Assembly (NCBI RefSeq): GCF_008704655.1
Contig: NZ_CP023688.1
Location: 6,826,001 to 6,890,000, forward strand
DNA length: 64,000 bases
Direction: 5' to 3'
Source: Streptomyces rimosus
Lineage (GTDB): Bacteria; Actinomycetota; Actinomycetes; Streptomycetales; Streptomycetaceae
Of this stretch, positions 1-64,000 are shown in pieces. The translations under genes and the position numbers were made by a program. Below the pieces are notes generated by a model. That model was given only the letters and a program-made list of their open reading frames with translations. It was not told the origin of the DNA and made no database searches. How positions within the stretch are numbered: the first letter of the stretch is position 1; each line of letters begins with the position of its first letter.

Positions 1-50
1 GTACCGATGAGACCGGCCGAGCCGGTGATCGCGATCCGCATGGCAGCCAT
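1..50 (-). CDS. NAD(P)-binding epimerase, N-terminal fragment (cut by window edge)
   Basis: Only the first 16 or so codons are in the window. Read on the minus strand from an ATG at 50 they give MAAMRIAITGSAGLIGT. The GxxGxxG pattern (GSAGLIG) directly after a beta strand is the Rossmann dinucleotide-binding start of the extended SDR family. The 'ITGSAGLIG' form is typical of the TIGR01777 (YfcH/SDR39U1-like) epimerases. A G-rich run (ggggg) 5 nt before the ATG at 50 favours that start over the second ATG at 41. The gene diverges from the GNAT gene at 89. Nothing more can be said about its specificity from this fragment. Confidence 0.7.
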   Translation of the reverse strand, partial: MAAMRIAITGSAGLIG

Positions 51-88
51 ACTGCCCCCGGCGACGGACACATGACACAGTGGCACGC

Positions 89-580
89 ATGTCCGAATCG
101 TTCGTACGTACTGCCGTCCTGGCCGACGAGGAGCCGCTCGCGGTGCTGGACCGCCGTACGTGGTCCACGCTGCACGCGGTCACGCCCCGGCCGCAGCCCC
201 CGTACGACCGGTTCTTCGACGACCGGCACCGCCCCGAGGACCTGCTCGTGGCGGAGATCGCCGGCCGGCTGGCGGGCTACATCCGGCTGGTGCCGCCGAC
301 GCCGCTGCCCTGCAACGCCCACGTACGGCAGATCCAGGGCCTGGCCGTGGACACCTGGGCGCGCGGCCGGGGCGTCGCCCGGACCCTGCTGGACGCGGCC
401 TGCGCGCGGGCGCTGGACGAGGGGGCCCGCCGCGTCACCCTGCGCGTCCTCGGGCACAACGCCCCGGCCCGTCGGCTCTACGAGGCGGCGGGCTTTTCGG
501 TGGAGGGCGTGCTGCCGGAGGAGTTCCTGCTGGAGGGCAAGTACGTGGACGACGTGATGATGGGCAAGATGCTGGTCTGA
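89..580 (+). CDS. GNAT-family N-acetyltransferase
   Basis: This 163-residue protein has the layout of a single GNAT domain. The acetyl-CoA loop is visible as the QxxGLAV strand (QIQGLAVD) followed by RGRGVARTLLDAA, the R/Q-x-x-G-x-G/A pyrophosphate-binding motif A. Near the C-terminus comes LRVLGHNAPARRLYEAAGF, the motif B 'N-x-x-A-x-x-L-Y-x-x-x-G-F' that packs against CoA. Family members transfer acetyl from acetyl-CoA to an amine. The substrate (small molecule, protein N-terminus or antibiotic) cannot be read from sequence. The start is chosen at the ATG at 89; a GTG three codons upstream (80) is in frame and equally possible, as neither has a clear ribosome-binding site. The gene stands alone between a divergent epimerase and a convergent DUF4240 gene. 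Confidence 0.88.
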   Translation: MSESFVRTAVLADEEPLAVLDRRTWSTLHAVTPRPQPPYDRFFDDRHRPEDLLVAEIAGRLAGYIRLVPPTPLPCNAHVRQIQGLAVDTWARGRGVARTLLDAACARALDEGARRVTLRVLGHNAPARRLYEAAGFSVEGVLPEEFLLEGKYVDDVMMGKMLV

Positions 581-606
581 GGACGGGGCATGGAACGGAC
601 CCGTCC
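581..606. terminator. candidate bidirectional terminator hairpin
   Basis: A 7-bp inverted repeat (ggacggg at 581-587, cccgtcc at 600-606) with a 12-nt loop begins right after the GNAT stop codon and lies before the convergent DUF4240 stop. There is no T run, as is common for Streptomyces terminators. Confidence 0.5.
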
Positions 607-638
607 CGTGCCTCGTAACCCCGTGACCCCGCGCCCTC

Positions 639-1157
639 TCAGGTGCCGAACCGGTCCCACAGCCGGGGAAGACGTTCCGCCAGGGCGCGGTCGTCGTCGT
701 TGTCGATATAGGTGCCGAGCGGTTCGGGCGGCTGGGCCGGGAGGCCGAGGTCCGGCATCTCGGCGCCGGTGAGCTGTTCGTACGCTTCGTCCGCCGCGTA
801 ACCCAGCTCTTCCGCGTCGCCGTCCACCTCCTCGTCGAACATGTCCAGCAGGTCGGCGAGGTTGTCCGGATCGTGCAGCGCGCCCTCGAAGATCTCCCGG
901 CCCTGGCCGATCAGCCAGCAGCGGAAGTAGTCGAAGGCGTCATCGCCCGCGCCGCCCAGCAGCAGTGCGGCGGCGGCCCATAGGTCCCAGGTGTACGCGC
1001 GGTTGTAGCGCGATTCGAAGTGCCGGGCGAAGTCGACCACGGAGTCCGGGTCGAGGGCCACCAGCCGTTCGACGAGCGCGTCTGCCTGCTCCTCGGGGTC
1101 GCCCTCGGCGGCCTCGCGGGAGCTGTCGATCAGCTGCCAGAACTCCGTCTCGTCCAT
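639..1157 (-). CDS. DUF4240 domain-containing protein
   Basis: This 172-residue acidic protein starts MDETEFWQLIDSSREAA, the hallmark opening of DUF4240 (M-x-x-x-x-F-W-x-L-I-x-x-A/S-R). The mid-section 'F-x-R-W-L-I-x-Q-G' (DYFRCWLIGQGREIFEGAL) and the following 'DPDNLADLL' are also typical of the family. The function is unknown; members are cytoplasmic and common in actinobacteria. A GTG directly upstream (1160) is an alternative start. It is monocistronic, convergent with the GNAT gene and divergent from the SDR gene at 1401. Confidence 0.8.
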   Translation of the reverse strand: MDETEFWQLIDSSREAAEGDPEEQADALVERLVALDPDSVVDFARHFESRYNRAYTWDLWAAAALLLGGAGDDAFDYFRCWLIGQGREIFEGALHDPDNLADLLDMFDEEVDGDAEELGYAADEAYEQLTGAEMPDLGLPAQPPEPLGTYIDNDDDRALAERLPRLWDRFGT

Positions 1158-1342
1158 CACGGGTCCAGCATCGTTGCTGCCGCGCGGCGCCGCACGCGGA
1201 CTACCCCAGATGCGACGGTGTCGTTATCCACACCGAACCGCCGGGAAAAGTCCACACCGACCACACCGACCACACCGGCCCAACGGCAGGAGCCCGCTCC
1301 GCTCCGCCAGGAAAGCGGACACAGAAAGCGACACAAAAACCG

Positions 1343-1355
1343 GACACAAGGTGTC
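1343..1355. promoter_or_regulatory. candidate operator upstream of SDR gene
   Basis: The inverted repeat GACAC-aag-GTGTC sits 46 nt before the SDR start codon. Two more GACACA half-sites lie just upstream (near 1318 and 1330). The region 1161-1400 otherwise holds short CCACACCG-type direct repeats (about 1250-1280) and no gene. The arrangement suggests a dimeric repressor site, but no adjacent regulator identifies the binder. Confidence 0.35.
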
Positions 1356-1400
1356 GGGTTTCGGCGCGAAGGTCGTGCCATGCGTGAAGGAGAGAACACC

Positions 1401-2348
1401 ATGGCCGCAACAACCACCACTCCGGGACCGCTGACCGGAAAGGTCGCACTGGTCGCCGGGGCCACCAGGGGCGCGGGCCGGGCGATGGCGGTGGAGCTGG
1501 GCCGGGGCGGCGCCACGGTCTACGTCACCGGCCGTACGACCCGCGGGCACATCAGCGAGGTCGGCCGGTCGAGCGAGACGATCGAGGAGACCGCCGAGCT
1601 GGTGACGGCGGCCGGAGCGCCGGCCGGGGGCACCGGCGTCGCCGTACCGACGGACCACCTCGACCCGGCGGCGGTACGGGCCCTGACCGGGCGTATCGAC
1701 CGCGAGCAGGGGCGGCTGGACCTCCTCGTCAACGACCTGTGGGGCGGCGATGTGCATGTCGAGTGGGGAAAGAAGATGTGGGAGCACGACCTGGAGAAGG
1801 GGCTGCGCGTCCTGCGGCTCGGGGTCGAGAGCCACATCATCACCAGCAGTTGCGCGCTGCCGCTGCTGATCCGCCGTCCCGGCGGGCTGGTGGTGGAGGT
1901 GACGGACGGTACGGAGGAGTTCAACCGGCGCTACCGGGAGCCGTTCTACTACGACCTGGCCAAGAGCGCGCCGATCAGAATGGCGAAGGGGCTCGCCGAG
2001 GAGCTGCCCGAGTACGGCTGCACGGCGGTGTGCGTGACGCCGGGCTGGCTGCGCTCGGAGGCCATGCTGGACACCCACTTCAAGGTCACCGAGGAGAACT
2101 GGCGGGCGGGCTGCGCGCAGAACCCGCACTTCGCGATCTCGGAGACGCCGGTGTTCGTCGGGCGGGCGGTGGCGGCGCTGGCCGCCGATCCGGAGGTGGC
2201 GCGCTTCAACGGGCAGGCGCTCTCCAGCGGCGGCCTGGCGAAGGAGTACGGCTTCACGGACGTGGACGGCTCCGCGCCGGACGCCTGGCGCTACATCACC
2301 GAGGTCGAACAGGCGGGGAAGCCGGCGGACACGACCGGGTACCGGTAG
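1401..2348 (+). CDS. SDR-family NAD(P)-dependent oxidoreductase
   Basis: This 315-residue protein is a short-chain dehydrogenase of the longer type. The cofactor-binding loop GATRGAGRAMA (GxxxGxG) falls at residues 18-28 after a beta strand. The active-site Tyr-Lys pair appears as YYDLAKSA (YxxxK), following a strand and loop ending in TDGTEEF where the catalytic Ser would normally be. After the active site comes VTPGWLRSEAM, the usual P-G loop that closes on the nicotinamide. The ATG at 1401 is chosen because AAGGAG lies 8 nt upstream; the open frame continues far upstream but only as antisense to DUF4240. The substrate is not predictable. The Ser of the catalytic tetrad is not obvious, so the exact chemistry is uncertain. 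Confidence 0.88.
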   Translation: MAATTTTPGPLTGKVALVAGATRGAGRAMAVELGRGGATVYVTGRTTRGHISEVGRSSETIEETAELVTAAGAPAGGTGVAVPTDHLDPAAVRALTGRIDREQGRLDLLVNDLWGGDVHVEWGKKMWEHDLEKGLRVLRLGVESHIITSSCALPLLIRRPGGLVVEVTDGTEEFNRRYREPFYYDLAKSAPIRMAKGLAEELPEYGCTAVCVTPGWLRSEAMLDTHFKVTEENWRAGCAQNPHFAISETPVFVGRAVAALAADPEVARFNGQALSSGGLAKEYGFTDVDGSAPDAWRYITEVEQAGKPADTTGYR

Positions 2349-2450
2349 GCGGGACGGGCGGGGAGGCCCCGGGCGGGTACGGGCGGCCCCGGCCCCCCGG
2401 CCCCGGGCCCCCGGCCCCCGGCTCAGCCCCCGACTCCGGCCCCGCCCCCC

Positions 2451-3422
2451 TCACGACTCCCGGTACAGCCCATAAGTACGCGCCGCCGCCTCGGCGAACC
2501 GTTCCCGCAGTGCGGCCGGAGCCAGCACCTCCCCTTCGGGGCCGAGGCCGAGCAGCTGGCTGAAGGCGACGTCCAGGGATTCGACGGGCAGGGTGACGGT
2601 GATCCGCCCCTGCTCGTCGGGTTCACCCGCCGCCGCGAGGGCCTCGTCGGCGCCGGCGCGGTCGGTGACGTGCCGCAGCTGCCGGGCGCCCGCGGGCGTC
2701 AGCCGTACGGTCACCTCGTCCCGCAGGATCGAGCGGGCGAACTGGGCGGCGCGCTCCGCCCAGAAGGCGGGCAGGTCGAAATCGGGGTCGCGGGTGAAGC
2801 GGTCGTCGAGAAGGGTGACGGACGTGAAACGGTCGATGCGGTACACCCGTACGTCCTCACCGGCGCGTGCCGCCAGGTACCAGACGCCCGCCTTGAGCAC
2901 CAGCCCGTACGGCTCCAACTCCCGTTCCACCTCGGTGTCCTTGCGGCGGTAGCGGGCGGCCACACGCCGGTCGTCCCAGACCGCGTCCGCGACGGCGGGC
3001 AGCAGTTCCGGGGTGGCCGGTTCGCGGTACCAGGCGGGCGCGTCGAGATGGAAGCGCTGGGCGGCGCCGTCGGCGGCGTCCCGCAGCTCGGGCAGCAGCG
3101 CCGCGGAAACCTTCAGGCGGGCGGCGGAGGCGGCGTCCGCGAGCCCCATGTCGCGCAGCGCGGCGGGCACGCCGGAGAGGAACAGGGCCTCCACCTCGCT
3201 GCGGCCCAGGCCGGTCAGCCGGGTGCGGTAGCCGCCGATGAGCCGGTAGCCGCCGGCCCGGCCGCGGTCCGCGTAGACGGGCACCCCGGCCTCGGAGAGG
3301 GAGAGCACGTCGCGGGCGACCGTACGCTCCGAGACCTCCAGCTCCCGCGCCAGCTCGGCGGCCGTCATCGACGGGCGGGACTGGAGCAGCAGCACCATTC
3401 TGATCAGCCGGGCAGCACGCAT
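2451..3422 (-). CDS. YafY-type transcriptional regulator with HTH_11 and WYL domains
   Basis: This 323-residue protein opens with a DeoR-like winged helix (residues 1-60: LLLQSRPSMTAAELARELEV, then SERTVARDVLSL as recognition helix and RAGGYRL as wing). A linker follows, then a WYL domain (about 140-215, including WYLAARAGEDVRVYRIDRF) and a C-terminal WCX extension. WYL domains are thought to bind nucleic acids or nucleotide-like ligands, and many members repress or activate adjacent genes. The ATG at 3422 gives a protein beginning exactly at the HTH (MRAARLIRMV); the open frame extends upstream without homology. The gene converges on the SDR gene, so the two are not co-transcribed. Confidence 0.85.
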   Translation of the reverse strand: MRAARLIRMVLLLQSRPSMTAAELARELEVSERTVARDVLSLSEAGVPVYADRGRAGGYRLIGGYRTRLTGLGRSEVEALFLSGVPAALRDMGLADAASAARLKVSAALLPELRDAADGAAQRFHLDAPAWYREPATPELLPAVADAVWDDRRVAARYRRKDTEVERELEPYGLVLKAGVWYLAARAGEDVRVYRIDRFTSVTLLDDRFTRDPDFDLPAFWAERAAQFARSILRDEVTVRLTPAGARQLRHVTDRAGADEALAAAGEPDEQGRITVTLPVESLDVAFSQLLGLGPEGEVLAPAALRERFAEAAARTYGLYRES

Positions 3423-3433
3423 GCCTGCATCAT

Positions 3434-3469
3434 GCCGTCCTGAAAGCCGTCCTGAACGCCATCCTGAGC
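3434..3469 (-). repeat. three 12-nt direct repeats directly upstream of the WYL regulator start
   Basis: Three tandem units (gccgtcctgaaa, gccgtcctgaac, gccatcctgagc on the plus strand) end 11 nt before the ATG at 3422. On the coding strand each contains TCAGGA, so each carries a Shine-Dalgarno-like AGGA. Confidence 0.7.
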
Positions 3470-3606
3470 GTCGCCCCGCGTGCCGACAAGTATCGGCATA
3501 CGAAGATCCCGTGCGGAGACCCCGGGCGCGGTTGAAGTGGTCTCCGCACGGGAGCGGGGGGCGCCGACCGGACCCGGCGCGTGGGGCGGACATGCCTCAG
3601 GGGCGA

Positions 3607-3633
3607 ACGCGGCGGACGAACCGCCCGCCGCGT
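3607..3633 (-). terminator. aceE: terminator hairpin after aceE
   Basis: A perfect 9-bp inverted repeat (acgcggcgg / ccgccgcgt) with a 9-nt loop lies 11-37 nt past the aceE stop codon. It has no U tract. Confidence 0.6.
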
Positions 3634-3643
3634 CTCACAGGGC

Positions 3644-6304
3644 TTACAGCCCGTACCGCTCCTTGGCCTCCTTGACCGTCTCCGCCTTCACGTCACCGCG
3701 GCGGGACAGCGCGGCCAGGGCCTGCACGACCACCGACTGGGCGTCGACGCCGAAGTGACGGCGGGCGGCCTCGCGGGTGTCGGAGAGGCCGAAGCCGTCG
3801 GTGCCGATGGAGGTCCAGTCCTGCTCGACCCACGGGGCGATCTGGTCGGGCACGGCACGCATCCAGTCGCTGACCGCCACGACCGGGCCGGGGACACCGG
3901 CCAGCGCGCGGGTCACGTACGGGATACGGTCCTCGCCCTCCAGACGCGCGGCGTCGCACTCCAGGGCGTCGCGGCGCAGCTCCGTCCAGGACGGCGCCGA
4001 CCAGACGTCCGCCGCCACGCCCCAGTCGCGGGCCAGGATCTCCTGGGCCTCCAGGATCCAGTGGATGGCGGTGCCGGAGGCCAGCAGCTGGAGGCGCGGC
4101 GCGTCCGCGGCGGCGGGCCCGGCCTCCTTGAAGCGGTAGAGGCCCTTGAGGATGCCCTCCTCGACGCCCTCCGGCATGGCGGGCTGCACCTTGGTCTCGT
4201 TGTAGACCGTCAGGTAGTAGAAGATGTCCTCCGCGTCCGGACCGTACATCCGGCGCAGGCCCTCCTTGACGATCACCGCGACCTCGTACGCGAACGCCGG
4301 GTCGTAGGAGAGCGCCGCCGGGTTGGTGGAGGCGATCAGGTGCGAGTGGCCGTCCGCGTGCTGGAGGCCCTCGCCGGTCATCGTCGTACGGCCGGCCGTG
4401 GCACCGATGACGAAGCCGCGGCCCAGCTGGTCGGCGAGCGCCCAGAACTGGTCGGCGGTGCGCTGCCAGCCGAACATCGAGTAGAAGATGTAGAACGGGA
4501 TCATCGGCTCGCCGTGGGTGGCGTACGAGGTCGCCGCCGCGGTGAAGTCGGCCAGCGAACCGGCCTCCGTGATGCCCTCGTTGAGGATCTGGCCGTCCTT
4601 GGCTTCCTTGTAGTACAGGAGCTGGTCGCGGTCGACCGGGTCGTAGGTCTGGCCGACGGGGGAGTAGAGCCCGGCGGACGGGAACAGCGACTCCATGCCG
4701 AAGGTACGGGCCTCGTCGGGCACGACCGGCACCCAGCGCTTGCCGGTCTCCTTGTCCCGCATCAGGTCCTTGACCAGGCGGACGAACGCCATGGTGGTGG
4801 CGATCTCCTGCGAGCCGGAGCCCTTCTTCAGCGCGTCGAACGCCTTGTCGGCGGGCATCGGCAGCGGCTTGGCGACGACCTTGCGGGCGGGGGCCGGGCC
4901 GCCGAGGGCGGCGCGGCGCTCGCGCAGGTACTCCATCTCGGGCGAGTTGGCGCCGGGGTGGGCGTACGGCACGACGTCGGCGTCCAGGGCGCTGTCCGGG
5001 ATCGGCAGCTCCAGGAGGTCGCGCATGGTGCGGAACTGCTCGCCGGTGAGCTTCTTCATCTGGTGGTTGGCGTTACGGGACTCGAAGCCCTCGCCGAGGG
5101 TGTAGCCCTTGACGGTCTGCGCCAGGATGACGGTGGGCGCGCCCTTGTGCTCGACGGCGGCCTTGTACGCGGCGTACACCTTGCGCGGCTCGTGGCCCGC
5201 GCGGGAGGTCTGGAACAGCTCCAGCAGCTTGGCGTCGGACAGGCCCTGGGCGATACGGCCGAGCGACGGGTCCGCGCCGAAGAAGTGCTCGCGCAGGTAG
5301 GCGGCGTCGCGGGTGGCGTACGTCTGGAACTGCGCGTCCGGGGTCTCGCGCAGGCGGCGCAGCAGGGCGCCGTCGGTGTCCTGTGCGAAGACCTCGTCCC
5401 ACGCCCGGCCCCACAGGGACTTGATGACGTTCCAGCCCGCCGCGCGGAACTGGGCCTCCAGCTCCTGCACGATCTTGTAGTTGGGGCGGACCGGGCCGTC
5501 CAGGCGCTGCAGGTTGCAGTTGATGACGAAGGTCAGGTTGTCCAGGCCCTCGCGGCCGGCCAGCGCCAGTGCGGCCGTCGACTCGGGCTCGTCCATCTCG
5601 CCGTCACCGAGGAACGCCCATACGTGGGAGTTCGAGGTGTCCTTGATGCCGCGGTGCTCCAGGTAGCGGTTGAAGCGCGCCTGGTAGATCGCGGAGAGCG
5701 GGCCGAGGCCCATGGAGACGGTGGGGAACTCCCACAGCCAGGGCAGGCGCCGCGGGTGCGGGTACGAGGGCAGGCCGTCGCCGGCCGCCTCCTGGCGGAA
5801 GCGGTCGAGCTGGTCCTCGGTGAGGCGGCCTTCGAGGAAGGCGCGGGCGTAGATGCCGGGGGAGGCGTGGCCCTGGATGTAGAGCTGGTCGCCGCTTCCG
5901 TCGGCCTCTTTACCGCGGAAGAAGTGCTGGAAGCCGGTCTCGTAGAGCCAGGCCGCCGAGGCGAAGGTGGCGATGTGGCCGCCGAGGCCGAGGCGGGAGC
6001 CGCGGGTGACCATGGCAGCCGCGTTCCAGCGGTTCCACGCCGTGATCCGGGCCTCCATCGCCTCGTCGCCCGGGAACTCGGGCTCGGCGGCGGTCGGGAT
6101 GGTGTTGACGTAGTCGGTCTCCAGCGGCGCGAGGCCCGGGGCACCGGTGTGCTCCACGGCACGGCGCATCAGGTAGGCGGCGCGGTGCTCACCGGCCGCC
6201 TTCGTGACGGCGTCCAGGGACTCGCGCCACTCGGCCGTCTCCTCCGGGTCGCGGTCCGGGACCTGGTCGAGCTGGCTGTACGGCATGCGCACGGGATCGG
6301 GCAT
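3644..6304 (-). CDS. aceE: pyruvate dehydrogenase E1 component, homodimeric type
   Basis: This 886-residue protein matches the size and features of the single-chain (alpha2) E1 of the pyruvate dehydrogenase complex. E1 uses thiamine diphosphate to decarboxylate pyruvate and reductively acetylates the lipoyl group of E2. The ThDP motif [10 protein letters not shown] (about 233) is followed after some 25 residues by the closing Asn region ([12 protein letters not shown]). Other AceE features are '[17 protein letters not shown]' and, in the second half, the pyrimidine-binding domain ([19 protein letters not shown]). The ATG at 6304 is chosen for GAAAGGGG upstream and for MPDPV at the start. It lies with the E2 and E3 genes on the same strand and behind a GntR regulator. 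A palindrome overlaps its predicted promoter. Confidence 0.96.
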
Positions 6305-6379
6305 GGGTGGCCCCTTTCCGGACGAAGGAGGGAGGTGCGATGAGTGCTTGGCAGGCAGGGGTGTCGCGCCCCAGGAACG

Positions 6380-6409
6380 ACGATACGCCTCTGATCGATG
6401 ATCGATCAA
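6380..6409 (-). promoter_or_regulatory. aceE promoter with a perfect 17-nt palindromic operator (6392-6408)
   Basis: On the minus strand TTGATC (6409-6404), an 18-nt spacer and TATCGT (6385-6380, fitting TAnnnT) make a plausible sigma-70-type promoter 76 nt before aceE. Positions 6392-6408 read TGATCGATGATCGATCA, two perfect 8-nt arms around one base, covering the -35 and half the spacer. A protein bound there would block polymerase. The adjacent GntR/FCD regulator is the obvious candidate. Confidence 0.6.
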
Positions 6410-6534
6410 CGCAAGTTGAAGGAAAAACCGCAGGTCGGCACGGGGTGCCAGCCTTTTAGGCACGGGGTGCCAGGTCGCCTGCGGCTCCGAATCGAAGGCG
6501 ATACGGCTGCGGACCTGCGGATTCGGGCCCGTGG

Positions 6535-6740
6535 CGGGTGCCTGGTGCCTGAGTCGTCAGTTGCGGTGCGGGTGCCTGTGGGCCTGAGTCGTCAGACCCG
6601 GGGCGTGTGCCTGGGGCCTGAGTCGTCAGTCCTGGGGCGTGTGCCTGAGGACCTGACTCATCGGACCCGGGGCGTGAGCCTGAGAATCCGACTCATCAGA
6701 CCCGGCGCGTGCGCCTGGGGACCTGACTCGTCAGACCCGT
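6535..6740. repeat. six-copy 35-nt tandem repeat between aceE and its upstream regulator
   Basis: The core CTGAsTCgTCAG recurs with its 'gastcrtcag' part at 6551, 6586, 6620, 6655, 6690 and 6725, spacings of 35, 34, 35, 35 and 35 nt. Between the cores the sequence is GC-rich and similar (acccggggcgtgtgcctgg type). The core is itself a palindrome, CTGAC-tc-GTCAG in the best copies. The last copy supplies the stop codon of the GntR gene. The 6305-6730 interval holds no gene; it contains this array, the aceE promoter and leader. Confidence 0.85.
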
Positions 6741-7354
6741 GGCGCGCAGCTCAGCACATGGGTCTTCAGCAGCTCGCCGATCCGCGGGTCGCGCCGCCGG
6801 AACGCGTCCACGATCTCCTGGTGGTCCCGGGCGTGCGAGCGCGGCTCGGGGCTGAACCAGCGGATGGAGAGCGTGGTCCACACCTCGACGCCCAGCGACT
6901 CCCAGGTGTGCAGCAGGACGGCGTTACGGGCCGCCCGCACGATCTCCCGGTGAAAGGCGACCGTGTGCCGCACCTGCGCCTCGCCGTCGCCGTGCCGGTC
7001 CGCCTCGCACAGCGCCGCCACCTCCCGGTCCAGCGCCGCGGTGTCCTCGGCCAGCCGCCCGGCGGCCAGCTCCGCGGCCACCTGCTCCAGCCCGGCCCGT
7101 ACCGGATAGCTCTCCTTGAGGTCGTCGGCGGTCAGATTCCGTACGCGTACGCCCTTGTTCGGGGCCGACTCGATCAGCTGGAGCGACTCCAGCTCGCGCA
7201 GGGCTTCGCGTACGGGCGTCTGGCTGACCGCCAGCTCGACCGCGATCCGCCGTTCCACGATCCGCTCGCCGGGCTGCCAGCGCCCGCTGACGATCCCCTC
7301 CAGGATGTGCTCGCGGATCTGCTCGCGGAGCGAATGGACGACGGGCGGGGTCAT
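6731..7354 (-). CDS. GntR-family transcriptional regulator, FadR/FCD subfamily
   Basis: This 207-residue protein has an N-terminal GntR winged helix (residues 5-70). The signature runs 'LREQIREHILEGIVSGRWQPGERIVERRIAVELAVSQ', split here as LREQIREHILEGI, PGERIVE and TPVREALRELESLQLIE. An all-helical FCD ligand domain follows; its metal/ligand positions include HREIVRAARN and HQEIVDAFRRRD. FCD regulators bind organic acids such as pyruvate, lactate or acyl-CoA, and PdhR is a functional precedent. The gene lies directly upstream of aceE on the same strand and downstream of the sucB terminator, so it probably controls aceE and perhaps itself. GAAGGAG precedes the ATG at 7354. Its stop codon lies inside the 35-nt repeat array. 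Confidence 0.9.
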   Translation of the reverse strand: MTPPVVHSLREQIREHILEGIVSGRWQPGERIVERRIAVELAVSQTPVREALRELESLQLIESAPNKGVRVRNLTADDLKESYPVRAGLEQVAAELAAGRLAEDTAALDREVAALCEADRHGDGEAQVRHTVAFHREIVRAARNAVLLHTWESLGVEVWTTLSIRWFSPEPRSHARDHQEIVDAFRRRDPRIGELLKTHVLSCAPRV

Positions 7355-7455
7355 GACGTGCTCCTTCAGAGCGTGCGGCAGGTGGCGGCCGGGTCCCCGG
7401 GCCGACGGGCGGTACGGGGCCACCACGGGAGGGCCATTATCCGTGGAACGAAAAC

Positions 7456-7501
7456 GGGTCGGCCCCGGCTCGTACGAACTTGTACGAACCGGGGCCGACC
7501 C
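7456..7501 (-). terminator. sucB: intrinsic terminator after sucB
   Basis: An inverted repeat of about 20 bp with a single mismatch and a tetraloop (aact, 7477-7480) is followed on the minus strand by CGTTTTCG. It starts 28 nt after the sucB stop. It is the most classical rho-independent terminator in the window and separates sucB from the GntR gene. Confidence 0.9.
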
Positions 7502-7528
7502 TGCACACCTACGGGGTGGCTGCCGTGC

Positions 7529-9358
7529 TCAGAGACCGATCTCGGTCTCGAACTCGCCGGCCTCCAGGATCTGCTTGACCGTCGTCAGGTAACGGGCCGC
7601 GTCGGCACCGTCCACCAGGCGGTGGTCGTAGGAGAGCGCCAGGTAGGTCATGTGGCGCACGGCGATGGTCTCGCCCAGCTCCGGGTGGTCGACGACCACC
7701 GGGCGCTTGACGGTGGCGCCGATGCCCAGGATGCCGACCTGGTTCGGCGGCACGATGACCGTGTCGAACAGCGCACCGCGCGAGCCGGTGTTGCTGATCG
7801 TGAAGGTCGCGCCCGACATGTCGTCCGGGCTGATCTTGTTGGTGCGGACCTTGCCGGCCAGCTCCGCGGTCTTGCGGGCGATGCCGGCGATGTTCAGGTC
7901 GCCCGCACCCTTGATGACCGGGGTCATCAGGCCCTTCTCCGCGTCCACCGCGATACCGATGTTCTCGGTGTCGAAGTAGGTGATCGTGCCCTCGTCCTCG
8001 TTGATCCGGGCGTTGACGACCGGGTGGGCCTTCAGCGCCTGGACAGCGGCCTTGACGAAGAACGGCATCGGGGAGAGCTTGACGCCCTCACGCTGCGCGA
8101 AGGCGTCCTTGGCCTTGTTGCGCATCCGCATGATCTTGGTGATGTCCACCTCGACCACGGAGGTCAGCTGCGCCTGGCCGTGCAGCGCCTTCATCATGTT
8201 GTCGCCGATGACCTTGCGCATCCGCGGCATCTTGACGGTCTGACCGCGCAGCGGCGACGCCTCGATGGCCGGGGCCTTGGTGCCCGAAGCGGCCGGGGCA
8301 GCGGCGGCAGCCGGAGCGGCCTGCTTGGCGGCCTCGGCGGCGGCGATGACGTCCTGCTTGCGGATACGGCCACCGACGCCGGTGCCCTTGACCGTGGCCA
8401 GGTTGACGCCGTTCTCCTGGGCCAGCTTGCGGACCAGGGGGGTGACGTACGCGGCGTCCGCCTCACCCGCGGCCGGGGCCGGGGTGACGGGGGCGGCGGC
8501 CGGAGCCGGCGCGGGGGCGGCCGGAACCGGGTCCGGAGCCGGGGTGGTCACGGCCTGCGGGGCCGGGGTGGTGGGCGCCTGGGGGGCCGGGGCCGGAGCC
8601 GGAGCCTCCTGCTTGGGGGCTTCCTGCTTGGGAGCCTCCTGCTTCGGGGCCTCCTGGGCGGGAGCCGGAGCCGCGGGGGCCTCGGCCTGCGCCGGAGCCG
8701 CACCCTTCTGACCGATGACGGCCAGCTTGGCGCCGACCTCGGCGGTCTCGTCCTCGCCCACCAGGATCTCCAGCAGGGTGCCGGCGGTGGGGGCGGGGAT
8801 CTCGGTGTCGACCTTGTCGGTGGAGACCTCCAGCAGCGGCTCGTCCTCGGCCACCTCCTCGCCGACCTCCTTGAGCCAGCGGGTGACGGTGCCCTCGGTG
8901 ACGCTCTCGCCGAGCGCGGGGAGCAGAACATCAGTGCCGGAGGCTCCGGTGGAGCCGGTGCTTGCACCGGAGCCCTGGGCGCCGCCGGCCGGGGCCGCGG
9001 GGGCCTCCTGCTTCGGGGCTTCCTGGGCGGGGGCCTCCTGGGCCGGAGCCGCGGCGGGCTCGGGCTGGGCGGCCGGGGCCTCGGCCTGCGCCGGGGCGGA
9101 CTCGGCCGCGGGCGCGCCGCTGCCGTCGTCGATGATCGCCAGCTCGGCGCCGACCTCGACGGTCTCGTCCTCGGCCACCTTGATGGAGGCCAGCACGCCG
9201 GCGGCGGGGGCGGGGATCTCGGTGTCGACCTTGTCGGTCGACACCTCCAGCAGGGGCTCGTCGGCCTCTACGCGCTCACCCTCGGCCTTGAGCCAGCGGG
9301 TGACGGTGCCCTCGGTGACGCTCTCGCCGAGCGCCGGAAGGGTTACGGAAACCGCCAT
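7529..9358 (-). CDS. sucB: 2-oxo acid dehydrogenase E2 (dihydrolipoamide acyltransferase, sucB type)
   Basis: This 609-residue protein carries two lipoyl domains (about 1-77 and 140-215). Each has the lipoylated lysine in [13 protein letters not shown] and opens with '[18 protein letters not shown]'. Long Ala/Pro/Glu-rich linkers ([12 protein letters not shown] type) join them. A peripheral-subunit binding domain (about 298-335, [15 protein letters not shown] ... [11 protein letters not shown]) precedes the catalytic acyltransferase domain, whose active site is HRLVDGAD with His579 and Asp583. E2 transfers succinyl or acetyl from lipoate to CoA. It is annotated as succinyltransferase in streptomycetes, but the nearest E1 gene is aceE, so it may serve both complexes. 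Start: ATG at 9358 with AAGGAG upstream. It is separated from lpdA by about 50 nt and likely co-transcribed with it. Confidence 0.95.
8943..8972. repeat. 30-nt dispersed inverted repeat, copy 1 (inside sucB linker)
   Basis: These 30 nt are identical to 43098-43127 upstream of nadA. They fold as CTCCGGTG/CACCGGAG outer arms, or alternatively CCGGTG-cttg-CACCGG. Here the element encodes part of the Gly/Ser/Thr linker between the two lipoyl domains. Confidence 0.85.
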
Positions 9359-9411
9359 GGTTTCTCTTGCTCCTTACAGAAAGTGCGGATGTGGTCGCGC
9401 CCGGACCGGGA

Positions 9412-10800
9412 TCAGTCGTGGGAGTGCAGAGGCTTGCCGGCCAGGGCCAGGTGGGCCTCGCCGAGCGCCTCGTTCTGCGTCGGGTGCGCGTGGATGAGCT
9501 GCGCAACCTCGGCCGGCAGGGCCTCCCAGTTGTAGACCAGCTGGGCCTCGCCGACCTGCTCGCCCATGCGGTCACCGACCATGTGGACGCCGACCACGGC
9601 ACCGTCCTTGACCTGGACGAGCTTGATCTCGCCCGCGGTCTTGAGGATCTTGCTCTTGCCGTTGCCCGCGAGGTTGTACTTCAGAGCCACGACCTTGTCG
9701 GCACCGTACAGCTCCTTGGCCTTGGCCTCGGTGATGCCCACCGAGGCGACCTCGGGGTGGCAGTACGTCACGCGCGGCACGCCGTCGTAGTCGATCGGCA
9801 CGGTCTTCAGACCGGCCAGTCGCTCCGCCACCAGGATGCCCTCGGCGAAGCCGACGTGCGCGAGCTGGAGGGTGGGGACGAGGTCACCGACGGCCGAGAT
9901 GGTCGGCACGTTGGTCTGCATGTACTCGTCGACCAGGACGTAGCCGCGGTCCATGGCGACCCCGGCCTCCTCGTAGCCCAGGCCCTGGGAGACCGGGCCG
10001 CGGCCGATGGCGACCAGCAGCACCTCGGCCTCGAAGGACTTGCCGTCGGCCAGTGTGACCTTGACGCCGTCCTGGGTGTACTCGGCCTTGTCGAAGAAGG
10101 TGCCGAGGTTGAACTTGATGCCGCGCTTGCGGAAGGCCCGCTCCAGCAGCTTGGAGCTGTTCTCGTCCTCGACCGGGACGAGGTGCTTGAGGCCCTCGAC
10201 GATGGTCACGTCGGTGCCGAAGGACTTCCACGCGGAGGCGAACTCGACGCCGATGACGCCGCCGCCCAGCACGATCGCGGACTTCGGCACGCGGTCCAGC
10301 TTCAGCGCGTGGTCCGAGGAGATGATCCGGTCGCCGTCGATGTTCAGGCCCGGCAGGGACTTCGGCACGGAGCCGGTCGCCAGCAGGATGTGGCGGCCCT
10401 GGACGCGCTGGCCGTTGACGTCGACGGAGGTCGGGGAGGACAGCCGGCCCTCACCCTCGATGTAGGTGACCTTGCGCGAGGCGACCAGGCCCTGCAGACC
10501 CTTGTACAGGCCCGAGATGACCTCGTCCTTGTACTTGTGGACGCCCTCGATGTCGATGCCCTCGAAGGAGGCCTTGACACCGAACTGCGCGGCCTCGCGA
10601 GCCTGGTCCGCGATCTCGCCGGCGTGCAGCAGGGCCTTGGTGGGGATGCAGCCGTTGTGCAGGCAGGTGCCGCCGAGCTTGTTCTTCTCGATCAGGGCGA
10701 CGTCCAGGCCCAGCTGCGCCCCGCGCAGGGCAGCGGCGTAACCGCCGCTACCGCCTCCGAGGATCACTAGGTCGAAAACGGTGCTGGCGTCGTTCGCCAC
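9412..10800 (-). CDS. lpdA: dihydrolipoyl dehydrogenase (E3)
   Basis: This 462-residue flavoprotein reoxidises dihydrolipoamide on E2 and passes the electrons to NAD+. It starts with the FAD-binding GGGSGGYAAA motif. The redox-active disulfide follows in GGTCLHNGCIPTK (Cys46 and Cys51), then an NAD-binding GGGVIGVEFAS. The second FAD contact is ISAVGDLV. The catalytic base pair lies near the C-terminus in HAHPTQNEALGEAH. The length is exactly that of typical bacterial LpdA when the GTG at 10800 is used. GGAGG seven nt upstream supports that start, although the frame is open further upstream. It lies upstream of sucB on the same strand, so lpdA-sucB is probably one transcript ending at 7456. 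Confidence 0.96.
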   Translation of the reverse strand: MANDASTVFDLVILGGGSGGYAAALRGAQLGLDVALIEKNKLGGTCLHNGCIPTKALLHAGEIADQAREAAQFGVKASFEGIDIEGVHKYKDEVISGLYKGLQGLVASRKVTYIEGEGRLSSPTSVDVNGQRVQGRHILLATGSVPKSLPGLNIDGDRIISSDHALKLDRVPKSAIVLGGGVIGVEFASAWKSFGTDVTIVEGLKHLVPVEDENSSKLLERAFRKRGIKFNLGTFFDKAEYTQDGVKVTLADGKSFEAEVLLVAIGRGPVSQGLGYEEAGVAMDRGYVLVDEYMQTNVPTISAVGDLVPTLQLAHVGFAEGILVAERLAGLKTVPIDYDGVPRVTYCHPEVASVGITEAKAKELYGADKVVALKYNLAGNGKSKILKTAGEIKLVQVKDGAVVGVHMVGDRMGEQVGEAQLVYNWEALPAEVAQLIHAHPTQNEALGEAHLALAGKPLHSHD

Positions 10801-11146
10801 GTCACGTCCTCCATGCATGGGTACGCCGGAGCCGGTCGTCGGTGACCGGGCGGCGGCTGTTGATCGGCCGCTTCTTGGATCGGCCCTGAGTAAGGGGGGC
10901 CCTGTCCTGCCAAGAACCCATCTTCGCACTTGTTGAACGCGGGCGGGACGGCGGGCCGGGCTGCGGGGCGGCACGATGGCCGTTCCCGGGGGTTGCGCTG
11001 GCGGTTACTCCGGCGTAGACGTGTACGAATTTCGTCGAGGGCGAACACGCGGCGCACGGCCGCGGTGGCGACCGGCGTACACGCGCGTACGGCCCCGGGT
11101 GCCGTACCCGGGGCCGTACCGTCACATCGGGAGCAACCCGTACGGG
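10801..11146. other. intergenic region between pepA and lpdA
   Basis: This 346-nt interval has no gene. The left part should hold the lpdA promoter (minus strand); it contains a ggcccccc-rich run near 10890, but no hexamer pair is convincing. The right part holds the pepA terminator (11088-11118). Confidence 0.6.
11088..11118 (-). terminator. pepA: terminator hairpin after pepA
   Basis: A perfect 13-bp stem (tacggccccgggt / acccggggccgta) with a 5-nt loop lies 29-59 nt beyond the pepA stop. There is no U tract. Confidence 0.8.
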
Positions 11147-12691
11147 TCAGCCGAGATCGCCCTCGGCGGTGCGCTCGGCCAGGCCCACCAGGGTGCGGAC
11201 CGCGGAGCCGGTGCCGCCCTTGGGGGTGTAGCCGAACGGCGCGCTCTCGTGGAAGGCCGGACCGGCGATGTCCAGGTGTGCCCACGGGATGCCCTCGCCG
11301 ACGAACTCCTGGAGGAAGACACCGGCCAGCAGGCCGCCGCCGGCCCGCTCACCGACGTTCTTCAGGTCGGCGATCGGGGAGTCCAGGCCCTTGCGCAGCT
11401 CGGACGGCATCGGCATCGGCCAGGACGGCTCGCCGGCCTCCTCCGCGATCTCGTGGAGGCTCGCCCGGAAGGCGTCGTCGTTGGCCATGATCCCGAAGGT
11501 GCGGTTGCCCAGCGCCAGCACCATGGCGCCGGTCAGCGTGGCGACGTCCACGATCGCGTCCGGCTGCTCCTCGGAGGCGCGGGTGAGCGCGTCGGCCAGC
11601 ACGAGCCGGCCCTCGGCGTCGGTGTTCAGCACCTCGACGGTCTTGCCGCTGTACATGGTCAGCACGTCGCCGGGGCGCAGCGCGGCGCCGGACGGCATGT
11701 TCTCGGCCAGCGCCAGCCAGCCGGTGACGTTGACCCGCAGGCCCAGCCGGGCGGCGGCCACGACCGCGGCGAACACCGCGGCGGCGCCGCTCATGTCGCA
11801 CTTCATGGTCTCGTTGTGGCCGGCCGGCTTCAGGGAGATGCCGCCCGAGTCGTAGGTGATGCCCTTGCCGACGAGCGCCAGGGTCTTTTCGGCCTTCGCG
11901 TGGGTGTAGCCGATCCGCACCAGGCGCGGCGGGTTCTCCGAGCCCTGGCCGACGCCCATCAGGCCGCCGTAGCCGCCCTTCTTCAGGGCCCGCTCGTCCA
12001 GCACCTCGACCTTGAGGCCGAACTCCTTCGCGGCGGCCTGGGCCTGCGCGGCGAAGGACTTCGGGGTGAGGTCGTTGGAGGGGGTGTTGATCAGGTCGCG
12101 GGCGCGGTTGACCTCGGCGGCCAGCGTCTGGGCCCGCTCGACGGCGGCCTTGTGGGCCTTGTCGCGCGGCTTGCCGCCGAGGATCGCCACCTCGGCGAGC
12201 GGCGCCGACTTGTCGTCGGCCTTCTTGGCGCCGCGGGCGGCCTTCGCGTCGCCGTTGCTGCGGTACGCGCTGAAGGCGTACGCGCCGAGCAGCGCGCCCT
12301 CGCCGATCGCCGCGACGGCCTCGGCGTCCTCCGCGGGCAGCGCGAACGCGGCCTTCTTGCTGCCGGCCAGGGCGCGGGCGGCGGAGCCGGCGGCGCGGCG
12401 CAGCGCCTCGGCGTCGTAGTCCGCGTCCTCGGCCGGGGCCTTGCCCAGACCGACCGCCAGCACGACCGCGGCCTTCAGACCGGAGGCGGCGGGCAGCTTG
12501 GTCACCTCGCCCTCGGCGCCGCTCGCGCCGAGGGTCTCCAGTACGGCGGCGAGCTTGCCGTCGAACGCCTTGTCCACGGCCTCGGCGCCGGGGGCCAGCA
12601 CGGCGCCCTTGGCGCCCTTGGCCAGGCCGACGACGACGGCGTCCGCACGCAACGTCGCGGCGGAGGATGTGCTGAGGGTCAGTGCAGTCAC
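11147..12691 (-). CDS. pepA: leucyl aminopeptidase, M17 family
   Basis: This 514-residue protein has the two-domain structure of M17 aminopeptidases. The N-terminal half (residues 1-170) is the variable macro-like domain. The C-terminal half holds the dizinc active site: VGKGITYDSGGISLKP (Lys and Asp ligands), MKCDMSGAAAVFA, and the family signature NTDAEGRLVLADAL. The enzyme removes N-terminal residues from peptides as a cytoplasmic homohexamer. The ATG at 12691 gives the expected length and the usual 'MTALTLS' actinobacterial opening. The gene is monocistronic, with its own terminator, and divergent from the exopolysaccharide locus at 13055. Confidence 0.95.
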   Translation of the reverse strand: MTALTLSTSSAATLRADAVVVGLAKGAKGAVLAPGAEAVDKAFDGKLAAVLETLGASGAEGEVTKLPAASGLKAAVVLAVGLGKAPAEDADYDAEALRRAAGSAARALAGSKKAAFALPAEDAEAVAAIGEGALLGAYAFSAYRSNGDAKAARGAKKADDKSAPLAEVAILGGKPRDKAHKAAVERAQTLAAEVNRARDLINTPSNDLTPKSFAAQAQAAAKEFGLKVEVLDERALKKGGYGGLMGVGQGSENPPRLVRIGYTHAKAEKTLALVGKGITYDSGGISLKPAGHNETMKCDMSGAAAVFAAVVAAARLGLRVNVTGWLALAENMPSGAALRPGDVLTMYSGKTVEVLNTDAEGRLVLADALTRASEEQPDAIVDVATLTGAMVLALGNRTFGIMANDDAFRASLHEIAEEAGEPSWPMPMPSELRKGLDSPIADLKNVGERAGGGLLAGVFLQEFVGEGIPWAHLDIAGPAFHESAPFGYTPKGGTGSAVRTLVGLAERTAEGDLG

Positions 12692-13054
12692 GGTGATGAA
12701 AGTCCTGTTCCGTCCGGGAATCCGTTCGCGCCCAGGGCGCTGCTGCGGCCGAGCCTACGCTTGGGCCCGCCGCCCGTAACCGCTTGATGCCGTATCGGCC
12801 GTCCTGTCACATCTTCACCACCCGCACCGCTGGCCCCAACGCGCCTCACCAGCCGGGAAGTTGCCGGTTTCACGGGAAACATGGCCGGTCCGGCGTGCCG
12901 GGTTCCGCCGTCAATTCCCGTGCGACGAATGAGACGTGCGTCACAGTCGTGGTGACTGTGGGATACAGGCCCGCGAACCTTCGCATGATGAGCACGAGCC
13001 TGCCCGGTGTGCTTCCGGAAGCAGGGGGACTTCCGGGGGGAAGGGACTGTGCCC
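12692..13054. promoter_or_regulatory. divergent regulatory region between pepA and the exopolysaccharide locus
   Basis: This 363-nt region has no gene. It holds an inverted repeat CACAGTC-n5-GACTGTG at 12942-12960 (alternatively GTCAC-n7-GTGAC at 12940-12956), about 95 nt before the deacetylase start. A perfect 12-bp palindrome GCTTCCGGAAGC lies at 13011-13022, with a second cttccgg at 13030-13036 close to the ribosome-binding site. These are candidate control elements for the locus downstream; no binder can be assigned. Confidence 0.4.
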
Positions 13055-15145
13055 ATGGGCAGCAACAGCAAGTCGTCCATCAGACCGGCCAGGATTCTCA
13101 CGGCGCTCGCCACGGCGTTCGTCACGGCCTTGCCGCTGGCGGTGGCGACCACGCCCGCGCAGGCGGCGCCGGCCGCCGCCGACGTGGTGCCCCGTATCGA
13201 CCTGCGGGTGCTGGTGATCACCGACGGCGGTGACACCACCGACGCCATCGCGAGCGAACTGCGCAGCCAGGGCATCCCGTACACGACCGTCAACCTGTCG
13301 GCCTCCGGCCGGCCGGTGATCAACGAGGCGTTCCTCAGCGACACCGTGGACGGCCGGCCGCGCGCCAAGTTCCAGGGCGTGGTGATGTCGAACGACAACC
13401 CCTTCGGCAGTGCCGACTCGCCGGAGCTGGCGGCCCTGAAGACGTACGAGACCACGTACAAGATCCCGCAGGTGGACGCCTACACCTACGCGCGGCCCGA
13501 CGTCGGCCTGCGCACGCCCGACGAGGGCGGTTACGCCGGTGTGCTGGACGGCTTCGCCACCCGTACCACCGACGCGGGCAAGACCGGGCCCTTCGGCTAC
13601 CTCAAGGGCGCGGTGCCCTTCGAGGACGCCGACCCGAAGGTCTCCGAGTCGTACGGCTACATCGCCCAGCCGGTCGCCAACCCGCCCGCGGGCGCCACGT
13701 TCACGACGTACCTGGACGCGGCCGTGCCGGGCGGCCCGGCGCGCGGCTCGCTGATCGGCGAGTACGCCCACGACGGCCGCAGGGAACTGGTCGTCACCTT
13801 CGCGCAGAATCGTTACCAGCAGCAGTTCCGGCTGCTCGCCCGGGGCATCGTGGACTGGCTGACGCAGGGCGTCCACCTGGGCCAGAGCCGCAACTACTTC
13901 TCCGTACAGGTCGACGACATCTTCGCGCCGGACTCCCGCTGGGACACCAAGAACAACTGCACCCCCGGGGACTTCGACTGCCCGCCGGGTGTGCCGGACA
14001 CCGCGCAGATCCGGATGACCGAGGCGGACGCCGCGTACGCCGCCCAGTGGCAGCGCGACCGCGGCTACCAGCTCGACCTGGTCTACAACGCGGGCTCCGG
14101 CGAGGAGTGGAAGGCGGAACACGGCGGCGTGGACGCGCTGGCCGACCGGCTGCTGGCCGACAAGTCCGCGTACCGCTGGGTCAACCACACCTACACCCAC
14201 CCCTTCCTGGGCTGTGTGCAGGACACCTCGACCGTGCCCTGGCGCTGCGCCAAGGACTGGTTCGGCCAGACCCGGTGGGTCAGCCGCAGCGAGATCACCG
14301 CGGAGATCGAGAAGAACCACGCCTGGGGTGTGGCCAAGGGCCTGGACGTGGACGCCTCGGAGCTGGTCACCGGCGAGCACTCCGGCCTGAAGTCCACGCC
14401 GCAGCAGCCGCAGGACAACCCCAACCTCGCCCCGGCGCTCACCGCCACCGGCGTCAAGTGGCTCGCCAGCGACAACTCGCGGGAATCCGCGCAGCGGCAG
14501 GCCGGCCCGGCGCTGACCGTGCCGCGCTACCCGATGAACGTGTTCTACAACGCGGCGACGGCGGCCGAGGAGACCGACGAGTACAACTGGATCTACACCA
14601 GCAAGGCCGACGGCGGCAGCGGGATCTGCGAGACCGACCCCAACTCCACCTGTCTGCCCGCGCCCCTGCCGACCTCCACCGGCTACACCTCGTACATCGT
14701 CCCGCTGGAGGCGCGCACCGCTCTCGGGCATGCTCTGGCCAACGACCCGCGCCCGCACTACATCCACCAGTCGAACCTCGCCGAGGACCGGATCGCCTAT
14801 CCGGTTCTGGACAAAGTTCTGGCCGACTATCGCGGGTTCTTCGCCGCCGACACGCCGGTCGTCAACCAGCGCCACCGGGACATCGGACGCGAGATGCAGC
14901 AGCGTGCGGCCTGGCAGAAGGCCCTGGACGCCGGTTCGGTGACGGCATACAGAATTGGCGACACTGTCACCATCACGTCGCCGGCCGGGGTGGCCGCTGC
15001 GGCTACGATGCCCGACGGAACCAGAACACAACTCCCGAATGGGACCGTGGATTTCGGCACTCGCTATGCCGGACGGGTATCGGAGTGGGCCACAGCGCAG
15101 TCGCCCGGAGCGGCCATCACGCTCAAGCTTCCGACGACCGCCTGA
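13055..15145 (+). CDS. secreted polysaccharide deacetylase, CE18/Agd3-PelA type
   Basis: This 696-residue exported protein has a Sec signal peptide ending TPAQA/AP (about residue 36). A first module follows (about 45-270: DLRVLVITDGGDTTDAIASEL) resembling the alpha/beta N-terminal region of PelA and Agd3. The deacetylase domain is next: VDD at 286-288 supplies the metal and catalytic Asp, and HTYTH at 378-382 the two metal His. Aromatic motifs such as NWIYTSK follow. In Agd3 and PelA the CE18 domain removes acetyl groups from GalNAc-rich polymers. The ATG at 13055 has AAGGG 9 nt upstream. The gene heads a plus-strand locus with a GT4 glycosyltransferase and GH135 and GH114 hydrolases, which supports a role in an amino-sugar exopolysaccharide. 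Family assignment is from motifs and context, not from alignment. Confidence 0.82.
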   Translation: MGSNSKSSIRPARILTALATAFVTALPLAVATTPAQAAPAAADVVPRIDLRVLVITDGGDTTDAIASELRSQGIPYTTVNLSASGRPVINEAFLSDTVDGRPRAKFQGVVMSNDNPFGSADSPELAALKTYETTYKIPQVDAYTYARPDVGLRTPDEGGYAGVLDGFATRTTDAGKTGPFGYLKGAVPFEDADPKVSESYGYIAQPVANPPAGATFTTYLDAAVPGGPARGSLIGEYAHDGRRELVVTFAQNRYQQQFRLLARGIVDWLTQGVHLGQSRNYFSVQVDDIFAPDSRWDTKNNCTPGDFDCPPGVPDTAQIRMTEADAAYAAQWQRDRGYQLDLVYNAGSGEEWKAEHGGVDALADRLLADKSAYRWVNHTYTHPFLGCVQDTSTVPWRCAKDWFGQTRWVSRSEITAEIEKNHAWGVAKGLDVDASELVTGEHSGLKSTPQQPQDNPNLAPALTATGVKWLASDNSRESAQRQAGPALTVPRYPMNVFYNAATAAEETDEYNWIYTSKADGGSGICETDPNSTCLPAPLPTSTGYTSYIVPLEARTALGHALANDPRPHYIHQSNLAEDRIAYPVLDKVLADYRGFFAADTPVVNQRHRDIGREMQQRAAWQKALDAGSVTAYRIGDTVTITSPAGVAAAATMPDGTRTQLPNGTVDFGTRYAGRVSEWATAQSPGAAITLKLPTTA

Positions 15146-15680
15146 CGCGTTCCCGGCACCGCCAGGCCCGCTTGCCGGGCCCGGCGGGCCCGGACCGGGC
15201 GGCCGGCCGTCGCGTACCCGCACCGCGGCGATCACCCGGCCCGCACGTACACACACAGCACCACCCCATGACATCGCACCACGGCCACGCGCGGCGCGCG
15301 CCCGCACCGCAGCCCGCACGCGGCCGTACCCGCAGCACCGCACCACCCCGCACCAACGACACCGCACAGCTTCCACCGCACAGACTCATCGCGCCCGTAC
15401 CGACGCACCGGTGCAGCAGGGCGCACCCGTCTTCAGGCACCGGCACGGACGCGTGGGTACGGACGCGTCCGTACCGGTGCCCCTCGGGCGTGCCCGCACA
15501 CCGGCACCCGCTCGCCGCACCGGCGTGCCCGCATACGTCCCCGCAGTCCGCGCCCGCACGCCGCACCTGGCCGGCACGGCCGCCGGCCGCACCACCGCGC
15601 CCGCACGGTGCCCGCAACACCCGCGCCCGCGCGCCCCACACCGCTCCACCCAGCACCTATGTTCCCGGGGGGGATTTGCC
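15146..15680. other. C/A-rich non-coding spacer with a 20-nt perfect palindrome
   Basis: This 535-nt stretch lies between the deacetylase and pelF-like genes. The plus strand is dominated by cgcacc/gcaccg-like words. No frame has a ribosome-binding site or family features. Near its middle, 15456-15475 reads GGTACGGACGCGTCCGTACC, a perfect 20-nt palindrome inside a longer weak inverted repeat (caccgg ... ccggtg). It may hold a second promoter or operator for the downstream genes. Confidence 0.5.
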
Positions 15681-17261
15681 ATGAACGCAACCCTGTACGA
15701 GGTCGGCAGCCGAAGTCCGCGGCCGGACGACGCGCCACAGCCCGGCCGGCATGTCACCATGCTGACCGAGGGCACCTATCCGCACGTCCACGGTGGCGTC
15801 TCCACCTGGTGCGACCAGCTCGTACGGGGCATGCCGGAAGTCCGCTTCAACGTCATCGCGCTGACCGGCAGCGGCCGGGAACCGGTGACCTGGGACCTGC
15901 CCGCCAACGTCTACGCGCAGTCCTCCGTGCCGATGTGGGGCCCGCAGCCGGGCCGCCGGACCGCCGGGCTCCGGGGGCGCGAACGGCGTCGCTTCGTCGA
16001 CACCTACGAGCGCTTCCTGCTCTCCATGCTCGACCCGCAGTCCTGCACCGACTTCGGCACCGAGCTGTACGCGCTGGCCGCGCTCGCCCGCGAGGGGCGG
16101 CTCAGTGCCGCGCTGCGCACCGAGACGGCGCTGCGTTCCCTGATGTGGATCTGGACCCTGCCGCACGTCGCCACCCGCGCCGCCGAACCCACCGTCCACG
16201 ACGCGCTGACCGCCACCGACCTGCTGGAGCACGCGCTGCGCCCGCTGGCCGTACGGATACCGCGGGACAGCGTCGCGCACGCGGTCAGCAACGGGCTGGC
16301 CTGCCTGCCCGCGCTCGCCGCCAAGGAGTTCGACGAGGTGCCGTTCCTGCTCACCGAGCACGGCATCTACTTGCGGGAACGTTACCTCGGCTACCGCCGC
16401 GACGCGCAGCGCTGGCCCGTCAAGGCCCTGATGCTCGGCTTCTACCGGCAGCTGACGATCGAGAGCTACCGGGCCGCCGACCTGGTCACGCCGTGCAACA
16501 AGTACAACACCCGCTGGGAGGAGCGCGGCGGCACCCCGCCCGAGAAGATACGGACCGTCTACAACGGCGTCGATGTGCAGCTCTTCCCGCACGCCGAACA
16601 GGAGCCGGACGACCCGACGCTGAGCTGGGCCGGGCGGATCGACCCGATCAAGGACCTGGAAACCCTCATCCGCGCCTACGCGCTGTGCCGCGCCGAGGTA
16701 CCCAACCTGCGGCTGCGGCTGTTCGGCGGGGTGCCGGCCGGCGGCGAGGCGTACAAGACCCGCTGCGAGAAGCTGGCCGCCTCGCTCGGTGTGACCGACG
16801 GGCTCAGCTGGGAGGGGCGCATCGACGACGTGGCCCGCGCCTACGCCGCCGGCAGCATCGTCATGCTCTCCAGCATCTCCGAGGGCTTCCCGTTCAGCCT
16901 GATAGAGGCCATGTCCTGCGGCCGTTCGACGGTCTCGACCGATGTCGGCGGGGTACGCGAGGCGGTCGGTGACACCGGACTCGTCGTACCGCCCCGGGAA
17001 CCGGAGGCCATGGCCAAGGCCACCCTCGAACTCCTCAAGGGCGGCTGGGAGAAGCGCGCCGAACTCGGCAGCCGGGCCCGGCAGCGGGTGATCGACCAGT
17101 TCACGCTGCGCCGCTCGGTCGACGGCTTCCGCACCATCTACCGCGAACTCGACGGCGCGGACCGGCAGGCGCAGGAGACGCAGGAATCCCGGGAGGAGTG
17201 GACCCTCCAGCTGCGCGGCCCGTGGCGCGCCCCGCTCGCCGCTGACGGGGGCGGCTGGTGA
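15681..17261 (+). CDS. pelF: GT4-family glycosyltransferase, PelF-like (DUF3492)
   Basis: This 526-residue cytoplasmic protein has no signal peptide. Its N-terminal half begins with VTMLTEGTYPHVHGGVSTWCDQLVRGMPEV, seen as MLTEGTYP and GGVSTWCD; these are the hallmarks of the DUF3492/PelF N-domain. The region around LLTEHGIYLRER and RTVYNGVDVQLF is also PelF-like. The C-terminal GT-B domain carries WAGRIDPIKDLETLI and the E-x7-E nucleotide-sugar motif EGFPFSLIE (Glu401, Glu409). PelF polymerises a GalNAc/GlcNAc-containing chain from UDP-sugars in Pel, and the fungal GT4 of the GAG cluster is its relative. The ATG at 15681 follows a G-rich ribosome-binding site. The stop overlaps the next start (GTGA), so the transporter-like gene is translationally coupled. 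Confidence 0.92.
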   Translation: MNATLYEVGSRSPRPDDAPQPGRHVTMLTEGTYPHVHGGVSTWCDQLVRGMPEVRFNVIALTGSGREPVTWDLPANVYAQSSVPMWGPQPGRRTAGLRGRERRRFVDTYERFLLSMLDPQSCTDFGTELYALAALAREGRLSAALRTETALRSLMWIWTLPHVATRAAEPTVHDALTATDLLEHALRPLAVRIPRDSVAHAVSNGLACLPALAAKEFDEVPFLLTEHGIYLRERYLGYRRDAQRWPVKALMLGFYRQLTIESYRAADLVTPCNKYNTRWEERGGTPPEKIRTVYNGVDVQLFPHAEQEPDDPTLSWAGRIDPIKDLETLIRAYALCRAEVPNLRLRLFGGVPAGGEAYKTRCEKLAASLGVTDGLSWEGRIDDVARAYAAGSIVMLSSISEGFPFSLIEAMSCGRSTVSTDVGGVREAVGDTGLVVPPREPEAMAKATLELLKGGWEKRAELGSRARQRVIDQFTLRRSVDGFRTIYRELDGADRQAQETQESREEWTLQLRGPWRAPLAADGGGW

Positions 17262-18721
17262 GCGGACCCCTTTGGCTCGTACCGGGGGAGGGCAAGGACC
17301 GTACGGACGACCTGCCGGACGTGCCGCGTCCGCAGCGCCCGCAGTGGGCCGCGCCCGACCCGGTCGACGAACTCGCCGGCCGCATGGGCGATCTGATCGC
17401 CGCCGCCGTCCACCCCGACGAGATCGCCGCGATCATCGAGTCCGACGGCATGAGCGACGACCAGATCAAGCTCACCTACGGGCGCGAGAACTCCTTCGCC
17501 CTCGCCGAGGAACTGTACGAGCGCGTGCCGCGCCGCTACCCGGAGCCGGACCGCGTCCTCACCGACCCCTGGCGGGTCAGCCTGCTCGGCTGCCTGCTGC
17601 GCGCCCTGGTCTTCGCCCTGCCCGGCCTCGCCTACGTCGTCGGCTCCCACCTGCTGTCCGGGCCGCCGGACTCCCGCGGGCTGCCCGCCGGCACCCTCCC
17701 GCTGCTGGCGGGCGCCCTGGCCGGCTGGGTCTGGAACCAGGCGCTCGCCCACCGCGCGTACTCCTGGCTGGGCCTGGGCGAACGGTGGCCCGCCGCCCGC
17801 TCGCTGGCCGTCGGCGCGCCGCTGGGCGCGCTGTTCGGGGCGGGCGTCGCCTGGGCGGTCGGCGTCGCCGACGCGGACGCCCCCGGCGCGGTGGCCTTCG
17901 CCGCCGGCCAGGCGGTCTACCTCGGCGCCGCGACCGCGCTGCTCGTCTTCGGGCAGGAACGGTGGCTGCTGTGCGCGCTGGCCCCGGTCGGGCTCGGCGC
18001 CGCGCTGATGGCGGTGTACGTGCCGCCGGACCCCGTACGCGAAGGGCTGCTCGTGCTGTCGCTCGGCGCGGCTCTCGCGCTGGCCGCCGTCACCGTGTGG
18101 CGCTGCCGCAGCGAGCCCCGGCACGACGGGCCCGCGCCGCGCGCGGTGGCCTCCGTGCCGTACGGGCTCTTCGGCCTGGCCATCGGCGTCCTGGTGCTGC
18201 ACACGGCGCTCGGCGACGTCCTGCGGTACGGGGCGCACGCCGAGGTCGCGGCGCCCGCTGCGGTGGCCCTCACGCTCAGCATGGGCCCGGCCGAATGGCT
18301 GCTGTACCGCTACCGCAGCCGGGCGGTGGCCGGGCTGCGCGCCAGCACCACCTTCGCCGCGTTCTGGCGCGCCACCTCCGGCGCGCTGGCCCGCTGCCTG
18401 GCCTGCTACCTCGCGGTCCTGGCGCTGCTCGGCGGCGTCGGGAGCGCGGTGTGGCGGCAGGGACCGCCGATGGACTGGGCGCACGCGCTGGGGCTGTTGT
18501 GCCTGGGCACGGTGCTGTGGACGGCGCTGCTGCTCCAGGCGTTCGGAGCGGTGCCGGTCGCGGCGGCGGTGTGCGGCCTGGCCGCGATCGCTCAAACGGT
18601 TCTCCTGGTGGCCGGGCCACTGTCTCCGGCCGTCGCGCAGCTGATCGTCTGCGGGGTGGCCGCGCTCGTCCTGGGCGGGCTGGTCTCGGTGCTGCTGGGG
18701 AGGGCCACGGCTCATCGCTGA
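17258..18721 (+). CDS. 12-TM integral membrane protein, probable PelG-like export/synthase partner
   Basis: This 487-residue protein has a cytoplasmic N-terminal region (1-105), rich in acidic residues and containing ESDGMSDDQIK and FALAEELYERVPRR. About twelve hydrophobic helices follow, from LLGCLLRALVFALPGLAYVV to the last, VAALVLGGLVSVLLG. The size and helix count match PelG (a Wzx-like membrane protein that partners PelF) and the membrane half of the fungal GAG GT4, but I see no motif that proves homology. The GTG start overlaps the pelF stop by 4 nt, so the two are coupled. Expected role: holding PelF at the membrane and moving the polymer out. Confidence 0.7.
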   Translation: MSGPLWLVPGEGKDRTDDLPDVPRPQRPQWAAPDPVDELAGRMGDLIAAAVHPDEIAAIIESDGMSDDQIKLTYGRENSFALAEELYERVPRRYPEPDRVLTDPWRVSLLGCLLRALVFALPGLAYVVGSHLLSGPPDSRGLPAGTLPLLAGALAGWVWNQALAHRAYSWLGLGERWPAARSLAVGAPLGALFGAGVAWAVGVADADAPGAVAFAAGQAVYLGAATALLVFGQERWLLCALAPVGLGAALMAVYVPPDPVREGLLVLSLGAALALAAVTVWRCRSEPRHDGPAPRAVASVPYGLFGLAIGVLVLHTALGDVLRYGAHAEVAAPAAVALTLSMGPAEWLLYRYRSRAVAGLRASTTFAAFWRATSGALARCLACYLAVLALLGGVGSAVWRQGPPMDWAHALGLLCLGTVLWTALLLQAFGAVPVAAAVCGLAAIAQTVLLVAGPLSPAVAQLIVCGVAALVLGGLVSVLLGRATAHR

Positions 18722-19230
18722 GGAGGCGACAGCCGCTCGACGCTCGTACGGCGCGCCCGCACGTCCGGTACGGTGCCCGGTCCCCGCATCGCGGACCGAC
18801 GGGCGGGCGGTCCCGTCCGGGGCTTCGTCCCCGGCCGGTAACCGGGGCCGGATCCGCGTGCCGTGGCCCGACGGAGGGGCGCTCCCATACGGACGGCCCC
18901 TCGCTGGTTCCGCGCGCCGTGGTCCGACGGAGGGGCGCTCCCATACGGACGGCCCCTCGCTGGTTCCGCGCGCCGTGGCCGACGGACGGGCGCTCCCGTA
19001 CGGTCCCGCCCCCCGCCGGGTCCGCGCACCGCGGCCCGACGGGCGGGTGCCTCGGTCCGGGCCCCGCCCCTGGCCGGAATCCGGCGCCGGTCCCGCGCAC
19101 CGCGGCCCGATGGGCAGGTGCCCCGGCCCGGGCCCCGCCCCTGGCCGGTAACCGACGCCGGATCCGCGTGCCGTGGCCGGTACTCGTATCCTCAGCATCT
19201 CGCCCCATTTCCGACAGGAGCCCACGAACC
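18722..19230. repeat. degenerate tandem repeat array between the membrane protein and GH135 genes
   Basis: This 509-nt interval has no gene. It is filled by about seven degenerate copies of a 55-72 nt unit whose core reads CCGyGGCCCGACGG. The CGACGG mark falls near 18797, 18869, 18925, 18980, 19037 and (as cgatgg) 19108, with a last partial copy near 19171. The copies starting at 18869 and 18925 are nearly identical over 56 nt. Several long frames run through it only because the repeat keeps them open. Confidence 0.8.
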
Positions 19231-19926
19231 ATGACCCGGCCGTCCTCGCGACAGCCCCGTCCGCCCTCCCGCCAGCTGCTGGTCCCCCTCTACGAGCACC
19301 CGGCCGAGCGCCCGGACGCCTGGCGGCGGCTCATCGAGGCGGCGCCCGACCTCTACGGCGTGGTGCTCAACCCGGCCAGCGGCCCCGGCACCGCCCCCGA
19401 CCGGGACTTCGCCGAGGTGGCCCGGCGGTTACGGGAGGCGGGCGTACGCATCCTCGGCTACACCGACACCGACTACGGGCGCCGTCCGCACGCGGCCGTC
19501 GCCCAGGACCTGCTGCGGCACCGCGACTGGTACGGGGCCGACGGCGCGTTCTTCGACCAGGCCGCCGCCGACGCCGGTCTCCTCGCGCACTACAGCCGGC
19601 TGACGGTTGCCGCGCGCGCCGCCGGGGCCGGCACCGTCGTCCTCAACCACGGTCTCCACCCGCACCCCCGCTACCTCGACTTCGCCGACCTCCTGGTCAC
19701 CTTCGAGAACAGCTGGGCGGCGTACGAGAACGCCGAGATCCCGGAGTGGACCGCCCACCACCCGCCCGAACGGTTCTGCCACCTCATCCACGGCCTCCCC
19801 GAGACCTGCGCGGAGGCCGCCGCCGAGCTGGCCCGGCAGCGCGGGGCCGCCGTGCACTGCGCCGTCCCCGGCACTGCGCCGCACCCCTGGGACGCCCTTC
19901 CCCCCTTCCTGGAGACCCCCCGATGA
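19231..19926 (+). CDS. spherulin-4 family (GH135/Sph3-like) protein
   Basis: This 231-residue protein is a single TIM-barrel domain of the spherulation-specific family 4. It begins LLVPLYEHPA with the usual 'W-x-x-x-x-x-A' that follows. Typical strands are YGVVLNPASGPG, RILGYTDTDYGRR, YGADGAFFDQ (acidic residues at the active site) and VVLNHGLHPHPRYL. The A. fumigatus homologue Sph3 is an endo-alpha-1,4-N-acetylgalactosaminidase (GH135) needed for galactosaminogalactan. Unlike Sph3 there is no signal peptide or membrane anchor visible; the N-terminus (MTRPSSRQPRPPSRQ) is short and charged. The ATG at 19231 follows ACAGGAG. The stop overlaps the GH114 start (ATGA), so the two hydrolases are translated together. 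Confidence 0.88.
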   Translation: MTRPSSRQPRPPSRQLLVPLYEHPAERPDAWRRLIEAAPDLYGVVLNPASGPGTAPDRDFAEVARRLREAGVRILGYTDTDYGRRPHAAVAQDLLRHRDWYGADGAFFDQAAADAGLLAHYSRLTVAARAAGAGTVVLNHGLHPHPRYLDFADLLVTFENSWAAYENAEIPEWTAHHPPERFCHLIHGLPETCAEAAAELARQRGAAVHCAVPGTAPHPWDALPPFLETPR

Positions 19927-20792
19927 CGTCCCCGCGCTTCCGCAAGAGACTGCTGCTCCTCCTCGGCTCGCTCCTGCTGGTCACCACCGCCTGCTCCCAG
20001 ATACCGGACGGCCCGGACGGCAAGCCCAGCCACGGCGCGAGCCCCGGCACCGCAAGCCCGAGCAGCCCCGGCGGCGGCACGGGTACGCACAAGCCCATCT
20101 GGCGCCCCGAGCCCGGCACCGACTGGCAGTGGCAGCTGACCGGAAAGCTCGACCTGTCCGTCGACGCGCCCGTCTACGACATCGACGGCTTCAACCACAA
20201 GGCCGCCACGGTCGCCGACCTCCACAAGCGCGGCCGCAAGGCCATCTGCTACATCAGCGTCGGCGCCTACGAGGACTTCCGCCCGGACGCGCGCCGCTTC
20301 CCCAAGAACGTCATCGGCGAGGAGAACGGCTGGAAGGGCGAGCGCTGGCTCGACATCCGCCGCCTGGACGTGCTGCGTCCCCTGATGGCGAAGCGTTTCG
20401 ACATGTGCCGCGACAAGGGCTTCGACGCCGTCGAGCCGGACAACGTCGACGGCTACAAGAACAAGACCGGCTTCGACCTGACCGCCGACGACCAGCTCGC
20501 CTTCAACCGCATGATCGCCAAACTGGCCCACGACCGCGGCATGTCCGTCGGCCTCAAGAACGACCTCGACCAGATCCCCCAGCTCGTCGGCGACTTCGAC
20601 TTCGCCGTCAACGAGCAGTGCGCCGAGTACGACGAGTGCGCGGCCATGACCCCCTTCATCAAGGCCGACAAGGCCGTCTTCCACGTCGAATACGAACTCC
20701 CGGCCTCCCGCTTCTGCCGCACCTCCAAGCGCCTGGGACTCAGCTCCATGCAGAAGCGGCTGCATTTGGACGCTTGGCGGGAGAGCTGCTGA
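19923..20792 (+). CDS. GH114 endo-alpha-1,4-polygalactosaminidase-like lipoprotein
   Basis: This 289-residue protein has a signal peptide with a lipobox-like LLLVTTAC (Cys about 24). A Ser/Gly/Pro linker and one GH114 domain (about 60-289) follow. The family pattern is clear: the 'WQWQLTGKLD' opening, 'VYDIDGFN', 'AICYISVGAYEDFRPD', 'FDAVEPDNVDGY' (Glu171) and 'FAVNEQCAEY' (Glu231). GH114 is also the N-terminal hydrolase domain of PelA and the catalytic domain of Ega3 in the GAG cluster. It should trim or release de-N-acetylated galactosamine-rich polymer at the cell surface. Its ATG overlaps the GH135 stop by 4 nt. It is the last gene of the locus; the next gene is convergent. Confidence 0.93.
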   Translation: MTSPRFRKRLLLLLGSLLLVTTACSQIPDGPDGKPSHGASPGTASPSSPGGGTGTHKPIWRPEPGTDWQWQLTGKLDLSVDAPVYDIDGFNHKAATVADLHKRGRKAICYISVGAYEDFRPDARRFPKNVIGEENGWKGERWLDIRRLDVLRPLMAKRFDMCRDKGFDAVEPDNVDGYKNKTGFDLTADDQLAFNRMIAKLAHDRGMSVGLKNDLDQIPQLVGDFDFAVNEQCAEYDECAAMTPFIKADKAVFHVEYELPASRFCRTSKRLGLSSMQKRLHLDAWRESC

Positions 20793-20812
20793 GGCCGTGG
20801 GAGGCGGAGCAT

Positions 20813-21010
20813 CTAGAGAGGCCGGTACGCACTCCCGTCCGTCCCCTCCGGTAGCGCCCGGCTCAAAGTGACGTATACGGGACCGTACGGCGTCTCCAAC
20901 CGCCACGCCTCCCACTGGTCGAGCTCCTGCGCGCAGTAGCGCCGCAGGAGCTCGCGAAACTGCTCCAGCTCGGTGTCGGACATGCGCTGGGGTTGGTTGT
21001 CGTGCGCCAC
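20813..21010 (-). CDS. small conserved hypothetical protein (65 aa)
   Basis: I do not recognise a family. This 65-residue protein is acidic and helix-rich in its first half (MSDTELEQFRELLRRY, then QELDQWEAWRLE). It ends with a short beta-type segment, YGPVYVTLSR. The GTG at 21010 has TAAGTT six nt upstream, the TAnnnT pattern of a leaderless promoter, which supports it over the internal ATG at 20983. It lies 37 nt after cobS on the same strand. Codon use is ordinary for the window. Confidence 0.65.
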   Translation of the reverse strand: MAHDNQPQRMSDTELEQFRELLRRYCAQELDQWEAWRLETPYGPVYVTLSRALPEGTDGSAYRPL

Positions 21011-21047
21011 GGGGGCAACTTAGGCGTAGGTGGGCCTGGTCCCGGCA

Positions 21048-21860
21048 CTACCCCACCGCCAGCACCACCAGAACAACCACCCCCGTCACCTCCGCGATCG
21101 CGCCGAAGACGTCGCCGGTGATGCCGCCGAAGCGGTGGCGGCAGCGGCGTAGGGTCGCTTCTCCTGTGGCGAGGGCGAGGAGGGTGGCCAGGGTCGCGTG
21201 GAGGGCTTCGTGCGGGCCGTGGAGGGCGCCGGTGGCTGCGGCGAGGGCGGTTACCAGTGTCGCCGCTGCTGCCGCCCAGCGCAGCGGTACCGTGCCGGCC
21301 ACCGCTGCCCCCAGGCCCTCGGGGCGGGCTGCCGGGACGCCCTTGCGGGCGGTGAGGGTGAGGGCGCAGCGGGCGGTGACGGCGGAGAGGGTGGCGGCTG
21401 CCGCGCCGTGGGTCCAGCTCTGTTCGTAGAGGTGGGACAGGGCGGCCACCTGGGCCAGCAGCGTGAACAGCAGCGTGATGACGCCGAACGGGCCGATGTC
21501 GGACTGCTTCATGATGCGCAGCGCGTCGTCGGCGGGCTTGCCGCTGCCCAGGCCGTCGGCGGTGTCGGCGAGTCCGTCGAGGTGCAGGCCGCGGGTGAGG
21601 GCGGCGGGGACGGCGGCCGTGGCGACGGCGGCGAGGAGGGGGCCGCTGCCGAGGAGGGTGAGCAGGGTGCCGAGGGCCGCTGCCGCCAGGCCGATCACCA
21701 GGCCCGCGACCGGTGCGCACAGCATGCCGCCGCGTGCCGCCGCCCGGTCCCAGCGGCGCAGCCGTACCGGCAGCACGGTCAGCGTGCCGAAGGCGAAACG
21801 CATGGCGTCCCCGAGGGTGGGGGAAGGCGGGGGGCCGGAGGAGGTGGCGGCGTCGTTCAC
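21048..21860 (-). CDS. cobS: adenosylcobinamide-GDP ribazoletransferase
   Basis: This 270-residue integral membrane protein joins adenosylcobinamide-GDP to alpha-ribazole, the last assembly step of adenosylcobalamin. It shows the CobS signatures: the opening 'F-x-T-x-L-P-V' (FGTLTVLPVRLR), the acidic substrate loop HLDGLADTADGLG, 'MKQSDIGPFGV', and RFGGITGDVFGA near the C-terminus. About six hydrophobic helices are visible. The start is GTG at 21860. TAGCCT six nt upstream suggests a leaderless transcript and there is no ribosome-binding site. cobT and cobU are on the same strand at 25.3 and 27.4 kb, but a plus-strand gene breaks the unit. Confidence 0.94.
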   Translation of the reverse strand: MNDAATSSGPPPSPTLGDAMRFAFGTLTVLPVRLRRWDRAAARGGMLCAPVAGLVIGLAAAALGTLLTLLGSGPLLAAVATAAVPAALTRGLHLDGLADTADGLGSGKPADDALRIMKQSDIGPFGVITLLFTLLAQVAALSHLYEQSWTHGAAAATLSAVTARCALTLTARKGVPAARPEGLGAAVAGTVPLRWAAAAATLVTALAAATGALHGPHEALHATLATLLALATGEATLRRCRHRFGGITGDVFGAIAEVTGVVVLVVLAVG

Positions 21861-21937
21861 CGCGGCAGGCTAACCCGGCCGCCGCGGACCGTACGGCGTA
21901 AATTGCCCCTATACGCGACAAACGGGGAGTGCGTGGC

Positions 21938-22675
21938 ATGGGTCACTGGTGGTTCCGCAACATCATCGAGCCGGGGAAGCTCCCCCTGCTGCTCGCGCTC
22001 GTCTCCTTCGTGCTGACGTTCGCCGTGACCCGGGTGATCACCCGGCTGATCCGGGCCGGGAAGGGCCCCTTCCGCAACATCTCGCCGGGGGGCCTGCACA
22101 TCCACCACGTCGTGCCCGGTGTGGTGCTGATGGTCATCGGCGGGTTCACCGCGCTGGCCGGCGGGCGCCACGGGTACGGGGCCGGGATAGCGGCGGTGCT
22201 GTTCGGGATGGGCGTCGGGCTGGTGCTGGACGAGTTCGCGCTGATCCTGCACCTGGACGACGTGTACTGGAGCGAGCAGGGCACCAAGAGCGTGGAGATC
22301 GTGATCGTCACGGCCGCGCTGGTGGCGCTGATCCTGGGCGGCGCGCTGCCGTTCGGGGTGAACGAGCTGGACCCCGAGGAGTTCCACAACCGGTTCCGGG
22401 TGGTGCGGACCGTCGGCATCAACTTCCTGTTCGCGCTGGTGGCGCTCTTCAAGGGGAAGGGGAGGCTGGCGGTGATCGGGGTGTTCGTACCGTTCGTCGC
22501 GCTGTTCGGGGCGGTGCGGCTGGCGCGGCCGAACTCACCCTGGGCGAAGCGGTTCTACCGGCGGCGCCCCAAGGCCCGCGCCAAGGCGAAGGTCCGCGCC
22601 TTCCGGCACGACCGGCGCTGGAACGGGCTGCGCCGCCGGGTCAACCACGTCATCGGCGGGGCGCCGAACTCCTGA
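21938..22675 (+). CDS. integral membrane protein with HIHH and DEF/HLDD motifs, unknown function
   Basis: This 245-residue protein has about five or six hydrophobic helices and a basic cytoplasmic tail (RRRPKARAKAKVR). Helix 2 is preceded by GGLHIHHVVPGVV. Helix 4 contains GLVLDEFALILHLDDVYW. His, Asp and Glu residues clustered in and beside membrane helices look like a metal-binding or catalytic site. I cannot name the family with confidence. The ATG at 21938 is preferred over the GTG at 21929, because GGGGAG lies 8 nt before it. It is the only plus-strand gene among the cobalamin/MprF genes. Its stop codon lies in a 17-nt tandem repeat. Confidence 0.75.
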   Translation: MGHWWFRNIIEPGKLPLLLALVSFVLTFAVTRVITRLIRAGKGPFRNISPGGLHIHHVVPGVVLMVIGGFTALAGGRHGYGAGIAAVLFGMGVGLVLDEFALILHLDDVYWSEQGTKSVEIVIVTAALVALILGGALPFGVNELDPEEFHNRFRVVRTVGINFLFALVALFKGKGRLAVIGVFVPFVALFGAVRLARPNSPWAKRFYRRRPKARAKAKVRAFRHDRRWNGLRRRVNHVIGGAPNS

Positions 22676-22735
22676 AGGGGCCGCATTCCTGAAGGCGCCG
22701 CATTCCTGAAGGTGCCGCATTCCTGAAGGTGCCGA
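22671..22735 (+). repeat. 17-nt tandem repeat overlapping a stop codon
   Basis: Three full units and one partial unit of cctgaaggngccgcatt start at 22671, 22688, 22705 and 22722. The TGA stop of the preceding membrane-protein gene lies in the first unit (22673-22675). Confidence 0.9.
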
Positions 22736-22745
22736 AACCTTTCGG
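22732..22745. terminator. candidate bidirectional terminator between convergent genes
   Basis: CCGAAA-cc-TTTCGG is a perfect inverted repeat placed between the stops at 22675 (+) and 22753 (-). The stem is short and the loop tight, so it is a weak call. Confidence 0.4.
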
Positions 22746-22752
22746 GAGCCGT

Positions 22753-23448
22753 TCAGGCGCCGGCTCTGGCCCGCTGCGTCCCGCGCGGTTTGCGCCGGTG
22801 CAGCACCTCCCAGACCCCGCACAGCACCAGCAGCACCACGACGGCGGCGATGTGCTCCCGGCCCGCCAGGTTGTTCTTGATGAACACGATCTCGTAGACC
22901 ATCGACAGCACCACCAGCGCGCAGGTGAACCACGCCCGGTAGACCCAGCACACGAAGATCCCGAGGCCCACCACGGCCGCCGAGGGCCCGGTGTCGTGGA
23001 CGAACGCGTCGGTGGGCGGCAGGCCGATGGGGTTGTCGGGGCCGAGCCAGATGCCGATGCGCGCGTACATCGTCCCGGCCAGCGTGGCCGCGTACGCGAT
23101 CAGCAGCGTCCGGGCCCGGCCCAGGCAGATCTCGCAGATGCCGAAGACGAGCAGGATCTGCGCCAGCGCGCCCCACACCGGCAGGTCCAGGGCGGGCACG
23201 AACAGCGACAGCGGTGTGCGCAGCAGCGCCAGCCACAGATGTTCGTCGGCCTGGACCGAGCCGATGTTCTGGACGAACTGATAGCCCCAGGACTGGTTCT
23301 GGACGATCTGGAAGAGGGAGGTGAGCAGGACGGCGGCGATCGTCATCGGGATCGCCGCCAGTTTCTTGGTACGCAACCCGGACCACAGGGTCCGGAACAG
23401 CAGGCCCCACTCGGCACGCACGGCGCGGCGCAGGACCGGCTCGCTCAT
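22753..23448 (-). CDS. rhomboid-like integral membrane protein
   Basis: This 231-residue protein has about six hydrophobic helices. Helix 4 starts DTGPSAAVVGLG, and the last helix begins REHIAAVVVLLVL. A Ser in a GxS context followed by a helix-borne His is the Ser-His dyad pattern of rhomboid proteases, though GPSAA is not the canonical GASG. The ATG at 23448 overlaps the stop of the MprF-like gene by 4 nt (ATGA). The pair is therefore coupled and probably works at the same membrane. Catalytic activity is an inference from two residues. It could equally be an inactive rhomboid-like protein. Confidence 0.68.
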   Translation of the reverse strand: MSEPVLRRAVRAEWGLLFRTLWSGLRTKKLAAIPMTIAAVLLTSLFQIVQNQSWGYQFVQNIGSVQADEHLWLALLRTPLSLFVPALDLPVWGALAQILLVFGICEICLGRARTLLIAYAATLAGTMYARIGIWLGPDNPIGLPPTDAFVHDTGPSAAVVGLGIFVCWVYRAWFTCALVVLSMVYEIVFIKNNLAGREHIAAVVVLLVLCGVWEVLHRRKPRGTQRARAGA

Positions 23449-25211
23449 CTCTTGGTCTCCAGGTGTTTGCGGTTGAGCCACTTCGGCAGGCCGGGCGCTT
23501 CGAGGAATCCCTCGGCGCGGGCGCTCGCGATGCCGATGCGCAGCAGGTCGGTGCTCTTTTCGAAGAGCATGTACCGGGGTTCCCAGATGGGCCGGTATTT
23601 CGCGTTCGCGCGATAGAGCGATTCGATCTGCCACCACCGGGAGAAGAAACTGAGCAGCGAGCGCCACAGGCGCAGCACCGGGCCCGCGCCGAGCCGCGCA
23701 CCGCGTTCGAAGACGGAGCGGAACATCGCGAAGTTCAGCGAGACCTGAGTGATCTCCACCTCTTTCGCGCGCTGGATCAGCTCCAGGACCATGAACTCCA
23801 TCAGCCCGTTGTCGGAGTCCCGGTCCCGCCGCATCAGGTCGAGGGACAGGCCCTGCTTGCCCCACGGCACGAAGCTGAGCAGCGCGCGCAGCTCGCCGTC
23901 CGCGTCGGTGCATTCGAGCATCACGCAGCGCCCGTCGGCGGGGTCGCCCAGCCGGCCCAGCGCCATGGAGAAGCCGCGCTCGGTCTCGCCGTCGCGCCAG
24001 TCGTCGGCCAGCTTCAGCAGCCGCTCCATCTCCGGCTCGGGGATGTCCGCGTGGCGGCGGATACGGACCGTGTAGCCGGCCCGCTTGACGCGGTTGTACG
24101 CCTGCCGGACGGTCCGCATCGCGCGCCCTTCCAGCGTGAACTCCTCCGTGTCCACGATCGCCTCGTCGCCCAGCTCCAGCGCGTCCAGGCCGTGCCGGGC
24201 GTAGATCGTGCCGCCCTCCTCGCTCGCGCCCATCACCGCGGGCGTCCAGCCGTGCGCGCGGGCCTCGGCGAGCCACAGGTCGATGGCGCCGGGCCACGCC
24301 TCGGGGTCGCCGATCGGGTCGGCGGAGGCGAGCGAGACCCCGCCGACGACGCGGTAGGTGACGGCGGCCTTGCCGCTGGGGGACCAGATGACGCTCTTGT
24401 CGCGGCGCAGCGCGAAATAGCCCAGCGAGTCCCGGTCGCCCTGCCGCGCCAGCAGGTCGCGCAGCTTCTCCTCGTCCTCGGCGGTGATCGGGTCGGTGCT
24501 CCGTACGGAACGGAAGGCCGCCCACAGCACGAGCAGCAGCAGGACCGTGCTCATCACGTTGATGACGACGTTGACCCAGTTCGGCGTGGCGATGCCGGGG
24601 AAGCGGGAGTCGTCGGCGGCGATGGAGACCAGCCGCATGACGCCGTAGCGCCAGCGTTCCAGGAACGTCGAGTGGCCGCTCGATGCGGTGTTGGCGACGG
24701 TGACCAGGCACGCCGCGAGCAGCGAGGTGACCAGCAGGCCGCCGAGCGCGACGGCCGCGGCCAGCTTGGGGTTGGAGCGGTCGCCCTTGGCGTAGAACTC
24801 CTTGCGGCCCACCAGCAGCGAGACGACGAACAGCAGCGTCACCACGAAGGAGAACCAGTTCTGTCCGTGCCGGCGGAACTCCGGCGCCGCCACCATCGCG
24901 AGCGCGAACAGCACCAGGAACAGCCCGGAAAGGACCAGGTTCAGTATCCAGGCGGCGCGCTTGCGGCGGCGCATCGTCACCGCGAAGAACAGCGAGAAGA
25001 CGCCGGAGGCGAAGCCCGCGGTCAGCAGATAGGGAGTGAAGAACTCGTCGACGTTGTGCCGGCGGATGTCGTTGCCGATCGACACCCACACGGCACTGAG
25101 GACATTGATGAAGGTGACGGCTCGCAGATACCACACGGCGTACGCGGCGCCGCGCTGTGACCACCGACCGCTGGTGCGGTCCTCATCCGGGCTCAAGCGG
25201 ACTTCTCCCAT
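23445..25211 (-). CDS. MprF-like phosphatidylglycerol lysyltransferase-domain protein (DUF2156)
   Basis: This 588-residue protein has a membrane part of about six helices (about 25-215) and a C-terminal cytosolic domain of the LPG-synthase type (about 230-560). Diagnostic segments are 'LGYFALRRDKSVIWSPSGKAAVTYRVVGGVSLASADPIGDP', here quoted as GYFALRRDKS and SLASADPIGDP, then GFSMALGRLGDP, LDLMRRD and GLMEFMVLELI. Such proteins transfer an amino acid from aminoacyl-tRNA to phosphatidylglycerol and lower the negative surface charge. The N-terminal flippase part is shorter than in full MprF. The ATG at 25211 has TATGAT 8 nt upstream, suggesting a leaderless start. It is coupled to the rhomboid-like gene. 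Confidence 0.85.
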   Translation of the reverse strand: MGEVRLSPDEDRTSGRWSQRGAAYAVWYLRAVTFINVLSAVWVSIGNDIRRHNVDEFFTPYLLTAGFASGVFSLFFAVTMRRRKRAAWILNLVLSGLFLVLFALAMVAAPEFRRHGQNWFSFVVTLLFVVSLLVGRKEFYAKGDRSNPKLAAAVALGGLLVTSLLAACLVTVANTASSGHSTFLERWRYGVMRLVSIAADDSRFPGIATPNWVNVVINVMSTVLLLLVLWAAFRSVRSTDPITAEDEEKLRDLLARQGDRDSLGYFALRRDKSVIWSPSGKAAVTYRVVGGVSLASADPIGDPEAWPGAIDLWLAEARAHGWTPAVMGASEEGGTIYARHGLDALELGDEAIVDTEEFTLEGRAMRTVRQAYNRVKRAGYTVRIRRHADIPEPEMERLLKLADDWRDGETERGFSMALGRLGDPADGRCVMLECTDADGELRALLSFVPWGKQGLSLDLMRRDRDSDNGLMEFMVLELIQRAKEVEITQVSLNFAMFRSVFERGARLGAGPVLRLWRSLLSFFSRWWQIESLYRANAKYRPIWEPRYMLFEKSTDLLRIGIASARAEGFLEAPGLPKWLNRKHLETKR

Positions 25212-25303
25212 GAAACTTGATCATATGGGGGCGCCACCGACGCCCGGATCCGCTGGAATCCGGCCGTCCCGCGGGTGCGCGGGCCGGTGCCGACAGGCTC
25301 CGG

Positions 25304-26350
25304 TCAGTCGCGTACGGGCAGGTCTGCCGCCAGGGCCGCGGCCGCCTGCACCAGTGGCAGGGCGAGCAGCGCCCCCGTCCCCTCACCAGCAGTGACGCCG
25401 TGATCGAGCAGAGGGTTGAGCGCGATCCGATCGAGCGCCTTCGCCTGCGCCGGCTCCCCGCTGATCTGCCCGGCCAGCCACCAGTCCGGTGACCGGAACG
25501 CCACCCGCTGCGCCACCAGCGCGCAGGCCGCCGAGACCACCCCGTCCAGGATCACCGGGGTGCGCCGGACCGCGCTCTGCAGCAGGAAACCGGTGATCGC
25601 GGCCAGGTCGGCGCCGCCGGTGGCGGCCAGCAGCTCCAGCTGGTCGCCGAGGACCGGCCGGGCCCGGCGCAGCGCGTCGCGGATCGCCGCGCACTTGCGC
25701 ATCCAGGCCAGGTCGTCGATGCCGGCGCCGCCGCGCCCGGTGACCACCGACGCGTCGGTGCCGCACAGCGCGGCGATCAGTGTGCTGGCCGCGGTGGTGC
25801 CGCCCACGCTCAGATCGCCCAGCGCGACCAGGTCCGTACCGGCGTCCGCCTCCTCGTCGGCGACCGCCATGCCCGCCCGGAACGCCTGCTCCGCCTCCTC
25901 GGCGGTCAGCGCGTTCTCGATGTCGATACGGCCCGAACCGCGCCGCACCCGGTGCCGGGTGACCTCCTCCGGCAGCTCCGCCGGGTCGCAGTCCACGGCC
26001 ACGTCCACGACGCGCACCGGCACCCCGGCCCGGCGCGCCAGGATCGCCGCCGGGCTCGACCCGTCCAGCACGTCCCGTACGAGGTCCTTGGTGCTCCCGG
26101 CCGGGCGGCCCGACACGTCCAGCGACGCCACGCCGTGATCGCCCGCGAACAGCACCGCACGCGGCCGCTCGACGGGCCGTACCGGCACCTGCTGCTGCGT
26201 GGCGGCCAGCCACTCGCCGATCTCGTCCAGCCGGCCCAGGGCTCCCGGCCGCAGCGCCAGCCGCGCCCGGCGCTCCTCGGCGTCACGGCGCGCGCCGCCG
26301 TCGGGGCGCTCGATCAGGTGGGCGAAGTCATCGAGGTTCAGGGCGCTCAT
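25304..26350 (-). CDS. cobT: nicotinate-nucleotide-dimethylbenzimidazole phosphoribosyltransferase
   Basis: This 348-residue enzyme makes alpha-ribazole phosphate from dimethylbenzimidazole and nicotinate mononucleotide for the lower ligand of cobalamin. CobT features in order are RPGALGRLDEIGEWLA, VLFAGDHGVA, GDLSVGGTTAASTL, GRGGAGIDD, ATGGADLAAITGFLL and PLLDHGVTAGEGTGALLALPL, whose Glu is the catalytic residue. The length matches the family. The ATG at 26350 has TAATCT seven nt upstream, a leaderless pattern. It lies downstream of the methyltransferase and cobU genes on the same strand. Confidence 0.95.
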   Translation of the reverse strand: MSALNLDDFAHLIERPDGGARRDAEERRARLALRPGALGRLDEIGEWLAATQQQVPVRPVERPRAVLFAGDHGVASLDVSGRPAGSTKDLVRDVLDGSSPAAILARRAGVPVRVVDVAVDCDPAELPEEVTRHRVRRGSGRIDIENALTAEEAEQAFRAGMAVADEEADAGTDLVALGDLSVGGTTAASTLIAALCGTDASVVTGRGGAGIDDLAWMRKCAAIRDALRRARPVLGDQLELLAATGGADLAAITGFLLQSAVRRTPVILDGVVSAACALVAQRVAFRSPDWWLAGQISGEPAQAKALDRIALNPLLDHGVTAGEGTGALLALPLVQAAAALAADLPVRD

Positions 26351-26360
26351 TCGGCGCAGA

Positions 26361-27155
26361 TTACCGGGAACGGTGCCCGGCGGGCCGCTCCGGGTCGGCC
26401 GCGGCGCCTCCCGGCAAGCGGGCCGCGGCGGTCCGGCGGGCGCCGAAGCGGATCTCGGTGACCGTACGGGCGGGCGTGTGCAGCAGCGGTACGTACTGCC
26501 GCCACCGCGCCAGGCGCCCGGCGAGCGGCCCACGGCCGGGCGGCGGCACCTCGCGGACGGCGACGACGTTCGGATGTGCGCCCGCGATCTTCGGGAGGTC
26601 GGCGGCGTTCAGGCCCCAGCGCAGCGGCGGCGCGGCGGGAGGCGTACGGCCCGCGCACCAGCGGGGAACCGCGTCGAAGACCAGCGCGCCGCCGGGGAAG
26701 CGCTCCGCGCACGCCGCGAACAGGGCCCGTACCTCGGGCGGACGGAGGAACATCAGCAGGCCGCGTGCGGTCACCACCACCCCGCGCTCCGGCGCCCGGA
26801 CCGCGTCCAGCCAGCCGGGACCGGTCACCGGGCAGGCGAGCGTCCGCCGCCGGGGCCCGTCCGGCAGCAGCATCCGGCGGACCGCCGCGGTCTCCGGCGC
26901 CTCCACGCTCAGCCAGTGCAGCCGCCCGTTGTCCAGCCGCCAGAAGGCGGTCCCCAGCCCCTCGCCGAGCGCGACGACCGTGGCCAGCGGGTGGCGGTGT
27001 ACGTAGGCGCGTACGACGGCGTCGAAGCGGTACGAGACGGGGCACCCCGGGGCGTCCGCGGCGGCGCGCCACGGGGCGCCAGCGGCGGTCACCGGACCGG
27101 CCGCGGGGACCGGCGGGCCGCCCGCGCCGGTCACCCTGCCCTCCGTATCGGTCAC
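26361..27155 (-). CDS. LCMT-type class I SAM-dependent methyltransferase
   Basis: This protein of about 264 residues resembles leucine carboxyl methyltransferase-like O-methyltransferases. 'YRFDAVVRAYVHRHPLATVVALGEGLGTAFWRLDN' (quoted as VVALGEGLGTAFWR) is motif I, where the usual ELGCGLDT is changed to ALGEGLGT. Further on, ARGLLMFL and GALVFDAVPRW are the next strands. The ALGEGLG form suggests altered SAM binding but not loss of it. The start is uncertain: GTG at 27155 is proposed, but the frame is open to 27263 through a repeat array derived from the cobU end. It sits between cobU and cobT on the same strand and may be a paralogue co-opted into the operon rather than a cobalamin enzyme. 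Confidence 0.6.
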   Translation of the reverse strand: MTDTEGRVTGAGGPPVPAAGPVTAAGAPWRAAADAPGCPVSYRFDAVVRAYVHRHPLATVVALGEGLGTAFWRLDNGRLHWLSVEAPETAAVRRMLLPDGPRRRTLACPVTGPGWLDAVRAPERGVVVTARGLLMFLRPPEVRALFAACAERFPGGALVFDAVPRWCAGRTPPAAPPLRWGLNAADLPKIAGAHPNVVAVREVPPPGRGPLAGRLARWRQYVPLLHTPARTVTEIRFGARRTAAARLPGGAAADPERPAGHRSR

Positions 27156-27212
27156 AGGACAAGACCACCCGGCGCCGCGGGCGCGGGCAAGCGGACACGG
27201 GCATGGGACGGG

Positions 27213-27420
27213 CCGTGTCATCCGCGCAGCGCAAGCGCCGGCGGGGGTCGCGGGCTGTGTCACCGCGCAGTGCGAGTACCTGCCCGGTGATCGCGGTGTC
27301 GTCAGCGCGGTGCGAGCGGCTGTCCGGCGGGTGTGGGCTGGGTCATCCGCGTCGGCGCGAGTACCGGCCTGGTGGCTGCGGGCCGTGTCACCCGCGCAGC
27401 GCGAGCGCCTGACCGGCGAC
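27213..27420 (-). repeat. five degenerate 39-45 nt repeats derived from the cobU 3' end
   Basis: The motif (g)tGTCayCCGCGcagcGCGAGcgCC recurs with its GTGTC (or GGGTC) at 27213, 27255, 27294, 27338 and 27383. The last copy is the cobU stop codon with its final codons (ALALRG, stop). The upstream copies have drifted and fill the space before the methyltransferase gene. Confidence 0.75.
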
Positions 27421-28656
27421 GACCAGCAGGACGTGTTCGCACTCGGCGCCGAACATCGCGTTGAGCCGGCCCAGTTCGTCGCGGAAACGGCGGCCGGACG
27501 CGGTGGCCGGGACCACCCCCGAGCCGACCTCGTTGCTCACCGCCACCACCGGGCGCCGGGTGCCGCGTACGGCCGCGACCAGCTCGTCCACCCGCGCGCG
27601 CAGCTCCCGCTCGCCGCCCGCCGCCCACTTCCCGTCGTCCCACGCGTCCACCTCGTCCATGGCGTGCGTCAGCCACAGGGCGAGGCAGTCGATGAGCAGC
27701 GGCGAGTCGTCCGGCGCGTCCGGTACGGCGCTGCCGACCGGGCGCTCCTCATGGCGGGCGCCGCCTTCGAGGAGCGGCAGCAGGTCGCAGGTCTCCGTCG
27801 TACGCCAGGAAGCCGGGCGGCGCTCGCGGTGGGCCGAGACCCGCGCGGCCCACTCGGTGTCCCCGTCCCGGGTGCCGCCGGTGGCCACGTACAGAACGTC
27901 CGGGAACGCCGCCAGCCGCCGCTCGGCCTCCGCCGACTTGCCGCTGCGCGCGCCGCCCAGCACGAGCGTGCGGCGCGGCAGGTCGGGCACCGCGTGGTAC
28001 TCGCCGACCAGCAGCGACGTGCCGTCCGGTACAGCGCGCGCGCCCGCCGCCGCCAGCCTGCGGTGCAGCTCGGGGCCGGGCGGTACATCGTGGTCCAGAT
28101 GGACGCCCAGCACATCGGTCGCCGCGTCCACGGCCCCGCTCGCCCGCAACCGCGCCAGCGCGTCCGGCCGCCCCAGCACGTCCAGCAGAACCATGTCGTA
28201 CGGGCCGGAGCCGCGCCCGCGGCCCTCGCCCTCCGCCAGCCCGGCCGGCGCTGCGCCCGGCGGCAGATACAGCAGCCGCTCGCCCTCCGGGCCGCCGACC
28301 TCGTAACCGGTACCCGGTACGTCCACGGCGACGGCCCGCACCCGGTGCCCGTCCAGCAGCGCCAGCTCCCGGCCGTCCGCGACCCGCCCCGGCTGCGGCA
28401 GCCCGGCGGGCACCTCCATCGCGGGCCCGTCGTGCGGATGCGAGAGCAGCACCTGCCGTACGGCGGTCAGCGAATGCCCGGCGCGCGCGGCGGCGAACGC
28501 GGGGCCCGGGGTCAGGTCCAGAAGCAGCGCCCCGTCGATGAGCAGCGCGGTGGCCGCCCGCGCCTCGTCGCCGACGGCGGTGGCGCAGGCGGCACAGGGG
28601 CAGCCGGGGCGCGGCAGCCCCCGGGGGGCTCCGGTGCCGAGCAGAGTCAGTTCCAC
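27388..28656 (-). CDS. cobU: fusion of a degenerate metallo-beta-lactamase domain and CobU adenosylcobinamide kinase/guanylyltransferase
   Basis: This 422-residue protein is more than twice the length of a plain CobU (about 180). Residues 230-422 are CobU: P-loop GGARSGKS at 234-241, 'YVATGGTRDGDTEWAARVSAHRERRPASW' (quoted as VATGGTRDGD and RVSAHRERRP, with the guanylylated His), LIDCLALWL and VSNEVGSGVVP. CobU phosphorylates adenosylcobinamide and then transfers GMP. Residues 1-225 look like a PhnP-like metallo-beta-lactamase fold: LTLLGTGAPRGLPRPGCPCAAC, then LLIDGALLLDLTPGP, and SHPHDGP at 72-78 in place of HxHxDH. Two His and one Asp remain. The start is GTG with GGGAGA upstream. The MITE-like element sits 64 nt upstream. 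Confidence 0.9.
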   Translation of the reverse strand: MELTLLGTGAPRGLPRPGCPCAACATAVGDEARAATALLIDGALLLDLTPGPAFAAARAGHSLTAVRQVLLSHPHDGPAMEVPAGLPQPGRVADGRELALLDGHRVRAVAVDVPGTGYEVGGPEGERLLYLPPGAAPAGLAEGEGRGRGSGPYDMVLLDVLGRPDALARLRASGAVDAATDVLGVHLDHDVPPGPELHRRLAAAGARAVPDGTSLLVGEYHAVPDLPRRTLVLGGARSGKSAEAERRLAAFPDVLYVATGGTRDGDTEWAARVSAHRERRPASWRTTETCDLLPLLEGGARHEERPVGSAVPDAPDDSPLLIDCLALWLTHAMDEVDAWDDGKWAAGGERELRARVDELVAAVRGTRRPVVAVSNEVGSGVVPATASGRRFRDELGRLNAMFGAECEHVLLVVAGQALALRG

Positions 28657-28719
28657 GCGCCGATTTTCTCCCGTCCACGCCGGCCGGGCGCGCGGGGGCC
28701 GGTCTCGACACGGCCGATA

Positions 28720-28990
28720 GGCCCTGTCGCCAAGCTCCCGCCTGCCCCGCGATTCCCCCGGCTACCGCTGGGAGGTGCCCCCAGGACGCACTCCCCACGC
28801 CTGCACGGCGCGGGGCCCCCACCGTTGTCGGGCCCTTCCCGGTACACCCAGTACCCGGAAGACCTTCCGCCTTGCGATCGGCTCGGCTTCCGAAGGACGG
28901 GTCGAAGAGCCGAGACGGAGCGCAGCGGGGTGCACCAGACGCCGCGGGGCCTGCCCTCCGGGCAGACGGCGGAAGCTTGACGACAGGGCC
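28720..28990. mobile_element. 271-bp MITE-like element with terminal inverted repeats and TA flanks
   Basis: The left end GGCCCTGTCGCCAAGCTCCC and the inverted right end GGCCCTGTCGTCAAGCTTCC match at 18 of 20 positions. Both continue into CGCC and, after a 3-nt indel, TGCCC. The element is bounded by TA at 28718-28719 and 28991-28992, as expected for a TA target duplication. No transposase frame is inside. Ends starting GGCCCTGTCGTCAAG are typical of IS5/IS427-like elements in Streptomyces. It lies between cobU and the small gene at 29155. The rest of 28657-29154 shows no gene. Confidence 0.8.
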
Positions 28991-29154
28991 TAGGCTGCGG
29001 AACAGCACGTACGCGGGACGTACACCGCGCGTTGGCGGGGCATACGCCGGGCGTACGGCGCACCGGCGCGGGCGGGGGCGGCACGGCTTCCCGGCGCGCC
29101 CCGGTGCGGCAGTGGTACGCGACGAGCAGGCACTCGGTGGACCAGGAGGCGGAC

Positions 29155-29364
29155 ATGGTGTGGACGTGGCGGTTCGAGAAGGCCGACGGTACGGAGGTGG
29201 AGCCCGCGGTGCAGCCGGAGGACTTCACCACCCAGGGGGACGCGGAGTCCTGGATCGGCGAGGTGTGGAAGGACCTCCTCGACGGGGGCGCCGACAAGGT
29301 GACGCTCTTCGAGGACAGCACCGAGATCTACGGGATGAGCCTGCACGCGGAGGCGGCGGGGTGA
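29155..29364 (+). CDS. small conserved hypothetical protein (69 aa)
   Basis: The 69-residue protein MVWTWRFEKADGTEV... is acidic, with one predicted helix (DAESWIGEVWKDLLDGG) flanked by beta-type segments (VTLFEDSTEIYGMSL). I recognise it as a small conserved streptomycete protein but cannot name a function. A strong ribosome-binding site (AGGAGG, 6-7 nt before the ATG) supports the start and that it is real. It stands alone, divergent from cobU across the MITE-like element, and has a strong terminator downstream. Confidence 0.75.
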   Translation: MVWTWRFEKADGTEVEPAVQPEDFTTQGDAESWIGEVWKDLLDGGADKVTLFEDSTEIYGMSLHAEAAG

Positions 29365-29388
29365 CCGGTTGACCGGTTGACCGGGCCG

Positions 29389-29426
29389 GCGGGCACCGGC
29401 CGGGGAGCGGCCCGGCCGGTGCCCGC
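29389..29426. terminator. strong bidirectional terminator
   Basis: A perfect 15-bp stem (gcgggcaccggccgg / ccggccggtgcccgc) with an 8-nt loop lies between the small gene ending at 29364 and the convergent HtrA-type gene ending at 29516. Short tgaccggt repeats precede it (29363-29381). Confidence 0.8.
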
Positions 29427-29515
29427 AGTATCCGTACGGGTCAGTGCCCGCCGGAGCCATCCCGCCCGGGGCCCGCCGCATCCGTACCGGCCGGGTGTCC
29501 GCCGCCCCGACCTGC

Positions 29516-30610
29516 TCAGATCGTCCCGAGTGTGACCCGTACCGTCTTCTGCGCCCCGTCCCGGTCGACCGTCACCTCCACCTTGTCGCCGGGCTTGTGG
29601 CCCGCCAGCGCCTCCGACAGGTCCTGCATGGTGCGGACGGCGGTCCCGTCGAACTTCACGATGACGTCGCCCGCCTTGATGCCCGCCTGATCGGCCGGGC
29701 CGCCCTCCTTGACGCTCGCGACGCTCACCCCGGCGCCCTCGAAGTCCTGGCCGACGATGGTGCGGCCGGTGATGCCGAGCGCCGCGCGGCCCGAGTTGGT
29801 GACCTTGCCGTCCTTGATGATCTGGTCGGCGATGTTGCGGACGGTGGAGGCCGGGATGGCGAAGCCGATGCCCGGGGCCGCGCCCTCGCCCATCTGCGGG
29901 TCGGTGGCGGCCAGCGTGGGGATGCCGATGACCTGGTCGGAGAGGTTGACCAGGGCGCCGCCGCTGTTGCCCGGGTTGATGGCGGCGGAGGTCTGCACCA
30001 CGTTGGCGAGGGTGGCGCCCGTGCCGCCGCCGCTGCTCGGCTCGCTGACGGTGCGTCCGGTCGCCGAGACGATGCCCTGGGTGACGCTGCCGGACAGCCC
30101 CAGCGGGCTGCCCATGGCGAGCACGATCTGCCCGATCTCCACCTTGGCGGAGTCGCCGAAGGTGGCCGGCTTCAGATCGCCCGGCGCCTTGTCGATCTTG
30201 ATGACGGCGAGGTCCTGCTCCGGATAGGAGGCGACCAGCGAGGCGTTCAGCGAGCGGCTGCCCCGTGCCGTGGTCACCTTGGACGTTTTCTCCTGGCCGA
30301 CGACATGCGCATTGGTGACGATGTGCCCGCGCGCGTCGTAGACCACCCCCGAGCCCAGCCCCTCCCCGGTGGTGATCTGGACGACCGACGGCAGCACGTC
30401 CTTCACCACCCTCTGATAGGCGTTCTGCAGGTCGGTGCTGACGCTGGGGGCCGCCGCCCTCGCGGGGGAGGTGGCGGGGGCCGACGACGGGGACCGGTCG
30501 GCGGAGTCGGGCGAGCCCGAACCGGAGCAGCCGGCCATCAGTGCGGTCGCGCACAGGGCGGCCGCCGCGGCGACCGCCGCCCTGTGAGGGGAAGTCGGTG
30601 AAGGCGTCAT
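29516..30610 (-). CDS. HtrA/DegP-type trypsin-like serine protease with PDZ domain, lipoprotein
   Basis: This 364-residue protein has a signal peptide with lipobox ALMAGC (Cys about 28), a Ser/Ala linker, a trypsin-like protease domain (about 65-260) and a PDZ domain (about 270-360). The catalytic triad is clear: His in VTNAHVV, Asp in DLAVIKI and Ser in NPGNSGGAL. The PDZ domain carries 'GPADQAGIKAGDVIVKFDG'. Such proteases degrade or refold damaged exported proteins outside the membrane. It lacks the N-terminal transmembrane helix common in actinobacterial HtrA and appears lipid-anchored instead. The ABC transporter gene lies 16 nt upstream on the same strand, so the two may be co-transcribed. 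Confidence 0.93.
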   Translation of the reverse strand: MTPSPTSPHRAAVAAAAALCATALMAGCSGSGSPDSADRSPSSAPATSPARAAAPSVSTDLQNAYQRVVKDVLPSVVQITTGEGLGSGVVYDARGHIVTNAHVVGQEKTSKVTTARGSRSLNASLVASYPEQDLAVIKIDKAPGDLKPATFGDSAKVEIGQIVLAMGSPLGLSGSVTQGIVSATGRTVSEPSSGGGTGATLANVVQTSAAINPGNSGGALVNLSDQVIGIPTLAATDPQMGEGAAPGIGFAIPASTVRNIADQIIKDGKVTNSGRAALGITGRTIVGQDFEGAGVSVASVKEGGPADQAGIKAGDVIVKFDGTAVRTMQDLSEALAGHKPGDKVEVTVDRDGAQKTVRVTLGTI

Positions 30611-30625
30611 GCCTGGAGTGTCCCG

Positions 30626-32473
30626 TCAGGACGCCTGATTCGCCCGGTCATCCGGCGCCGTGGCGAGAAACTGCGTCGCCGCCAGCTCTCCGTACAGGGG
30701 ATCGCTCGCCACCAGCTCCGCGTGCGTACCGATCGCGCGCACCCGTCCCGCCTCCATCACCACGATCCGGTCCGCGAGCGTGACGGTGGACAGCCGGTGC
30801 GCCACCACGAGCACCGTGGTCGTACGGGCCGCCTCCGCGACCGTGTCCCGCAGCGCCAGTTCGTTGACCGCGTCCAGCTGCGAGGTCGCCTCGTCCAGGA
30901 GCAGCAGCCGCGGCTCGCGCAGCAGCGCCCGCGCGATCGCCACCCGCTGCCGCTCGCCGCCGGACAGCTTGCTGCCGCGGTGTCCCACCGGCGTCTCCAG
31001 GCCCTCCGGCAGCCGTTCGACCAGGCCGTCCAGCCGGGTCCGGGTCAGGACGCGGGCCAGCTGGTCGTCGGTGGCGCCGGGCGCCGCGAACATCAGGTTC
31101 TCACGCAAGGTGCCGGACAGGACGGGCGCGTCCTGCTCGACGTAGCCGATCTGGGCGCGCAGCCGTTCCAGCGGCCAGTCCCGTACGTCCGTGCCATCGA
31201 CCAGCACCCGGCCGCCGTCCGCCTCGTAGAACCGCTCCACCAGCCCGAAGACGGTGGACTTGCCGGCGCCGGACGGGCCGACGAACGCCGTCATGCCGCC
31301 GCCGGGCACCACGAAGTCCACGCCGTGGTGGACGGGCGGCAGGTCCGGGCGGTAGCGGAAGGTGACCCCTTCGAAGGCGATGCTCGCGGGCTTCGCGGGG
31401 GTGGCGGCCCCGGCGCCTTCCTGATCCCCTGCCTCCAGGGGCTCCGTCTCCAAGGGCTCCGTCTCCAGGCCCTCCGCCTCCGCCATCCGGGCGATCGCCG
31501 CCGACCCCACCTGGTAGGCGGACGCCGCCTCCACCAGCCGGGATATCGGGTCGATCAGGTAGAAGAGGTAGAGCAGGAACGCGATCAGGGTGGCGATGTC
31601 GGTGGCCCCCGAGGCCACCCGCGCGCCGCCGACGCCCAGCACGGCCAGGAAGGAGACCTGGACCGCGAGCCCCACCGAGGACATCGCGAGGGACTGCCAC
31701 TTCGCGGCCCGTACGCCGCCGCGCCACGCCTCGCGCGCGGCCGCCTCGATGGCCGCCTCCTCCCGCCGCTCCGCGCCGGACGCCTTGACCGTACGGAACG
31801 CGCCGAACGTCCGCTCCAGCGCCGTGGAGATCGCTCCCACGGCCTCCTGCGCCCGCTTCGTCGCCTTGGATATCCGGGGCATGACCAGCCCCATGGAGCT
31901 GCCGATGAGCACGATCACGGCGACCGTCACCCCGAGCAGCACCGGCTCCAGCAGGGCCATGAACACGATCGCGCCGACCAGGGTGGCGAGGCCGGTCCCG
32001 GCGGACACCAGCGACTGGGTGGTGATCGCGCGCAGCAGCGTGGTGTCCGCGGTGACCCGCGACATCAGGTCGCCGGGCTTGCTGCGGTCCACCGCGGGCA
32101 TCCGCAGCCGCAGCAGCCGGGCGACGAGCTGACGCCGGGCGGCGAGCACCACGGACTCGGCGGTGCGTTCCAGGACGTACGCGCCGACCGCTTCCGCCAC
32201 GGCGCCCGCCACCACCAGCGCGGTCAGCAGCACCAGCAGCATGGTGATCGACTCGTGCACACCCAGGCGCTCGACCAGCGCCTTGGCGGCCAGTGGCTGG
32301 ACGAGGCCGGCGGCCGAGCCGACCAGGGTCAGCAGCCCGCCCAGGGCGATGGCGGCGCGGTGCGGCCGGATGTGGCCGTACAGCACGCGCCAGGTCTTGC
32401 GGACGGGGAGGGAGGGCTGCGGGGGTTCCGCGTCGGCGGCGGCCGGGGCGGTTCTCGGGGTGTCGGTGCTCAC
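30626..32473 (-). CDS. ABC transporter, fused permease and ATP-binding subunits (exporter type)
   Basis: This protein of about 615 residues is a half-size exporter. A six-helix ABC type I transmembrane domain (about 30-320) is followed by an ATPase domain (about 370-600). Visible are Walker [11 protein letters not shown]-loop [10 protein letters not shown], signature [16 protein letters not shown], Walker [13 protein letters not shown] and the switch His in VVAHRLST. It should work as a homodimer. The substrate is unknown; relatives export lipids, peptides or drugs. The start is unclear: GTG at 32473 is used, a TTG at 32482 is also in frame, and neither has a good ribosome-binding site. A short [13 protein letters not shown] repeat sits in the linker. 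Confidence 0.92.
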
Positions 32474-32596
32474 GAAGAACAAGACGCGGGAGAGGGGCGA
32501 TTACCTGTCTTTTACCCGTAGGGGATTTGGCACGGGCGGCTGGAGACAGGGGCGGGGCGCGCGCTCGTGCGCACGCCCGGTTGCACACCCGCGCTC

Positions 32597-33415
32597 CTAG
32601 CGCCCCTCGCTCCCCGTTCCACCTCGTACGCCGCACAGGTGCAGCAGTGCGGCCACCGAGCGGTACGGGTCGGTGCGCCCGGCCCGGTCCTCCGCGGCCA
32701 GCAGCCGTTCCAGCTCGCCGTCGGCGGGCAGCGGCGCGTCGTCCGCCGCGGTGTCGGTGAAGATCCGTACGCCGTACCAGGTCTCCAGCGGCGCGCCGAT
32801 CCCGTCGAGCGTGGCGGTCAGCGCCGTCAGGCGGTCGGCGCGTGCCTTCAGGCCGAGGCGGTTGACGTACTCGGCGGAGTCGAAGGCCGCCAGCGCGCCG
32901 TCCCAGTCGCCGGACAGCCCCGGCCGCATCGCGAGCGCGTCGGCGTTGCGCACCACCAGGGACAGCAGGCCGCCGGGCGCCAGGACGCGGGCCAGTCCGG
33001 CCAGCATCGGGTCCGGCTCCGCCACGTACATCAGCACGCCGTGGCACAGCACCACGTCGAAGGCGCCGGGGAGGAAGTGCACGCCGGTGTCCCGGCCGTC
33101 GCCCTCGACGAGCTGGACGCGCTCCTGGATGCCGGCCGGTTCCTCCGCGAGGGCCGCGCGGGCGGCCGCCAGCATCGCGGGGTCGGACTCCACACCGGTG
33201 ATCTTGTGTCCGGCGCGGGCCAGCCGCAGCGCCTGGGTGCCCTGGCCCATGCCCACATCGAGCACCCGCAGCCGCTGTCCCACCGGGAAGCGCGCCGAGA
33301 TCTGCTCCTCCAGCTGGCGGGCCACCAGCTCCTGGCGGACCGTGTCGCGCAGTCCGCCCAGTCCGCCCAGCCACCGTCCGGCGCCGGGCGAAAAGCCCGA
33401 AGGGGTCGCGTTCAG
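32597..33415 (-). CDS. class I SAM-dependent methyltransferase, probable CTG start
   Basis: This 272-residue protein has the class I Rossmann methyltransferase order. Motif I is VLDVGMGQGTQALRLA and the acidic end of beta-2 is ITGVESDP. Then come VEGDGRD, FDVVLCHGVLMYVAEP and LAPGGLLSLVVRN. It resembles CmoM/SmtA-like enzymes. The only start consistent with a full domain and the preceding gene is CTG at 33415. It overlaps the stop of the DUF3043 gene (CTGA) and has GGAGAG five nt upstream. The next in-frame ATG/GTG codons would cut into the N-terminal helix. It is translationally coupled to the DUF3043 gene. The substrate is unknown. Confidence 0.85.
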   Translation of the reverse strand: MNATPSGFSPGAGRWLGGLGGLRDTVRQELVARQLEEQISARFPVGQRLRVLDVGMGQGTQALRLARAGHKITGVESDPAMLAAARAALAEEPAGIQERVQLVEGDGRDTGVHFLPGAFDVVLCHGVLMYVAEPDPMLAGLARVLAPGGLLSLVVRNADALAMRPGLSGDWDGALAAFDSAEYVNRLGLKARADRLTALTATLDGIGAPLETWYGVRIFTDTAADDAPLPADGELERLLAAEDRAGRTDPYRSVAALLHLCGVRGGTGSEGR

Positions 33416-34008
33416 GGCCGCTCTCCGCGCTTGACCTGCGGCTTCGGCAGACGCAGCCGGCGCATCTGGAGGGTGCGCATCAGGGCGTACGGCTTGACGC
33501 CCTTCAGGTTCTCGTTCGGGAAGCGCTGCTTGAGGCGCTTGCCCAGGGAGAACCACAGCACGAACGAGTCGATCACGATCAGCACGATGATGAACAGCCA
33601 CAGCAGCAGCGCGATGTTCTGGATCCCCGGCTGCCGCAGCATCGTCAGCACCAGGATGATCACGGCCATCGGCAGGAAGAACTCCGCCACGCACCAGCGC
33701 GAGTCGACGAAGTCGCGCGCGAAGCGGCGCACCGGTCCCTTGTCGCGCACCGGCAGGAACCGCTCGTCACCGTTGGCCAGCGCCTCGCGCTGCCGGGCCA
33801 TGTCGGCGCGGCGCGCCTCACGCGCGGCCTTCTGCGCCTCCTTGCGGTTGGCCGGCGTGTGCGCGCGCGTACGGCGCTGCGCCTGCGCCTGGTTGCGCTT
33901 CGGCGTCGGGCGGCCCTTCGGGGCCTGCGGGTCGCGGGGCTGCTTGGGCTCGGACGCGGTCACCTTGGCGGTCGCGGCCTGCTCATCCTTCGAACGGCTT
34001 CGGAACAC
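33412..34008 (-). CDS. DUF3043 membrane protein
   Basis: The 198-residue protein starts FRSRSKDEQAATAKVT after its initiator, the standard opening of DUF3043. A long basic, Pro/Gln-rich cytoplasmic region (KGRPTPKRNQAQAQRRTRAHTP) follows. Then come DERFLPVRDKGPVRRFARDFVD, quoted as FLPVRDKGP and RRFARDFVD, two transmembrane helices (FFLPMAVIILVLTML and ALLLWLFIIVLIVIDSFVLW) and a basic tail. The function is unknown; it is conserved in actinobacteria. The GTG at 34008 has TACCCT seven nt upstream, so it is probably leaderless. Its stop overlaps the start of the methyltransferase gene. Confidence 0.85.
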   Translation of the reverse strand: MFRSRSKDEQAATAKVTASEPKQPRDPQAPKGRPTPKRNQAQAQRRTRAHTPANRKEAQKAAREARRADMARQREALANGDERFLPVRDKGPVRRFARDFVDSRWCVAEFFLPMAVIILVLTMLRQPGIQNIALLLWLFIIVLIVIDSFVLWFSLGKRLKQRFPNENLKGVKPYALMRTLQMRRLRLPKPQVKRGERP

Positions 34009-34313
34009 ATACGCAAGGGTACGGGTACGCGGTGCATGGACCACAGCGGCATGGGGAACGATCCGGCAACGGCGCGGTCCCGTGACCGGTGCGCCATCAG
34101 GGACGTAACGGGGTGAAAAGGACGGGTGGTGGGGTCCCCGGGCGTTCCCTACTCCCTGCGCCGGAGGACCGGGCCGTCCTGATCGTCCTGTAGGAGGAGC
34201 GCATCCGGGTCCGAACAGTGCGGTAATGGAACCCGGGCCCGTACTGTGGGGTCTGTAGATGTGCTGGAGCCGAAGCCCGATGTAACTCGGTCAGAAGGGG
34301 GCGCGCGAGGCCC

Positions 34314-35114
34314 ATGAGCGGTGTCATGAAGCGGATGGGGATGATCTTCCGCGCGAAGGCCAACAAGGCCCTGGACCGGGCCGAGGATCCGCGCGAGACC
34401 CTTGACTACTCGTACCAGAAGCAGTTGGAGCTGCTCCAGAAGGTACGCCGCGGCGTCGCCGACGTGGCGACCTCCCGCAAGCGCCTGGAGCTCCAGCTCA
34501 ACCAGCTCCAGGCCCAGTCCTCCAAGCTGGAGGACCAGGGGCGCAAGGCCCTCTCGCTCGGCCGCGAGGACCTCGCCCGCGAGGCGCTGTCCCGCAGGGC
34601 GGCCCTCCAGCAGCAGGTCACGGACCTGGAGACGCAGCACCAGACCCTCCAGGGCGAGGAGGAGAAGCTCACCCTCGCCGCCCAGCGCCTCCAGGCCAAG
34701 GTCGACGCCTTCCGTACGAAGAAGGAGACGATCAAGGCCACCTACACCGCCGCCCAGGCGCAGACCCGGATCGGCGAGGCGTTCTCCGGCATCTCCGAGG
34801 AGATGGGCGACGTCGGCATGGCCATCGAGCGCGCCGAGGACAAGACCGCGCAGATGCAGGCCCGGGCCGGCGCCATCGACGAACTGCTCGCCTCCGGCGC
34901 GCTGGACGACCCGTCCGGCATGGCCAAGGACGACATCGCCGCCGAGCTGGACCGGCTCTCCGGCGGTACGGACGTCGAGCTGGAACTCCAGCGCATGAAG
35001 GCCGAGCTGGCGGGCCCGGGCGCCGACAAGCAGGCCATCGAGGGCGGCCAGGCGAGCCAGGGGCAGCAGGCCCCGCAGGCGCAGCCCGGACAGCCGCGTT
35101 TCGACAAGCAGTGA
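34314..35114 (+). CDS. pspA: PspA/IM30 family membrane-stress protein
   Basis: This 266-residue protein is almost entirely coiled coil. The amphipathic N-terminal helix 'MKRMGMIFRAKANKALDRAEDP' (quoted as IFRAKANKALDRAEDP) is the membrane-binding segment of PspA. The following helices (LDYSYQKQLELLQKVRRG..., LEDQGRKALSLGREDLAREAL) are diagnostic. PspA/Vipp1 proteins form ESCRT-III-like rods that stabilise damaged membranes. The Gln-rich tail (ASQGQQAPQAQPGQ) is typical for Streptomyces. The ATG at 34314 is preceded by AGAAGGGGG. pspAA follows 69 nt downstream and is likely co-transcribed. Confidence 0.94.
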   Translation: MSGVMKRMGMIFRAKANKALDRAEDPRETLDYSYQKQLELLQKVRRGVADVATSRKRLELQLNQLQAQSSKLEDQGRKALSLGREDLAREALSRRAALQQQVTDLETQHQTLQGEEEKLTLAAQRLQAKVDAFRTKKETIKATYTAAQAQTRIGEAFSGISEEMGDVGMAIERAEDKTAQMQARAGAIDELLASGALDDPSGMAKDDIAAELDRLSGGTDVELELQRMKAELAGPGADKQAIEGGQASQGQQAPQAQPGQPRFDKQ

Positions 35115-35183
35115 CGGCCGGCGGCGGTTAGCCTCGTCGCGACCGCCGCACCGGACCGGAAACCGGACCAGAAGGAGACCGTC

Positions 35184-35462
35184 GTGATCGTACGGATCAT
35201 GGGGGAGGGGCAGGTGAAGCTCGACGACGCGCATTTCGTCGAGCTGAACAAGCTGGACGACGAGCTGCTCGACGAGATGGAGAGCGGCGACGAGGACGGC
35301 TTCCGGCGCACCCTGAGCGCCCTTCTGGACGCGGTACGCCGCCTGGGCGCCCCACTGCCGGACGACTCCCTGGAGCCGTCCGAACTGATCCTGCCCGCCG
35401 AGGACGCGACCCTCGACGAGGTCAGGCAGATGCTCAGCGACGACGGGCTGATCCCGGGGTGA
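35184..35462 (+). CDS. PspA-associated protein PspAA
   Basis: This 92-residue protein begins MIVRIMGEGQVKLDD and continues HFVELNKLDDELLDEMESGDE, the pattern of the PspAA domain family. Members occur next to PspA in actinobacteria and archaea and are thought to act with it in membrane stress. The protein is acidic and soluble. A ribosome-binding site (AGAAGGAGA) precedes the ATG. The pair pspA-pspAA forms a small operon. The 272 nt that follow hold short ccaccggccaccg-type repeats and the promoter of the histidine kinase gene. Confidence 0.85.
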   Translation: MIVRIMGEGQVKLDDAHFVELNKLDDELLDEMESGDEDGFRRTLSALLDAVRRLGAPLPDDSLEPSELILPAEDATLDEVRQMLSDDGLIPG

Positions 35463-35722
35463 GACCACGGCTTCGTGCGGGCCGGGGCGGCGGCTCGATC
35501 CCGGACTGACCGGCCGCCGCCGGGCGGCCGGACCGATCGGGTACCGGCTACCGGGCTGACCGGCCACCGGCCACCGAAGCGGTCCGCCACGACCTTCGGG
35601 GCGACCGTCACCCACTTCCGGACCGCTCCGCCCGGCCATCGGTCATTGGCCACCGGCCACCGCTCGGCCCGTACGACCTCCAGCGCAGGCAGCGCCCCGG
35701 ACCCCGCGTGGGACCGGGGCGC

Positions 35723-35728
35723 TACCGT
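35723..35728 (+). promoter_or_regulatory. leaderless -10 element of the histidine kinase gene
   Basis: TACCGT (TAnnnT) ends six nt before the GTG at 35735 and there is no ribosome-binding site, so transcription probably starts at the initiation codon. No good -35 is seen. Confidence 0.5.
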
Positions 35729-35734
35729 TTCCCC

Positions 35735-37030
35735 GTGACTCCCCTCGCCCCCGGGCAGGCCGGCCCGCGTCCGGGCGGCGGCCCGCTCGCCTGGATACGC
35801 GCCCACCCGCGCGCCTGCGACACCGTGCTGGCGCTCGCCGTCTTCGTGGCCATCCTGGTCGGCGCGATGGCCGGTCCGCACGGTCCGCACGGCCCCCGCT
35901 TCGGCGAACGCGACCTGACCGTCACCACCGCGGTCCTCGCCGCCGTCGCCAGCGGCGCCCTGGCGGTGCGCCGCCGCTTCCCGCGCAGCGTGCTGGCGGT
36001 GACCGGCGTCTGCACCGTCCTCGAACTCCTCCTGGAAACCGAGGCCCCGCGCGCCCCGGTCGCCTGCTCCGTGGTCATCGCGCTGTGCACCCTCGCCGCC
36101 CGTACGGACCGCTCCACCACCTGGCGCGTCGGCGCGCTGACCGTCGTCGTGCTCACCGCCGCCGCGATGCTCTTCGGGGCCCGCCCCTGGTACGCGCAGG
36201 AGAACCTGGGGATCTTCGCCTGGACCGGCATGGCCGCCGCGGCCGGTGACGCGGTCCGCAGCCGCCGCGCCTTCGTCGCCGCGATACGGGAACGGGCCGA
36301 ACGCGCCGAGCGGACCCGCGAGGAGGAGGCCCGGCGCCGCGTCGCCGAGGAGCGCATGCGCATCGCCCGCGAACTGCACGACGTGGTCGCCCACCACATC
36401 GCCCTGGTCAACGTGCAGGCCGGAGTCGCCTCGCACGTCATGGACAGCCGCCCCGACCAGGCCAAGCAGGCCCTGGCCCACGTACGCGAGGCATCCCGCT
36501 CCGCCCTGGACGAACTGCGTGCCACCGTCGGCCTGCTGCGCCAGTCCGACGACCCGCGGGCCCCCACCGAACCCACGCCGGGCCTGGCCGTCCTGGACCA
36601 CCTCATCGACGGTTTCGTACGCGCCGGCCTCCCCGTCGACCTCGACGTACCGCGCCCGGCGGACGCCCTGCCCGCCGCCATCGACCTGACCGCGTACCGC
36701 ATCGTCCAGGAAGCCCTGACCAACGTGCACAAACACGCGGGTCAGGGCGCCCGCGCGACGGTCCGCATCACCCGCACCGCCGATGCCCTGACGGTCACGG
36801 TCCTGGACGACGGCACCGGTCCGGACGGCCCCGACGCCCCGGAACCCGGCGGTGGCCACGGCCTGATCGGCATGCGCGAACGCGTCGAAGCCCTGCGCGG
36901 CACCGTCGAAACCGGCCCCCGCCCCACCGGCGGCTTCCGCGTACACGTACGCCTGCCCCTCCACACCACCCAAGCCACCCACCAGGCCGGAGCGTCCGGC
37001 CGCAGTTGCCGCACGGGGGAGACCGGATGA
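35735..37030 (+). CDS. sensor histidine kinase, NarL-partner type (HisKA_3)
   Basis: This 431-residue protein has four to six N-terminal transmembrane helices (about 30-165, within AVFVAILVGAMAG, VVIALCTLAA, LTVVVLTAAAMLFGA and others). The dimerisation/phosphoacceptor domain carries ELHDVVAHHIALVNVQAG, with the phosphorylated His at about 215. The ATPase domain follows: N-box YRIVQEALTNVHKHA, then LDDGTG and GHGLIGMRERVEALRG. This is the usual class of streptomycete kinases with a polytopic sensor and no periplasmic domain. It overlaps the response regulator gene by 4 nt (ATGA), and an RND transporter gene follows 240 nt later. Confidence 0.94.
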   Translation: MTPLAPGQAGPRPGGGPLAWIRAHPRACDTVLALAVFVAILVGAMAGPHGPHGPRFGERDLTVTTAVLAAVASGALAVRRRFPRSVLAVTGVCTVLELLLETEAPRAPVACSVVIALCTLAARTDRSTTWRVGALTVVVLTAAAMLFGARPWYAQENLGIFAWTGMAAAAGDAVRSRRAFVAAIRERAERAERTREEEARRRVAEERMRIARELHDVVAHHIALVNVQAGVASHVMDSRPDQAKQALAHVREASRSALDELRATVGLLRQSDDPRAPTEPTPGLAVLDHLIDGFVRAGLPVDLDVPRPADALPAAIDLTAYRIVQEALTNVHKHAGQGARATVRITRTADALTVTVLDDGTGPDGPDAPEPGGGHGLIGMRERVEALRGTVETGPRPTGGFRVHVRLPLHTTQATHQAGASGRSCRTGETG

Positions 37031-37713
37031 CGATCAAGGTGCTGCTCGCCGACGACCAGGCCCTGCTCCGCAGCGCCTTCCGCATCCTGGTGGACTCCGA
37101 GTCCGACATGGAGGTGGTGGGGGAGGCGTCCGACGGGGCGGAGGCGTATGAGCTGACGCGGGCCACGGGGGCCGATGTGGTGCTGATGGACATCCGGATG
37201 CCGGGGGTGGACGGGCTCGCCGCCACCCGCATGATCACTGCCGATCCGGACCTGACCGCCGTACGCGTGGTCATCCTGACCACCTTCGAGGTGGACGACT
37301 ACGTGGTGCAGGCGCTGCGCGGCGGGGCCAGCGGGTTCCTCGGGAAGGGGGCCGAGCCGGACGAGCTGCTCGCCGCCATCCGGATCGCGGCGGCCGGGGA
37401 GGCGCTGCTGTCGCCGGCCGCGACGAAGGGGCTGATCGCCAAGTTCCTCGCGCAGGGGGAGGGGCCCGCGGAGGGCGGGGCCGGGCGGCCGGGGGCGGCC
37501 GAGCTGGGCACGCTGACCGGGCGGGAGCGGGAGGTGCTCGTGCTGGTCGGGGGCGGGCTGTCCAACGACGAGATCGCCAAGGAGCTCGCGGTCAGCCCGC
37601 TGACGGTCAAGACGCACGTCAACCGGGCCATGGCCAAGCTGGGCGCGCGCGACCGGGCGCAGCTGGTGGTCATCGCGTACGAATCGGGGCTGGTCCGGCC
37701 GCGGGTGCGGTAG
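37027..37713 (+). CDS. LuxR/NarL-family response regulator
   Basis: This 228-residue protein has a receiver domain (1-120) and a LuxR-type HTH (about 158-220). The receiver shows the acidic pair in LLADDQALLR, phosphoacceptor Asp55 in LMDIRMPG, Thr in ILTTFE and Lys in FLGKGAEPDEL. The HTH contains LTGREREVLVLVGGGLSNDEIAKEL and the recognition helix SPLTVKTHVNRAM. It is translationally coupled to the kinase gene. The palindromes upstream of the RND gene (37869-37891) could be its binding sites, which would make the transporter its target; this is inference. Confidence 0.95.
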   Translation: MTIKVLLADDQALLRSAFRILVDSESDMEVVGEASDGAEAYELTRATGADVVLMDIRMPGVDGLAATRMITADPDLTAVRVVILTTFEVDDYVVQALRGGASGFLGKGAEPDELLAAIRIAAAGEALLSPAATKGLIAKFLAQGEGPAEGGAGRPGAAELGTLTGREREVLVLVGGGLSNDEIAKELAVSPLTVKTHVNRAMAKLGARDRAQLVVIAYESGLVRPRVR

Positions 37714-37868
37714 TCCCACGGGTGCAGCAGGGGGTGGAGACCGGCGTACTCCGAACGCGGTAGCCGGGTGGGGCGGAAACCGACCTGCGAGCGAGGAAAA
37801 GCGCGTGGGGCATGGCGGATCGTTTAGTCGGGCCAGTGGTGCCCTCCCTGGTGCCCGCCCGCCGGAAC

Positions 37869-37891
37869 GCCGTACGGCCGTGCCGTACGGC
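37869..37891. promoter_or_regulatory. paired 10-bp palindromes upstream of the RND gene
   Basis: GCCGTACGGC occurs at 37869-37878 and again at 37882-37891, three bases apart, with a related gccgtacgac near 37908. They lie 63-85 nt before the RND start. The pair would suit a dimeric LuxR-type regulator. Confidence 0.4.
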
Positions 37892-37953
37892 AGCACCGTG
37901 CGGCCATGCCGTACGACCACGCCGCAGTACAGAACAGAAGAGAGACCCCACCC

Positions 37954-40900
37954 ATGTCCTGGCTGTCCCGACTCAGCCTCGTACAACGGGGCCTGATAGC
38001 GCTGATGTCGATCGTCGCGATCGCCTTCGGCGCCATCGCGATCCCCCAGCTCAAGCAGCAGCTCCTGCCCACCATCGAACTGCCCATGGTGTCCGTGCTG
38101 GCGCCCTACCAGGGTGCCTCGCCCGACGTCGTCGAGAAGCAGGTGATCGAACCGCTGGAGGACGGAATCCAGGCGGTCGACGGCATCAAGGGCGTCACCT
38201 CGACGGCGAGCGAGGGCTCGGCCGTCATCATGGCCCGGTTCGACTACGGCAACGACTCCAAGCGGCTGGTCGCCGATGTGCAGCAGGCCGTCAACCGGGC
38301 CCGCGCCAAGCTGCCGAAGGACGTGGACCCGCAGGTCGTGGCCGGTTCGACGGACGACATCCCGGCCGTCGTGCTCGCCGTGTCCGCGGCGGGCAAGGAT
38401 CAGCAGGCGCTGGCCGACCAGCTCGACCGCAGCGTGGTGCCGGACCTGAAGAACATCGACGGCGTCGGCCAGGTCACCGTCAACGGCGTCCAGGACCGTG
38501 TCGTCGCCGTCACCCCCGACGACGCCAAGCTGGCGCGGGCCGGGCTGACGGCCGCGGCGCTCGGGCAGGCGCTGGAGGCGAACGGCGCGTCCGTACCGGC
38601 CGGTTCGTTCTCCGAGAAGGGCCGGAGCAACACCGTCCAGGTCGGTTCCGGCTTCACCTCCGCGCAGCAGATACGGGACCTGACGGTCACCCCGGCGGCA
38701 GGTCCCGGTGGGGCCGGGGGCGCTGCGGCCGGCAAGTCCGTGCGCCTCGGTGACATCGCCACCGTCAAGGAGGAGTCGGCCACCCCGACCTCCATCACGC
38801 GCACCAACGGCAAGCCCAGCCTGGCCGTCATGGTGACCATGGGCCAGGACGGCAGCGCCGTGGACATCTCGGAGGCGGTCAAGGACAAGCTGCCGAAGAT
38901 CCGTACGGCGCTGGGCAAGGGCGCCGAGGTCACGGTCGTCTCCGACCAGGGCCCGGCGGTCTCGAAGTCCATCGAGTCGCTGACCACCGAGGGCCTGCTC
39001 GGCCTGGTCATGGCCGTGATCGTGATCCTGGTCTTCCTGCTCAGCCTGCGCTCGACGCTGGTCACCGCGGTCTCCATCCCGCTGTCCGTCGTCATCACGC
39101 TGATCGTGCTGTGGACCGGCGACCTGTCGCTGAACATGCTCACCCTCGGCGCGCTGACCATCGCCATCGGGCGTGTCGTGGACGACTCGATCGTCGTCCT
39201 GGAGAACATCAAACGGCACCTCGGCTACGGCGAGGAGCGGCAGCAGGCCATCCTCACCGCCGTCCGCGAGGTGGCCGGCGCGATCACCTCCTCCACCCTG
39301 ACCACGGTGGCGGTCTTCCTGCCCATCGGCGTGGTCGGCGGCATGGTCGGCGCCCTCTTCGGCTCGTTCTCGATCACCGTCACGGTCGCCCTGCTCGCCT
39401 CGCTCCTCGTGTCCCTGACCGTCGTCCCGGTCCTCTCCTACTGGTTCCTGCGCGCGCCGCAGATCCCCGAGGGCACCGACCCCGAGGAACTGCGCCGGGC
39501 CGCCGAGGCCAAGGAGAGCGGCAGCCCGCTCCAGCGCCTGTACGTGCCCGTCCTGCGCTTCGCGACGCGCCGCCGCATCACCAGCGTCGTCATCGCGGTC
39601 GTCGTCCTCCTCGCCACCTTCGGCATGGCCCCGCTCCTGAAGACCAACTTCTTCGACCAGGGCGACCAGGACACCCTCAGCGTCAAGCAGGAGCTGACGC
39701 CGGGGACCAGCCTCGCCGCGTCCGACGCGCAGGCCGAGCGGGTGGAGAAGGTCCTCGCCGGGATGGACGAGATCGCCGACTACCAGGTCACCGTCGGCTC
39801 GTCCGGCTTCATGGCGGCCTTCGGCGGCGGCAGCGGCGCCAACCAGGCGTCGTACCAGGTCAAGCTGAAGGACGCGGCGGACTCCGGGAAGGTCACCGAC
39901 AAGCTCCGCGCCGAACTCGGCAAGCTCGGCAAGGACATCGGTGAGACCACCGTCTCGGCCGGTGGCGGCGGCTTCGGCAACCAGGACCTGAGCGTGGTGG
40001 TCAAGGCCGCCGACGCGGACGTACTGAAGAAGGCGTCCGAGCAGGTACGGGCCACCGTCGCCGGCCTCGACCACGTCACCGACGTGCAGAGCGACCTCTC
40101 CCGCAGCGTGCCGCGGATCTCCGTGCAGGCCAACGCGAAGGCGGCGGAGGCCGGTTACAGCCAGGCCGCCCTCGGGCAGGTCGTCGCCCAGGCGGTGCGC
40201 GGCACCACCAGCGGCAAGGCCATGATCGACAACGCCGAGCGGGACATCGTCATCAAGTCCGCCCACCCGGTCACGTCCGAGGCCGCGCTGCGCGACCTGG
40301 CCGTACCGACCCCGGCGGGCCCCGCCAAGCTCGGCGACCTGGCCACCATCCGTACGGTCGCGGGCCCGGTCCGGAGCACCCGTATCGACGGCGCCCGGTC
40401 CGCCACGATCACCGCCAAGCCGACCGGTGACAACACCGGCGCGGTCACCGCCCAGCTCCAGTCGAAGATCAAGGCGCTGGACCTGCCGGAGGGCGACACC
40501 GCCGAGATCGGCGGTGTCTCCGCCGACCAGTCCGACGCGTTCTCCTCGCTCGGCCTGGCCATGCTGGCCGCCATCGCCATCGTCTTCATGCTGCTGGTCG
40601 GCACCTTCCGGTCCCTCGTCCAGCCGCTGATCCTCCTCGTCTCGATCCCCTTCGCGGCGACCGGCGCGATCGGCCTGCTGGTCGCGACCGGCACCCCGAT
40701 GGGCGTCCCGGCGATGATCGGCATGCTGATGCTGATCGGCATCGTCGTCACCAACGCGATCGTGCTGATCGACCTGATCAACCAGTACCGCGCCCAGGGT
40801 TACGGCATCGTCGAAGCCGTCATCGAAGGCGGCCGCCACCGCCTCCGCCCCATCCTCATGACGGCCCTCGCCACGATCATGGCCCTCCTCCCGATGGCCC

Positions 40901-41118
40901 TGTCCGTCACCGGCGACGGCGGCTTCATCTCCCAGCCCCTGGCCGTGGTCGTCATCGGCGGCCTGATCACGTCCACGCTGCTGACGCTGCTGCTGGTACC
41001 GACGCTGTACGCGATGATCGAACTGCGGAAGGAACGGCGGGCGGCGAAGCGGATGGCCCGCCGGGCCGAGGATTCCGACAAGAGCGAGCCCCGCACGCCG
41101 GAGCCTGCGGGAGTCTGA
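37954..41118 (+). CDS. RND-superfamily efflux transporter permease
   Basis: This 1054-residue protein has the AcrB/MdtB-like layout. TM1 (GLIALMSIVAIAFGAIAIP) is followed by a large extracytoplasmic loop starting LPTIELPMVSVLAPYQGASPDVVEKQV, TM2-TM6, a second loop and TM8-TM12. TM4 carries the proton-relay Asp pair in GRVVDDSIVVLENIKRH; the pseudo-equivalent helix in TM10 reads VVTNAIVLIDLINQYR. Family segments PLSVVITLIVLW and FMLLVGTFRSLVQP are also present. No adaptor or outer-membrane gene is adjacent, as expected in a Gram-positive. Start: ATG at 37954 with AAGAGAG upstream. It probably exports drugs or lipids across the cytoplasmic membrane. A two-component system lies upstream. Confidence 0.93.
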   Translation: MSWLSRLSLVQRGLIALMSIVAIAFGAIAIPQLKQQLLPTIELPMVSVLAPYQGASPDVVEKQVIEPLEDGIQAVDGIKGVTSTASEGSAVIMARFDYGNDSKRLVADVQQAVNRARAKLPKDVDPQVVAGSTDDIPAVVLAVSAAGKDQQALADQLDRSVVPDLKNIDGVGQVTVNGVQDRVVAVTPDDAKLARAGLTAAALGQALEANGASVPAGSFSEKGRSNTVQVGSGFTSAQQIRDLTVTPAAGPGGAGGAAAGKSVRLGDIATVKEESATPTSITRTNGKPSLAVMVTMGQDGSAVDISEAVKDKLPKIRTALGKGAEVTVVSDQGPAVSKSIESLTTEGLLGLVMAVIVILVFLLSLRSTLVTAVSIPLSVVITLIVLWTGDLSLNMLTLGALTIAIGRVVDDSIVVLENIKRHLGYGEERQQAILTAVREVAGAITSSTLTTVAVFLPIGVVGGMVGALFGSFSITVTVALLASLLVSLTVVPVLSYWFLRAPQIPEGTDPEELRRAAEAKESGSPLQRLYVPVLRFATRRRITSVVIAVVVLLATFGMAPLLKTNFFDQGDQDTLSVKQELTPGTSLAASDAQAERVEKVLAGMDEIADYQVTVGSSGFMAAFGGGSGANQASYQVKLKDAADSGKVTDKLRAELGKLGKDIGETTVSAGGGGFGNQDLSVVVKAADADVLKKASEQVRATVAGLDHVTDVQSDLSRSVPRISVQANAKAAEAGYSQAALGQVVAQAVRGTTSGKAMIDNAERDIVIKSAHPVTSEAALRDLAVPTPAGPAKLGDLATIRTVAGPVRSTRIDGARSATITAKPTGDNTGAVTAQLQSKIKALDLPEGDTAEIGGVSADQSDAFSSLGLAMLAAIAIVFMLLVGTFRSLVQPLILLVSIPFAATGAIGLLVATGTPMGVPAMIGMLMLIGIVVTNAIVLIDLINQYRAQGYGIVEAVIEGGRHRLRPILMTALATIMALLPMALSVTGDGGFISQPLAVVVIGGLITSTLLTLLLVPTLYAMIELRKERRAAKRMARRAEDSDKSEPRTPEPAGV

Positions 41119-41145
41119 GGCGCCCGGAGCGCTTGACGCATATGA

Positions 41146-41182
41146 CTCAGCCCGTCCCGGGGAGGTTCTGGGACGGGCTGAG
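41146..41182. terminator. terminator between the RND and relE-like genes
   Basis: A perfect 13-bp stem (ctcagcccgtccc / gggacgggctgag) with an 11-nt loop lies between convergent stops at 41118 and 41202. It can serve both strands. Confidence 0.85.
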
Positions 41183-41201
41183 GTGCGTTCGTCCCCTGCC
41201 G

Positions 41202-41453
41202 TCAGCCGAGGCGGCCGATGTGGATGACCACGATCGTGATGGTGGCCTCGGTGATTTCGTACAGCACCCGGTAGCGGCCGACGTGTATGCGCCGCAGGTC
41301 AGGTGAACCGTACTCGGCGCTACCCGTCGGGCGCGGCTGAGCGGCGAGCAGGTCGACGGCGTCCATCAGGAGGCGCAGTCCGTCGGCGTCGTCCTTGAGG
41401 AACCGGGTCGCCGCGTCGACGGCGGCCGGGTCCCAGATGATCTCGTATGTCAA
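41202..41453 (-). CDS. RelE/ParE-family toxin
   Basis: This 83-residue protein has the RelE fold signature: MTYEIIWDPAAVDAATRFL, then LRRIHVGRYRVLYEI and ITIVVIHIGRLG. RelE-type toxins cleave mRNA in the ribosomal A site. The basic residues of the RxHxGRYRVLYE strand and the terminal HIGR are the usual catalytic region. The ATG overlaps the antitoxin stop by 4 nt, so toxin is made only when antitoxin is translated. It is a chromosomal toxin-antitoxin pair with no mobile element nearby. Confidence 0.92.
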   Translation of the reverse strand: MTYEIIWDPAAVDAATRFLKDDADGLRLLMDAVDLLAAQPRPTGSAEYGSPDLRRIHVGRYRVLYEITEATITIVVIHIGRLG

Positions 41454-41704
41454 CCGCGCTCCAGCCCGAGCCGGGCACGTACCTCGTCGTGCGGGACACC
41501 CGCGGTCTCCCCGGAACCCTGCCGCGCGCGGTATCGCGCCAATGCCAGGGCGTCTTCCAGGTCGGCGAGTTCCTGGGGGTTTATCAACACGGCCGCCGGC
41601 TGGCCGTGATCAGTGATCGTGATCCGCTCACGGGCGTGGGAGGCGCGGCGCACCAGTGACCCGAACCGGGCGCGCGCTTCGGTGATCGGCAGAGTGTCAC
41701 TCAT
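41450..41704 (-). CDS. Phd/YefM-family antitoxin
   Basis: This 84-residue protein opens LPITEARARFGSLVRRAS and continues ITITDHGQPAAVLINPQELADLEDALAL. This is the Phd/YefM DNA-binding domain with its typical 'ITxHGxPxAVLxxxxxxxxLE'. The C-terminal third (RYRARQGSGETAGVPHDEVRARLGLERG) should wrap the toxin. The gene precedes the toxin and overlaps it. The start ATG at 41704 lies seven nt after TACAGT, so the mRNA is probably leaderless. A palindrome covers that element and likely mediates autorepression. Confidence 0.92.
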   Translation of the reverse strand: MSDTLPITEARARFGSLVRRASHARERITITDHGQPAAVLINPQELADLEDALALARYRARQGSGETAGVPHDEVRARLGLERG

Positions 41705-41719
41705 GTGCAGAACTGTACA
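41704..41719. promoter_or_regulatory. toxin-antitoxin autoregulatory operator and -10 element
   Basis: TGTGCAG-aa-CTGTACA is an inverted repeat with one mismatch per arm. It overlaps the -10 TACAGT (minus strand, 41717-41712) and the antitoxin start codon, the expected place for autorepression by the antitoxin/toxin complex. Confidence 0.55.
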
Positions 41720-41876
41720 CTTCGCGCGCCCTGGTGGAGCGTGATCGTGGACGAGACCACTCGGTCTGGGAACCGGCGGGCTGGAGGCGAAACGGCGTGG
41801 GGCCGCACCGGACCCCTCGTCCGGTGCGGCCCCACAGACCACGGGCACCCTGCGCGCCAAAGGCGCGCTCCGCGCG

Positions 41877-43055
41877 TTACGGCAGCGCCAGCATCCGCTC
41901 CAGTGCCAGCTTCGCGAAGCTCTCCGTCTCGCGGTCGACCTGGATGCGGTTGACGACCTTGCCGTCCACCAGGGACTCCAGGGCCCAGACCAGGTGGGGG
42001 AGGTCGATGCGGTTCATGGTGGAGCAGAAGCAGACCGTCTTGTCGAGGAAGACGATTTCCTTGTCCTCGGCGGCGAAGCGGTTGGCCAGGCGGCGGACCA
42101 GGTTCAGTTCGGTGCCGATGGCCCACTTGGTGCCGGCGGGGGCGGCTTCGAGGGTCTTGATGATGTATTCGGTGGAGCCCACGTAGTCCGCCGCCGCCAC
42201 GACCTCGTGCTTGCACTCGGGGTGGACGAGGACGTTCACGCCGGGTATGCGGGCCCGTACGTCCTCGACGGATTCGAGGGAGAAGCGGCCGTGCACGGAG
42301 CAGTGGCCGCGCCACAGGATCATCTTGGCCGCATGCAGCTGCTCGGCGGTGAGGCCGCCGTTCGGCTTGTGCGGGTTGTAGACGACGCAGTCGTCCAGGG
42401 ACATGCCCATGTCGCGGACGGCCGTGTTGCGGCCCAGGTGCTGGTCGGGCAGGAACAGGACCTTCTCGCCCTGTTCGAAGGCCCAGTCCAGCGCGCGCTT
42501 GGCGTTGGAGGAGGTGCAGATCGTGCCGCCGTGCTTGCCGGTGAACGCCTTGATGTCGGCGGAGGAGTTCATGTACGAGACGGGGACGACCTGCTCGGCC
42601 ACGCCGGCCTCGGTGAGCACGTCCCAGCACTCGGCGACCTGCTCGGCCGTGGCCATGTCGGCCATGGAGCAGCCGGCGGCCAGGTCGGGCAGGACGACCT
42701 GCTGGTCGTCGGTGGTCAGGATGTCGGCGGACTCGGCCATGAAGTGCACACCGCAGAAGACGATGTACTCGGCGTCCGGCCGGGCCGCCGCGTCGCGCGC
42801 CAGCTTGAAGGAGTCGCCGGTCACATCGGCGAACTCGATGACCTCGTCGCGCTGGTAGTGGTGGCCGAGGACGAAGACCTTGTCCCCGAGCTTCGCCTTG
42901 GCGGCGCGGGCGCGCTCGACCAGACCGGGGTCGGACGGAGCCGGCAGGTCACCGGGGCAGTCCACGCCGCGCTCGCTCTTGGGGTCGGCCTCGCGGCCGA
43001 GGAGGAGCAGCGCGAGCGGGGTCGGCTGGACGTCCAGGGGCTGGGCGGTGGTCAC
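41877..43055 (-). CDS. nadA: quinolinate synthase
   Basis: This 392-residue [4Fe-4S] enzyme condenses iminoaspartate with dihydroxyacetone phosphate to quinolinate in de novo NAD synthesis. Signatures are KVFVLGHHYQRDEVIEFAD, YIVFCGVHFMAESADIL (first cluster Cys), VVLPDLAAGCSMADM, PVSYMNSSADIKAF, TSSNAKRAL, HPECKHEVV (cluster Cys) and KTVCFCSTMNRIDL (cluster Cys). The GTG at 43055 follows AGAGAGG and gives the usual actinobacterial length. nadB and nadC are not next to it in this window. A palindromic promoter lies upstream at 43186-43200. Confidence 0.95.
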   Translation of the reverse strand: MTTAQPLDVQPTPLALLLLGREADPKSERGVDCPGDLPAPSDPGLVERARAAKAKLGDKVFVLGHHYQRDEVIEFADVTGDSFKLARDAAARPDAEYIVFCGVHFMAESADILTTDDQQVVLPDLAAGCSMADMATAEQVAECWDVLTEAGVAEQVVPVSYMNSSADIKAFTGKHGGTICTSSNAKRALDWAFEQGEKVLFLPDQHLGRNTAVRDMGMSLDDCVVYNPHKPNGGLTAEQLHAAKMILWRGHCSVHGRFSLESVEDVRARIPGVNVLVHPECKHEVVAAADYVGSTEYIIKTLEAAPAGTKWAIGTELNLVRRLANRFAAEDKEIVFLDKTVCFCSTMNRIDLPHLVWALESLVDGKVVNRIQVDRETESFAKLALERMLALP

Positions 43056-43097
43056 GACACGCACCCTCTCTTTCCGTGAATTCAGCGCGGCGTAGCC

Positions 43098-43127
43098 GCT
43101 CCGGTGGAGCCGGTGCTTGCACCGGAG
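43098..43127. repeat. 30-nt dispersed inverted repeat, copy 2 (nadA leader)
   Basis: These 30 nt are identical to 8943-8972. Here they lie in the untranslated leader between the nadA promoter and its start codon and can form a hairpin (ccggtg-cttg-caccgg). Confidence 0.85.
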
Positions 43128-43185
43128 GCGAGGCCGCACCCGGGGCCGGTGCTGGTGGCGCCGGAAGCCTTTTCGTCGGTTTGAC

Positions 43186-43200
43186 GTTATCTATCATAAC
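43186..43200 (-). promoter_or_regulatory. nadA: nadA promoter with overlapping inverted repeat
   Basis: On the minus strand TATGAT (43198-43193) is a good -10. It lies inside GTTAT-ctatc-ATAAC, an inverted repeat at 43186-43200. A second inverted pair TGACGT ... ACGTCA (43182-43187 and 43207-43212) and two direct GTTTGACG copies flank it. The -35 (CGTCAA region) is poor, which fits regulated transcription. The rest of the 340-nt nadA-erpA interval holds the erpA leader, with a CCGGA-n5-TCCGG repeat at 43325-43339. Confidence 0.5.
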
Positions 43201-43395
43201 CGCTTCACGTCAGTTTGACGATGGCCATCGTGTCGATGTGACGCATCCCTGTGCCGCGGCCGCCCGCACCCCGCCGCGGGTGTGCGAGCATGAAGACGGA
43301 AGGCCCACAACACGTCGCGCCCAGCCGGAATTAATCCGGGGCCCCATCGGTTGCAGCCGAGGGCAAGCGGTCCGTACAACCCGGGAGAGATCTAG

Positions 43396-43749
43396 ATGAG
43401 CGTTCAGGACGAGACCACCGTCGGCGACGGCATCATCCTGTCCGACGCGGCCGCGTCGAAGGTGAAGGCCCTGCTGGAGCAGGAAGGCCGCGACGACCTC
43501 GCGCTGCGCGTGGCCGTCCAGCCCGGCGGCTGCTCCGGACTGCGCTACCAGCTCTTCTTCGACGAGCGGTCGCTGGACGGCGATGTCGTCAAGGACTTCG
43601 GCGGCGTCAAGGTCGTCACCGACCGGATGAGCGCCCCGTACCTGGGCGGCGCCTCCATCGACTTCGTCGACACCATCGAGAAGCAGGGCTTCACGATCGA
43701 CAACCCGAATGCCACGGGTTCCTGCGCCTGCGGCGACTCCTTCAACTGA
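43396..43749 (+). CDS. erpA: iron-sulfur cluster insertion/carrier protein (A-type, ErpA/IscA)
   Basis: This 117-residue protein carries the A-type HesB fold: ILSDAAASKVKALLEQEGRDDLALRVAVQPGGCSG, quoted as VAVQPGGCSG, then FIDNPNA-type loop FTIDNPNATGSCACGDSFN. The three conserved Cys (about 46, 109 and 111) bind and deliver an Fe-S cluster to apo-proteins. Next to nadA the placement is suggestive, since quinolinate synthase needs a [4Fe-4S] cluster. The two genes are divergent, not an operon. The ATG follows GGGAGAG. Confidence 0.94.
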   Translation: MSVQDETTVGDGIILSDAAASKVKALLEQEGRDDLALRVAVQPGGCSGLRYQLFFDERSLDGDVVKDFGGVKVVTDRMSAPYLGGASIDFVDTIEKQGFTIDNPNATGSCACGDSFN

Positions 43750-43785
43750 GTCGACGGCCCGGACGCCGGCGCGTAAGCGCGTACG

Positions 43786-43821
43786 ACGGCGGCGCCCCCC
43801 CTCCATGGGGAGCGCCGCCGT
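43786..43821. terminator. bidirectional terminator after erpA
   Basis: A perfect 10-bp stem (acggcggcgc / gcgccgccgt), extendable with a G-U pair to 13, has a 16-nt loop. It separates the convergent stops at 43749 and 43849. Confidence 0.8.
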
Positions 43822-43848
43822 TGTCGTGTGCGCGTAAGCCTGCGACGG

Positions 43849-45360
43849 CTACTTCGCCGGTACTTCCTTGCCGGACGACGCGTCGATCACATCCCGCCCC
43901 GCCAGCGGCTTGTCCAGCGGCACCGTCTGCGTGAACTCCTTCGCCATCTTCACGCAGATCTGGTTCGGCTTCTTGTCCTTGCCGATGACCTCGGCCTTGA
44001 CGCTCTTGCCGGTCTGCTCGACGGTCGCCGAGTAGACGCTGCACACGCCGCCCCAGAAGTGCAGCTTCAGGGACTTGCCGTCCGCGCCGAGGGAGTACGA
44101 CTCCAAGCTCATCGCCCCGGCCTTGCCCGACGGCTTGCCGCTGTCCGGCGGCTGGGCGGAGGTGCCGCCGTCGCCCTTCTTGACGTACTTCGGGTCCACC
44201 GCGGGGTGGGTGACCGTGCCGCCGCCCGCCCGCTGCACCGTGTACAGCCACGACGGCACCAGCGCCGGGCGGCCGCCGACGTACTGCATCGAGAGCCCGA
44301 AGACCGCGCCGGTCACGTCGGCGGGCTTGCGCGCCGAGGCGTTGCCCACGCACGGCTCGACGTCCTGGCCGCCGGCCTTGTCCTGCTTCTGCGGCTCGGC
44401 CGTCGCGCAGCCGCCGATGCCGGAGTTCGCGCCGCCGTGCGTCGCGTTCAGCCGCTCCAGCGTCTTCTCCGCGCTCTGTACGGGGTACGTGTCGCCCTTG
44501 ACCGGCTGCGCCAACTGGCCGCTGCCGCCGACGACCTGGCCGTCCGAGCCGACCTGGATGTCGCTCTGCCAGCCGTACGTGGGCAGCCCGCCGATCACCG
44601 GGTTCGCGCTGACGGTGCGTACCGCGCCGGACAGTCCGCTCGCGTCCAGCTTGGCGTCCTTCTGGCCGAGGGCCGCGAGCACCGGCTGCGCGGCCTGCTT
44701 CGCCTTCTCCGGGGAGACGGCGCCCTTTTCGCCGCTCTCGTCGCCCGTGCGGCAGCCGGGGCCGCTCGCCTGCGAGCTGTCCGAGCCCTTGCCGGATTCC
44801 GCGCAGCCGGTCCCGTTGGGCGTGCCGTACTGCGAGTACGTCCACGCGCCGGAACCGCTCTTGGCCACCTGGAGGACGGGGCTGCGCGCGTCCCGCGTCA
44901 GGCCGCCCACCTTCCAGGAGTCGCCGTCCGAGCGGACCTGGCCGGGCAGGTCCAGGGCCTTGGCCAGCCGGGCCACGGCCTCCTGGGAGACCTGGCCGCG
45001 CGGCTGGTAGACGGGGGCGGAGGAGGGGCCGTCGGGCAGCTTGCCGGTCGCCCGGTAGCCCGAGCCCGACGGGTCGGGCTCGCCGGGGGCGATGCCGCTG
45101 TGCGAGCCGGTGCCCTTGCCCGTCGCGTAGCCGTCCAGGGCCAGCGGCGGCGGGCCGCCCTCGGGGCGGGCACCGGCGCCACTGTCCCCGCCGCCGGAGG
45201 CGGTCGAGGCCCAGTACGCCGCGCCGCCGCCGGCCAGCAGCACGGCCGCGGCCACCGAGGCCGCGATCAGCGGGCTGCGCCGGCGCCGGGCGGTGGTCTC
45301 CTGCGTATCGTCGGTGGAATGCTCCCCGCCGGACGCGGGGGAGGTGTCCTCGGTGCTCAC
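43849..45360 (-). CDS. hypothetical membrane-anchored secreted protein
   Basis: I do not recognise a named family in this 503-residue protein. It has a cytoplasmic N-terminus rich in Ser/Thr/Asp, a basic RRRRSPLIAASVAAAVLLAGGGAAYWAS transmembrane segment (about 25-50) and a large extracytoplasmic part. The outer part is low in hydrophobicity and rich in Gly, Ser and Pro, with six or more Cys in pairs (GCAES, GCRTG, GCATAE, EPCVG, GVCSVY, QICVK) that could form disulfides. Segments such as LPTYGWQSDIQV and VPSWLYTVQ look like repeated beta modules. It may be a surface or signalling protein. The conserved 81-aa gene upstream is on the same strand. Confidence 0.8.
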   Translation of the reverse strand: MSTEDTSPASGGEHSTDDTQETTARRRRSPLIAASVAAAVLLAGGGAAYWASTASGGGDSGAGARPEGGPPPLALDGYATGKGTGSHSGIAPGEPDPSGSGYRATGKLPDGPSSAPVYQPRGQVSQEAVARLAKALDLPGQVRSDGDSWKVGGLTRDARSPVLQVAKSGSGAWTYSQYGTPNGTGCAESGKGSDSSQASGPGCRTGDESGEKGAVSPEKAKQAAQPVLAALGQKDAKLDASGLSGAVRTVSANPVIGGLPTYGWQSDIQVGSDGQVVGGSGQLAQPVKGDTYPVQSAEKTLERLNATHGGANSGIGGCATAEPQKQDKAGGQDVEPCVGNASARKPADVTGAVFGLSMQYVGGRPALVPSWLYTVQRAGGGTVTHPAVDPKYVKKGDGGTSAQPPDSGKPSGKAGAMSLESYSLGADGKSLKLHFWGGVCSVYSATVEQTGKSVKAEVIGKDKKPNQICVKMAKEFTQTVPLDKPLAGRDVIDASSGKEVPAK

Positions 45361-45459
45361 CGCTTCGCTCCTTCGGCTCCGCTGAACAACTGACGTGCCC
45401 TCCTGCGTGGGGAGGACGCCGGTTGGACGGAGCCGGAGCGTCCGCGGTTCCCCCCGGTC

Positions 45460-45705
45460 TCAGTCGCCGTACTCGGACATCCCGCTGACCAGGGCCGTGG
45501 AGGAGGCGGGGACGGTGATGCCGTGCAGCTCGCGGGCGGGCGGCCGGGGCGCCTGGGGGCCGCTGCGCCAGTGCGGTGCCATCCGCGCGCAGTCGCCCAG
45601 CAGCTGGGCCATCGACTCCGGCTCGGCGGAGCCGGGGGAGCGGCGGGAGGCGGCGGCGCGAACGCCGGACGAACGGGGTGTGACGCCCTTCACATGCTTG
45701 GTCAT
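45460..45705 (-). CDS. small hypothetical protein (81 aa)
   Basis: No family is recognised for this 81-residue protein, basic in its first half (MTKHVKGVTPRSSGVRAAASRR). A segment EPESMAQLLGDCARMAPHWRSG and an aliphatic end ITVPASSTALVSGMSEYGD follow. It lies about 100 nt upstream of the membrane-anchored protein on the same strand and diverges from the PfkB kinase. Codon use fits a real gene, but there is no independent evidence of a function. Confidence 0.55.
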   Translation of the reverse strand: MTKHVKGVTPRSSGVRAAASRRSPGSAEPESMAQLLGDCARMAPHWRSGPQAPRPPARELHGITVPASSTALVSGMSEYGD

Positions 45706-45846
45706 ACCGGCACCGTACGCATCTGCCGGACCGCGAAGAAAGCCCTACTAAGGGGTAGTTTCGCCTGGTGGGGGGAGATCAGGACACCCGGTACCGTTGA
45801 CCAACGTCCGTCCCGTCCTTCCGCCTCCCGCAGGAGCAGACCCGTC

Positions 45847-46821
45847 GTGCGTATCGCAGTCACCGGCTCCATCGCCACCGACCACCTGATGACCTTCCCC
45901 GGCCGTTTCGCCGATCAGCTGGTCGCCGACCAGCTGCACACGGTCTCCCTCTCCTTCCTGGTCGACGAACTCGACGTACGGCGCGGCGGCGTCGGCGCCA
46001 ACATCTGCTTCGGCATGGGGCAGCTCGGCACCGCCCCGATCCTGGTCGGCGCGGCCGGCAACGACTTCGAGGAGTACCGCGCCTGGCTCGACCGGCACGG
46101 CGTGGACACCCGCTCGGTGCGCATCTCCGAGGTCAAGCACACCGCCCGGTTCGTGTGCACCACCGACGCCGACCACAACCAGATCGGCTCCTTCTACACC
46201 GGCGCGATGAGCGAGGCGCGGCTGATCGAGCTGCACACCGTCGCCGAGCGCGTCGGCGGCCTGGACCTCGTGCTGATCGGCGCGGACGACCCCGAGGCGA
46301 TGGTCCGGCACACCGAGGAGTGCCGCACCCGCGGCATCCCGTTCGCCGCCGACTTCTCCCAGCAGATCGCCCGGATGGACGGCGAGGGCATCCGCACCCT
46401 CACCGAGGGCGCCGCGTACCTCTTCAACAACGAGTACGAAAAGGGCCTGATCGAGTCCAAGACCGGCTGGACCTCCGAGGAGATCCTCGCCAAGGTCGGC
46501 ACCCGGGTCACGACGCTGGGCGCCGACGGCGTGCGCATCGAGCGGGCCGGTCAGCCGGACATCCTCGTCGGTACGGCCGAGGAGAAGGCCAAGGCCGACC
46601 CGACCGGCGTCGGCGACGCCTTCCGCGCCGGCTTCCTGTCCGGCCTGGCCTGGGGCGTCGGCCTGGAGCGCGCCGCGCAGATCGGCTGCATGCTGGCGAC
46701 GCTGGTCATCGAGACCGTCGGCACCCAGGAGTACGAGCTGCACCGCAGCCACTTCATGGACCGCTTCACCAAGGCGTACGGCCACGAGGCCGCGGACGAG
46801 ATCCGCGCGCATCTGGCCTGA
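45847..46821 (+). CDS. PfkB-family carbohydrate/nucleoside kinase
   Basis: This 324-residue protein has the ribokinase fold. It opens IAVTGSIATDHLMTFPG and has the substrate-binding VRRGGVGANICFGMGQLG (the PfkB N-terminal G-G motif). The catalytic DPTGVGDAFRAGFLSGL follows, where Asp257 is the base and the Gly residues form the anion hole. The substrate could be adenosine or a sugar; the N-terminal GSIATDHL is like adenosine kinases of actinobacteria. GTG at 45847 is used, with AGGAG ten nt upstream. It is a single gene with a terminator behind it (46839-46863). Confidence 0.9.
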   Translation: MRIAVTGSIATDHLMTFPGRFADQLVADQLHTVSLSFLVDELDVRRGGVGANICFGMGQLGTAPILVGAAGNDFEEYRAWLDRHGVDTRSVRISEVKHTARFVCTTDADHNQIGSFYTGAMSEARLIELHTVAERVGGLDLVLIGADDPEAMVRHTEECRTRGIPFAADFSQQIARMDGEGIRTLTEGAAYLFNNEYEKGLIESKTGWTSEEILAKVGTRVTTLGADGVRIERAGQPDILVGTAEEKAKADPTGVGDAFRAGFLSGLAWGVGLERAAQIGCMLATLVIETVGTQEYELHRSHFMDRFTKAYGHEAADEIRAHLA

Positions 46822-46838
46822 TCCGGTCGCGGTAGGGG

Positions 46839-46863
46839 GCGGCGGGCCCGGATCGCCCGCCGC
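46839..46863. terminator. terminator between the PfkB and desulfurase genes
   Basis: A perfect 9-bp stem (gcggcgggc / gcccgccgc) with a 7-nt loop lies between convergent stops at 46821 and 46869. Confidence 0.7.
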
Positions 46864-46868
46864 TTCGC

Positions 46869-48257
46869 TCAGACCCGGCGCCGCACCACATACGCGGCGC
46901 CGCGCTCCGCCGGCCGCTCGCCCACGTACTCCTGGCCCCGCATCTCGCACCACGCGGGAATGTCCAGCCGTGCCGCCTCGTCGTCCGCAAGGACGGTCAG
47001 CGTGGCGCCCACCGGTACGTCGCCGATCACCTTCGCCAGCTCGATGACGGGCAGCGGACAGCGCTTGCCGAGCGCGTCCACGACCGGTCCGGCGGTCTCC
47101 GGCCCCGTGGTCTTCGGCTCGGCGGCCACCGGGGCGCCCAGCTGTTCCCGTACGGAACGGACCGCCTCCGGGAGGACGGCCAGAAAGCGGTCCACGTCGG
47201 CCTCGGCGGTGCCCGTCGGCAGCGACACCCGTACGTTGCCCTCCGACAGCACGCCCATAGCCCGCAGCACATGGCTCGGCGTCAGCGTGCTCGACGTGCA
47301 GGACGACCCGGACGAGACGGCGAAGCCCGCCCGGTCCAGCTCGTGCAGCAACGTCTCTCCGTCGACATAGAGACACGAGAAGGTCACCACGTGGGGGAGC
47401 CGGCGCAGCGGATCGCCGACGACCTCGGTGTCCGGCACCGCCGCGGCCACCCGGGCCCGGATACGGTCCACCAGCTCCCGCAGCCGCGCCCCCTCGGCCG
47501 CCGCCTCGGCCTGTACGGCGCGCAGCGAGGCCGCCGCCGCGACCACGGCGGGCAGGTTCCCGAAGCCCGGTACCCTGCCGGACTCGCGCTCGTCCTGCGG
47601 ACCCTGCGGCGCGAACCGGGTGCCTTTACGGACCACCAGCAGCCCCACGCCGGGCGGCCCGCCCCACTTGTGCGCGCTCCCCGTAAGCAGCGACCAGGCG
47701 CCGCCCACCGGGCCCCAGGGCAGCGACTGGGCGGCGTCCACCAGCAGCGGCACCTCCGCCTCCCGGCAGGCCGTGGCGGCCTCCTCCACGGGCTGCTCGG
47801 TGCCCACCTCGTGGTTGGCGGACTGCAGGGCCGCCAGCGCGGTGTCCGGGCGCAGCGCTGCGGCGAGGTCCCCCGCGGCCACCCGGCCCGTACGGTCCAC
47901 GCCGACCTCGGTGACCGTGCCGCCCGCCGCCTCGTGGGCCGCGGCGGCGTGCAGGACGGAGGAGTGCTCCACCGCTGAGTGGACCAGATGGCGGCCGACA
48001 CGCCGACGGGCGGCGAGCGTGCCGGACATGGCCGAATGCACCGCCTGCGTCCCCGAAGGGGTGAAAACCAGCTCGTCGGGTCGACAGCCGACGGCCTCCG
48101 CCGCGGCCTCCCGCGCCGCGTCGAGCAGCAGCCGGGCGCGGCGGCCCTCCCGGTAGGGGCGGGCCGGATCGGCCCAGCCCTCGTCGAGCGAGGCGAGCAG
48201 GGCCTCACGGGCGACCGGGTGCAGGGGAGCGGCCGAGGCGGCGTCGAAGTAGGACAC
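46869..48257 (-). CDS. cysteine desulfurase fused to a TusA sulfur-carrier domain
   Basis: This 462-residue protein has an aminotransferase class V domain (about 1-375). The PLP lysine is in GSAHKWGGP (about 197) and VDAAQSLPW lies before it. The catalytic cysteine sits in the loop VSSGSSCTSS (Cys320), like NifS/IscS. Residues 385-462 are a TusA/SirA domain, with GKRCPLPVIELAKVI (Cys400) the C-P-x-P persulfide site, then ADDEAARLDIPAWCEM. The fusion would let the enzyme pass sulfur straight from cysteine to its own carrier. Start: GTG at 48257 gives SYFDAASAAPLHP, the usual desulfurase start. It is divergent from ctaC. Confidence 0.93.
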   Translation of the reverse strand: MSYFDAASAAPLHPVAREALLASLDEGWADPARPYREGRRARLLLDAAREAAAEAVGCRPDELVFTPSGTQAVHSAMSGTLAARRRVGRHLVHSAVEHSSVLHAAAAHEAAGGTVTEVGVDRTGRVAAGDLAAALRPDTALAALQSANHEVGTEQPVEEAATACREAEVPLLVDAAQSLPWGPVGGAWSLLTGSAHKWGGPPGVGLLVVRKGTRFAPQGPQDERESGRVPGFGNLPAVVAAAASLRAVQAEAAAEGARLRELVDRIRARVAAAVPDTEVVGDPLRRLPHVVTFSCLYVDGETLLHELDRAGFAVSSGSSCTSSTLTPSHVLRAMGVLSEGNVRVSLPTGTAEADVDRFLAVLPEAVRSVREQLGAPVAAEPKTTGPETAGPVVDALGKRCPLPVIELAKVIGDVPVGATLTVLADDEAARLDIPAWCEMRGQEYVGERPAERGAAYVVRRRV

Positions 48258-48429
48258 GCCCCTGACGCTAGCGTGTTCGGGTCCGGGCGCCGGGCACGGC
48301 GTCAGATGACCGGCGGAGCCCGGCATTCCGGCGCGCGGGGGCCGTCCCCCGGATGCCGCAGCCACCCCTTCGGAGGGCGGTGCGGCGCGTTGGGCACCCT
48401 CCCCGCGCGACCCCAAATAGCGTCCAGTA

Positions 48430-48458
48430 GGGTTTGGTCCGCATAAACATCCAAACCC
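48430..48458. promoter_or_regulatory. inverted repeat upstream of ctaC
   Basis: GGGTTTGG and CCAAACCC form a perfect 8-nt inverted repeat separated by 13 A/T-rich bases (gcataaacat). It ends 80 nt before the ctaC start, in an otherwise gene-free 281-nt region. It may be an operator or a leader hairpin for the oxidase operon. Confidence 0.45.
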
Positions 48459-48538
48459 CTGCCCGTGCCAGGGCCGGCGACCGACCAGCGAGACGGCCGC
48501 AGCCGGTCTCGCGGGCGAGACTCTCGGGAAGGCGCTAC

Positions 48539-49501
48539 GTGAGTCCCAACGGCTCCGACCGCTCGTCGCGGCGCCCGATGCGGCGGAAGCTGCCGCAGGT
48601 GCTGGCTGCGGGACTGGTCCTGGCAACCGCGACCGGTTGCACATACAAGGACTTTCCCAACCTCGGCATGCCCAATCCGGCTACTGAAGAGGCGCCGCGG
48701 ATCCTCTCCCTTTGGCAGGGCTCCTGGGCCGCCGCCCTCGCAGTGGGCGTGCTGGTGTGGGGCCTGATCATCTGGAGCTGGATCTTCCACCGCCGCAGCC
48801 GGACCAAGGTGGAGGTCCCCGCACAGACGCGGTACAACATGCCCATCGAGGCGTTGTACACCATCGTTCCGTTCATCATCATCGCGGTGCTCTTCTACTT
48901 CACCGCGCGCGATGAGAGCGAACTCCTCAAGACTTCGAAGAAGCCCGACCACGTCATCAACGTGGTGGGCTATCAGTGGAGCTGGGCGTTCAACTACCTG
49001 GAGAACGTGGACGGCGACGCCAAAACCACGAACATCAACTCCAAGGAACTCTCCGCGATCCCGGACAAGTGGAAGAAGAACGTCCCCGCCGGCGCCGACG
49101 GCGTGTACGACGAGGGCATCCCGGGCACGCGGAACCCGCAGACCGGCAACCCGGGTCCGACCCTGTGGCTGCCCAAGGGCGAGACGGTTCAGTTCGTCCT
49201 GACGTCGCGTGATGTCATCCACTCGTTCTGGGTGGTCCCGTTCCTGATGAAGCAGGACGTGATTCCCGGCCACACCAACGTCTTCGAGGTGACTCCCAAC
49301 AAGGAGGGCACCTTCATGGGCAAGTGCGCCGAGCTCTGCGGCGTCGACCACTCCCGGATGCTCTTCAACGTCAAGGTCGTCTCCCCCGAGAAGTACCGGG
49401 AGCACCTGAAGGACCTGGCGAAGAAGGGCCAGACCGGTTACCTGCCGTCCGGCATCAAGCAGACGGATCACGCCAGGAACGCGGAGACCAACAACAAGTG
49501 A
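48539..49501 (+). CDS. ctaC: cytochrome c oxidase subunit II
   Basis: This 320-residue lipoprotein-like protein has a signal sequence with LATATGC (Cys about 34) and two transmembrane helices (about 60-85 and 105-125). A CuA cupredoxin domain faces outside. The CuA ligands are in [12 protein letters not shown] (Cys-x3-Cys-x3-His-x2-Met) and in [11 protein letters not shown] (His). The domain includes the usual [11 protein letters not shown]. It accepts electrons from the cytochrome c domains of QcrC. The GTG at 48539 has GGGAAGG upstream; the frame is open further upstream. Its stop overlaps the ctaD start. Confidence 0.96.
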
Positions 49502-51228
49502 GCATCCTCAACGAACCTCAGGGTGCCGCCGCCGATACGGCTGAGGCAGCACCGCCCGCACGCAAGAAGTCTCCCGGCTCCGTCGTGGTGAGCTGGCTGA
49601 CGACCACTGACCACAAGACCATCGGTACGCTCTACCTGGTCACCTCGTTCGCGTTCTTCTGCATCGGCGGCCTGATGGCGCTGCTGATGCGCGCCGAGCT
49701 CGCTCGTCCCGGCACGCAGATCATGTCGAACGAGCAGTTCAACCAGGCGTTCACGATGCACGGCACGATCATGCTGCTGATGTTCGCGACGCCGCTGTTC
49801 TCCGGTTTCGCGAACTGGATCATGCCGCTGCAGATCGGCGCGCCCGACGTGGCGTTCCCGCGGCTGAACATGTTCGCGTACTGGCTGTACCTCTTCGGCT
49901 CGCTGATCGCGGTGGCCGGCTTCCTGACCCCGCAGGGCGCGGCCGACTTCGGCTGGTTCGCCTACTCCCCGCTGTCGGACGCGGTCCGCTCGCCGGGCGT
50001 CGGCGCCGACATGTGGATCATGGGTCTGGCCTTCTCCGGCTTCGGTACGATCCTCGGCTCGGTCAACTTCATCACCACGATCATCTGCATGCGCGCCCCC
50101 GGCATGACGATGTTCCGGATGCCGATCTTCACCTGGAACGTCCTGCTGACCGGTGTGCTGGTCCTGCTGGCCTTCCCGGTCCTGGCCGCCGCGCTGTTCG
50201 CCCTGGAGGCGGACCGTAAATTCGGGGCGCATGTATTCGACGCGGCCAATGGCGGCGCATTGCTCTGGCAGCACCTCTTCTGGTTCTTCGGCCACCCCGA
50301 GGTGTACATCATCGCGCTGCCGTTCTTCGGCATCATTTCCGAGGTCATTCCGGTCTTCTCCCGGAAGCCGATGTTCGGTTACATCGGTCTAATCGCGGCG
50401 ACGATTTCGATCGCGGGCCTTTCGGTCACCGTGTGGGCGCACCACATGTACGTGACGGGCGGCGTCCTGTTGCCGTTCTTCTCGTTCATGACATTCCTCA
50501 TCGCGGTACCGACCGGTGTGAAGTTCTTCAACTGGATCGGCACCATGTGGAAGGGCTCGCTGTCCTTCGAGACGCCGATGCTCTGGGCCGTCGGCTTCCT
50601 GATCACCTTCACCTTCGGTGGTCTGACCGGCGTCATCCTGGCCTCGCCGCCGATGGACTTCCACGTCTCGGACTCGTACTTCGTCGTGGCGCACTTCCAC
50701 TACGTCATCTTCGGCACCGTCGTCTTCGCGATGTTCGCCGGCTTCCACTTCTGGTGGCCGAAGTTCACCGGCAAGATGCTGGACGAGCGCCTCGGCAAGA
50801 TCACGTTCTGGACGCTGTTCGTCGGCTTCCACGGCACCTTCCTCGTCCAGCACTGGCTGGGCGCCGAGGGCATGCCCCGCCGCTACGCGGACTACCTGAA
50901 CGCCGACGGCTTCACCACGCTGAACACGATCTCGACGATCGCCTCGTTCCTGCTCGGCCTGTCGATGCTGCCGTTCATGTACAACGTGTGGAAGACCGCC
51001 AAGTACGGCAAGAAGGTCGAGGTCGACGACCCCTGGGGCTACGGCCGCTCGCTGGAGTGGGCGACCTCCTGCCCGCCGCCGCGGCACAACTTCCTCACCC
51101 TGCCGCGCATCCGCAGTGAATCCCCGGCGTTCGACCTCCACCACCCGGAGATCGCGGCGCTGGAGGCCCTGGAGAACGAGGGCCAGAAGGACACCGCGCT
51201 GGCCGGTGGCAAGGAGGTCGGCAAGTGA
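49498..51228 (+). CDS. ctaD: cytochrome c oxidase subunit I (aa3)
   Basis: This 576-residue protein has twelve transmembrane helices. Heme ligands are the His of [12 protein letters not shown] (low-spin heme a) and the pair in HFHYVIFG. CuB ligands include the HPEVYI His (with the cross-linked Tyr) and [10 protein letters not shown]. The K-channel/D-channel region AHHMYV and the adjacent [26 protein letters not shown], quoted as [13 protein letters not shown], are typical. It reduces O2 to water and pumps protons. Codon-coupled to ctaC by GTGA, it overlaps ctaF by 4 nt. The C-terminal tail ([13 protein letters not shown]) is actinobacterial. Confidence 0.97.
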
Positions 51229-51623
51229 AGATCCAGGGCAAGATGTTCATCTGGCTCTCCGTCTTCGTCCTCGCCATGGCGATCGTCTATGGCGTGTGGT
51301 CGAAGGAGCCGGCGGGCACCACCGCGCTGTTCCTCGCCTTCGGCCTGTGCATCATGATCGGCTACTACCTGGCCTTCACGGCCCGGCGGGTGGACGCAGG
51401 CGCGCAGGACAACGACGAGGCCGAGGTCTCCGACGACGCCGGTGAGCTGGGCTTCTTCAGCCCGCACAGCTGGCAGCCGCTCTCCCTGGGCTTCGGCGGC
51501 GCGCTCGCCTTCCTGGGCGTCGTCTTCGGCTGGTGGCTGCTCTACTTCTCGGCCCCGATCATCCTGATCGGCCTGTTCGGCTGGGTCTTCGAGTACTACC
51601 GCGGCGAGAACCGCACGCAGTAA
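51225..51623 (+). CDS. ctaF: cytochrome c oxidase subunit IV (actinobacterial)
   Basis: This 132-residue protein has four hydrophobic helices ([72 protein letters not shown]) and the loop [14 protein letters not shown] typical of the actinobacterial subunit IV. It stabilises the aa3 oxidase. The start overlaps the ctaD stop (ATGA). A strong terminator follows, ending the ctaC-ctaD-ctaF unit. Confidence 0.93.
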
Positions 51624-51638
51624 CGCGGTCCCCGCACC

Positions 51639-51678
51639 GGGCGGGCCCGGACACCTCCCCAGGTGTCCGGGCCCGCCC
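51639..51678 (+). terminator. ctaF: strong terminator after ctaF
   Basis: A perfect 18-bp stem (gggcgggcccggacacct and its complement) with tetraloop cccc is followed by GTTTGC. It lies 16-55 nt after the ctaF stop. Confidence 0.92.
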
Positions 51679-51718
51679 GTTTGCAGTCCTCCAGCGCGCC
51701 GTGGCCGGTGAACCTTCC

Positions 51719-51724
51719 TACTTT
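51719..51724 (+). promoter_or_regulatory. leaderless -10 of the L,D-transpeptidase gene
   Basis: TACTTT (TAnnnT) ends six nt before the ATG at 51731; the intervening gggggc is too close to be a ribosome-binding site. Confidence 0.5.
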
Positions 51725-51730
51725 GGGGGC

Positions 51731-53005
51731 ATGAGCCACCGACCACGCCACCGGACGGCGCTGGGCTGCGCCTCCCTGCTGACGCTTCTGGCGGGGGGCG
51801 CCACCGCCTGCGGCGGTTCGGACGCGGACCCGCTCTCGGAGACGCCGTACGACGCGGCCGAACAGATCTCGGCCAACGCGCCCGGCGGCGATGAGAAGGC
51901 CGACCCGGACAAGCCGCTGGAGATCACCACCACCGGCGACGAGGCCCGGATCACGGACGTGACCGCCACCGACGCCTCCGGCCGCTACATCAGGGGCGAA
52001 CTGGCGGCGGACGGCAAGCAGTGGCACACCACCGTCCCGCTGGCCGCCGGCACCCGTTACACGGTGCGGGTGAGCACCGAGGACGAGGACGGCGCGCCCG
52101 GCCGCAAGATCCTCCAGATCGACACCAAGGACACCGGCGACCGGCTGAACGTCAAGTTCGGGCCCGACAACGGCACGTACGGGGTGGGTCAGCCCGTCAC
52201 CGCGCAGCTGAGCAAGCCGGTCAAGGACCCCAAGGCGCGCGCGGTCGTGGAGGGCGCGCTCAAGGTCGAGTCCACCCCGCGCGTCGAGGGCTCCTGGCAC
52301 TGGGTCGACAGCAAGACCCTGCACTTCCGGCCGAAGGAGTACTGGCCCACGCACGCCGCCATCGACGTGCACAGCAACCTGGAGGGCCTGAAGATCGCCG
52401 GCGGGCTGTACGGGGGCCCCGCCAAGCCCGTGAAGCTGCGTACGGGGGAGCGGGTGGAGGCGGTCACGGACGCCGCGGCGCACACCATGACGGTCACCCG
52501 CAACGGCGAGGTGATCAACACCATCCCCGTCACCACCGGCAAGCCGGGCTACTCCACCCGCAACGGCACCAAGGTCGTGCTGGGCAAGGAGAGCTTCGTC
52601 CGGATGCGCGGCGACACGATCGGCATCCCGTCCGGCAGCTCCGACTCCTACGACCTGCCGGTCTACTGGGCCACCCGGGTGACGTGGAGCGGCGAATACG
52701 TCCACGCGGCGCCCTGGTCCGTGGGGTCGCAGGGCGCCGCCAACGTCAGCCACGGCTGCACCGGCATGAACACGGAGAACGCCAAGTGGTTCTTCGACAC
52801 CGTGCAGGTCGGTGACCTGGTCAAGGTCGTCAACAGCGGCGGCGAGACCATGACGCCCTTCGACAACGGCTTCGGCGACTGGAACATGCCGTGGAAGGAA
52901 TGGCGCGCGGGCAGCGCGCTGGACAAGAACAGGCTCAGCACCACGGGCGAGCAGGAGCAGCGGCCGGGTCCCGAGAATGCTGCCCGGCTGCGCCCCCAGG
53001 TCTGA
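51731..53005 (+). CDS. L,D-transpeptidase lipoprotein
   Basis: This 424-residue protein has a signal peptide with a lipobox-like GGATACGG (Cys about 27). Two Ig-like BIg domains occupy about 55-245 (LEITTTGDEARITDV, YGVGQPVTAQLSKPVKDP). The YkuD catalytic domain is at about 250-375, with HAAPWSVGSQGAANVSHGCTGMN holding the active-site His and Cys343. L,D-transpeptidases form 3-3 crosslinks in peptidoglycan. The Gly-Met after Cys replaces the more usual Arg of SHGCxR. The tail contains NMPWKEWRAGSALD. The gene sits between ctaF and the receiver gene, breaking the cytochrome cluster, and has its own leaderless promoter. Confidence 0.93.
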   Translation: MSHRPRHRTALGCASLLTLLAGGATACGGSDADPLSETPYDAAEQISANAPGGDEKADPDKPLEITTTGDEARITDVTATDASGRYIRGELAADGKQWHTTVPLAAGTRYTVRVSTEDEDGAPGRKILQIDTKDTGDRLNVKFGPDNGTYGVGQPVTAQLSKPVKDPKARAVVEGALKVESTPRVEGSWHWVDSKTLHFRPKEYWPTHAAIDVHSNLEGLKIAGGLYGGPAKPVKLRTGERVEAVTDAAAHTMTVTRNGEVINTIPVTTGKPGYSTRNGTKVVLGKESFVRMRGDTIGIPSGSSDSYDLPVYWATRVTWSGEYVHAAPWSVGSQGAANVSHGCTGMNTENAKWFFDTVQVGDLVKVVNSGGETMTPFDNGFGDWNMPWKEWRAGSALDKNRLSTTGEQEQRPGPENAARLRPQV

Positions 53006-53036
53006 GGACCCCTCAGGAGGGCCCTCAGAGGGCCGC

Positions 53037-53438
53037 TCAGGCCCCCGTCAGGAGCCTGCGGCGCAGCAGCCCGGCCAGGGCGTCCGTGAACTCCACCGGG
53101 TCCACAGGGTGCGTCACAGCGGCGTCCGCGCGGCTCCAGGTCGCCAGCCAGGCGTCCTGCGGGCGCCCGATGAGCACCAGTACCGGCGGGCAGTGGAAGA
53201 TCTCGTCCTTGATCTGCCGGCACACGCCCATGCCGCCGGCCGGCGCGGTCTCCCCGTCCAGCACGCACGCGTCGATCCCGCCCTGCTCCAGGGCCTCCAG
53301 GACGGCCGGCAGGGTCGCGCACTCCAGGATCTCCACCGGCGGCACGTCCGCGGCAGGCCGGCGGCCCGTCGCGAGCCGTACCTGCTCGCGGGTGTCGGCG
53401 TTGTCGCTGTAGACCAGCACCGTGGCAGTCGCCTGCAT
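53037..53438 (-). CDS. atypical receiver-domain protein
   Basis: This 133-residue protein is a single CheY-like domain. The beta-1 end reads VLVYSDNADTR, with one acidic residue where a receiver has two. The phosphoacceptor site could be the Asp in ACVLDGETAP. The usual Thr/Ser and Lys of beta-4 and beta-5 are absent (VLVLIGRP, VTHPVDP). It is therefore likely a pseudo-receiver that signals by binding. The ATG at 53438 has GGAGG four nt upstream. It is minus-strand, convergent with the L,D-transpeptidase and divergent from ctaE. Confidence 0.8.
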   Translation of the reverse strand: MQATATVLVYSDNADTREQVRLATGRRPAADVPPVEILECATLPAVLEALEQGGIDACVLDGETAPAGGMGVCRQIKDEIFHCPPVLVLIGRPQDAWLATWSRADAAVTHPVDPVEFTDALAGLLRRRLLTGA

Positions 53439-53736
53439 CGTTCCTCCACGCATCTCGGCAGTACGGCTTCGGACGGGGCCACGCCCGGACGCCGCCGGGA
53501 GGTGCCTCCTGCGCGGATGCTACTGCTCGTACGGCCGTGCGCAGGAGGGTTCGGCGCGATCCAAGATCTGGCCGACGGGCCGTCAGGACTGGTCACGGCG
53601 GGGGTGTGCCGCCACCCGGCGGGCAGCGCCTCCCTCCTTCGGGCGACGGCCGGGGTGGGCCGTACGAGCAGGGCATACGCCCTTGACACACCGAACGGCA
53701 CCCCCCGGAGTGAGGGCGGGATAAGCGACCGACATA

Positions 53737-54357
53737 ATGTCGGTCGTGGCGACAGCAACGACAGTAGAAACCGGGCACGCGCACCCGTCGGTCAATCGGC
53801 CGAACCTCACCAGCGTCGGAACCATCATCTGGCTGAGTTCCGAGCTGATGTTCTTCGCGGCCCTCTTCGCGATGTACTTCACCCTCCGATCGGTGACCGG
53901 GGCCGAGTTTTGGAAGGAATCCGCCGATGCGCTGAATCTTCCGTTCTCCGCGACGAACACCACGATCCTGGTACTCAGCTCGCTGACCTGCCAGCTCGGT
54001 GTGTTCGCGGCCGAGCGCGGCGATGTCAAGAAGCTCCGGACCTGGTTCGTGATCACCTTCATCATGGGGGCGATCTTCATCGGTGGTCAGGTCTTCGAGT
54101 ACACCGATCTGGTCAAGGAAGAGGGCCTCTCGCTCTCGTCCAGCCCGTACGGCTCGGTGTTCTACCTGACCACCGGCTTCCACGGACTGCACGTGACGGG
54201 CGGACTCATCGCCTTCCTGCTGGTCCTGGGCAGGACGTACGCGGCCAAGAGGTTCACCCACGAACAGGCCACCGCGGCCATCGTCGTGTCCTACTACTGG
54301 CACTTCGTCGATGTCGTCTGGATCGGCCTCTTCGCCACGATCTACCTGATCCGGTGA
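53737..54357 (+). CDS. ctaE: cytochrome c oxidase subunit III
   Basis: This 206-residue protein has five transmembrane helices in the usual order. '[26 protein letters not shown]' (quoted as [15 protein letters not shown]) has the conserved Glu. Then come [39 protein letters not shown] (here [14 protein letters not shown]) and [20 protein letters not shown]. It completes the aa3 core and is placed here with the bcc genes rather than with ctaC-ctaD-ctaF, as is common in actinobacteria. The ATG at 53737 lies in cataATGtcgg without a clear ribosome-binding site. qcrC follows 79 nt downstream, so ctaE-qcrC-qcrA-qcrB is likely one unit. Confidence 0.96.
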
Positions 54358-54436
54358 CCGGTCCCGTACCGGAACCGCATTTCAGACAGACATAGCCAAA
54401 GCATCGACGCAGAAGATCCTGACACCGGGGTAATCC

Positions 54437-55246
54437 GTGAAAAAGCTCTCCGCACGACGGCGCCATCCGCTGGCGGCGCTCGTCGTCCTACTCTTCGCGC
54501 TGGCGGTCACTGGGGGGCTGTACGCCGCGTTCGCGCCTGCGGACAAGGCCCAGGCCGATGACACCGCCCAGTCTCTTGCCATCAAGGAGGGCAAGAAGCT
54601 CTTCGCCGTCGGCTGCGCCAGCTGCCACGGCACCGGCGGTCAGGGCACCTCCGACGGCCCGAGCCTGGTCGGCGTGGGCGCCGCCGCCGTCGACTTCCAG
54701 GTCGGTACCGGCCGGATGCCGGCGCAGCAGCCCGGCGCCCAGGTGCCGCGGAAGAAGAACATCTACAGCCAGGCCGAGATCGACCAGCTCGCCGCGTACG
54801 TCGCGTCGCTGGGTGCCGGTCCCAACGTGCCGAACAAGGACCAGTACAGCAAGGACGGCGCGGACATCGCCAAGGGCGGTGAGCTGTTCCGTACGAACTG
54901 CGCGCAGTGCCACAACTTCACCGGTAAGGGCGGTGCCCTGACCAACGGCAAGTTCGCACCGACGCTCGAGGGCGTGGACCCGAAGCACATCTACGAGGCC
55001 ATGGAGACCGGCCCGCAGAACATGCCTTCGTTCGGTGACGGCTCGCTGTCCCCGCAGAACAAGAAGGACATCGTGTCCTACCTCGGCGCCGTCAACAGCG
55101 ACGACACCCCCAGCCCCGGTGGTCTGGGCCTGGGCGGTCTCGGACCTGTCACCGAGGGCCTCTTCGGTTGGATCGCCGGCCTGGGCGCGCTGATCGCGGT
55201 CGCCATCTGGGTCGCAGCCCGGACTACGAAGGCCAAGAAGTCATGA
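54437..55246 (+). CDS. qcrC: diheme cytochrome c subunit of the bcc complex
   Basis: This 269-residue protein has an N-terminal anchor (LAALVVLLFALAVTGGLYAA). Two c-type heme motifs follow, CASCH (in VGCASCHGTGGQG) and CAQCH (in TNCAQCHNFTGKGG), with Met ligands in GRMPAQQP and QNMPSFGD, and a C-terminal transmembrane helix. In actinobacteria the two domains pass electrons directly from QcrA to the CuA of CtaC, replacing a soluble cytochrome c. The GTG at 54437 is the start; its stop overlaps qcrA (ATGA). Confidence 0.96.
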   Translation: MKKLSARRRHPLAALVVLLFALAVTGGLYAAFAPADKAQADDTAQSLAIKEGKKLFAVGCASCHGTGGQGTSDGPSLVGVGAAAVDFQVGTGRMPAQQPGAQVPRKKNIYSQAEIDQLAAYVASLGAGPNVPNKDQYSKDGADIAKGGELFRTNCAQCHNFTGKGGALTNGKFAPTLEGVDPKHIYEAMETGPQNMPSFGDGSLSPQNKKDIVSYLGAVNSDDTPSPGGLGLGGLGPVTEGLFGWIAGLGALIAVAIWVAARTTKAKKS

Positions 55247-56307
55247 GTGAGACTGGACGACACGAAGACGTGCCAGAAAAGAACCTCCCCGGTGAGCGGG
55301 ACACGGCTCACGGCGGCGCGGTGGACACGGCGGACAACCCCTTCGCCGACCCGGGGCTGCCGCCCCACGAGCACCGCATCCAGGACATCGACGAGCAGGC
55401 CGCGAAGCGCTCCGAGCGCACCGTCGCCCTGCTGTTCACGGTGTCGATGCTGGCGACGATCGGCTTCATCGCCTCGTACGTGATCTTCCCGGTCGACAAG
55501 ATCGTCTACATCTGGCCGTTCGGCCACGTCAGCGCGCTGAACTTCGCGCTGGGCCTGACGCTGGGTGTGGCCCTCTTCTGCATCGGCGCCGGCGCGGTCC
55601 ACTGGGCCCGCACGCTGATGTCCGACGAGGAGGTCGCCGACGACCGGCACCCGATCGAGGCGACCCCCGAGGTCAAGGCCAAGGTCATGGAGGACTTCCG
55701 GCAGGGTGCCAAGGAGTCCGGCTTCGGCCGTCGCAAGCTGATCCGCAACACCATGTTCGGCGCGCTGGCCGTGGTGCCGCTGTCCGGTGTCGTGCTGCTG
55801 CGCGACCTCGGTCCGCTGCCGGAGAAGAAGCTGCGCACGACGGGCTGGAAGAAGGGCGTCCGCCTGGTCAACCAGTCCACCAACCTCCCGCTGCGTCCCG
55901 AGGACATCGCGGTCGGCTCCCTGACGTTCGCCAAGCCCGAGGGCCTGGAGGAGGACGACGAGGAGTTCAACACCAAGATCGCCAAGGACGCCCTGATGCT
56001 CGTGCGGATCCAGCCGCAGAACATCAAGGACAAGCAGGAACTGGACTGGTCGCACGAGGGCATCGTCGCCTACTCGAAGATCTGCACCCACGTGGGCTGC
56101 CCGATCAGCCTCTACGAGCAGCAGACGCACCACGTGCTGTGCCCCTGCCACCAGTCGACCTTTGACCTGTCCGACGGCGGACGCGTCATCTTCGGCCCCG
56201 CCGGACACGCCCTGCCGCAGCTGCACATCACGGTGAAGGACGGCTTCCTCGAAGCCGTAAGCGACTTCGCGGAGCCCGTCGGCCCGAGCTTCTGGGAGCG
56301 CGGATGA
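55243..56307 (+). CDS. qcrA: Rieske iron-sulfur subunit of the bcc complex
   Basis: This 354-residue protein has three transmembrane helices and an outer Rieske domain. The third helix is preceded by GRRKLIRNTMFGAL, an Arg-Arg Tat-type signal, matching the known Sec-plus-Tat assembly of actinobacterial Rieske proteins. The [2Fe-2S] ligands are in CTHVGCP and CPCHQST (Cys-x-His ... Cys-x-x-His). It oxidises menaquinol and passes one electron to QcrC. It overlaps qcrC and qcrB by 4 nt each, so the three are translated together. Confidence 0.96.
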   Translation: MSETGRHEDVPEKNLPGERDTAHGGAVDTADNPFADPGLPPHEHRIQDIDEQAAKRSERTVALLFTVSMLATIGFIASYVIFPVDKIVYIWPFGHVSALNFALGLTLGVALFCIGAGAVHWARTLMSDEEVADDRHPIEATPEVKAKVMEDFRQGAKESGFGRRKLIRNTMFGALAVVPLSGVVLLRDLGPLPEKKLRTTGWKKGVRLVNQSTNLPLRPEDIAVGSLTFAKPEGLEEDDEEFNTKIAKDALMLVRIQPQNIKDKQELDWSHEGIVAYSKICTHVGCPISLYEQQTHHVLCPCHQSTFDLSDGGRVIFGPAGHALPQLHITVKDGFLEAVSDFAEPVGPSFWERG

Positions 56308-57941
56308 GTAACGAGACGAGCGCGACCACCACGCGCCGCGGCCAGGCGCCGCGGGGCGAGCGGATCGCCGACTGGGCGGACGGCCGGCTGGGCATCTACA
56401 GCCTCGCCAAGTCCAACATGCGCAAGATCTTCCCGGACCACTGGTCCTTCATGCTGGGCGAGATCTGCCTCTACAGCTTCATCATCATCATCCTGACCGG
56501 CGTCTACCTGACGCTGTTCTTCCACCCGAGCATGGCCGAGGTGACCTACCACGGCTCGTACGTGCCCATGCACGGGATCCGGATGACGCAGGCGTTCGAG
56601 TCGACGCTGGACATCAGCTTCGACGTGCGCGGCGGTCTGCTCATCCGGCAGATCCACCACTGGGCGGCCCTGGTCTTCCTGGGCGGCATGATGGTGCACA
56701 TGATGCGGGTGTTCTTCACCGGCGCCTTCCGCAAGCCGCGCGAGGTCAACTGGCTGTTCGGCTTCCTGCTGCTGGTGCTCGGCATGTTCACCGGCTTCAC
56801 CGGCTACTCGCTGCCGGACGACCTGCTCTCCGGCACCGGCGTCCGGTTCATCGAGGGTGTCATCCTGGCGATGCCGCTGATCGGCTCGTACCTGCAGATG
56901 TTCATCTTCGGCGGGGAGTTCCCGGGGCACGACATCATCCCGAGGTTCTTCACGGTCCACGTGCTGCTGCTGCCGGGCATCATGCTCGGCCTGCTGGTGG
57001 CGCACCTGATCCTGGTCTTCTACCACAAGCACACGCAGTTCCCGGGTGCCGGCAAGACCAACAAGAACGTCGTCGGCATGCCGCTGCTGCCGGTCTACAT
57101 GGCCAAGGCCGGAGGCTTCTTCTTCCTGGTCTTCGGCGTGATCTCGGTGATCGCGGCGGTCGCCAGCATCAACCCGGTGTGGGCCATCGGCCCGTACCGG
57201 CCCGACCAGGTGTCCACCGGCGCCCAGCCCGACTGGTACATGGGCTTCGCCGAGGGTCTGGTCCGTGTGATGCCCGGCTGGGAGTGGGACATCTGGGGCC
57301 ACACCATCAACTTCGGTGTGCTGATCCCGATCCTGATCTTCCCGCTGGTGCTGGTGGCGATCGCGGTCTACCCGTTCGTCGAGTCCTGGGTCACCGGCGA
57401 CAAGCGCGAGCACCACATCCTGGACCGTCCGCGCAACGCCCCGACCCGTACCGGCTTCGGTGTGGCCTGGCTGATCGCGTACCTGGTGATGCTGGTCGGC
57501 GGTGGCAACGACCTGTGGGCCACCCACTTCCACCTGTCGATCAACTCGATCACCTGGTTCGTGCGGATCGCGTTCTTCGCGGGCCCGATCCTGGGCTTCA
57601 TCGTCACCAAGCGGATCTGCCTGGGCCTCCAGCGCCGCGACCGCGACAAGGTGCTGCACGGACGCGAGTCCGGCATCATCAAGCGGCTGCCGCACGGTGA
57701 GTTCATCGAGGTGCACGAGCCGCTCAACCAGGAGCAGCTGCACGTGCTCACGCAGCACGAGCAGCCCAAGCCGTTCGAGATCGGCCCGGAGGTCGACGAG
57801 AACGGTGTCGAGCGGAAGGTCAAGCGGTCGACGAAGCTCCGCGCCAAGCTCTCCAAGGGCTACTACGGCGAGGACAACGTCATCCCGAAGCCGACCCCGG
57901 AGGAGTACAAGGAGATCACCAGCGGCCACGGCCACCACTGA
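56304..57941 (+). CDS. qcrB: cytochrome b subunit of the bcc complex
   Basis: This 545-residue protein has eight transmembrane helices with two heme b sites. His pairs lie in RQIHHWAALVFLGGMMVHMMRVF (helix 2) and in FFTVHVLLLPGIMLGLLVAHLILVFYHKHTQ (helix 4). The quinol-site PEWY-like motif is present as PDWYMGFAEG. It takes up menaquinol and drives the Q cycle. The C-terminal cytoplasmic extension (GYYGEDNVIPKPTPEEYKEIT) is typical of actinobacteria. Last gene of the ctaE-qcrCAB unit; a strong terminator lies 52 nt downstream. Confidence 0.97.
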   Translation: MSNETSATTTRRGQAPRGERIADWADGRLGIYSLAKSNMRKIFPDHWSFMLGEICLYSFIIIILTGVYLTLFFHPSMAEVTYHGSYVPMHGIRMTQAFESTLDISFDVRGGLLIRQIHHWAALVFLGGMMVHMMRVFFTGAFRKPREVNWLFGFLLLVLGMFTGFTGYSLPDDLLSGTGVRFIEGVILAMPLIGSYLQMFIFGGEFPGHDIIPRFFTVHVLLLPGIMLGLLVAHLILVFYHKHTQFPGAGKTNKNVVGMPLLPVYMAKAGGFFFLVFGVISVIAAVASINPVWAIGPYRPDQVSTGAQPDWYMGFAEGLVRVMPGWEWDIWGHTINFGVLIPILIFPLVLVAIAVYPFVESWVTGDKREHHILDRPRNAPTRTGFGVAWLIAYLVMLVGGGNDLWATHFHLSINSITWFVRIAFFAGPILGFIVTKRICLGLQRRDRDKVLHGRESGIIKRLPHGEFIEVHEPLNQEQLHVLTQHEQPKPFEIGPEVDENGVERKVKRSTKLRAKLSKGYYGEDNVIPKPTPEEYKEITSGHGHH

Positions 57942-57992
57942 TCCCCGCCGTGTGACGCACGGCAGTACCACCGAGTAAGTACGCCACCCAGA

Positions 57993-58021
57993 GGGCCCCG
58001 TCTGCAGACTGGACGGGGCCC
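57993..58021 (+). terminator. qcrB: terminator after qcrB
   Basis: A perfect 10-bp stem (gggccccgtc / gacggggccc) with a 9-nt loop is followed by TTCGG, ending the qcrCAB operon. Confidence 0.88.
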
Positions 58022-58088
58022 TTCGGCATGCCGTGCCGCCGGATAGGGTTCTGCGCATCAGCAGGACACGAATCCAGGAGTGTGGACC

Positions 58089-59153
58089 ATGAACGTTGCG
58101 ACCCCGAACGGCGGCGACAGCGTGGCGGCCCACACCTGGCCGGCCGTGCTGGAAACGCTCCTCCAGGGCCGTGACCTCAGCGCCGACGACACCGCGTGGG
58201 CGATGGACCGGATCATGCGCGGCGAGGCCACCGACGCGCAGATCGCCGGGTTCGCGGTGGCGCTGCGCGCCAAGGGCGAGACCGTCGCCGAGATCTCCGG
58301 CCTGGTACGGACGATGTACGCGCACGCCAACCTCATCGACGTGCCCGGACCGAGCGTGGACATCGTCGGCACCGGCGGCGACGGCGCCAAGACGGTCAAC
58401 ATCTCCACCATGTCCTCGATCGTGGTCGCCGGCACCGGCGCGAAGGTCGTCAAGCACGGCAACCGCGCCGCCTCGTCGGCCAGCGGCGCGTCCGACGTGC
58501 TGGAGAAGCTGGGCGTCAACCTCGACCTGACGCCGCGCCGGGTCGTCGAGGTGGCCGCGGAGGCCGGCATCACCTTCTGCTTCGCGGTGAAGTTCCACCC
58601 CTCGCTGCGGCACGTCGCCGCCGCACGGCGCGAGCTGGGCATCCGTACGACCTTCAACGTGCTGGGCCCGCTGACCAACCCGGCCAAGGTCCGCGCCCAG
58701 GCCACCGGCGTCGCCGACGCGCGGATGGCCCCGATCCTGGCCGGCGTGCTGGCCGAGCGCGGCTCCTCCGCACTGGTCTTCCGCGGCGACGACGGACTGG
58801 ACGAGCTGACGACCACCGCCACCTCGAAGGTGTGGGTGGTGCGCGACGGCGCCGTACGGGAGGAGACCTTCGACCCGCGCGACGTGGGGATCGGCCTGGT
58901 GCCCGTGGAGGCGCTGCGCGGCGCCGACGCCTCGTACAACGCGGACGTGGCGCGCCGCCTGCTGGGCGGCGAGCACGGGCCGGTGCGCGACGCGGTGCTG
59001 CTGAACTCGGCGGCGGCGCTGGTGGCGCTGGCGCCGTCCGCGGCGCCGCTGGCCGAGCAGATCGCGGCGGGCATCGAGCGGGCCGCCGAGGCCATCGACT
59101 CCGGCGCGGCCCGCCGGGCCCTGGAGCGGTGGGTGGCGGCCAGCAACGCCTGA
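58089..59153 (+). CDS. trpD: anthranilate phosphoribosyltransferase
   Basis: This 354-residue enzyme transfers phosphoribose from PRPP to anthranilate in tryptophan synthesis. The PRPP site is [17 protein letters not shown]. The metal/anthranilate site is [22 protein letters not shown], and '[25 protein letters not shown]' is partly seen as [23 protein letters not shown] is the family's last strong motif. The ATG at 58089 has AGGAG 8 nt upstream; an upstream GTG at 58080 is in frame but lacks spacing. It is monocistronic, with the terminator at 59175-59203. Confidence 0.96.
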
Positions 59154-59174
59154 GGAAGCGGTGAGGTGACGCGG

Positions 59175-59203
59175 GGCCCGGTCCGGGATGCGGACCGGGC
59201 CTT
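59175..59203 (+). terminator. trpD: terminator after trpD
   Basis: A perfect 10-bp stem (ggcccggtcc / ggaccgggcc) with a 7-nt loop is followed by TT. It sits between trpD and the riboswitch promoter. Confidence 0.85.
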
Positions 59204-59237
59204 GCGCGCGTCCGATCATGTGGCATGATGCTGCGCA

Positions 59238-59354
59238 GGTCACGAGTGACAGCGACTACGGCCCCGGCCCGCTGTCCGGCAACCCTCCGTCCGTGGCGGG
59301 GTGCCCCGGGTGATGACCAGGCCGCAGGCAGCGAGGTCTGCGGCAAGCGCGGAT
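59238..59354 (+). promoter_or_regulatory. SAM-IV riboswitch
   Basis: The region folds as the actinobacterial SAM-binding aptamer. P1 pairs ggtc (59238-59241) with gacc (59315-59318). The conserved core reads ccggcaacccTCC and gGGTGCCccGGGTGA, and the 3' module ends in gcggcaagcgcgg. The SAM-I-like core followed by this 3' hairpin and GCAAGCGCGG pseudoknot strand identifies SAM-IV rather than SAM-I. A promoter with -10 CATGAT (59224-59229) and -35 TTGCGC (59202-59207) precedes it. It controls the desulfurase-like gene at 59526. Confidence 0.93.
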
Positions 59355-59370
59355 CCCTCGCCAGGGATCC
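59351..59370 (+). promoter_or_regulatory. hairpin overlapping the riboswitch 3' end (expression platform candidate)
   Basis: GGATCCCT-cgcc-AGGGATCC is a perfect 8-bp stem. Its 5' arm contains the last bases of the aptamer, so it may compete with the folded SAM-bound state. A second small palindrome GGAGATCTCC follows at 59382-59391. Confidence 0.55.
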
Positions 59371-59395
59371 TGGTCGTCGAGGGAGATCTCCTGTG

Positions 59396-59413
59396 ATGCA
59401 GCGAATGCGTTAG
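59396..59413 (+). CDS. five-codon leader ORF (MQRMR)
   Basis: ATG-CAG-CGA-ATG-CGT-TAG, preceded by GGGAG ten nt upstream and by an in-frame GTG, encodes MQRMR. The stop codon's G is the first base of the terminator stem. Two of five codons are Met. It may couple translation to the riboswitch; that is inference. Confidence 0.4.
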   Translation: MQRMR

Positions 59414-59432
59414 GGCCGCACGGCCCCGTTTT
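59413..59432 (+). terminator. riboswitch-associated intrinsic terminator
   Basis: GGGCCG-ca-CGGCCC (effective loop gcac) is followed by CGTTTT. It lies between the SAM-IV aptamer and the coding sequence and could cut transcription when SAM is bound. Confidence 0.7.
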
Positions 59433-59525
59433 CCGCACCCTTTTCCTCTTTCACCGCTGCCGGCCGGCCCCGCTCCTGCGTGTGTGCCCCGCAGCGAAGT
59501 CGCCCTGCCTTCACGGGAGTTCGCC

Positions 59526-60905
59526 ATGCCTGTTTCCGCTGTCGCCACCGATTCCGCCGTCTGCGCCCCGCTGCCCGTGCTGGGTCGCGACGTCCTGGTC
59601 CCGCTCGTCACCGGCGGCGAGGTCGGGTACGCGGCGCTGGACATCGCCGCCAGCGCCCCGGCGCTCCAGCGCGTCTGGGACGACGTGGCCGCGTACGCCC
59701 CGTACTACGGCAGCGTCCACCGCGGCGCGGGCTACCTCTCGCAGCTGTCCACCGACCTGTTCGAGAACAGCCGGGCGGAGGTTGCCCGCTTCCTCGGGGT
59801 CCGGGAAGGAGACCAGGTGGTCTTCACCCGCTCCACCACCGACTCGCTCAATCTGCTGGCCGCGGTGCTGCCCGCGGACACCCGGGTCTTCGTCTTCGAG
59901 ACCGAGCACCACGCCTCGCTGCTGCCCTGGGAGCAGCGCGCGGACGCCGAGGTGACCTACCTGGACGCGCCGCGCACGCCGGAGCAGGCGGTGGACACCC
60001 TGGAGCGGGCGCTGGCGGAGCGCGAGCCCTACCGGCACGCCCTGGTCTGCGTGACGGGTGCGTCCAACGTGACGGGTGAGCTGTGGCCCGTACGGGAGCT
60101 GGCCGCGGCGGCGCACGCGCACGGCGCGCGGATCGTGCTGGACGCCGCCCAGCTCGCCCCGCACCACCCGGTCGACATCGCGCAACTGGACGTGGATTGG
60201 GTGGCCTTCTCCGGCCACAAGCTGTACGCGCCCTTCGGCGCCGGTGTGCTGGCCGGGCGCGCGGACTGGCTCCAGCAGGCGGAGCCGTACCTCGCGGGCG
60301 GCGGCGCCAGCCGTACGGTCGCGCGCCGCGCCGACGGCGGTGTCGACGTCGAGTGGCACACCACCGCCGCCCGCCACGAGGCCGGCTCGCCGAACGTCAT
60401 CGGTGCCTACGCCATCGCCGCCGCCTGCAAGGCCCTCACCGAGGCGGGCTTCGAGAACCTGGTGGCCAGGGAACAGCATCTGGTCGAGCGGGTACGGGCG
60501 GGCCTCGCCGAGGTGCCCGAGGTGCGCGTGCTGTCGCTGTTCGGGGACGACGCGCCGCGGGTGGGCGTGCTGTCCTTCGTGGTCCGCGGCTGGAACAGCT
60601 CGCACTTCGCGGCGGCCCTCTCGGCGGAGTACGGGATCGGCGTCCGCGACGGGCTGTTCTGCGCGCACCCGCTCGTACGGACCCTGCTGGGCGCCGAGTC
60701 GCAGGCGCCCGGCGAGTGCGGTGCGCCGGAGGGCGCGCCGGGGGAGAAGAGCCTGAACGCCATCCGGGTGAGCTTCGGCGCCGGTACGCCCGACGAGCAC
60801 GTGGACCGCTTCGTACGGGCCGTCAAGGAGCTGGTCGCGGACGGCGCGCGGTGGAGCTACCGCACCGAGGACGGGCGCTGCGTGCCGGACACGGCGGCCG
60901 CCTAA
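59526..60905 (+). CDS. cysteine-desulfurase-like PLP enzyme (aminotransferase class V), SAM-IV controlled
   Basis: This 459-residue PLP enzyme has the class V fold. VFTRSTTDSLNLLAAVLP is the N-terminal phosphate site, followed by HHASLLPW and VLDAAQLAPHHPVD. The PLP lysine is in FSGHKLYAPFGAG (Lys232). RVSFGAGTP is the C-terminal part. The sequence VRDGLFCAHPLVR fits the SufS/CsdA active-site loop R-x-G-x-x-C-A-x-P, so Cys379 is a candidate catalytic cysteine. I infer a cysteine desulfurase or close relative, in line with control by a SAM riboswitch (sulfur metabolism). The ATG at 59526 follows GGGAG. It is the only gene after the riboswitch. Confidence 0.85.
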   Translation: MPVSAVATDSAVCAPLPVLGRDVLVPLVTGGEVGYAALDIAASAPALQRVWDDVAAYAPYYGSVHRGAGYLSQLSTDLFENSRAEVARFLGVREGDQVVFTRSTTDSLNLLAAVLPADTRVFVFETEHHASLLPWEQRADAEVTYLDAPRTPEQAVDTLERALAEREPYRHALVCVTGASNVTGELWPVRELAAAAHAHGARIVLDAAQLAPHHPVDIAQLDVDWVAFSGHKLYAPFGAGVLAGRADWLQQAEPYLAGGGASRTVARRADGGVDVEWHTTAARHEAGSPNVIGAYAIAAACKALTEAGFENLVAREQHLVERVRAGLAEVPEVRVLSLFGDDAPRVGVLSFVVRGWNSSHFAAALSAEYGIGVRDGLFCAHPLVRTLLGAESQAPGECGAPEGAPGEKSLNAIRVSFGAGTPDEHVDRFVRAVKELVADGARWSYRTEDGRCVPDTAAA

Positions 60906-61052
60906 GGACCACCTCGTCGCGGCGCTCCGCTGTCCGGGCGCCGCGGCGCGGGGGAAACGGCGCGGGCGTGCACAGACGCCCGGGCCGCAGCCGCGGCGGC
61001 CACAGGAGCCGGCCGCCGCGGCTGTCGTATCAGCGGGCGGCGACCGCCCGGA

Positions 61053-61334
61053 TCAGGCGTCCAGGCCGATGGCGAAGGCCGCTTCCAGGTCGTGCTGGGA
61101 GTACGTACGGAAGGCGATGTGCGTCTCGGTGGAGGCGACGCCCGGGATCTTGCTGATCCGGCCGGGGATGACGTCCGCCAGCTCGTCGTGCTGGGCGACC
61201 CGCACCATCGCGATCAGGTCGTGCGCACCGGTGACCGAGTAGACCTCGCTGACGCCCTCCAGCGCGGCGATCTTCTCCGCGATCTCCGGGATGCGGTCCA
61301 CGCTGGTCCTGATGAGCACGATCGAAGTGATCAC
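61053..61334 (-). CDS. Lrp/AsnC ligand-binding-domain protein without HTH
   Basis: This 93-residue protein is a lone RAM (Lrp/AsnC effector) domain: ITSIVLIRTSVDRIPEIAEKIAALEGVSEVYSVTGAHDLIAMV and then VIPGRISKIPGVASTETHIAF, quoted as GVSEVYSVTGAHD and IPGVASTETHIAF. The first 50 residues of a normal Lrp protein, including the HTH, are missing. Such stand-alone domains may sense amino acids and modulate partners by hetero-oligomerisation. The GTG start overlaps the stop of the rhomboid gene by 4 nt (GTGA). Confidence 0.9.
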   Translation of the reverse strand: MITSIVLIRTSVDRIPEIAEKIAALEGVSEVYSVTGAHDLIAMVRVAQHDELADVIPGRISKIPGVASTETHIAFRTYSQHDLEAAFAIGLDA

Positions 61335-62116
61335 GGCTGGCTCTCTCCCTCGGTCGCCTGCTGCTTCGCCGTTCCGGCGGACCCCACACTACCCGTGGCC
61401 GCGGCGGCGTCCCGCGTCGGACAGGGGGCGGGCCGGTAGCGCACCCAGGCGTAGAGGAAGCCCAGGGCGAAGCCCACGACATGGGCCAGGTAGGCGACGC
61501 CCGGGGTGCTGGGGTCGCGCTGCGCGGCGAGCCACTGGAGGACGAACCAGAAGAGCAGCACGATCCAGGCGGGGAAGCGCAGCGGCAGGAACAACAGGAA
61601 CGGGTAGAGACTGGTGACCCGGGCTCTGGGGAACAGGTAGAGGAAGGCTCCCAGCACTCCGGAGATCGCCCCCGAGGCGCCGACCAGGGTCTGGCCGGAG
61701 GCGGCGTGCGCGGCCGCGTAGCCCATCAGGGCCAGGTAGCCGGTCACGACGTAGAAGACGGTGAACGGCAGCCGGCCCATCCGGGATTCGGTCATGCCGC
61801 CGAAGACGTACAGGAAGAGCACGTTGCCCAGCAGGTGCAGCCAGCTGCCGTGCACGAACAGGGCGGTCAGCGGGGTGAGCAGCGCGCGCGGGGAGCCGCT
61901 CCACAGGTCGCGCGGGATGACGCCCCACCGTTCGAAGTACGCGGTCTGGGCCTGGACGACGGCGTCGCCGGTCCCGTATATGCCGTTGAGGCCGGAGGCG
62001 GGGCCGATGACGAAGAGGACGCAGCACACGGCGATCAGGACGTTCGTCATGCGGGAGAACACGGTCAGCACCGAGCGGACGCGGGGCGTCCGGGGGATCA
62101 GGGGCGGGGCCGTCAT
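61331..62116 (-). CDS. rhomboid-family intramembrane serine protease
   Basis: This 261-residue protein has six or seven transmembrane helices. The WR motif loop and HGSWLHLLGNVLFLYVFGG (helix 2, with conserved HxxxN) are present. The catalytic Ser lies in LVGASGAISGVLGAFL (helix 4) and the catalytic His in AYLAHVVGFALGFLY (helix 6). Rhomboids cleave transmembrane substrates in the membrane. The ATG at 62116 is used; another in-frame ATG is at 62134 (MSHDHF). Translation is coupled to the Lrp-type gene downstream. Confidence 0.93.
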   Translation of the reverse strand: MTAPPLIPRTPRVRSVLTVFSRMTNVLIAVCCVLFVIGPASGLNGIYGTGDAVVQAQTAYFERWGVIPRDLWSGSPRALLTPLTALFVHGSWLHLLGNVLFLYVFGGMTESRMGRLPFTVFYVVTGYLALMGYAAAHAASGQTLVGASGAISGVLGAFLYLFPRARVTSLYPFLLFLPLRFPAWIVLLFWFVLQWLAAQRDPSTPGVAYLAHVVGFALGFLYAWVRYRPAPCPTRDAAAATGSVGSAGTAKQQATEGESQP

Positions 62117-62324
62117 GAAGTGATCATGGCTCAATGGGGGGCATTCGGGACAGAGCGCCTCGCCGCGTCCCGCCTCTCGGCCGGGGCCCGCACCGTACCG
62201 GCATCAGGCCGTAGGGTACGGGCAGTACCCCGCGTACTTCCGCAGTCCGACGGCGCACCGCGGGAAGCCCCCGAACGACAGCACGAGCCCCGCTCGCCCG
62301 AGCGTGACGAAAGAGGACGACACC

Positions 62325-62564
62325 ATGGCTGTTCCCCTGCCGACGGACGGGACCCGGTGGCGCTGCACGCTGTGCGGCAACCTGACGCGCTTCGATGTGA
62401 CCCGCCGGTCCGAGGCCGTGGAGTACCTCCATTTCGACCTGGCCGGGGAGGCGAAGGTGGAGGAGCGCGAGGTGCGCAGTGAGAGCATCGAGTCCGTGCG
62501 CTGCCGCTGGTGCAACGCGGTCGACCAGATCGAGCTGGTGGACCGGCCGGGCGCGAGCGCCTGA
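62325..62564 (+). CDS. small zinc-ribbon protein (79 aa)
   Basis: This 79-residue protein has two CxxC knuckles, CTLCGNLTRFDV and CRWCNAVDQIEL, separated by 39 residues. They can coordinate one zinc ion. The region between them is acidic and includes KVEEREVRSESIE. I do not recognise a named family. The ATG at 62325 follows AGAGGA; an upstream ATG at 62304 is in frame (MTKEDDT). It is followed 32 nt later by the NYN gene on the same strand, likely co-transcribed. Confidence 0.8.
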   Translation: MAVPLPTDGTRWRCTLCGNLTRFDVTRRSEAVEYLHFDLAGEAKVEEREVRSESIESVRCRWCNAVDQIELVDRPGASA

Positions 62565-62595
62565 GTCGAGCGCCTGAGATCGGAGCGATGCAGCA

Positions 62596-63972
62596 GTGGT
62601 GGAGCGTCCAGATGGGCCTGCGGGGGCGGAGCGCGATGCCGAGGCCGGTGCGGCCGCGGCGGACGAGGTGCTCGACCGTCCGTTGCCCGAGGGCGTGCGG
62701 CGCCGCGTCGTGGCGCTCACCGCGGAGGCGTTCGGCGGCCTGACGGTCACCGAACTCCCGCCGCCGCTGCGGCAGTACGCCCGGTTCACCCCCAGCCGCC
62801 GCGCCAAGTTCGCGGGCAACGCGATGGCGGCGGCGCTGGAGAACGACGCGGTCTTCCGGCAGCGGATCGCGAGCCGGCTGCGCGAGGCCCAGCCGGAGCT
62901 GGCCGAGGCGCTGGACAGCGGCACCCCGCCCGCCGCCGCCGACCCGCTCGATGTCGCGGCGGCGGCCTATGTGCTGCGCCCCGAGGGCTGGGTCAAGCTC
63001 GTCGCGGCGGCCGGCGAGGAGGCGCAGCGCGCCCGCGCCGAGCGGGCCGGCGAGGAGGCGGAGCGCGAGCTGGCGGCGCTGCGCGAGGAACTGGCACGGG
63101 TACGCGCGGAGGCGCGGAGCGAGGCCGAGCGCGTCCGCGGCGACCTGGACGCGCTGCGCAAGGAGAACGAGTCGTTGCAGCGCAAGCTGCGCAGCGCGCT
63201 CAGCGACGTCAAGCGCGGTGAGGCGGCGGTGCGCAAGGCCGTGGCCGAGACGGAGTCCGTACGGGCCGCCGCCGCGCAGGAGAAGAACGCGGCCGACAGT
63301 GAGGCCCGCCGCCTCAAGGCCCGGATCGCGGAGGCCGAGGGCTCGCTGGAGGCCAGCCGCCGCGCCACGCGGGAGGGTCGCAGCGTCGAGGACATGCGAC
63401 TGCGGCTGCTGCTGGACACCGTGCTGGACGCGGCCCAGGGGCTGCGCCGCGAACTGGCGCTGCCGCCCGCCGACACACACCCGGCCGACACCGTCGATGC
63501 CGTGGCGCCGGGGAAGATGACGCCGAAGGACATCGCCACGCGCGCGCTGTCGGAGACCGACCCGGCGCTGTTGGACCAACTGCTGGCGCTGCCGCAGGCC
63601 CACCTGGTGGTGGACGGCTACAACGTCACCAAGACCGGCTACCCCACGATGCCGTTGGACAAGCAGCGGCTGCGGCTGCTGGGTGGCCTGGCGGTGCTGG
63701 CGGCGCAGACGGGCGCGGAGATGACGTGTGTCTTCGACGGTGCCGAACTGGCCGCGCCGGTGCTGCTCGCGCCGCCGCGCGGGGTAAGGGTCCTGTTCAG
63801 CAAGCCGGGTGTGACGGCCGATGAGCTGATCCGCCAGCTCGTACGGGCCGAGCCGCCGGGCCGCCCGGTCGTGGTGGTTTCCACGGACCGCGAGGTGGCC
63901 GACGGTGTCGCCAAGGCGGGGGCGCGACCGGTGGCTTCCACCCTGCTGCTCAAGCGGCTCGCCCGTATCTGA
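62596..63972 (+). CDS. coiled-coil protein with C-terminal NYN (YacP-like) nuclease domain
   Basis: This 458-residue protein has an N-terminal domain (30-120, PPLRQYARFTPSRRAKFAG) and a long heptad-rich coiled coil (about 130-260, EEAERELAALREELARVRAEARSEAER, quoted as ELARVRAEARSEAER). The C-terminal NYN domain has AHLVVDGYNVTKTGYP, TCVFDGAEL and VVVSTDREVADGV, with the acidic positions of PIN-like nucleases. It is a predicted RNA-binding or RNA-cleaving protein. The GTG at 62596 is chosen with GGAG about ten nt upstream. No gene begins after it; the window ends 28 nt later. Confidence 0.88.
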   Translation: MVERPDGPAGAERDAEAGAAAADEVLDRPLPEGVRRRVVALTAEAFGGLTVTELPPPLRQYARFTPSRRAKFAGNAMAAALENDAVFRQRIASRLREAQPELAEALDSGTPPAAADPLDVAAAAYVLRPEGWVKLVAAAGEEAQRARAERAGEEAERELAALREELARVRAEARSEAERVRGDLDALRKENESLQRKLRSALSDVKRGEAAVRKAVAETESVRAAAAQEKNAADSEARRLKARIAEAEGSLEASRRATREGRSVEDMRLRLLLDTVLDAAQGLRRELALPPADTHPADTVDAVAPGKMTPKDIATRALSETDPALLDQLLALPQAHLVVDGYNVTKTGYPTMPLDKQRLRLLGGLAVLAAQTGAEMTCVFDGAELAAPVLLAPPRGVRVLFSKPGVTADELIRQLVRAEPPGRPVVVVSTDREVADGVAKAGARPVASTLLLKRLARI

Positions 63973-64000
63973 ACCACCGGTGGACTGCGGGTCGTACGGT

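Follow-up and report, generated by a model that had tools for sequence, protein, structure and literature searches.

What does a streptomycete do with a row of five genes whose products recall the polysaccharide machinery of a mould? Within a 64,000-nucleotide stretch of the Streptomyces rimosus genome (the window), positions 13055-20792 hold five plus-strand genes for, in order, a deacetylase, a GT4 glycosyltransferase, a membrane protein, a GH135 protein and a GH114 protein. An initial annotation, made from the letters alone, had read them as a locus resembling the fungal galactosaminogalactan (GAG) cluster and bacterial Pel. This interpretation is partly supported: the class assignment (CE18, PelF-type GT4, GH135, GH114) stands, and none of the results named beforehand as fatal to it was obtained; the description of PelA as a GH114 protein does not hold, and GH135 probably does not act outside the cell as fungal Sph3 does. 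The reading that we favor, with reasonable confidence, is an exopolysaccharide module with kinship to both the GAG cluster of fungi and bacterial Pel, one that makes, exports and processes an exopolymer rich in GalNAc and partly de-N-acetylated. We infer the identity and chemistry of the polymer, since three processing families stand together here with their catalytic residues kept; characterized members of CE18, GH135 and GH114 act on alpha-1,4-GalNAc/GalN polymers (PMC7229062, PMC12054363, both cited from excerpts).

Locus structure and conservation

The locus is flanked on the minus strand by pepA, a leucyl aminopeptidase gene (11147-12691; Peptidase_M17, 412.6 bits), on the left, and by cobS (21048-21860; CobS, 158.5 bits) on the right, with just five genes between them. 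Conservation was assessed in the best 80 of 536 confirmed stretches found in a search for relatives (79 Streptomyces and one Actinacidiphila), reduced to 66 loci by dropping 14 with less than 7 kb downstream. pepA adjoins the locus in 60 of these 66, and cobS is present in 57 of the 60 by our count from the table; they are conserved flanks of what we call type A loci, the type to which the window locus belongs, and lie outside the system itself. The GT4 and membrane-protein genes are inseparable, both present in 63/66 loci and both absent in the other 3; GH114 was not detected in 17/66 and GH135 in 9/66. The five genes are thus co-conserved, as the initial annotation had supposed, and since the same gene order and the same catalytic residues turn up repeatedly in Streptomyces, the locus is no product of chance. 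Its existence as described is confirmed.

A second set consisted of 40 loci hand-chosen from membrane-protein matches, so that the presence of GT4 and membrane-protein genes in it is partly a result of selection (the figure of 53/121 from the table of these matches is our own count). Three loci sit in both sets under two names; identical copies were removed for the residue counts below, which draw on 120 loci in all, leaving out any without an alignment at E 1e-8. A script rule assigned the gene starts in the relatives, some of them wrongly.

Both 4-nt overlaps noted originally are borne out by the gene coordinates, one between the GT4 and membrane-protein genes (17258-17261, plus strand), the other between the GH135 and GH114 genes (19923-19926, plus strand). 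The former is exactly 4 nt in 33 of the 40 hand-chosen loci (our count from the table, with script-set starts), and may reflect translational coupling. The deacetylase/GT4 spacer (15146-15680, 535 nt) exceeds those of 38 of 39 measured relatives, whose median is 77. The membrane-protein/GH135 spacer (18722-19230, 509 nt) holds a GC-rich tandem array at 18847-19179, with units of about 56-71 nt. An ORF at 17272-19926 was rejected as a single protein, because the membrane-protein gene sits in another frame: it is the GH135 frame extended back through the spacer repeats and that gene. An Rfam scan of 12500-22000 gave no match.

Processing enzymes

The first gene (13055-15145, +) encodes a secreted de-N-acetylase of Agd3 type, 696 aa long, with a CBM87 domain, a CE18-like domain and a C-terminal beta-rich domain. 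Searched singly, it falls below the Pfam cut-off of 27.6 bits for both CBM87 (20 bits) and Agd3_CE (17.3 bits) and finds no match in the PDB. Among 19 relatives, at E <= 0.01, Agd3_CE matches 11 and CBM87 three; a profile of 19 sequences has a sole PDB match, Agd3 (6nwz, E 1.4e-8), with the N-terminal domain aligned. The structure model likewise matches 6nwz best, over its whole length (Foldseek E 2.0e-27, TM 0.63/0.66), and together with the profile alignment of the N-terminal domain this gives the three-domain, CBM87-containing architecture. The comparison with Agd3 and PelA structures, proposed earlier as a check, therefore comes out for CE18: Agd3 ranks first, NDST1 occupies ranks 2-6 and PelA is seventh, and assignment as CE4 or as PelA-like was rejected on the same ranking.

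The VDD (D287 D288) and HTYTH (H378, H382) motifs noted at the outset are present, along with R491 and H571; D287, D288, H378, H382 and H571 are kept in all 115 distinct alignable relatives, and R491 in 114 of them. These residues would correspond to the Agd3 catalytic motifs CM1-CM4 (DD, HxxxH, Arg, His): in the profile search the DD pair falls on that of Agd3, as does, weakly, the last His, and HxxxH and Arg were equated by motif shape and order, without superposition. Agd3 M666 is described as required for activity and highly conserved (PMC7229062, in the part available); it aligns weakly with Y569 of the window protein, a position held by Tyr in 91 of the 115 relatives, Phe in 23, Thr in one and Met in none.

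The HMM searches suggested with the initial annotation agree with it for the GH114 (293.5 bits), GT4 (DUF3492, 192 bits in the Pfam scan) and GH135 (Spherulin4, 123.9 bits) proteins. The GH114 gene (19923-20792, +) encodes an Ega3-like endo-galactosaminidase of 289 aa (Ega3 6ojb/6oj1, E 4.5e-60), whose catalytic Asp (PDN, 173) and Glu (NEQC, 231) are found in 76/76 distinct alignable relatives. A lipobox-like LLVTTAC, judged by eye, marks it as a predicted lipoprotein.

The Spherulin-4/GH135 protein (19231-19926, +; 231 aa) matches Sph3 (5d6t, E 1.4e-18) and has the catalytic residues D109 and E159, the Asp and Glu being kept in 98/98 distinct alignable relatives. (The catalytic Asp of Sph3 is numbered Asp196 in PMC12054363 and D166 in PMC8546845; D166 is taken as correct.) The residue after the catalytic Asp is Gln in the window protein, and Gln in 87 and Arg in 11 of the 98 relatives; in fungal Sph3 it is Glu. 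A second difference from Sph3 is the N-terminus, where no signal peptide was seen by eye in the window protein; in 29 of 36 relatives at most 20 residues separate the called start from the first barrel strand, and in the remaining seven the starts look miscalled (both by eye). Fungal Sph3 is membrane-bound and works outside the cell (PMC12054363, as excerpted), a location that the lack of a visible signal peptide does not fit; the bacterial protein is therefore probably cytosolic, and the extracellular role of Sph3 is probably ruled out for it. This raises a testable question: does a hydrolase here edit a polysaccharide chain before its export?

Synthesis and export

The GT4 gene (15681-17261, +) encodes a PelF-type, cytoplasmic protein of 526 aa with a DUF3492 domain and a GT-B C-terminal domain. 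It passes the NCBIfam equivalog for PelF (NF038011, 164.5 bits, cut-off 100), and the E-x7-E motif read from the sequence earlier is E401-x7-E409 (SEGFPFSLIEA), both Glu residues being kept in 111/111 distinct alignable relatives.

The gene that follows (17258-18721, +; 487 aa) encodes a membrane protein whose AF2 model (pLDDT 83.2) has, by our count, about twelve membrane-length helices, in agreement with the 12-TM protein described at first, and a conserved N-terminal cytosolic helical domain at about residues 35-95. Searches of Pfam and NCBIfam gave no family above cut-off, and its profile found a single PDB match, at E 0.14. By Foldseek, the first 34 of 230 PDB matches (50 of them listed) are all MOP proteins (MATE/MurJ/WzxE) at probability 1.00; these matches are weak, the best at E 1.3e-3 and none at <= 1e-3, with TM 0.37-0.49, below 0.5 throughout the first 34. 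The PelG profile PF16933 matches neither the window protein nor 18 relatives, and hhalign against eight PelG proteins gave probabilities of <=0.1%, a negative that is not strong because the alignments were shallow (8 to 19 rows) and had no positive control. Two genomes of distant actinobacteria have a true PelG, placed between PelF and Agd3. In silico, support is weak for the MOP fold and clear for the slot shared with PelG; the protein is likely a MOP-type exporter, which would move the chain in place of PelG. An exporter is probably present in the locus, a correction to the earlier reading.

Relation to known systems

The Aspergillus fumigatus GAG cluster (uge3, gtb3, agd3, ega3, sph3) has counterparts here of Agd3, Ega3, Sph3 and of the GT4 synthase with its membrane part; in the window locus separate genes encode the GT4 and the membrane part, the GH114 protein is a predicted lipoprotein, and there is no epimerase. 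Between pepA and cobS there is no SDR that could be a UDP-Glc/GlcNAc 4-epimerase; the nearest PF01370 match (46 bits) lies at the left end of the window, some 13 kb from the locus. A GalE (371.8 bits, cut-off 262.3) is encoded about 1.25 Mb off, which fits the earlier supposition that the missing UDP-Glc/GalNAc epimerase lies elsewhere in the genome.

The Pel operon (pel of P. aeruginosa; pelDEADAFG of Gram-positives; PMC7112168, PMC13254593, from excerpts) likewise combines a PelF-type GT4, an exporter-like 12-helix protein and a three-domain extracellular deacetylase. The differences are several: the window exporter is not PelG by sequence; family scans found no PelB, PelC, PelD or PelE among the five genes between pepA and cobS, as had been stated; the deacetylase is CE18-like, not CE21, where PaPelA is listed in the portion cited of PMC13254593, nor CE26 (PelADA); and GH135 and GH114 stand in place of GH166. 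GH166 is the hydrolase of PelA (PMC12054363, from an excerpt), which overturns the view that PelA joins a GH114 domain to its deacetylase.

The kind of locus is already known. Bamford 2020 (PMC7229062, as excerpted) describes bacterial agd3 operons with a cytoplasmic GT, a multi-spanning membrane protein and a GH114 protein, some in Actinobacteria adding Spherulin-4, and the window locus belongs among them. The excerpts of that paper contain no description of the membrane-protein fold, the missing signal peptide or the sister loci; the present analysis adds a membrane protein that is not PelG by sequence, a GH135 protein without a signal peptide, and sister loci of types B and C.

A working model can be put together by analogy with characterized homologues. 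UDP-GalNAc and UDP-Gal would be supplied by the GalE encoded elsewhere; the cytosolic PelF-type GT4 would build an alpha-linked, GalNAc-rich chain; and the membrane protein, made together with it and likely of MOP fold, would carry the chain across the membrane. At the cytosolic face, GH135 may trim or release the nascent acetylated chain, or regulate the synthase. Outside, the Agd3-type enzyme would strip acetyl groups to give a cationic, adhesive polymer, and the lipid-anchored GH114 would cut de-acetylated stretches, controlling chain length or releasing the product.

If such a polymer is made, streptomycetes would, like neighboring moulds, have a cationic adhesin built on galactosamine, with a bearing on the charge of the wall, on attachment and on how hyphae clump, and would be a bacterial reservoir, and possible source, of the fungal GAG cluster, a transfer proposed in the excerpted PMC7229062. 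Streptomyces walls with low galactosamine polysaccharide and a secreted endo-galactosaminidase of S. griseus are cited in the same excerpts.

Alternative readings and sister loci

The strongest competitor keeps the machine and changes the sugar: the chain, still partly de-N-acetylated, would consist of some other amino or deoxy sugar, and the processing enzymes would have followed suit. Type B sister loci contain additional genes for a nucleotidyltransferase and for two SDRs (LegB-like, 451.5 bits, cut-off 475), so that a different sugar may be used in part of this family; a more distant locus has an extra UDP-sugar dehydrogenase, and sugar-nucleotide genes are absent from the window locus. 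The window locus is, however, of type A, without the additional genes of type B, and its GH114 and GH135 proteins retain the catalytic residues of GalN/GalNAc-polymer cutters, the former being close to Ega3; we regard a different sugar as rather unlikely.

Still less probable is a cell-wall glycopolymer made in Wzx fashion, in which the GT4 would make a lipid-linked unit, the MOP-like protein would flip it, and the product would be anchored in the wall and not shed. The WzxE and MurJ flippases among the MOP matches, a GH114 protein that looks membrane-anchored and a GH135 protein that looks cytosolic are in keeping with this, but family scans of the five genes, the whole of the locus, show no recognizable polymerase, ligase or initiating transferase; moreover, the GT4 is PelF-type, PelF polymerizes Pel (PMC13254593, in the available part), and the slot of the membrane protein is taken by PelG in one of the distant actinobacteria. 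That the locus serves to scavenge or attack GAG or Pel made by fungi and by rival bacteria is very improbable: a secreted deacetylase and a GH114 lipoprotein could degrade such polymers, and Streptomyces presumably share their habitat with GAG-making fungi, but the cytosolic GT4 and the membrane protein belong to the locus as an inseparable pair, no gene for sugar import or catabolism is recognizable among the five, and GH135 has no signal peptide.

Returning to the exopolymer module, 113 of 121 Streptomyces genomes encode the type C Spherulin-4 protein (our count from the table), and a whole type C locus was seen in seven only. By alignment this protein lacks the acid/base Glu in all 26 distinct genomes checked (20/20 of one set plus the seven whole-locus genomes, one being common to both), and type C was rejected as a hydrolase locus on this ground. 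A tentative extension, which we think somewhat doubtful, is that Streptomyces have three related polymer machines, with a constant core made up of a PelF-type GT4, a MOP exporter that has no sequence kinship to PelG and carries an N-terminal domain of its own for docking, and a cytosolic protein of GH135 fold. In types A and B this last protein would be an active endo-galactosaminidase that works inside the cell on the growing chain; in type C, found in nearly all genomes, it would have lost its hydrolase activity and serve the synthase in a structural or regulatory capacity.

The two distant actinobacterial operons (L181, L182) share PelF, an Agd3-type deacetylase and Spherulin-4 with the window locus, and differ from it in having a true PelG. 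In L181 a GAF+GGDEF protein, which resembles PelD in its domains only, is followed by PelF, PelG (475.3 bits) and Agd3 (85.8 bits), the GT4-PelG-Agd3 row being as in L182; operons of this type link the Pel and GAG systems. L181 differs further in that GAF+GGDEF protein and in its Spherulin-4 gene, which adjoins on the opposite strand and whose product has a signal-peptide-like N-terminus and a D-E motif.

Composition and conservation of the locus

Five plus-strand genes, as described in the initial annotation, fill the interval between pepA (11147-12691, minus strand) on the left flank and cobS (21048-21860, minus strand) on the right. This kind of locus is already known from bacterial agd3 operons (Bamford et al., 2020; PMC7229062). 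That paper reports Agd3 homologues in 45 bacterial species and, for 30 of the 35 species in its tree, agd3 in or near operons, all including a cytoplasmic glycosyltransferase and a multi-spanning membrane protein, and consistently GH114, with Spherulin-4 in those of some Actinobacteria; the window locus shares all of these elements, as well as Agd3. Among the papers listed by a literature search on the GAG and Pel systems and the GH114 and Spherulin families in Streptomyces, with subscription journals mostly outside its coverage, there is no study of the window locus, the exporter fold or the type C loci discussed below. The initial reading, a GAG/Pel-like exopolysaccharide locus, had the class right but needs some corrections. 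Two parts look unusual, and both are worth experiment: a likely exporter that is not PelG by sequence and a GH135 protein that looks intracellular.

Gene content was counted in those 66 of the 80 named loci (the best 80 of 536) whose sequence runs on for 7 kb or more past the downstream end of the deacetylase gene. The proposed synteny is borne out: all five genes are present in 45 of the 66, the GT4 and membrane protein genes are both present in 63 and both absent in three, and GH135 and GH114 are found in 57 and 49, respectively. Loci like that of the window (type A), which adjoin pepA, make up 60 of the 66, with cobS on the far side in 57 of these 60. Among 40 loci picked by membrane-protein match, 39 have the deacetylase, 37 GH135 and 25 GH114, and the GT4/membrane-protein overlap is exactly 4 nt in 33. 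In the three of the 66 loci that lack GT4 (L095, L116, L141), and likewise in a short locus, L130, the deacetylase is the sole gene of the five detected in the pepA-cobS interval; all four genomes have a membrane-protein homologue elsewhere. Strong membrane-protein homologues (E < 1e-50) occur in 53 of 121 Streptomyces genomes; across the phylum, a search with a deacetylase profile gave hits in 13 of 396 genomes.

The enzymes

Profile searches bore out the family assignments of three of the proteins. The GT4 (15681-17261) is PelF-type, with 164.5 bits against NF038011 (cut-off 100) and 192 bits against DUF3492; the GH114 protein (19923-20792) scores 293.5 bits against its family profile and matches Ega3 at E 4.5e-60; and the GH135 protein (19231-19926) scores 123.9 bits against the Spherulin-4 profile and matches Sph3 at E 1.4e-18. 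For residue counts, window residues were mapped onto 120 loci and identical copies then dropped, with catalytic residues as identified in PMC7229062, PMC12054363 and PMC8546845. Both Glu of the GT4 (111/111 distinct alignable relatives), the Asp and Glu of GH114 (76/76) and those of GH135 (98/98) are all kept.

The deacetylase (13055-15145) is an Agd3 of divergent sequence. Taken as a single sequence, it scores under cut-off in Pfam and gave no match in a PDB search; despite this, a 19-row profile searched against the PDB (E up to 1) finds Agd3 alone, and Agd3 is the best match, across the whole length, of its structure model (mean pLDDT 80.9). The comparison with Agd3 and PelA proposed initially thus puts Agd3 first and PelA of Pseudomonas thermotolerans seventh. 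Two Asp and three His are kept in 115/115 distinct alignable relatives, and an Arg in 114, the lone exception being a divergent locus. One point counts against: M666 of Agd3, whose mutation abolishes adhesion according to PMC7229062, aligns, weakly, with Y569, and Met appears there in none of the 115 relatives. By deacetylase, the nearest named locus is L077 (94% match among the best 80 of 536, a set that may lack the window's very closest records). Next to Agd3 among the model's matches ranks NDST1, the human N-deacetylase of heparan sulfate (Foldseek E 2.7e-16), and a deacetylase homologue in a distant actinobacterial genome (L181:8336-10267) has a weak HSNSD-CE match; Agd3-type and NDST deacetylases look related.

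The GH135 protein probably meets the polymer inside the cell, judging from its sequence. The called start is at most 20 residues ahead of the first barrel strand in 29/36 relatives (the longer N-termini of the other seven look like miscalled starts), no hydrophobic leader was seen, by eye, on the N-termini of the window protein and its relatives, and the position just after the catalytic Asp holds Gln or Arg in 98/98, whereas in Sph3, as in the L181 Spherulin-4 protein, it holds Glu. In contrast, PMC12054363 describes fungal Sph3 as membrane-bound and proposed to cut polymer outside as the synthase releases it; PMC8546845 calls Sph3 D166A inactive. A study of viruses in Atacama desert soil (PMC8269230) also mentions spherulation-specific proteins, a possible case of viral carriage of the Spherulin-4 family.

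The membrane protein

The membrane protein (17258-18721) could be assigned to no family in either Pfam or NCBIfam. Its model (pLDDT 83.2) has an N-terminal helical domain followed by about twelve membrane-length helices, and its first 34 PDB matches are MATE, MurJ and WzxE structures (probability 1.00; best E 1.3e-3; TM-scores 0.37-0.49), making a MOP fold likely, not proven. The MOP superfamily includes PelG (PMC13254593). Profile comparison with eight PelG proteins found no relation, so the protein is not filed as PelG. Across the phylum PelG scores above cut-off in three of 296 genomes, with no Streptomyces among the three; elsewhere in the window's genome there is one short sub-threshold match (26.1 bits).

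Position is a stronger argument than fold matches, since two related distant actinobacterial genomes, L181 and L182, have PelF, true PelG (475.3 bits in L181; 459 bits for the L182 genome) and an Agd3-type deacetylase in a row. This row (L181:2993-12139; deacetylase 85.8 bits) bridges the Pel and GAG systems. In L181 a Spherulin-4 gene lies next door on the opposite strand, and a GAF+GGDEF protein, PelD-like by domain make-up alone, about 1 kb upstream. Six residues of the membrane protein's N-terminal domain (V51, A57, E61, G64, G75 and F80) do not vary across an alignment of 15 members that takes in the remotest ones; this domain may dock on the GT4.

Sister loci and sugar supply

Type B loci (L044, L045, L046, L054; named loci L092, L098, L135, L144, L151, L152) are located elsewhere in the genome than type A, and make up 6 of the 66 named loci counted above. 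Downstream of the membrane protein they have a nucleotidyltransferase (closest in NCBIfam to mannose-1-phosphate guanylyltransferase, at a score far under cut-off), a LegB-like SDR (451.5 bits; cut-off 475) and an RmlD-like SDR, which together suggest a dedicated sugar nucleotide. Two divergent loci (L178:8224-17572 and L066) have deacetylase, GT4 and membrane protein followed by a nucleotidyltransferase and SDRs, with a UDP-sugar dehydrogenase (Pfam) too in L178, suggesting a possible uronic-acid-containing variant.

Type C loci, traced via the membrane-protein N-terminal domain, have the order GT4, membrane protein, SDR, Spherulin-4, ThiF/MoeZ-like gene, without deacetylase or GH114. The full arrangement is found in seven genomes (L210-L216), including the window's own (L216; C1:3309000-3326000, positions 5525-10700, minus strand; membrane-protein profile match at 3317346). 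The type C Spherulin-4 protein, which is without a leader, occurs in 113/121 Streptomyces genomes (E of 5.5e-46 or better). It is a probable pseudo-hydrolase: the acid/base Glu is replaced in 20/20 sampled (L217-L236), the Asp also being replaced in four, and again in L210-L216, for a total of 26/26 distinct genomes.

No epimerase is present in the window locus. The initial expectation that one must lie elsewhere agrees with a GalE above cut-off (371.8 bits) at genome positions 5587631-5588575; UDP-GalNAc supply by this GalE is putative. A second GalE-like sequence (C1:5805069-5806033, minus strand) was matched as two pieces in different frames, which points either to a disrupted gene or to a misassembly.

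Other features of the window

The spacer ahead of the GH135 gene holds a GC-rich tandem array (18847-19179) with units of about 56-71 nt. Close to the locus is a lysyl-phosphatidylglycerol-synthase-type gene (23445-25211, minus strand; LPG_synthase_C, 354.5 bits), another surface-charge modifier, which also adjoins many type A loci. At 58916-58998 (minus strand) ARAGORN predicts a tRNA-Ala whose anticodon, AGC, is unusual in bacteria; this may be a false call.
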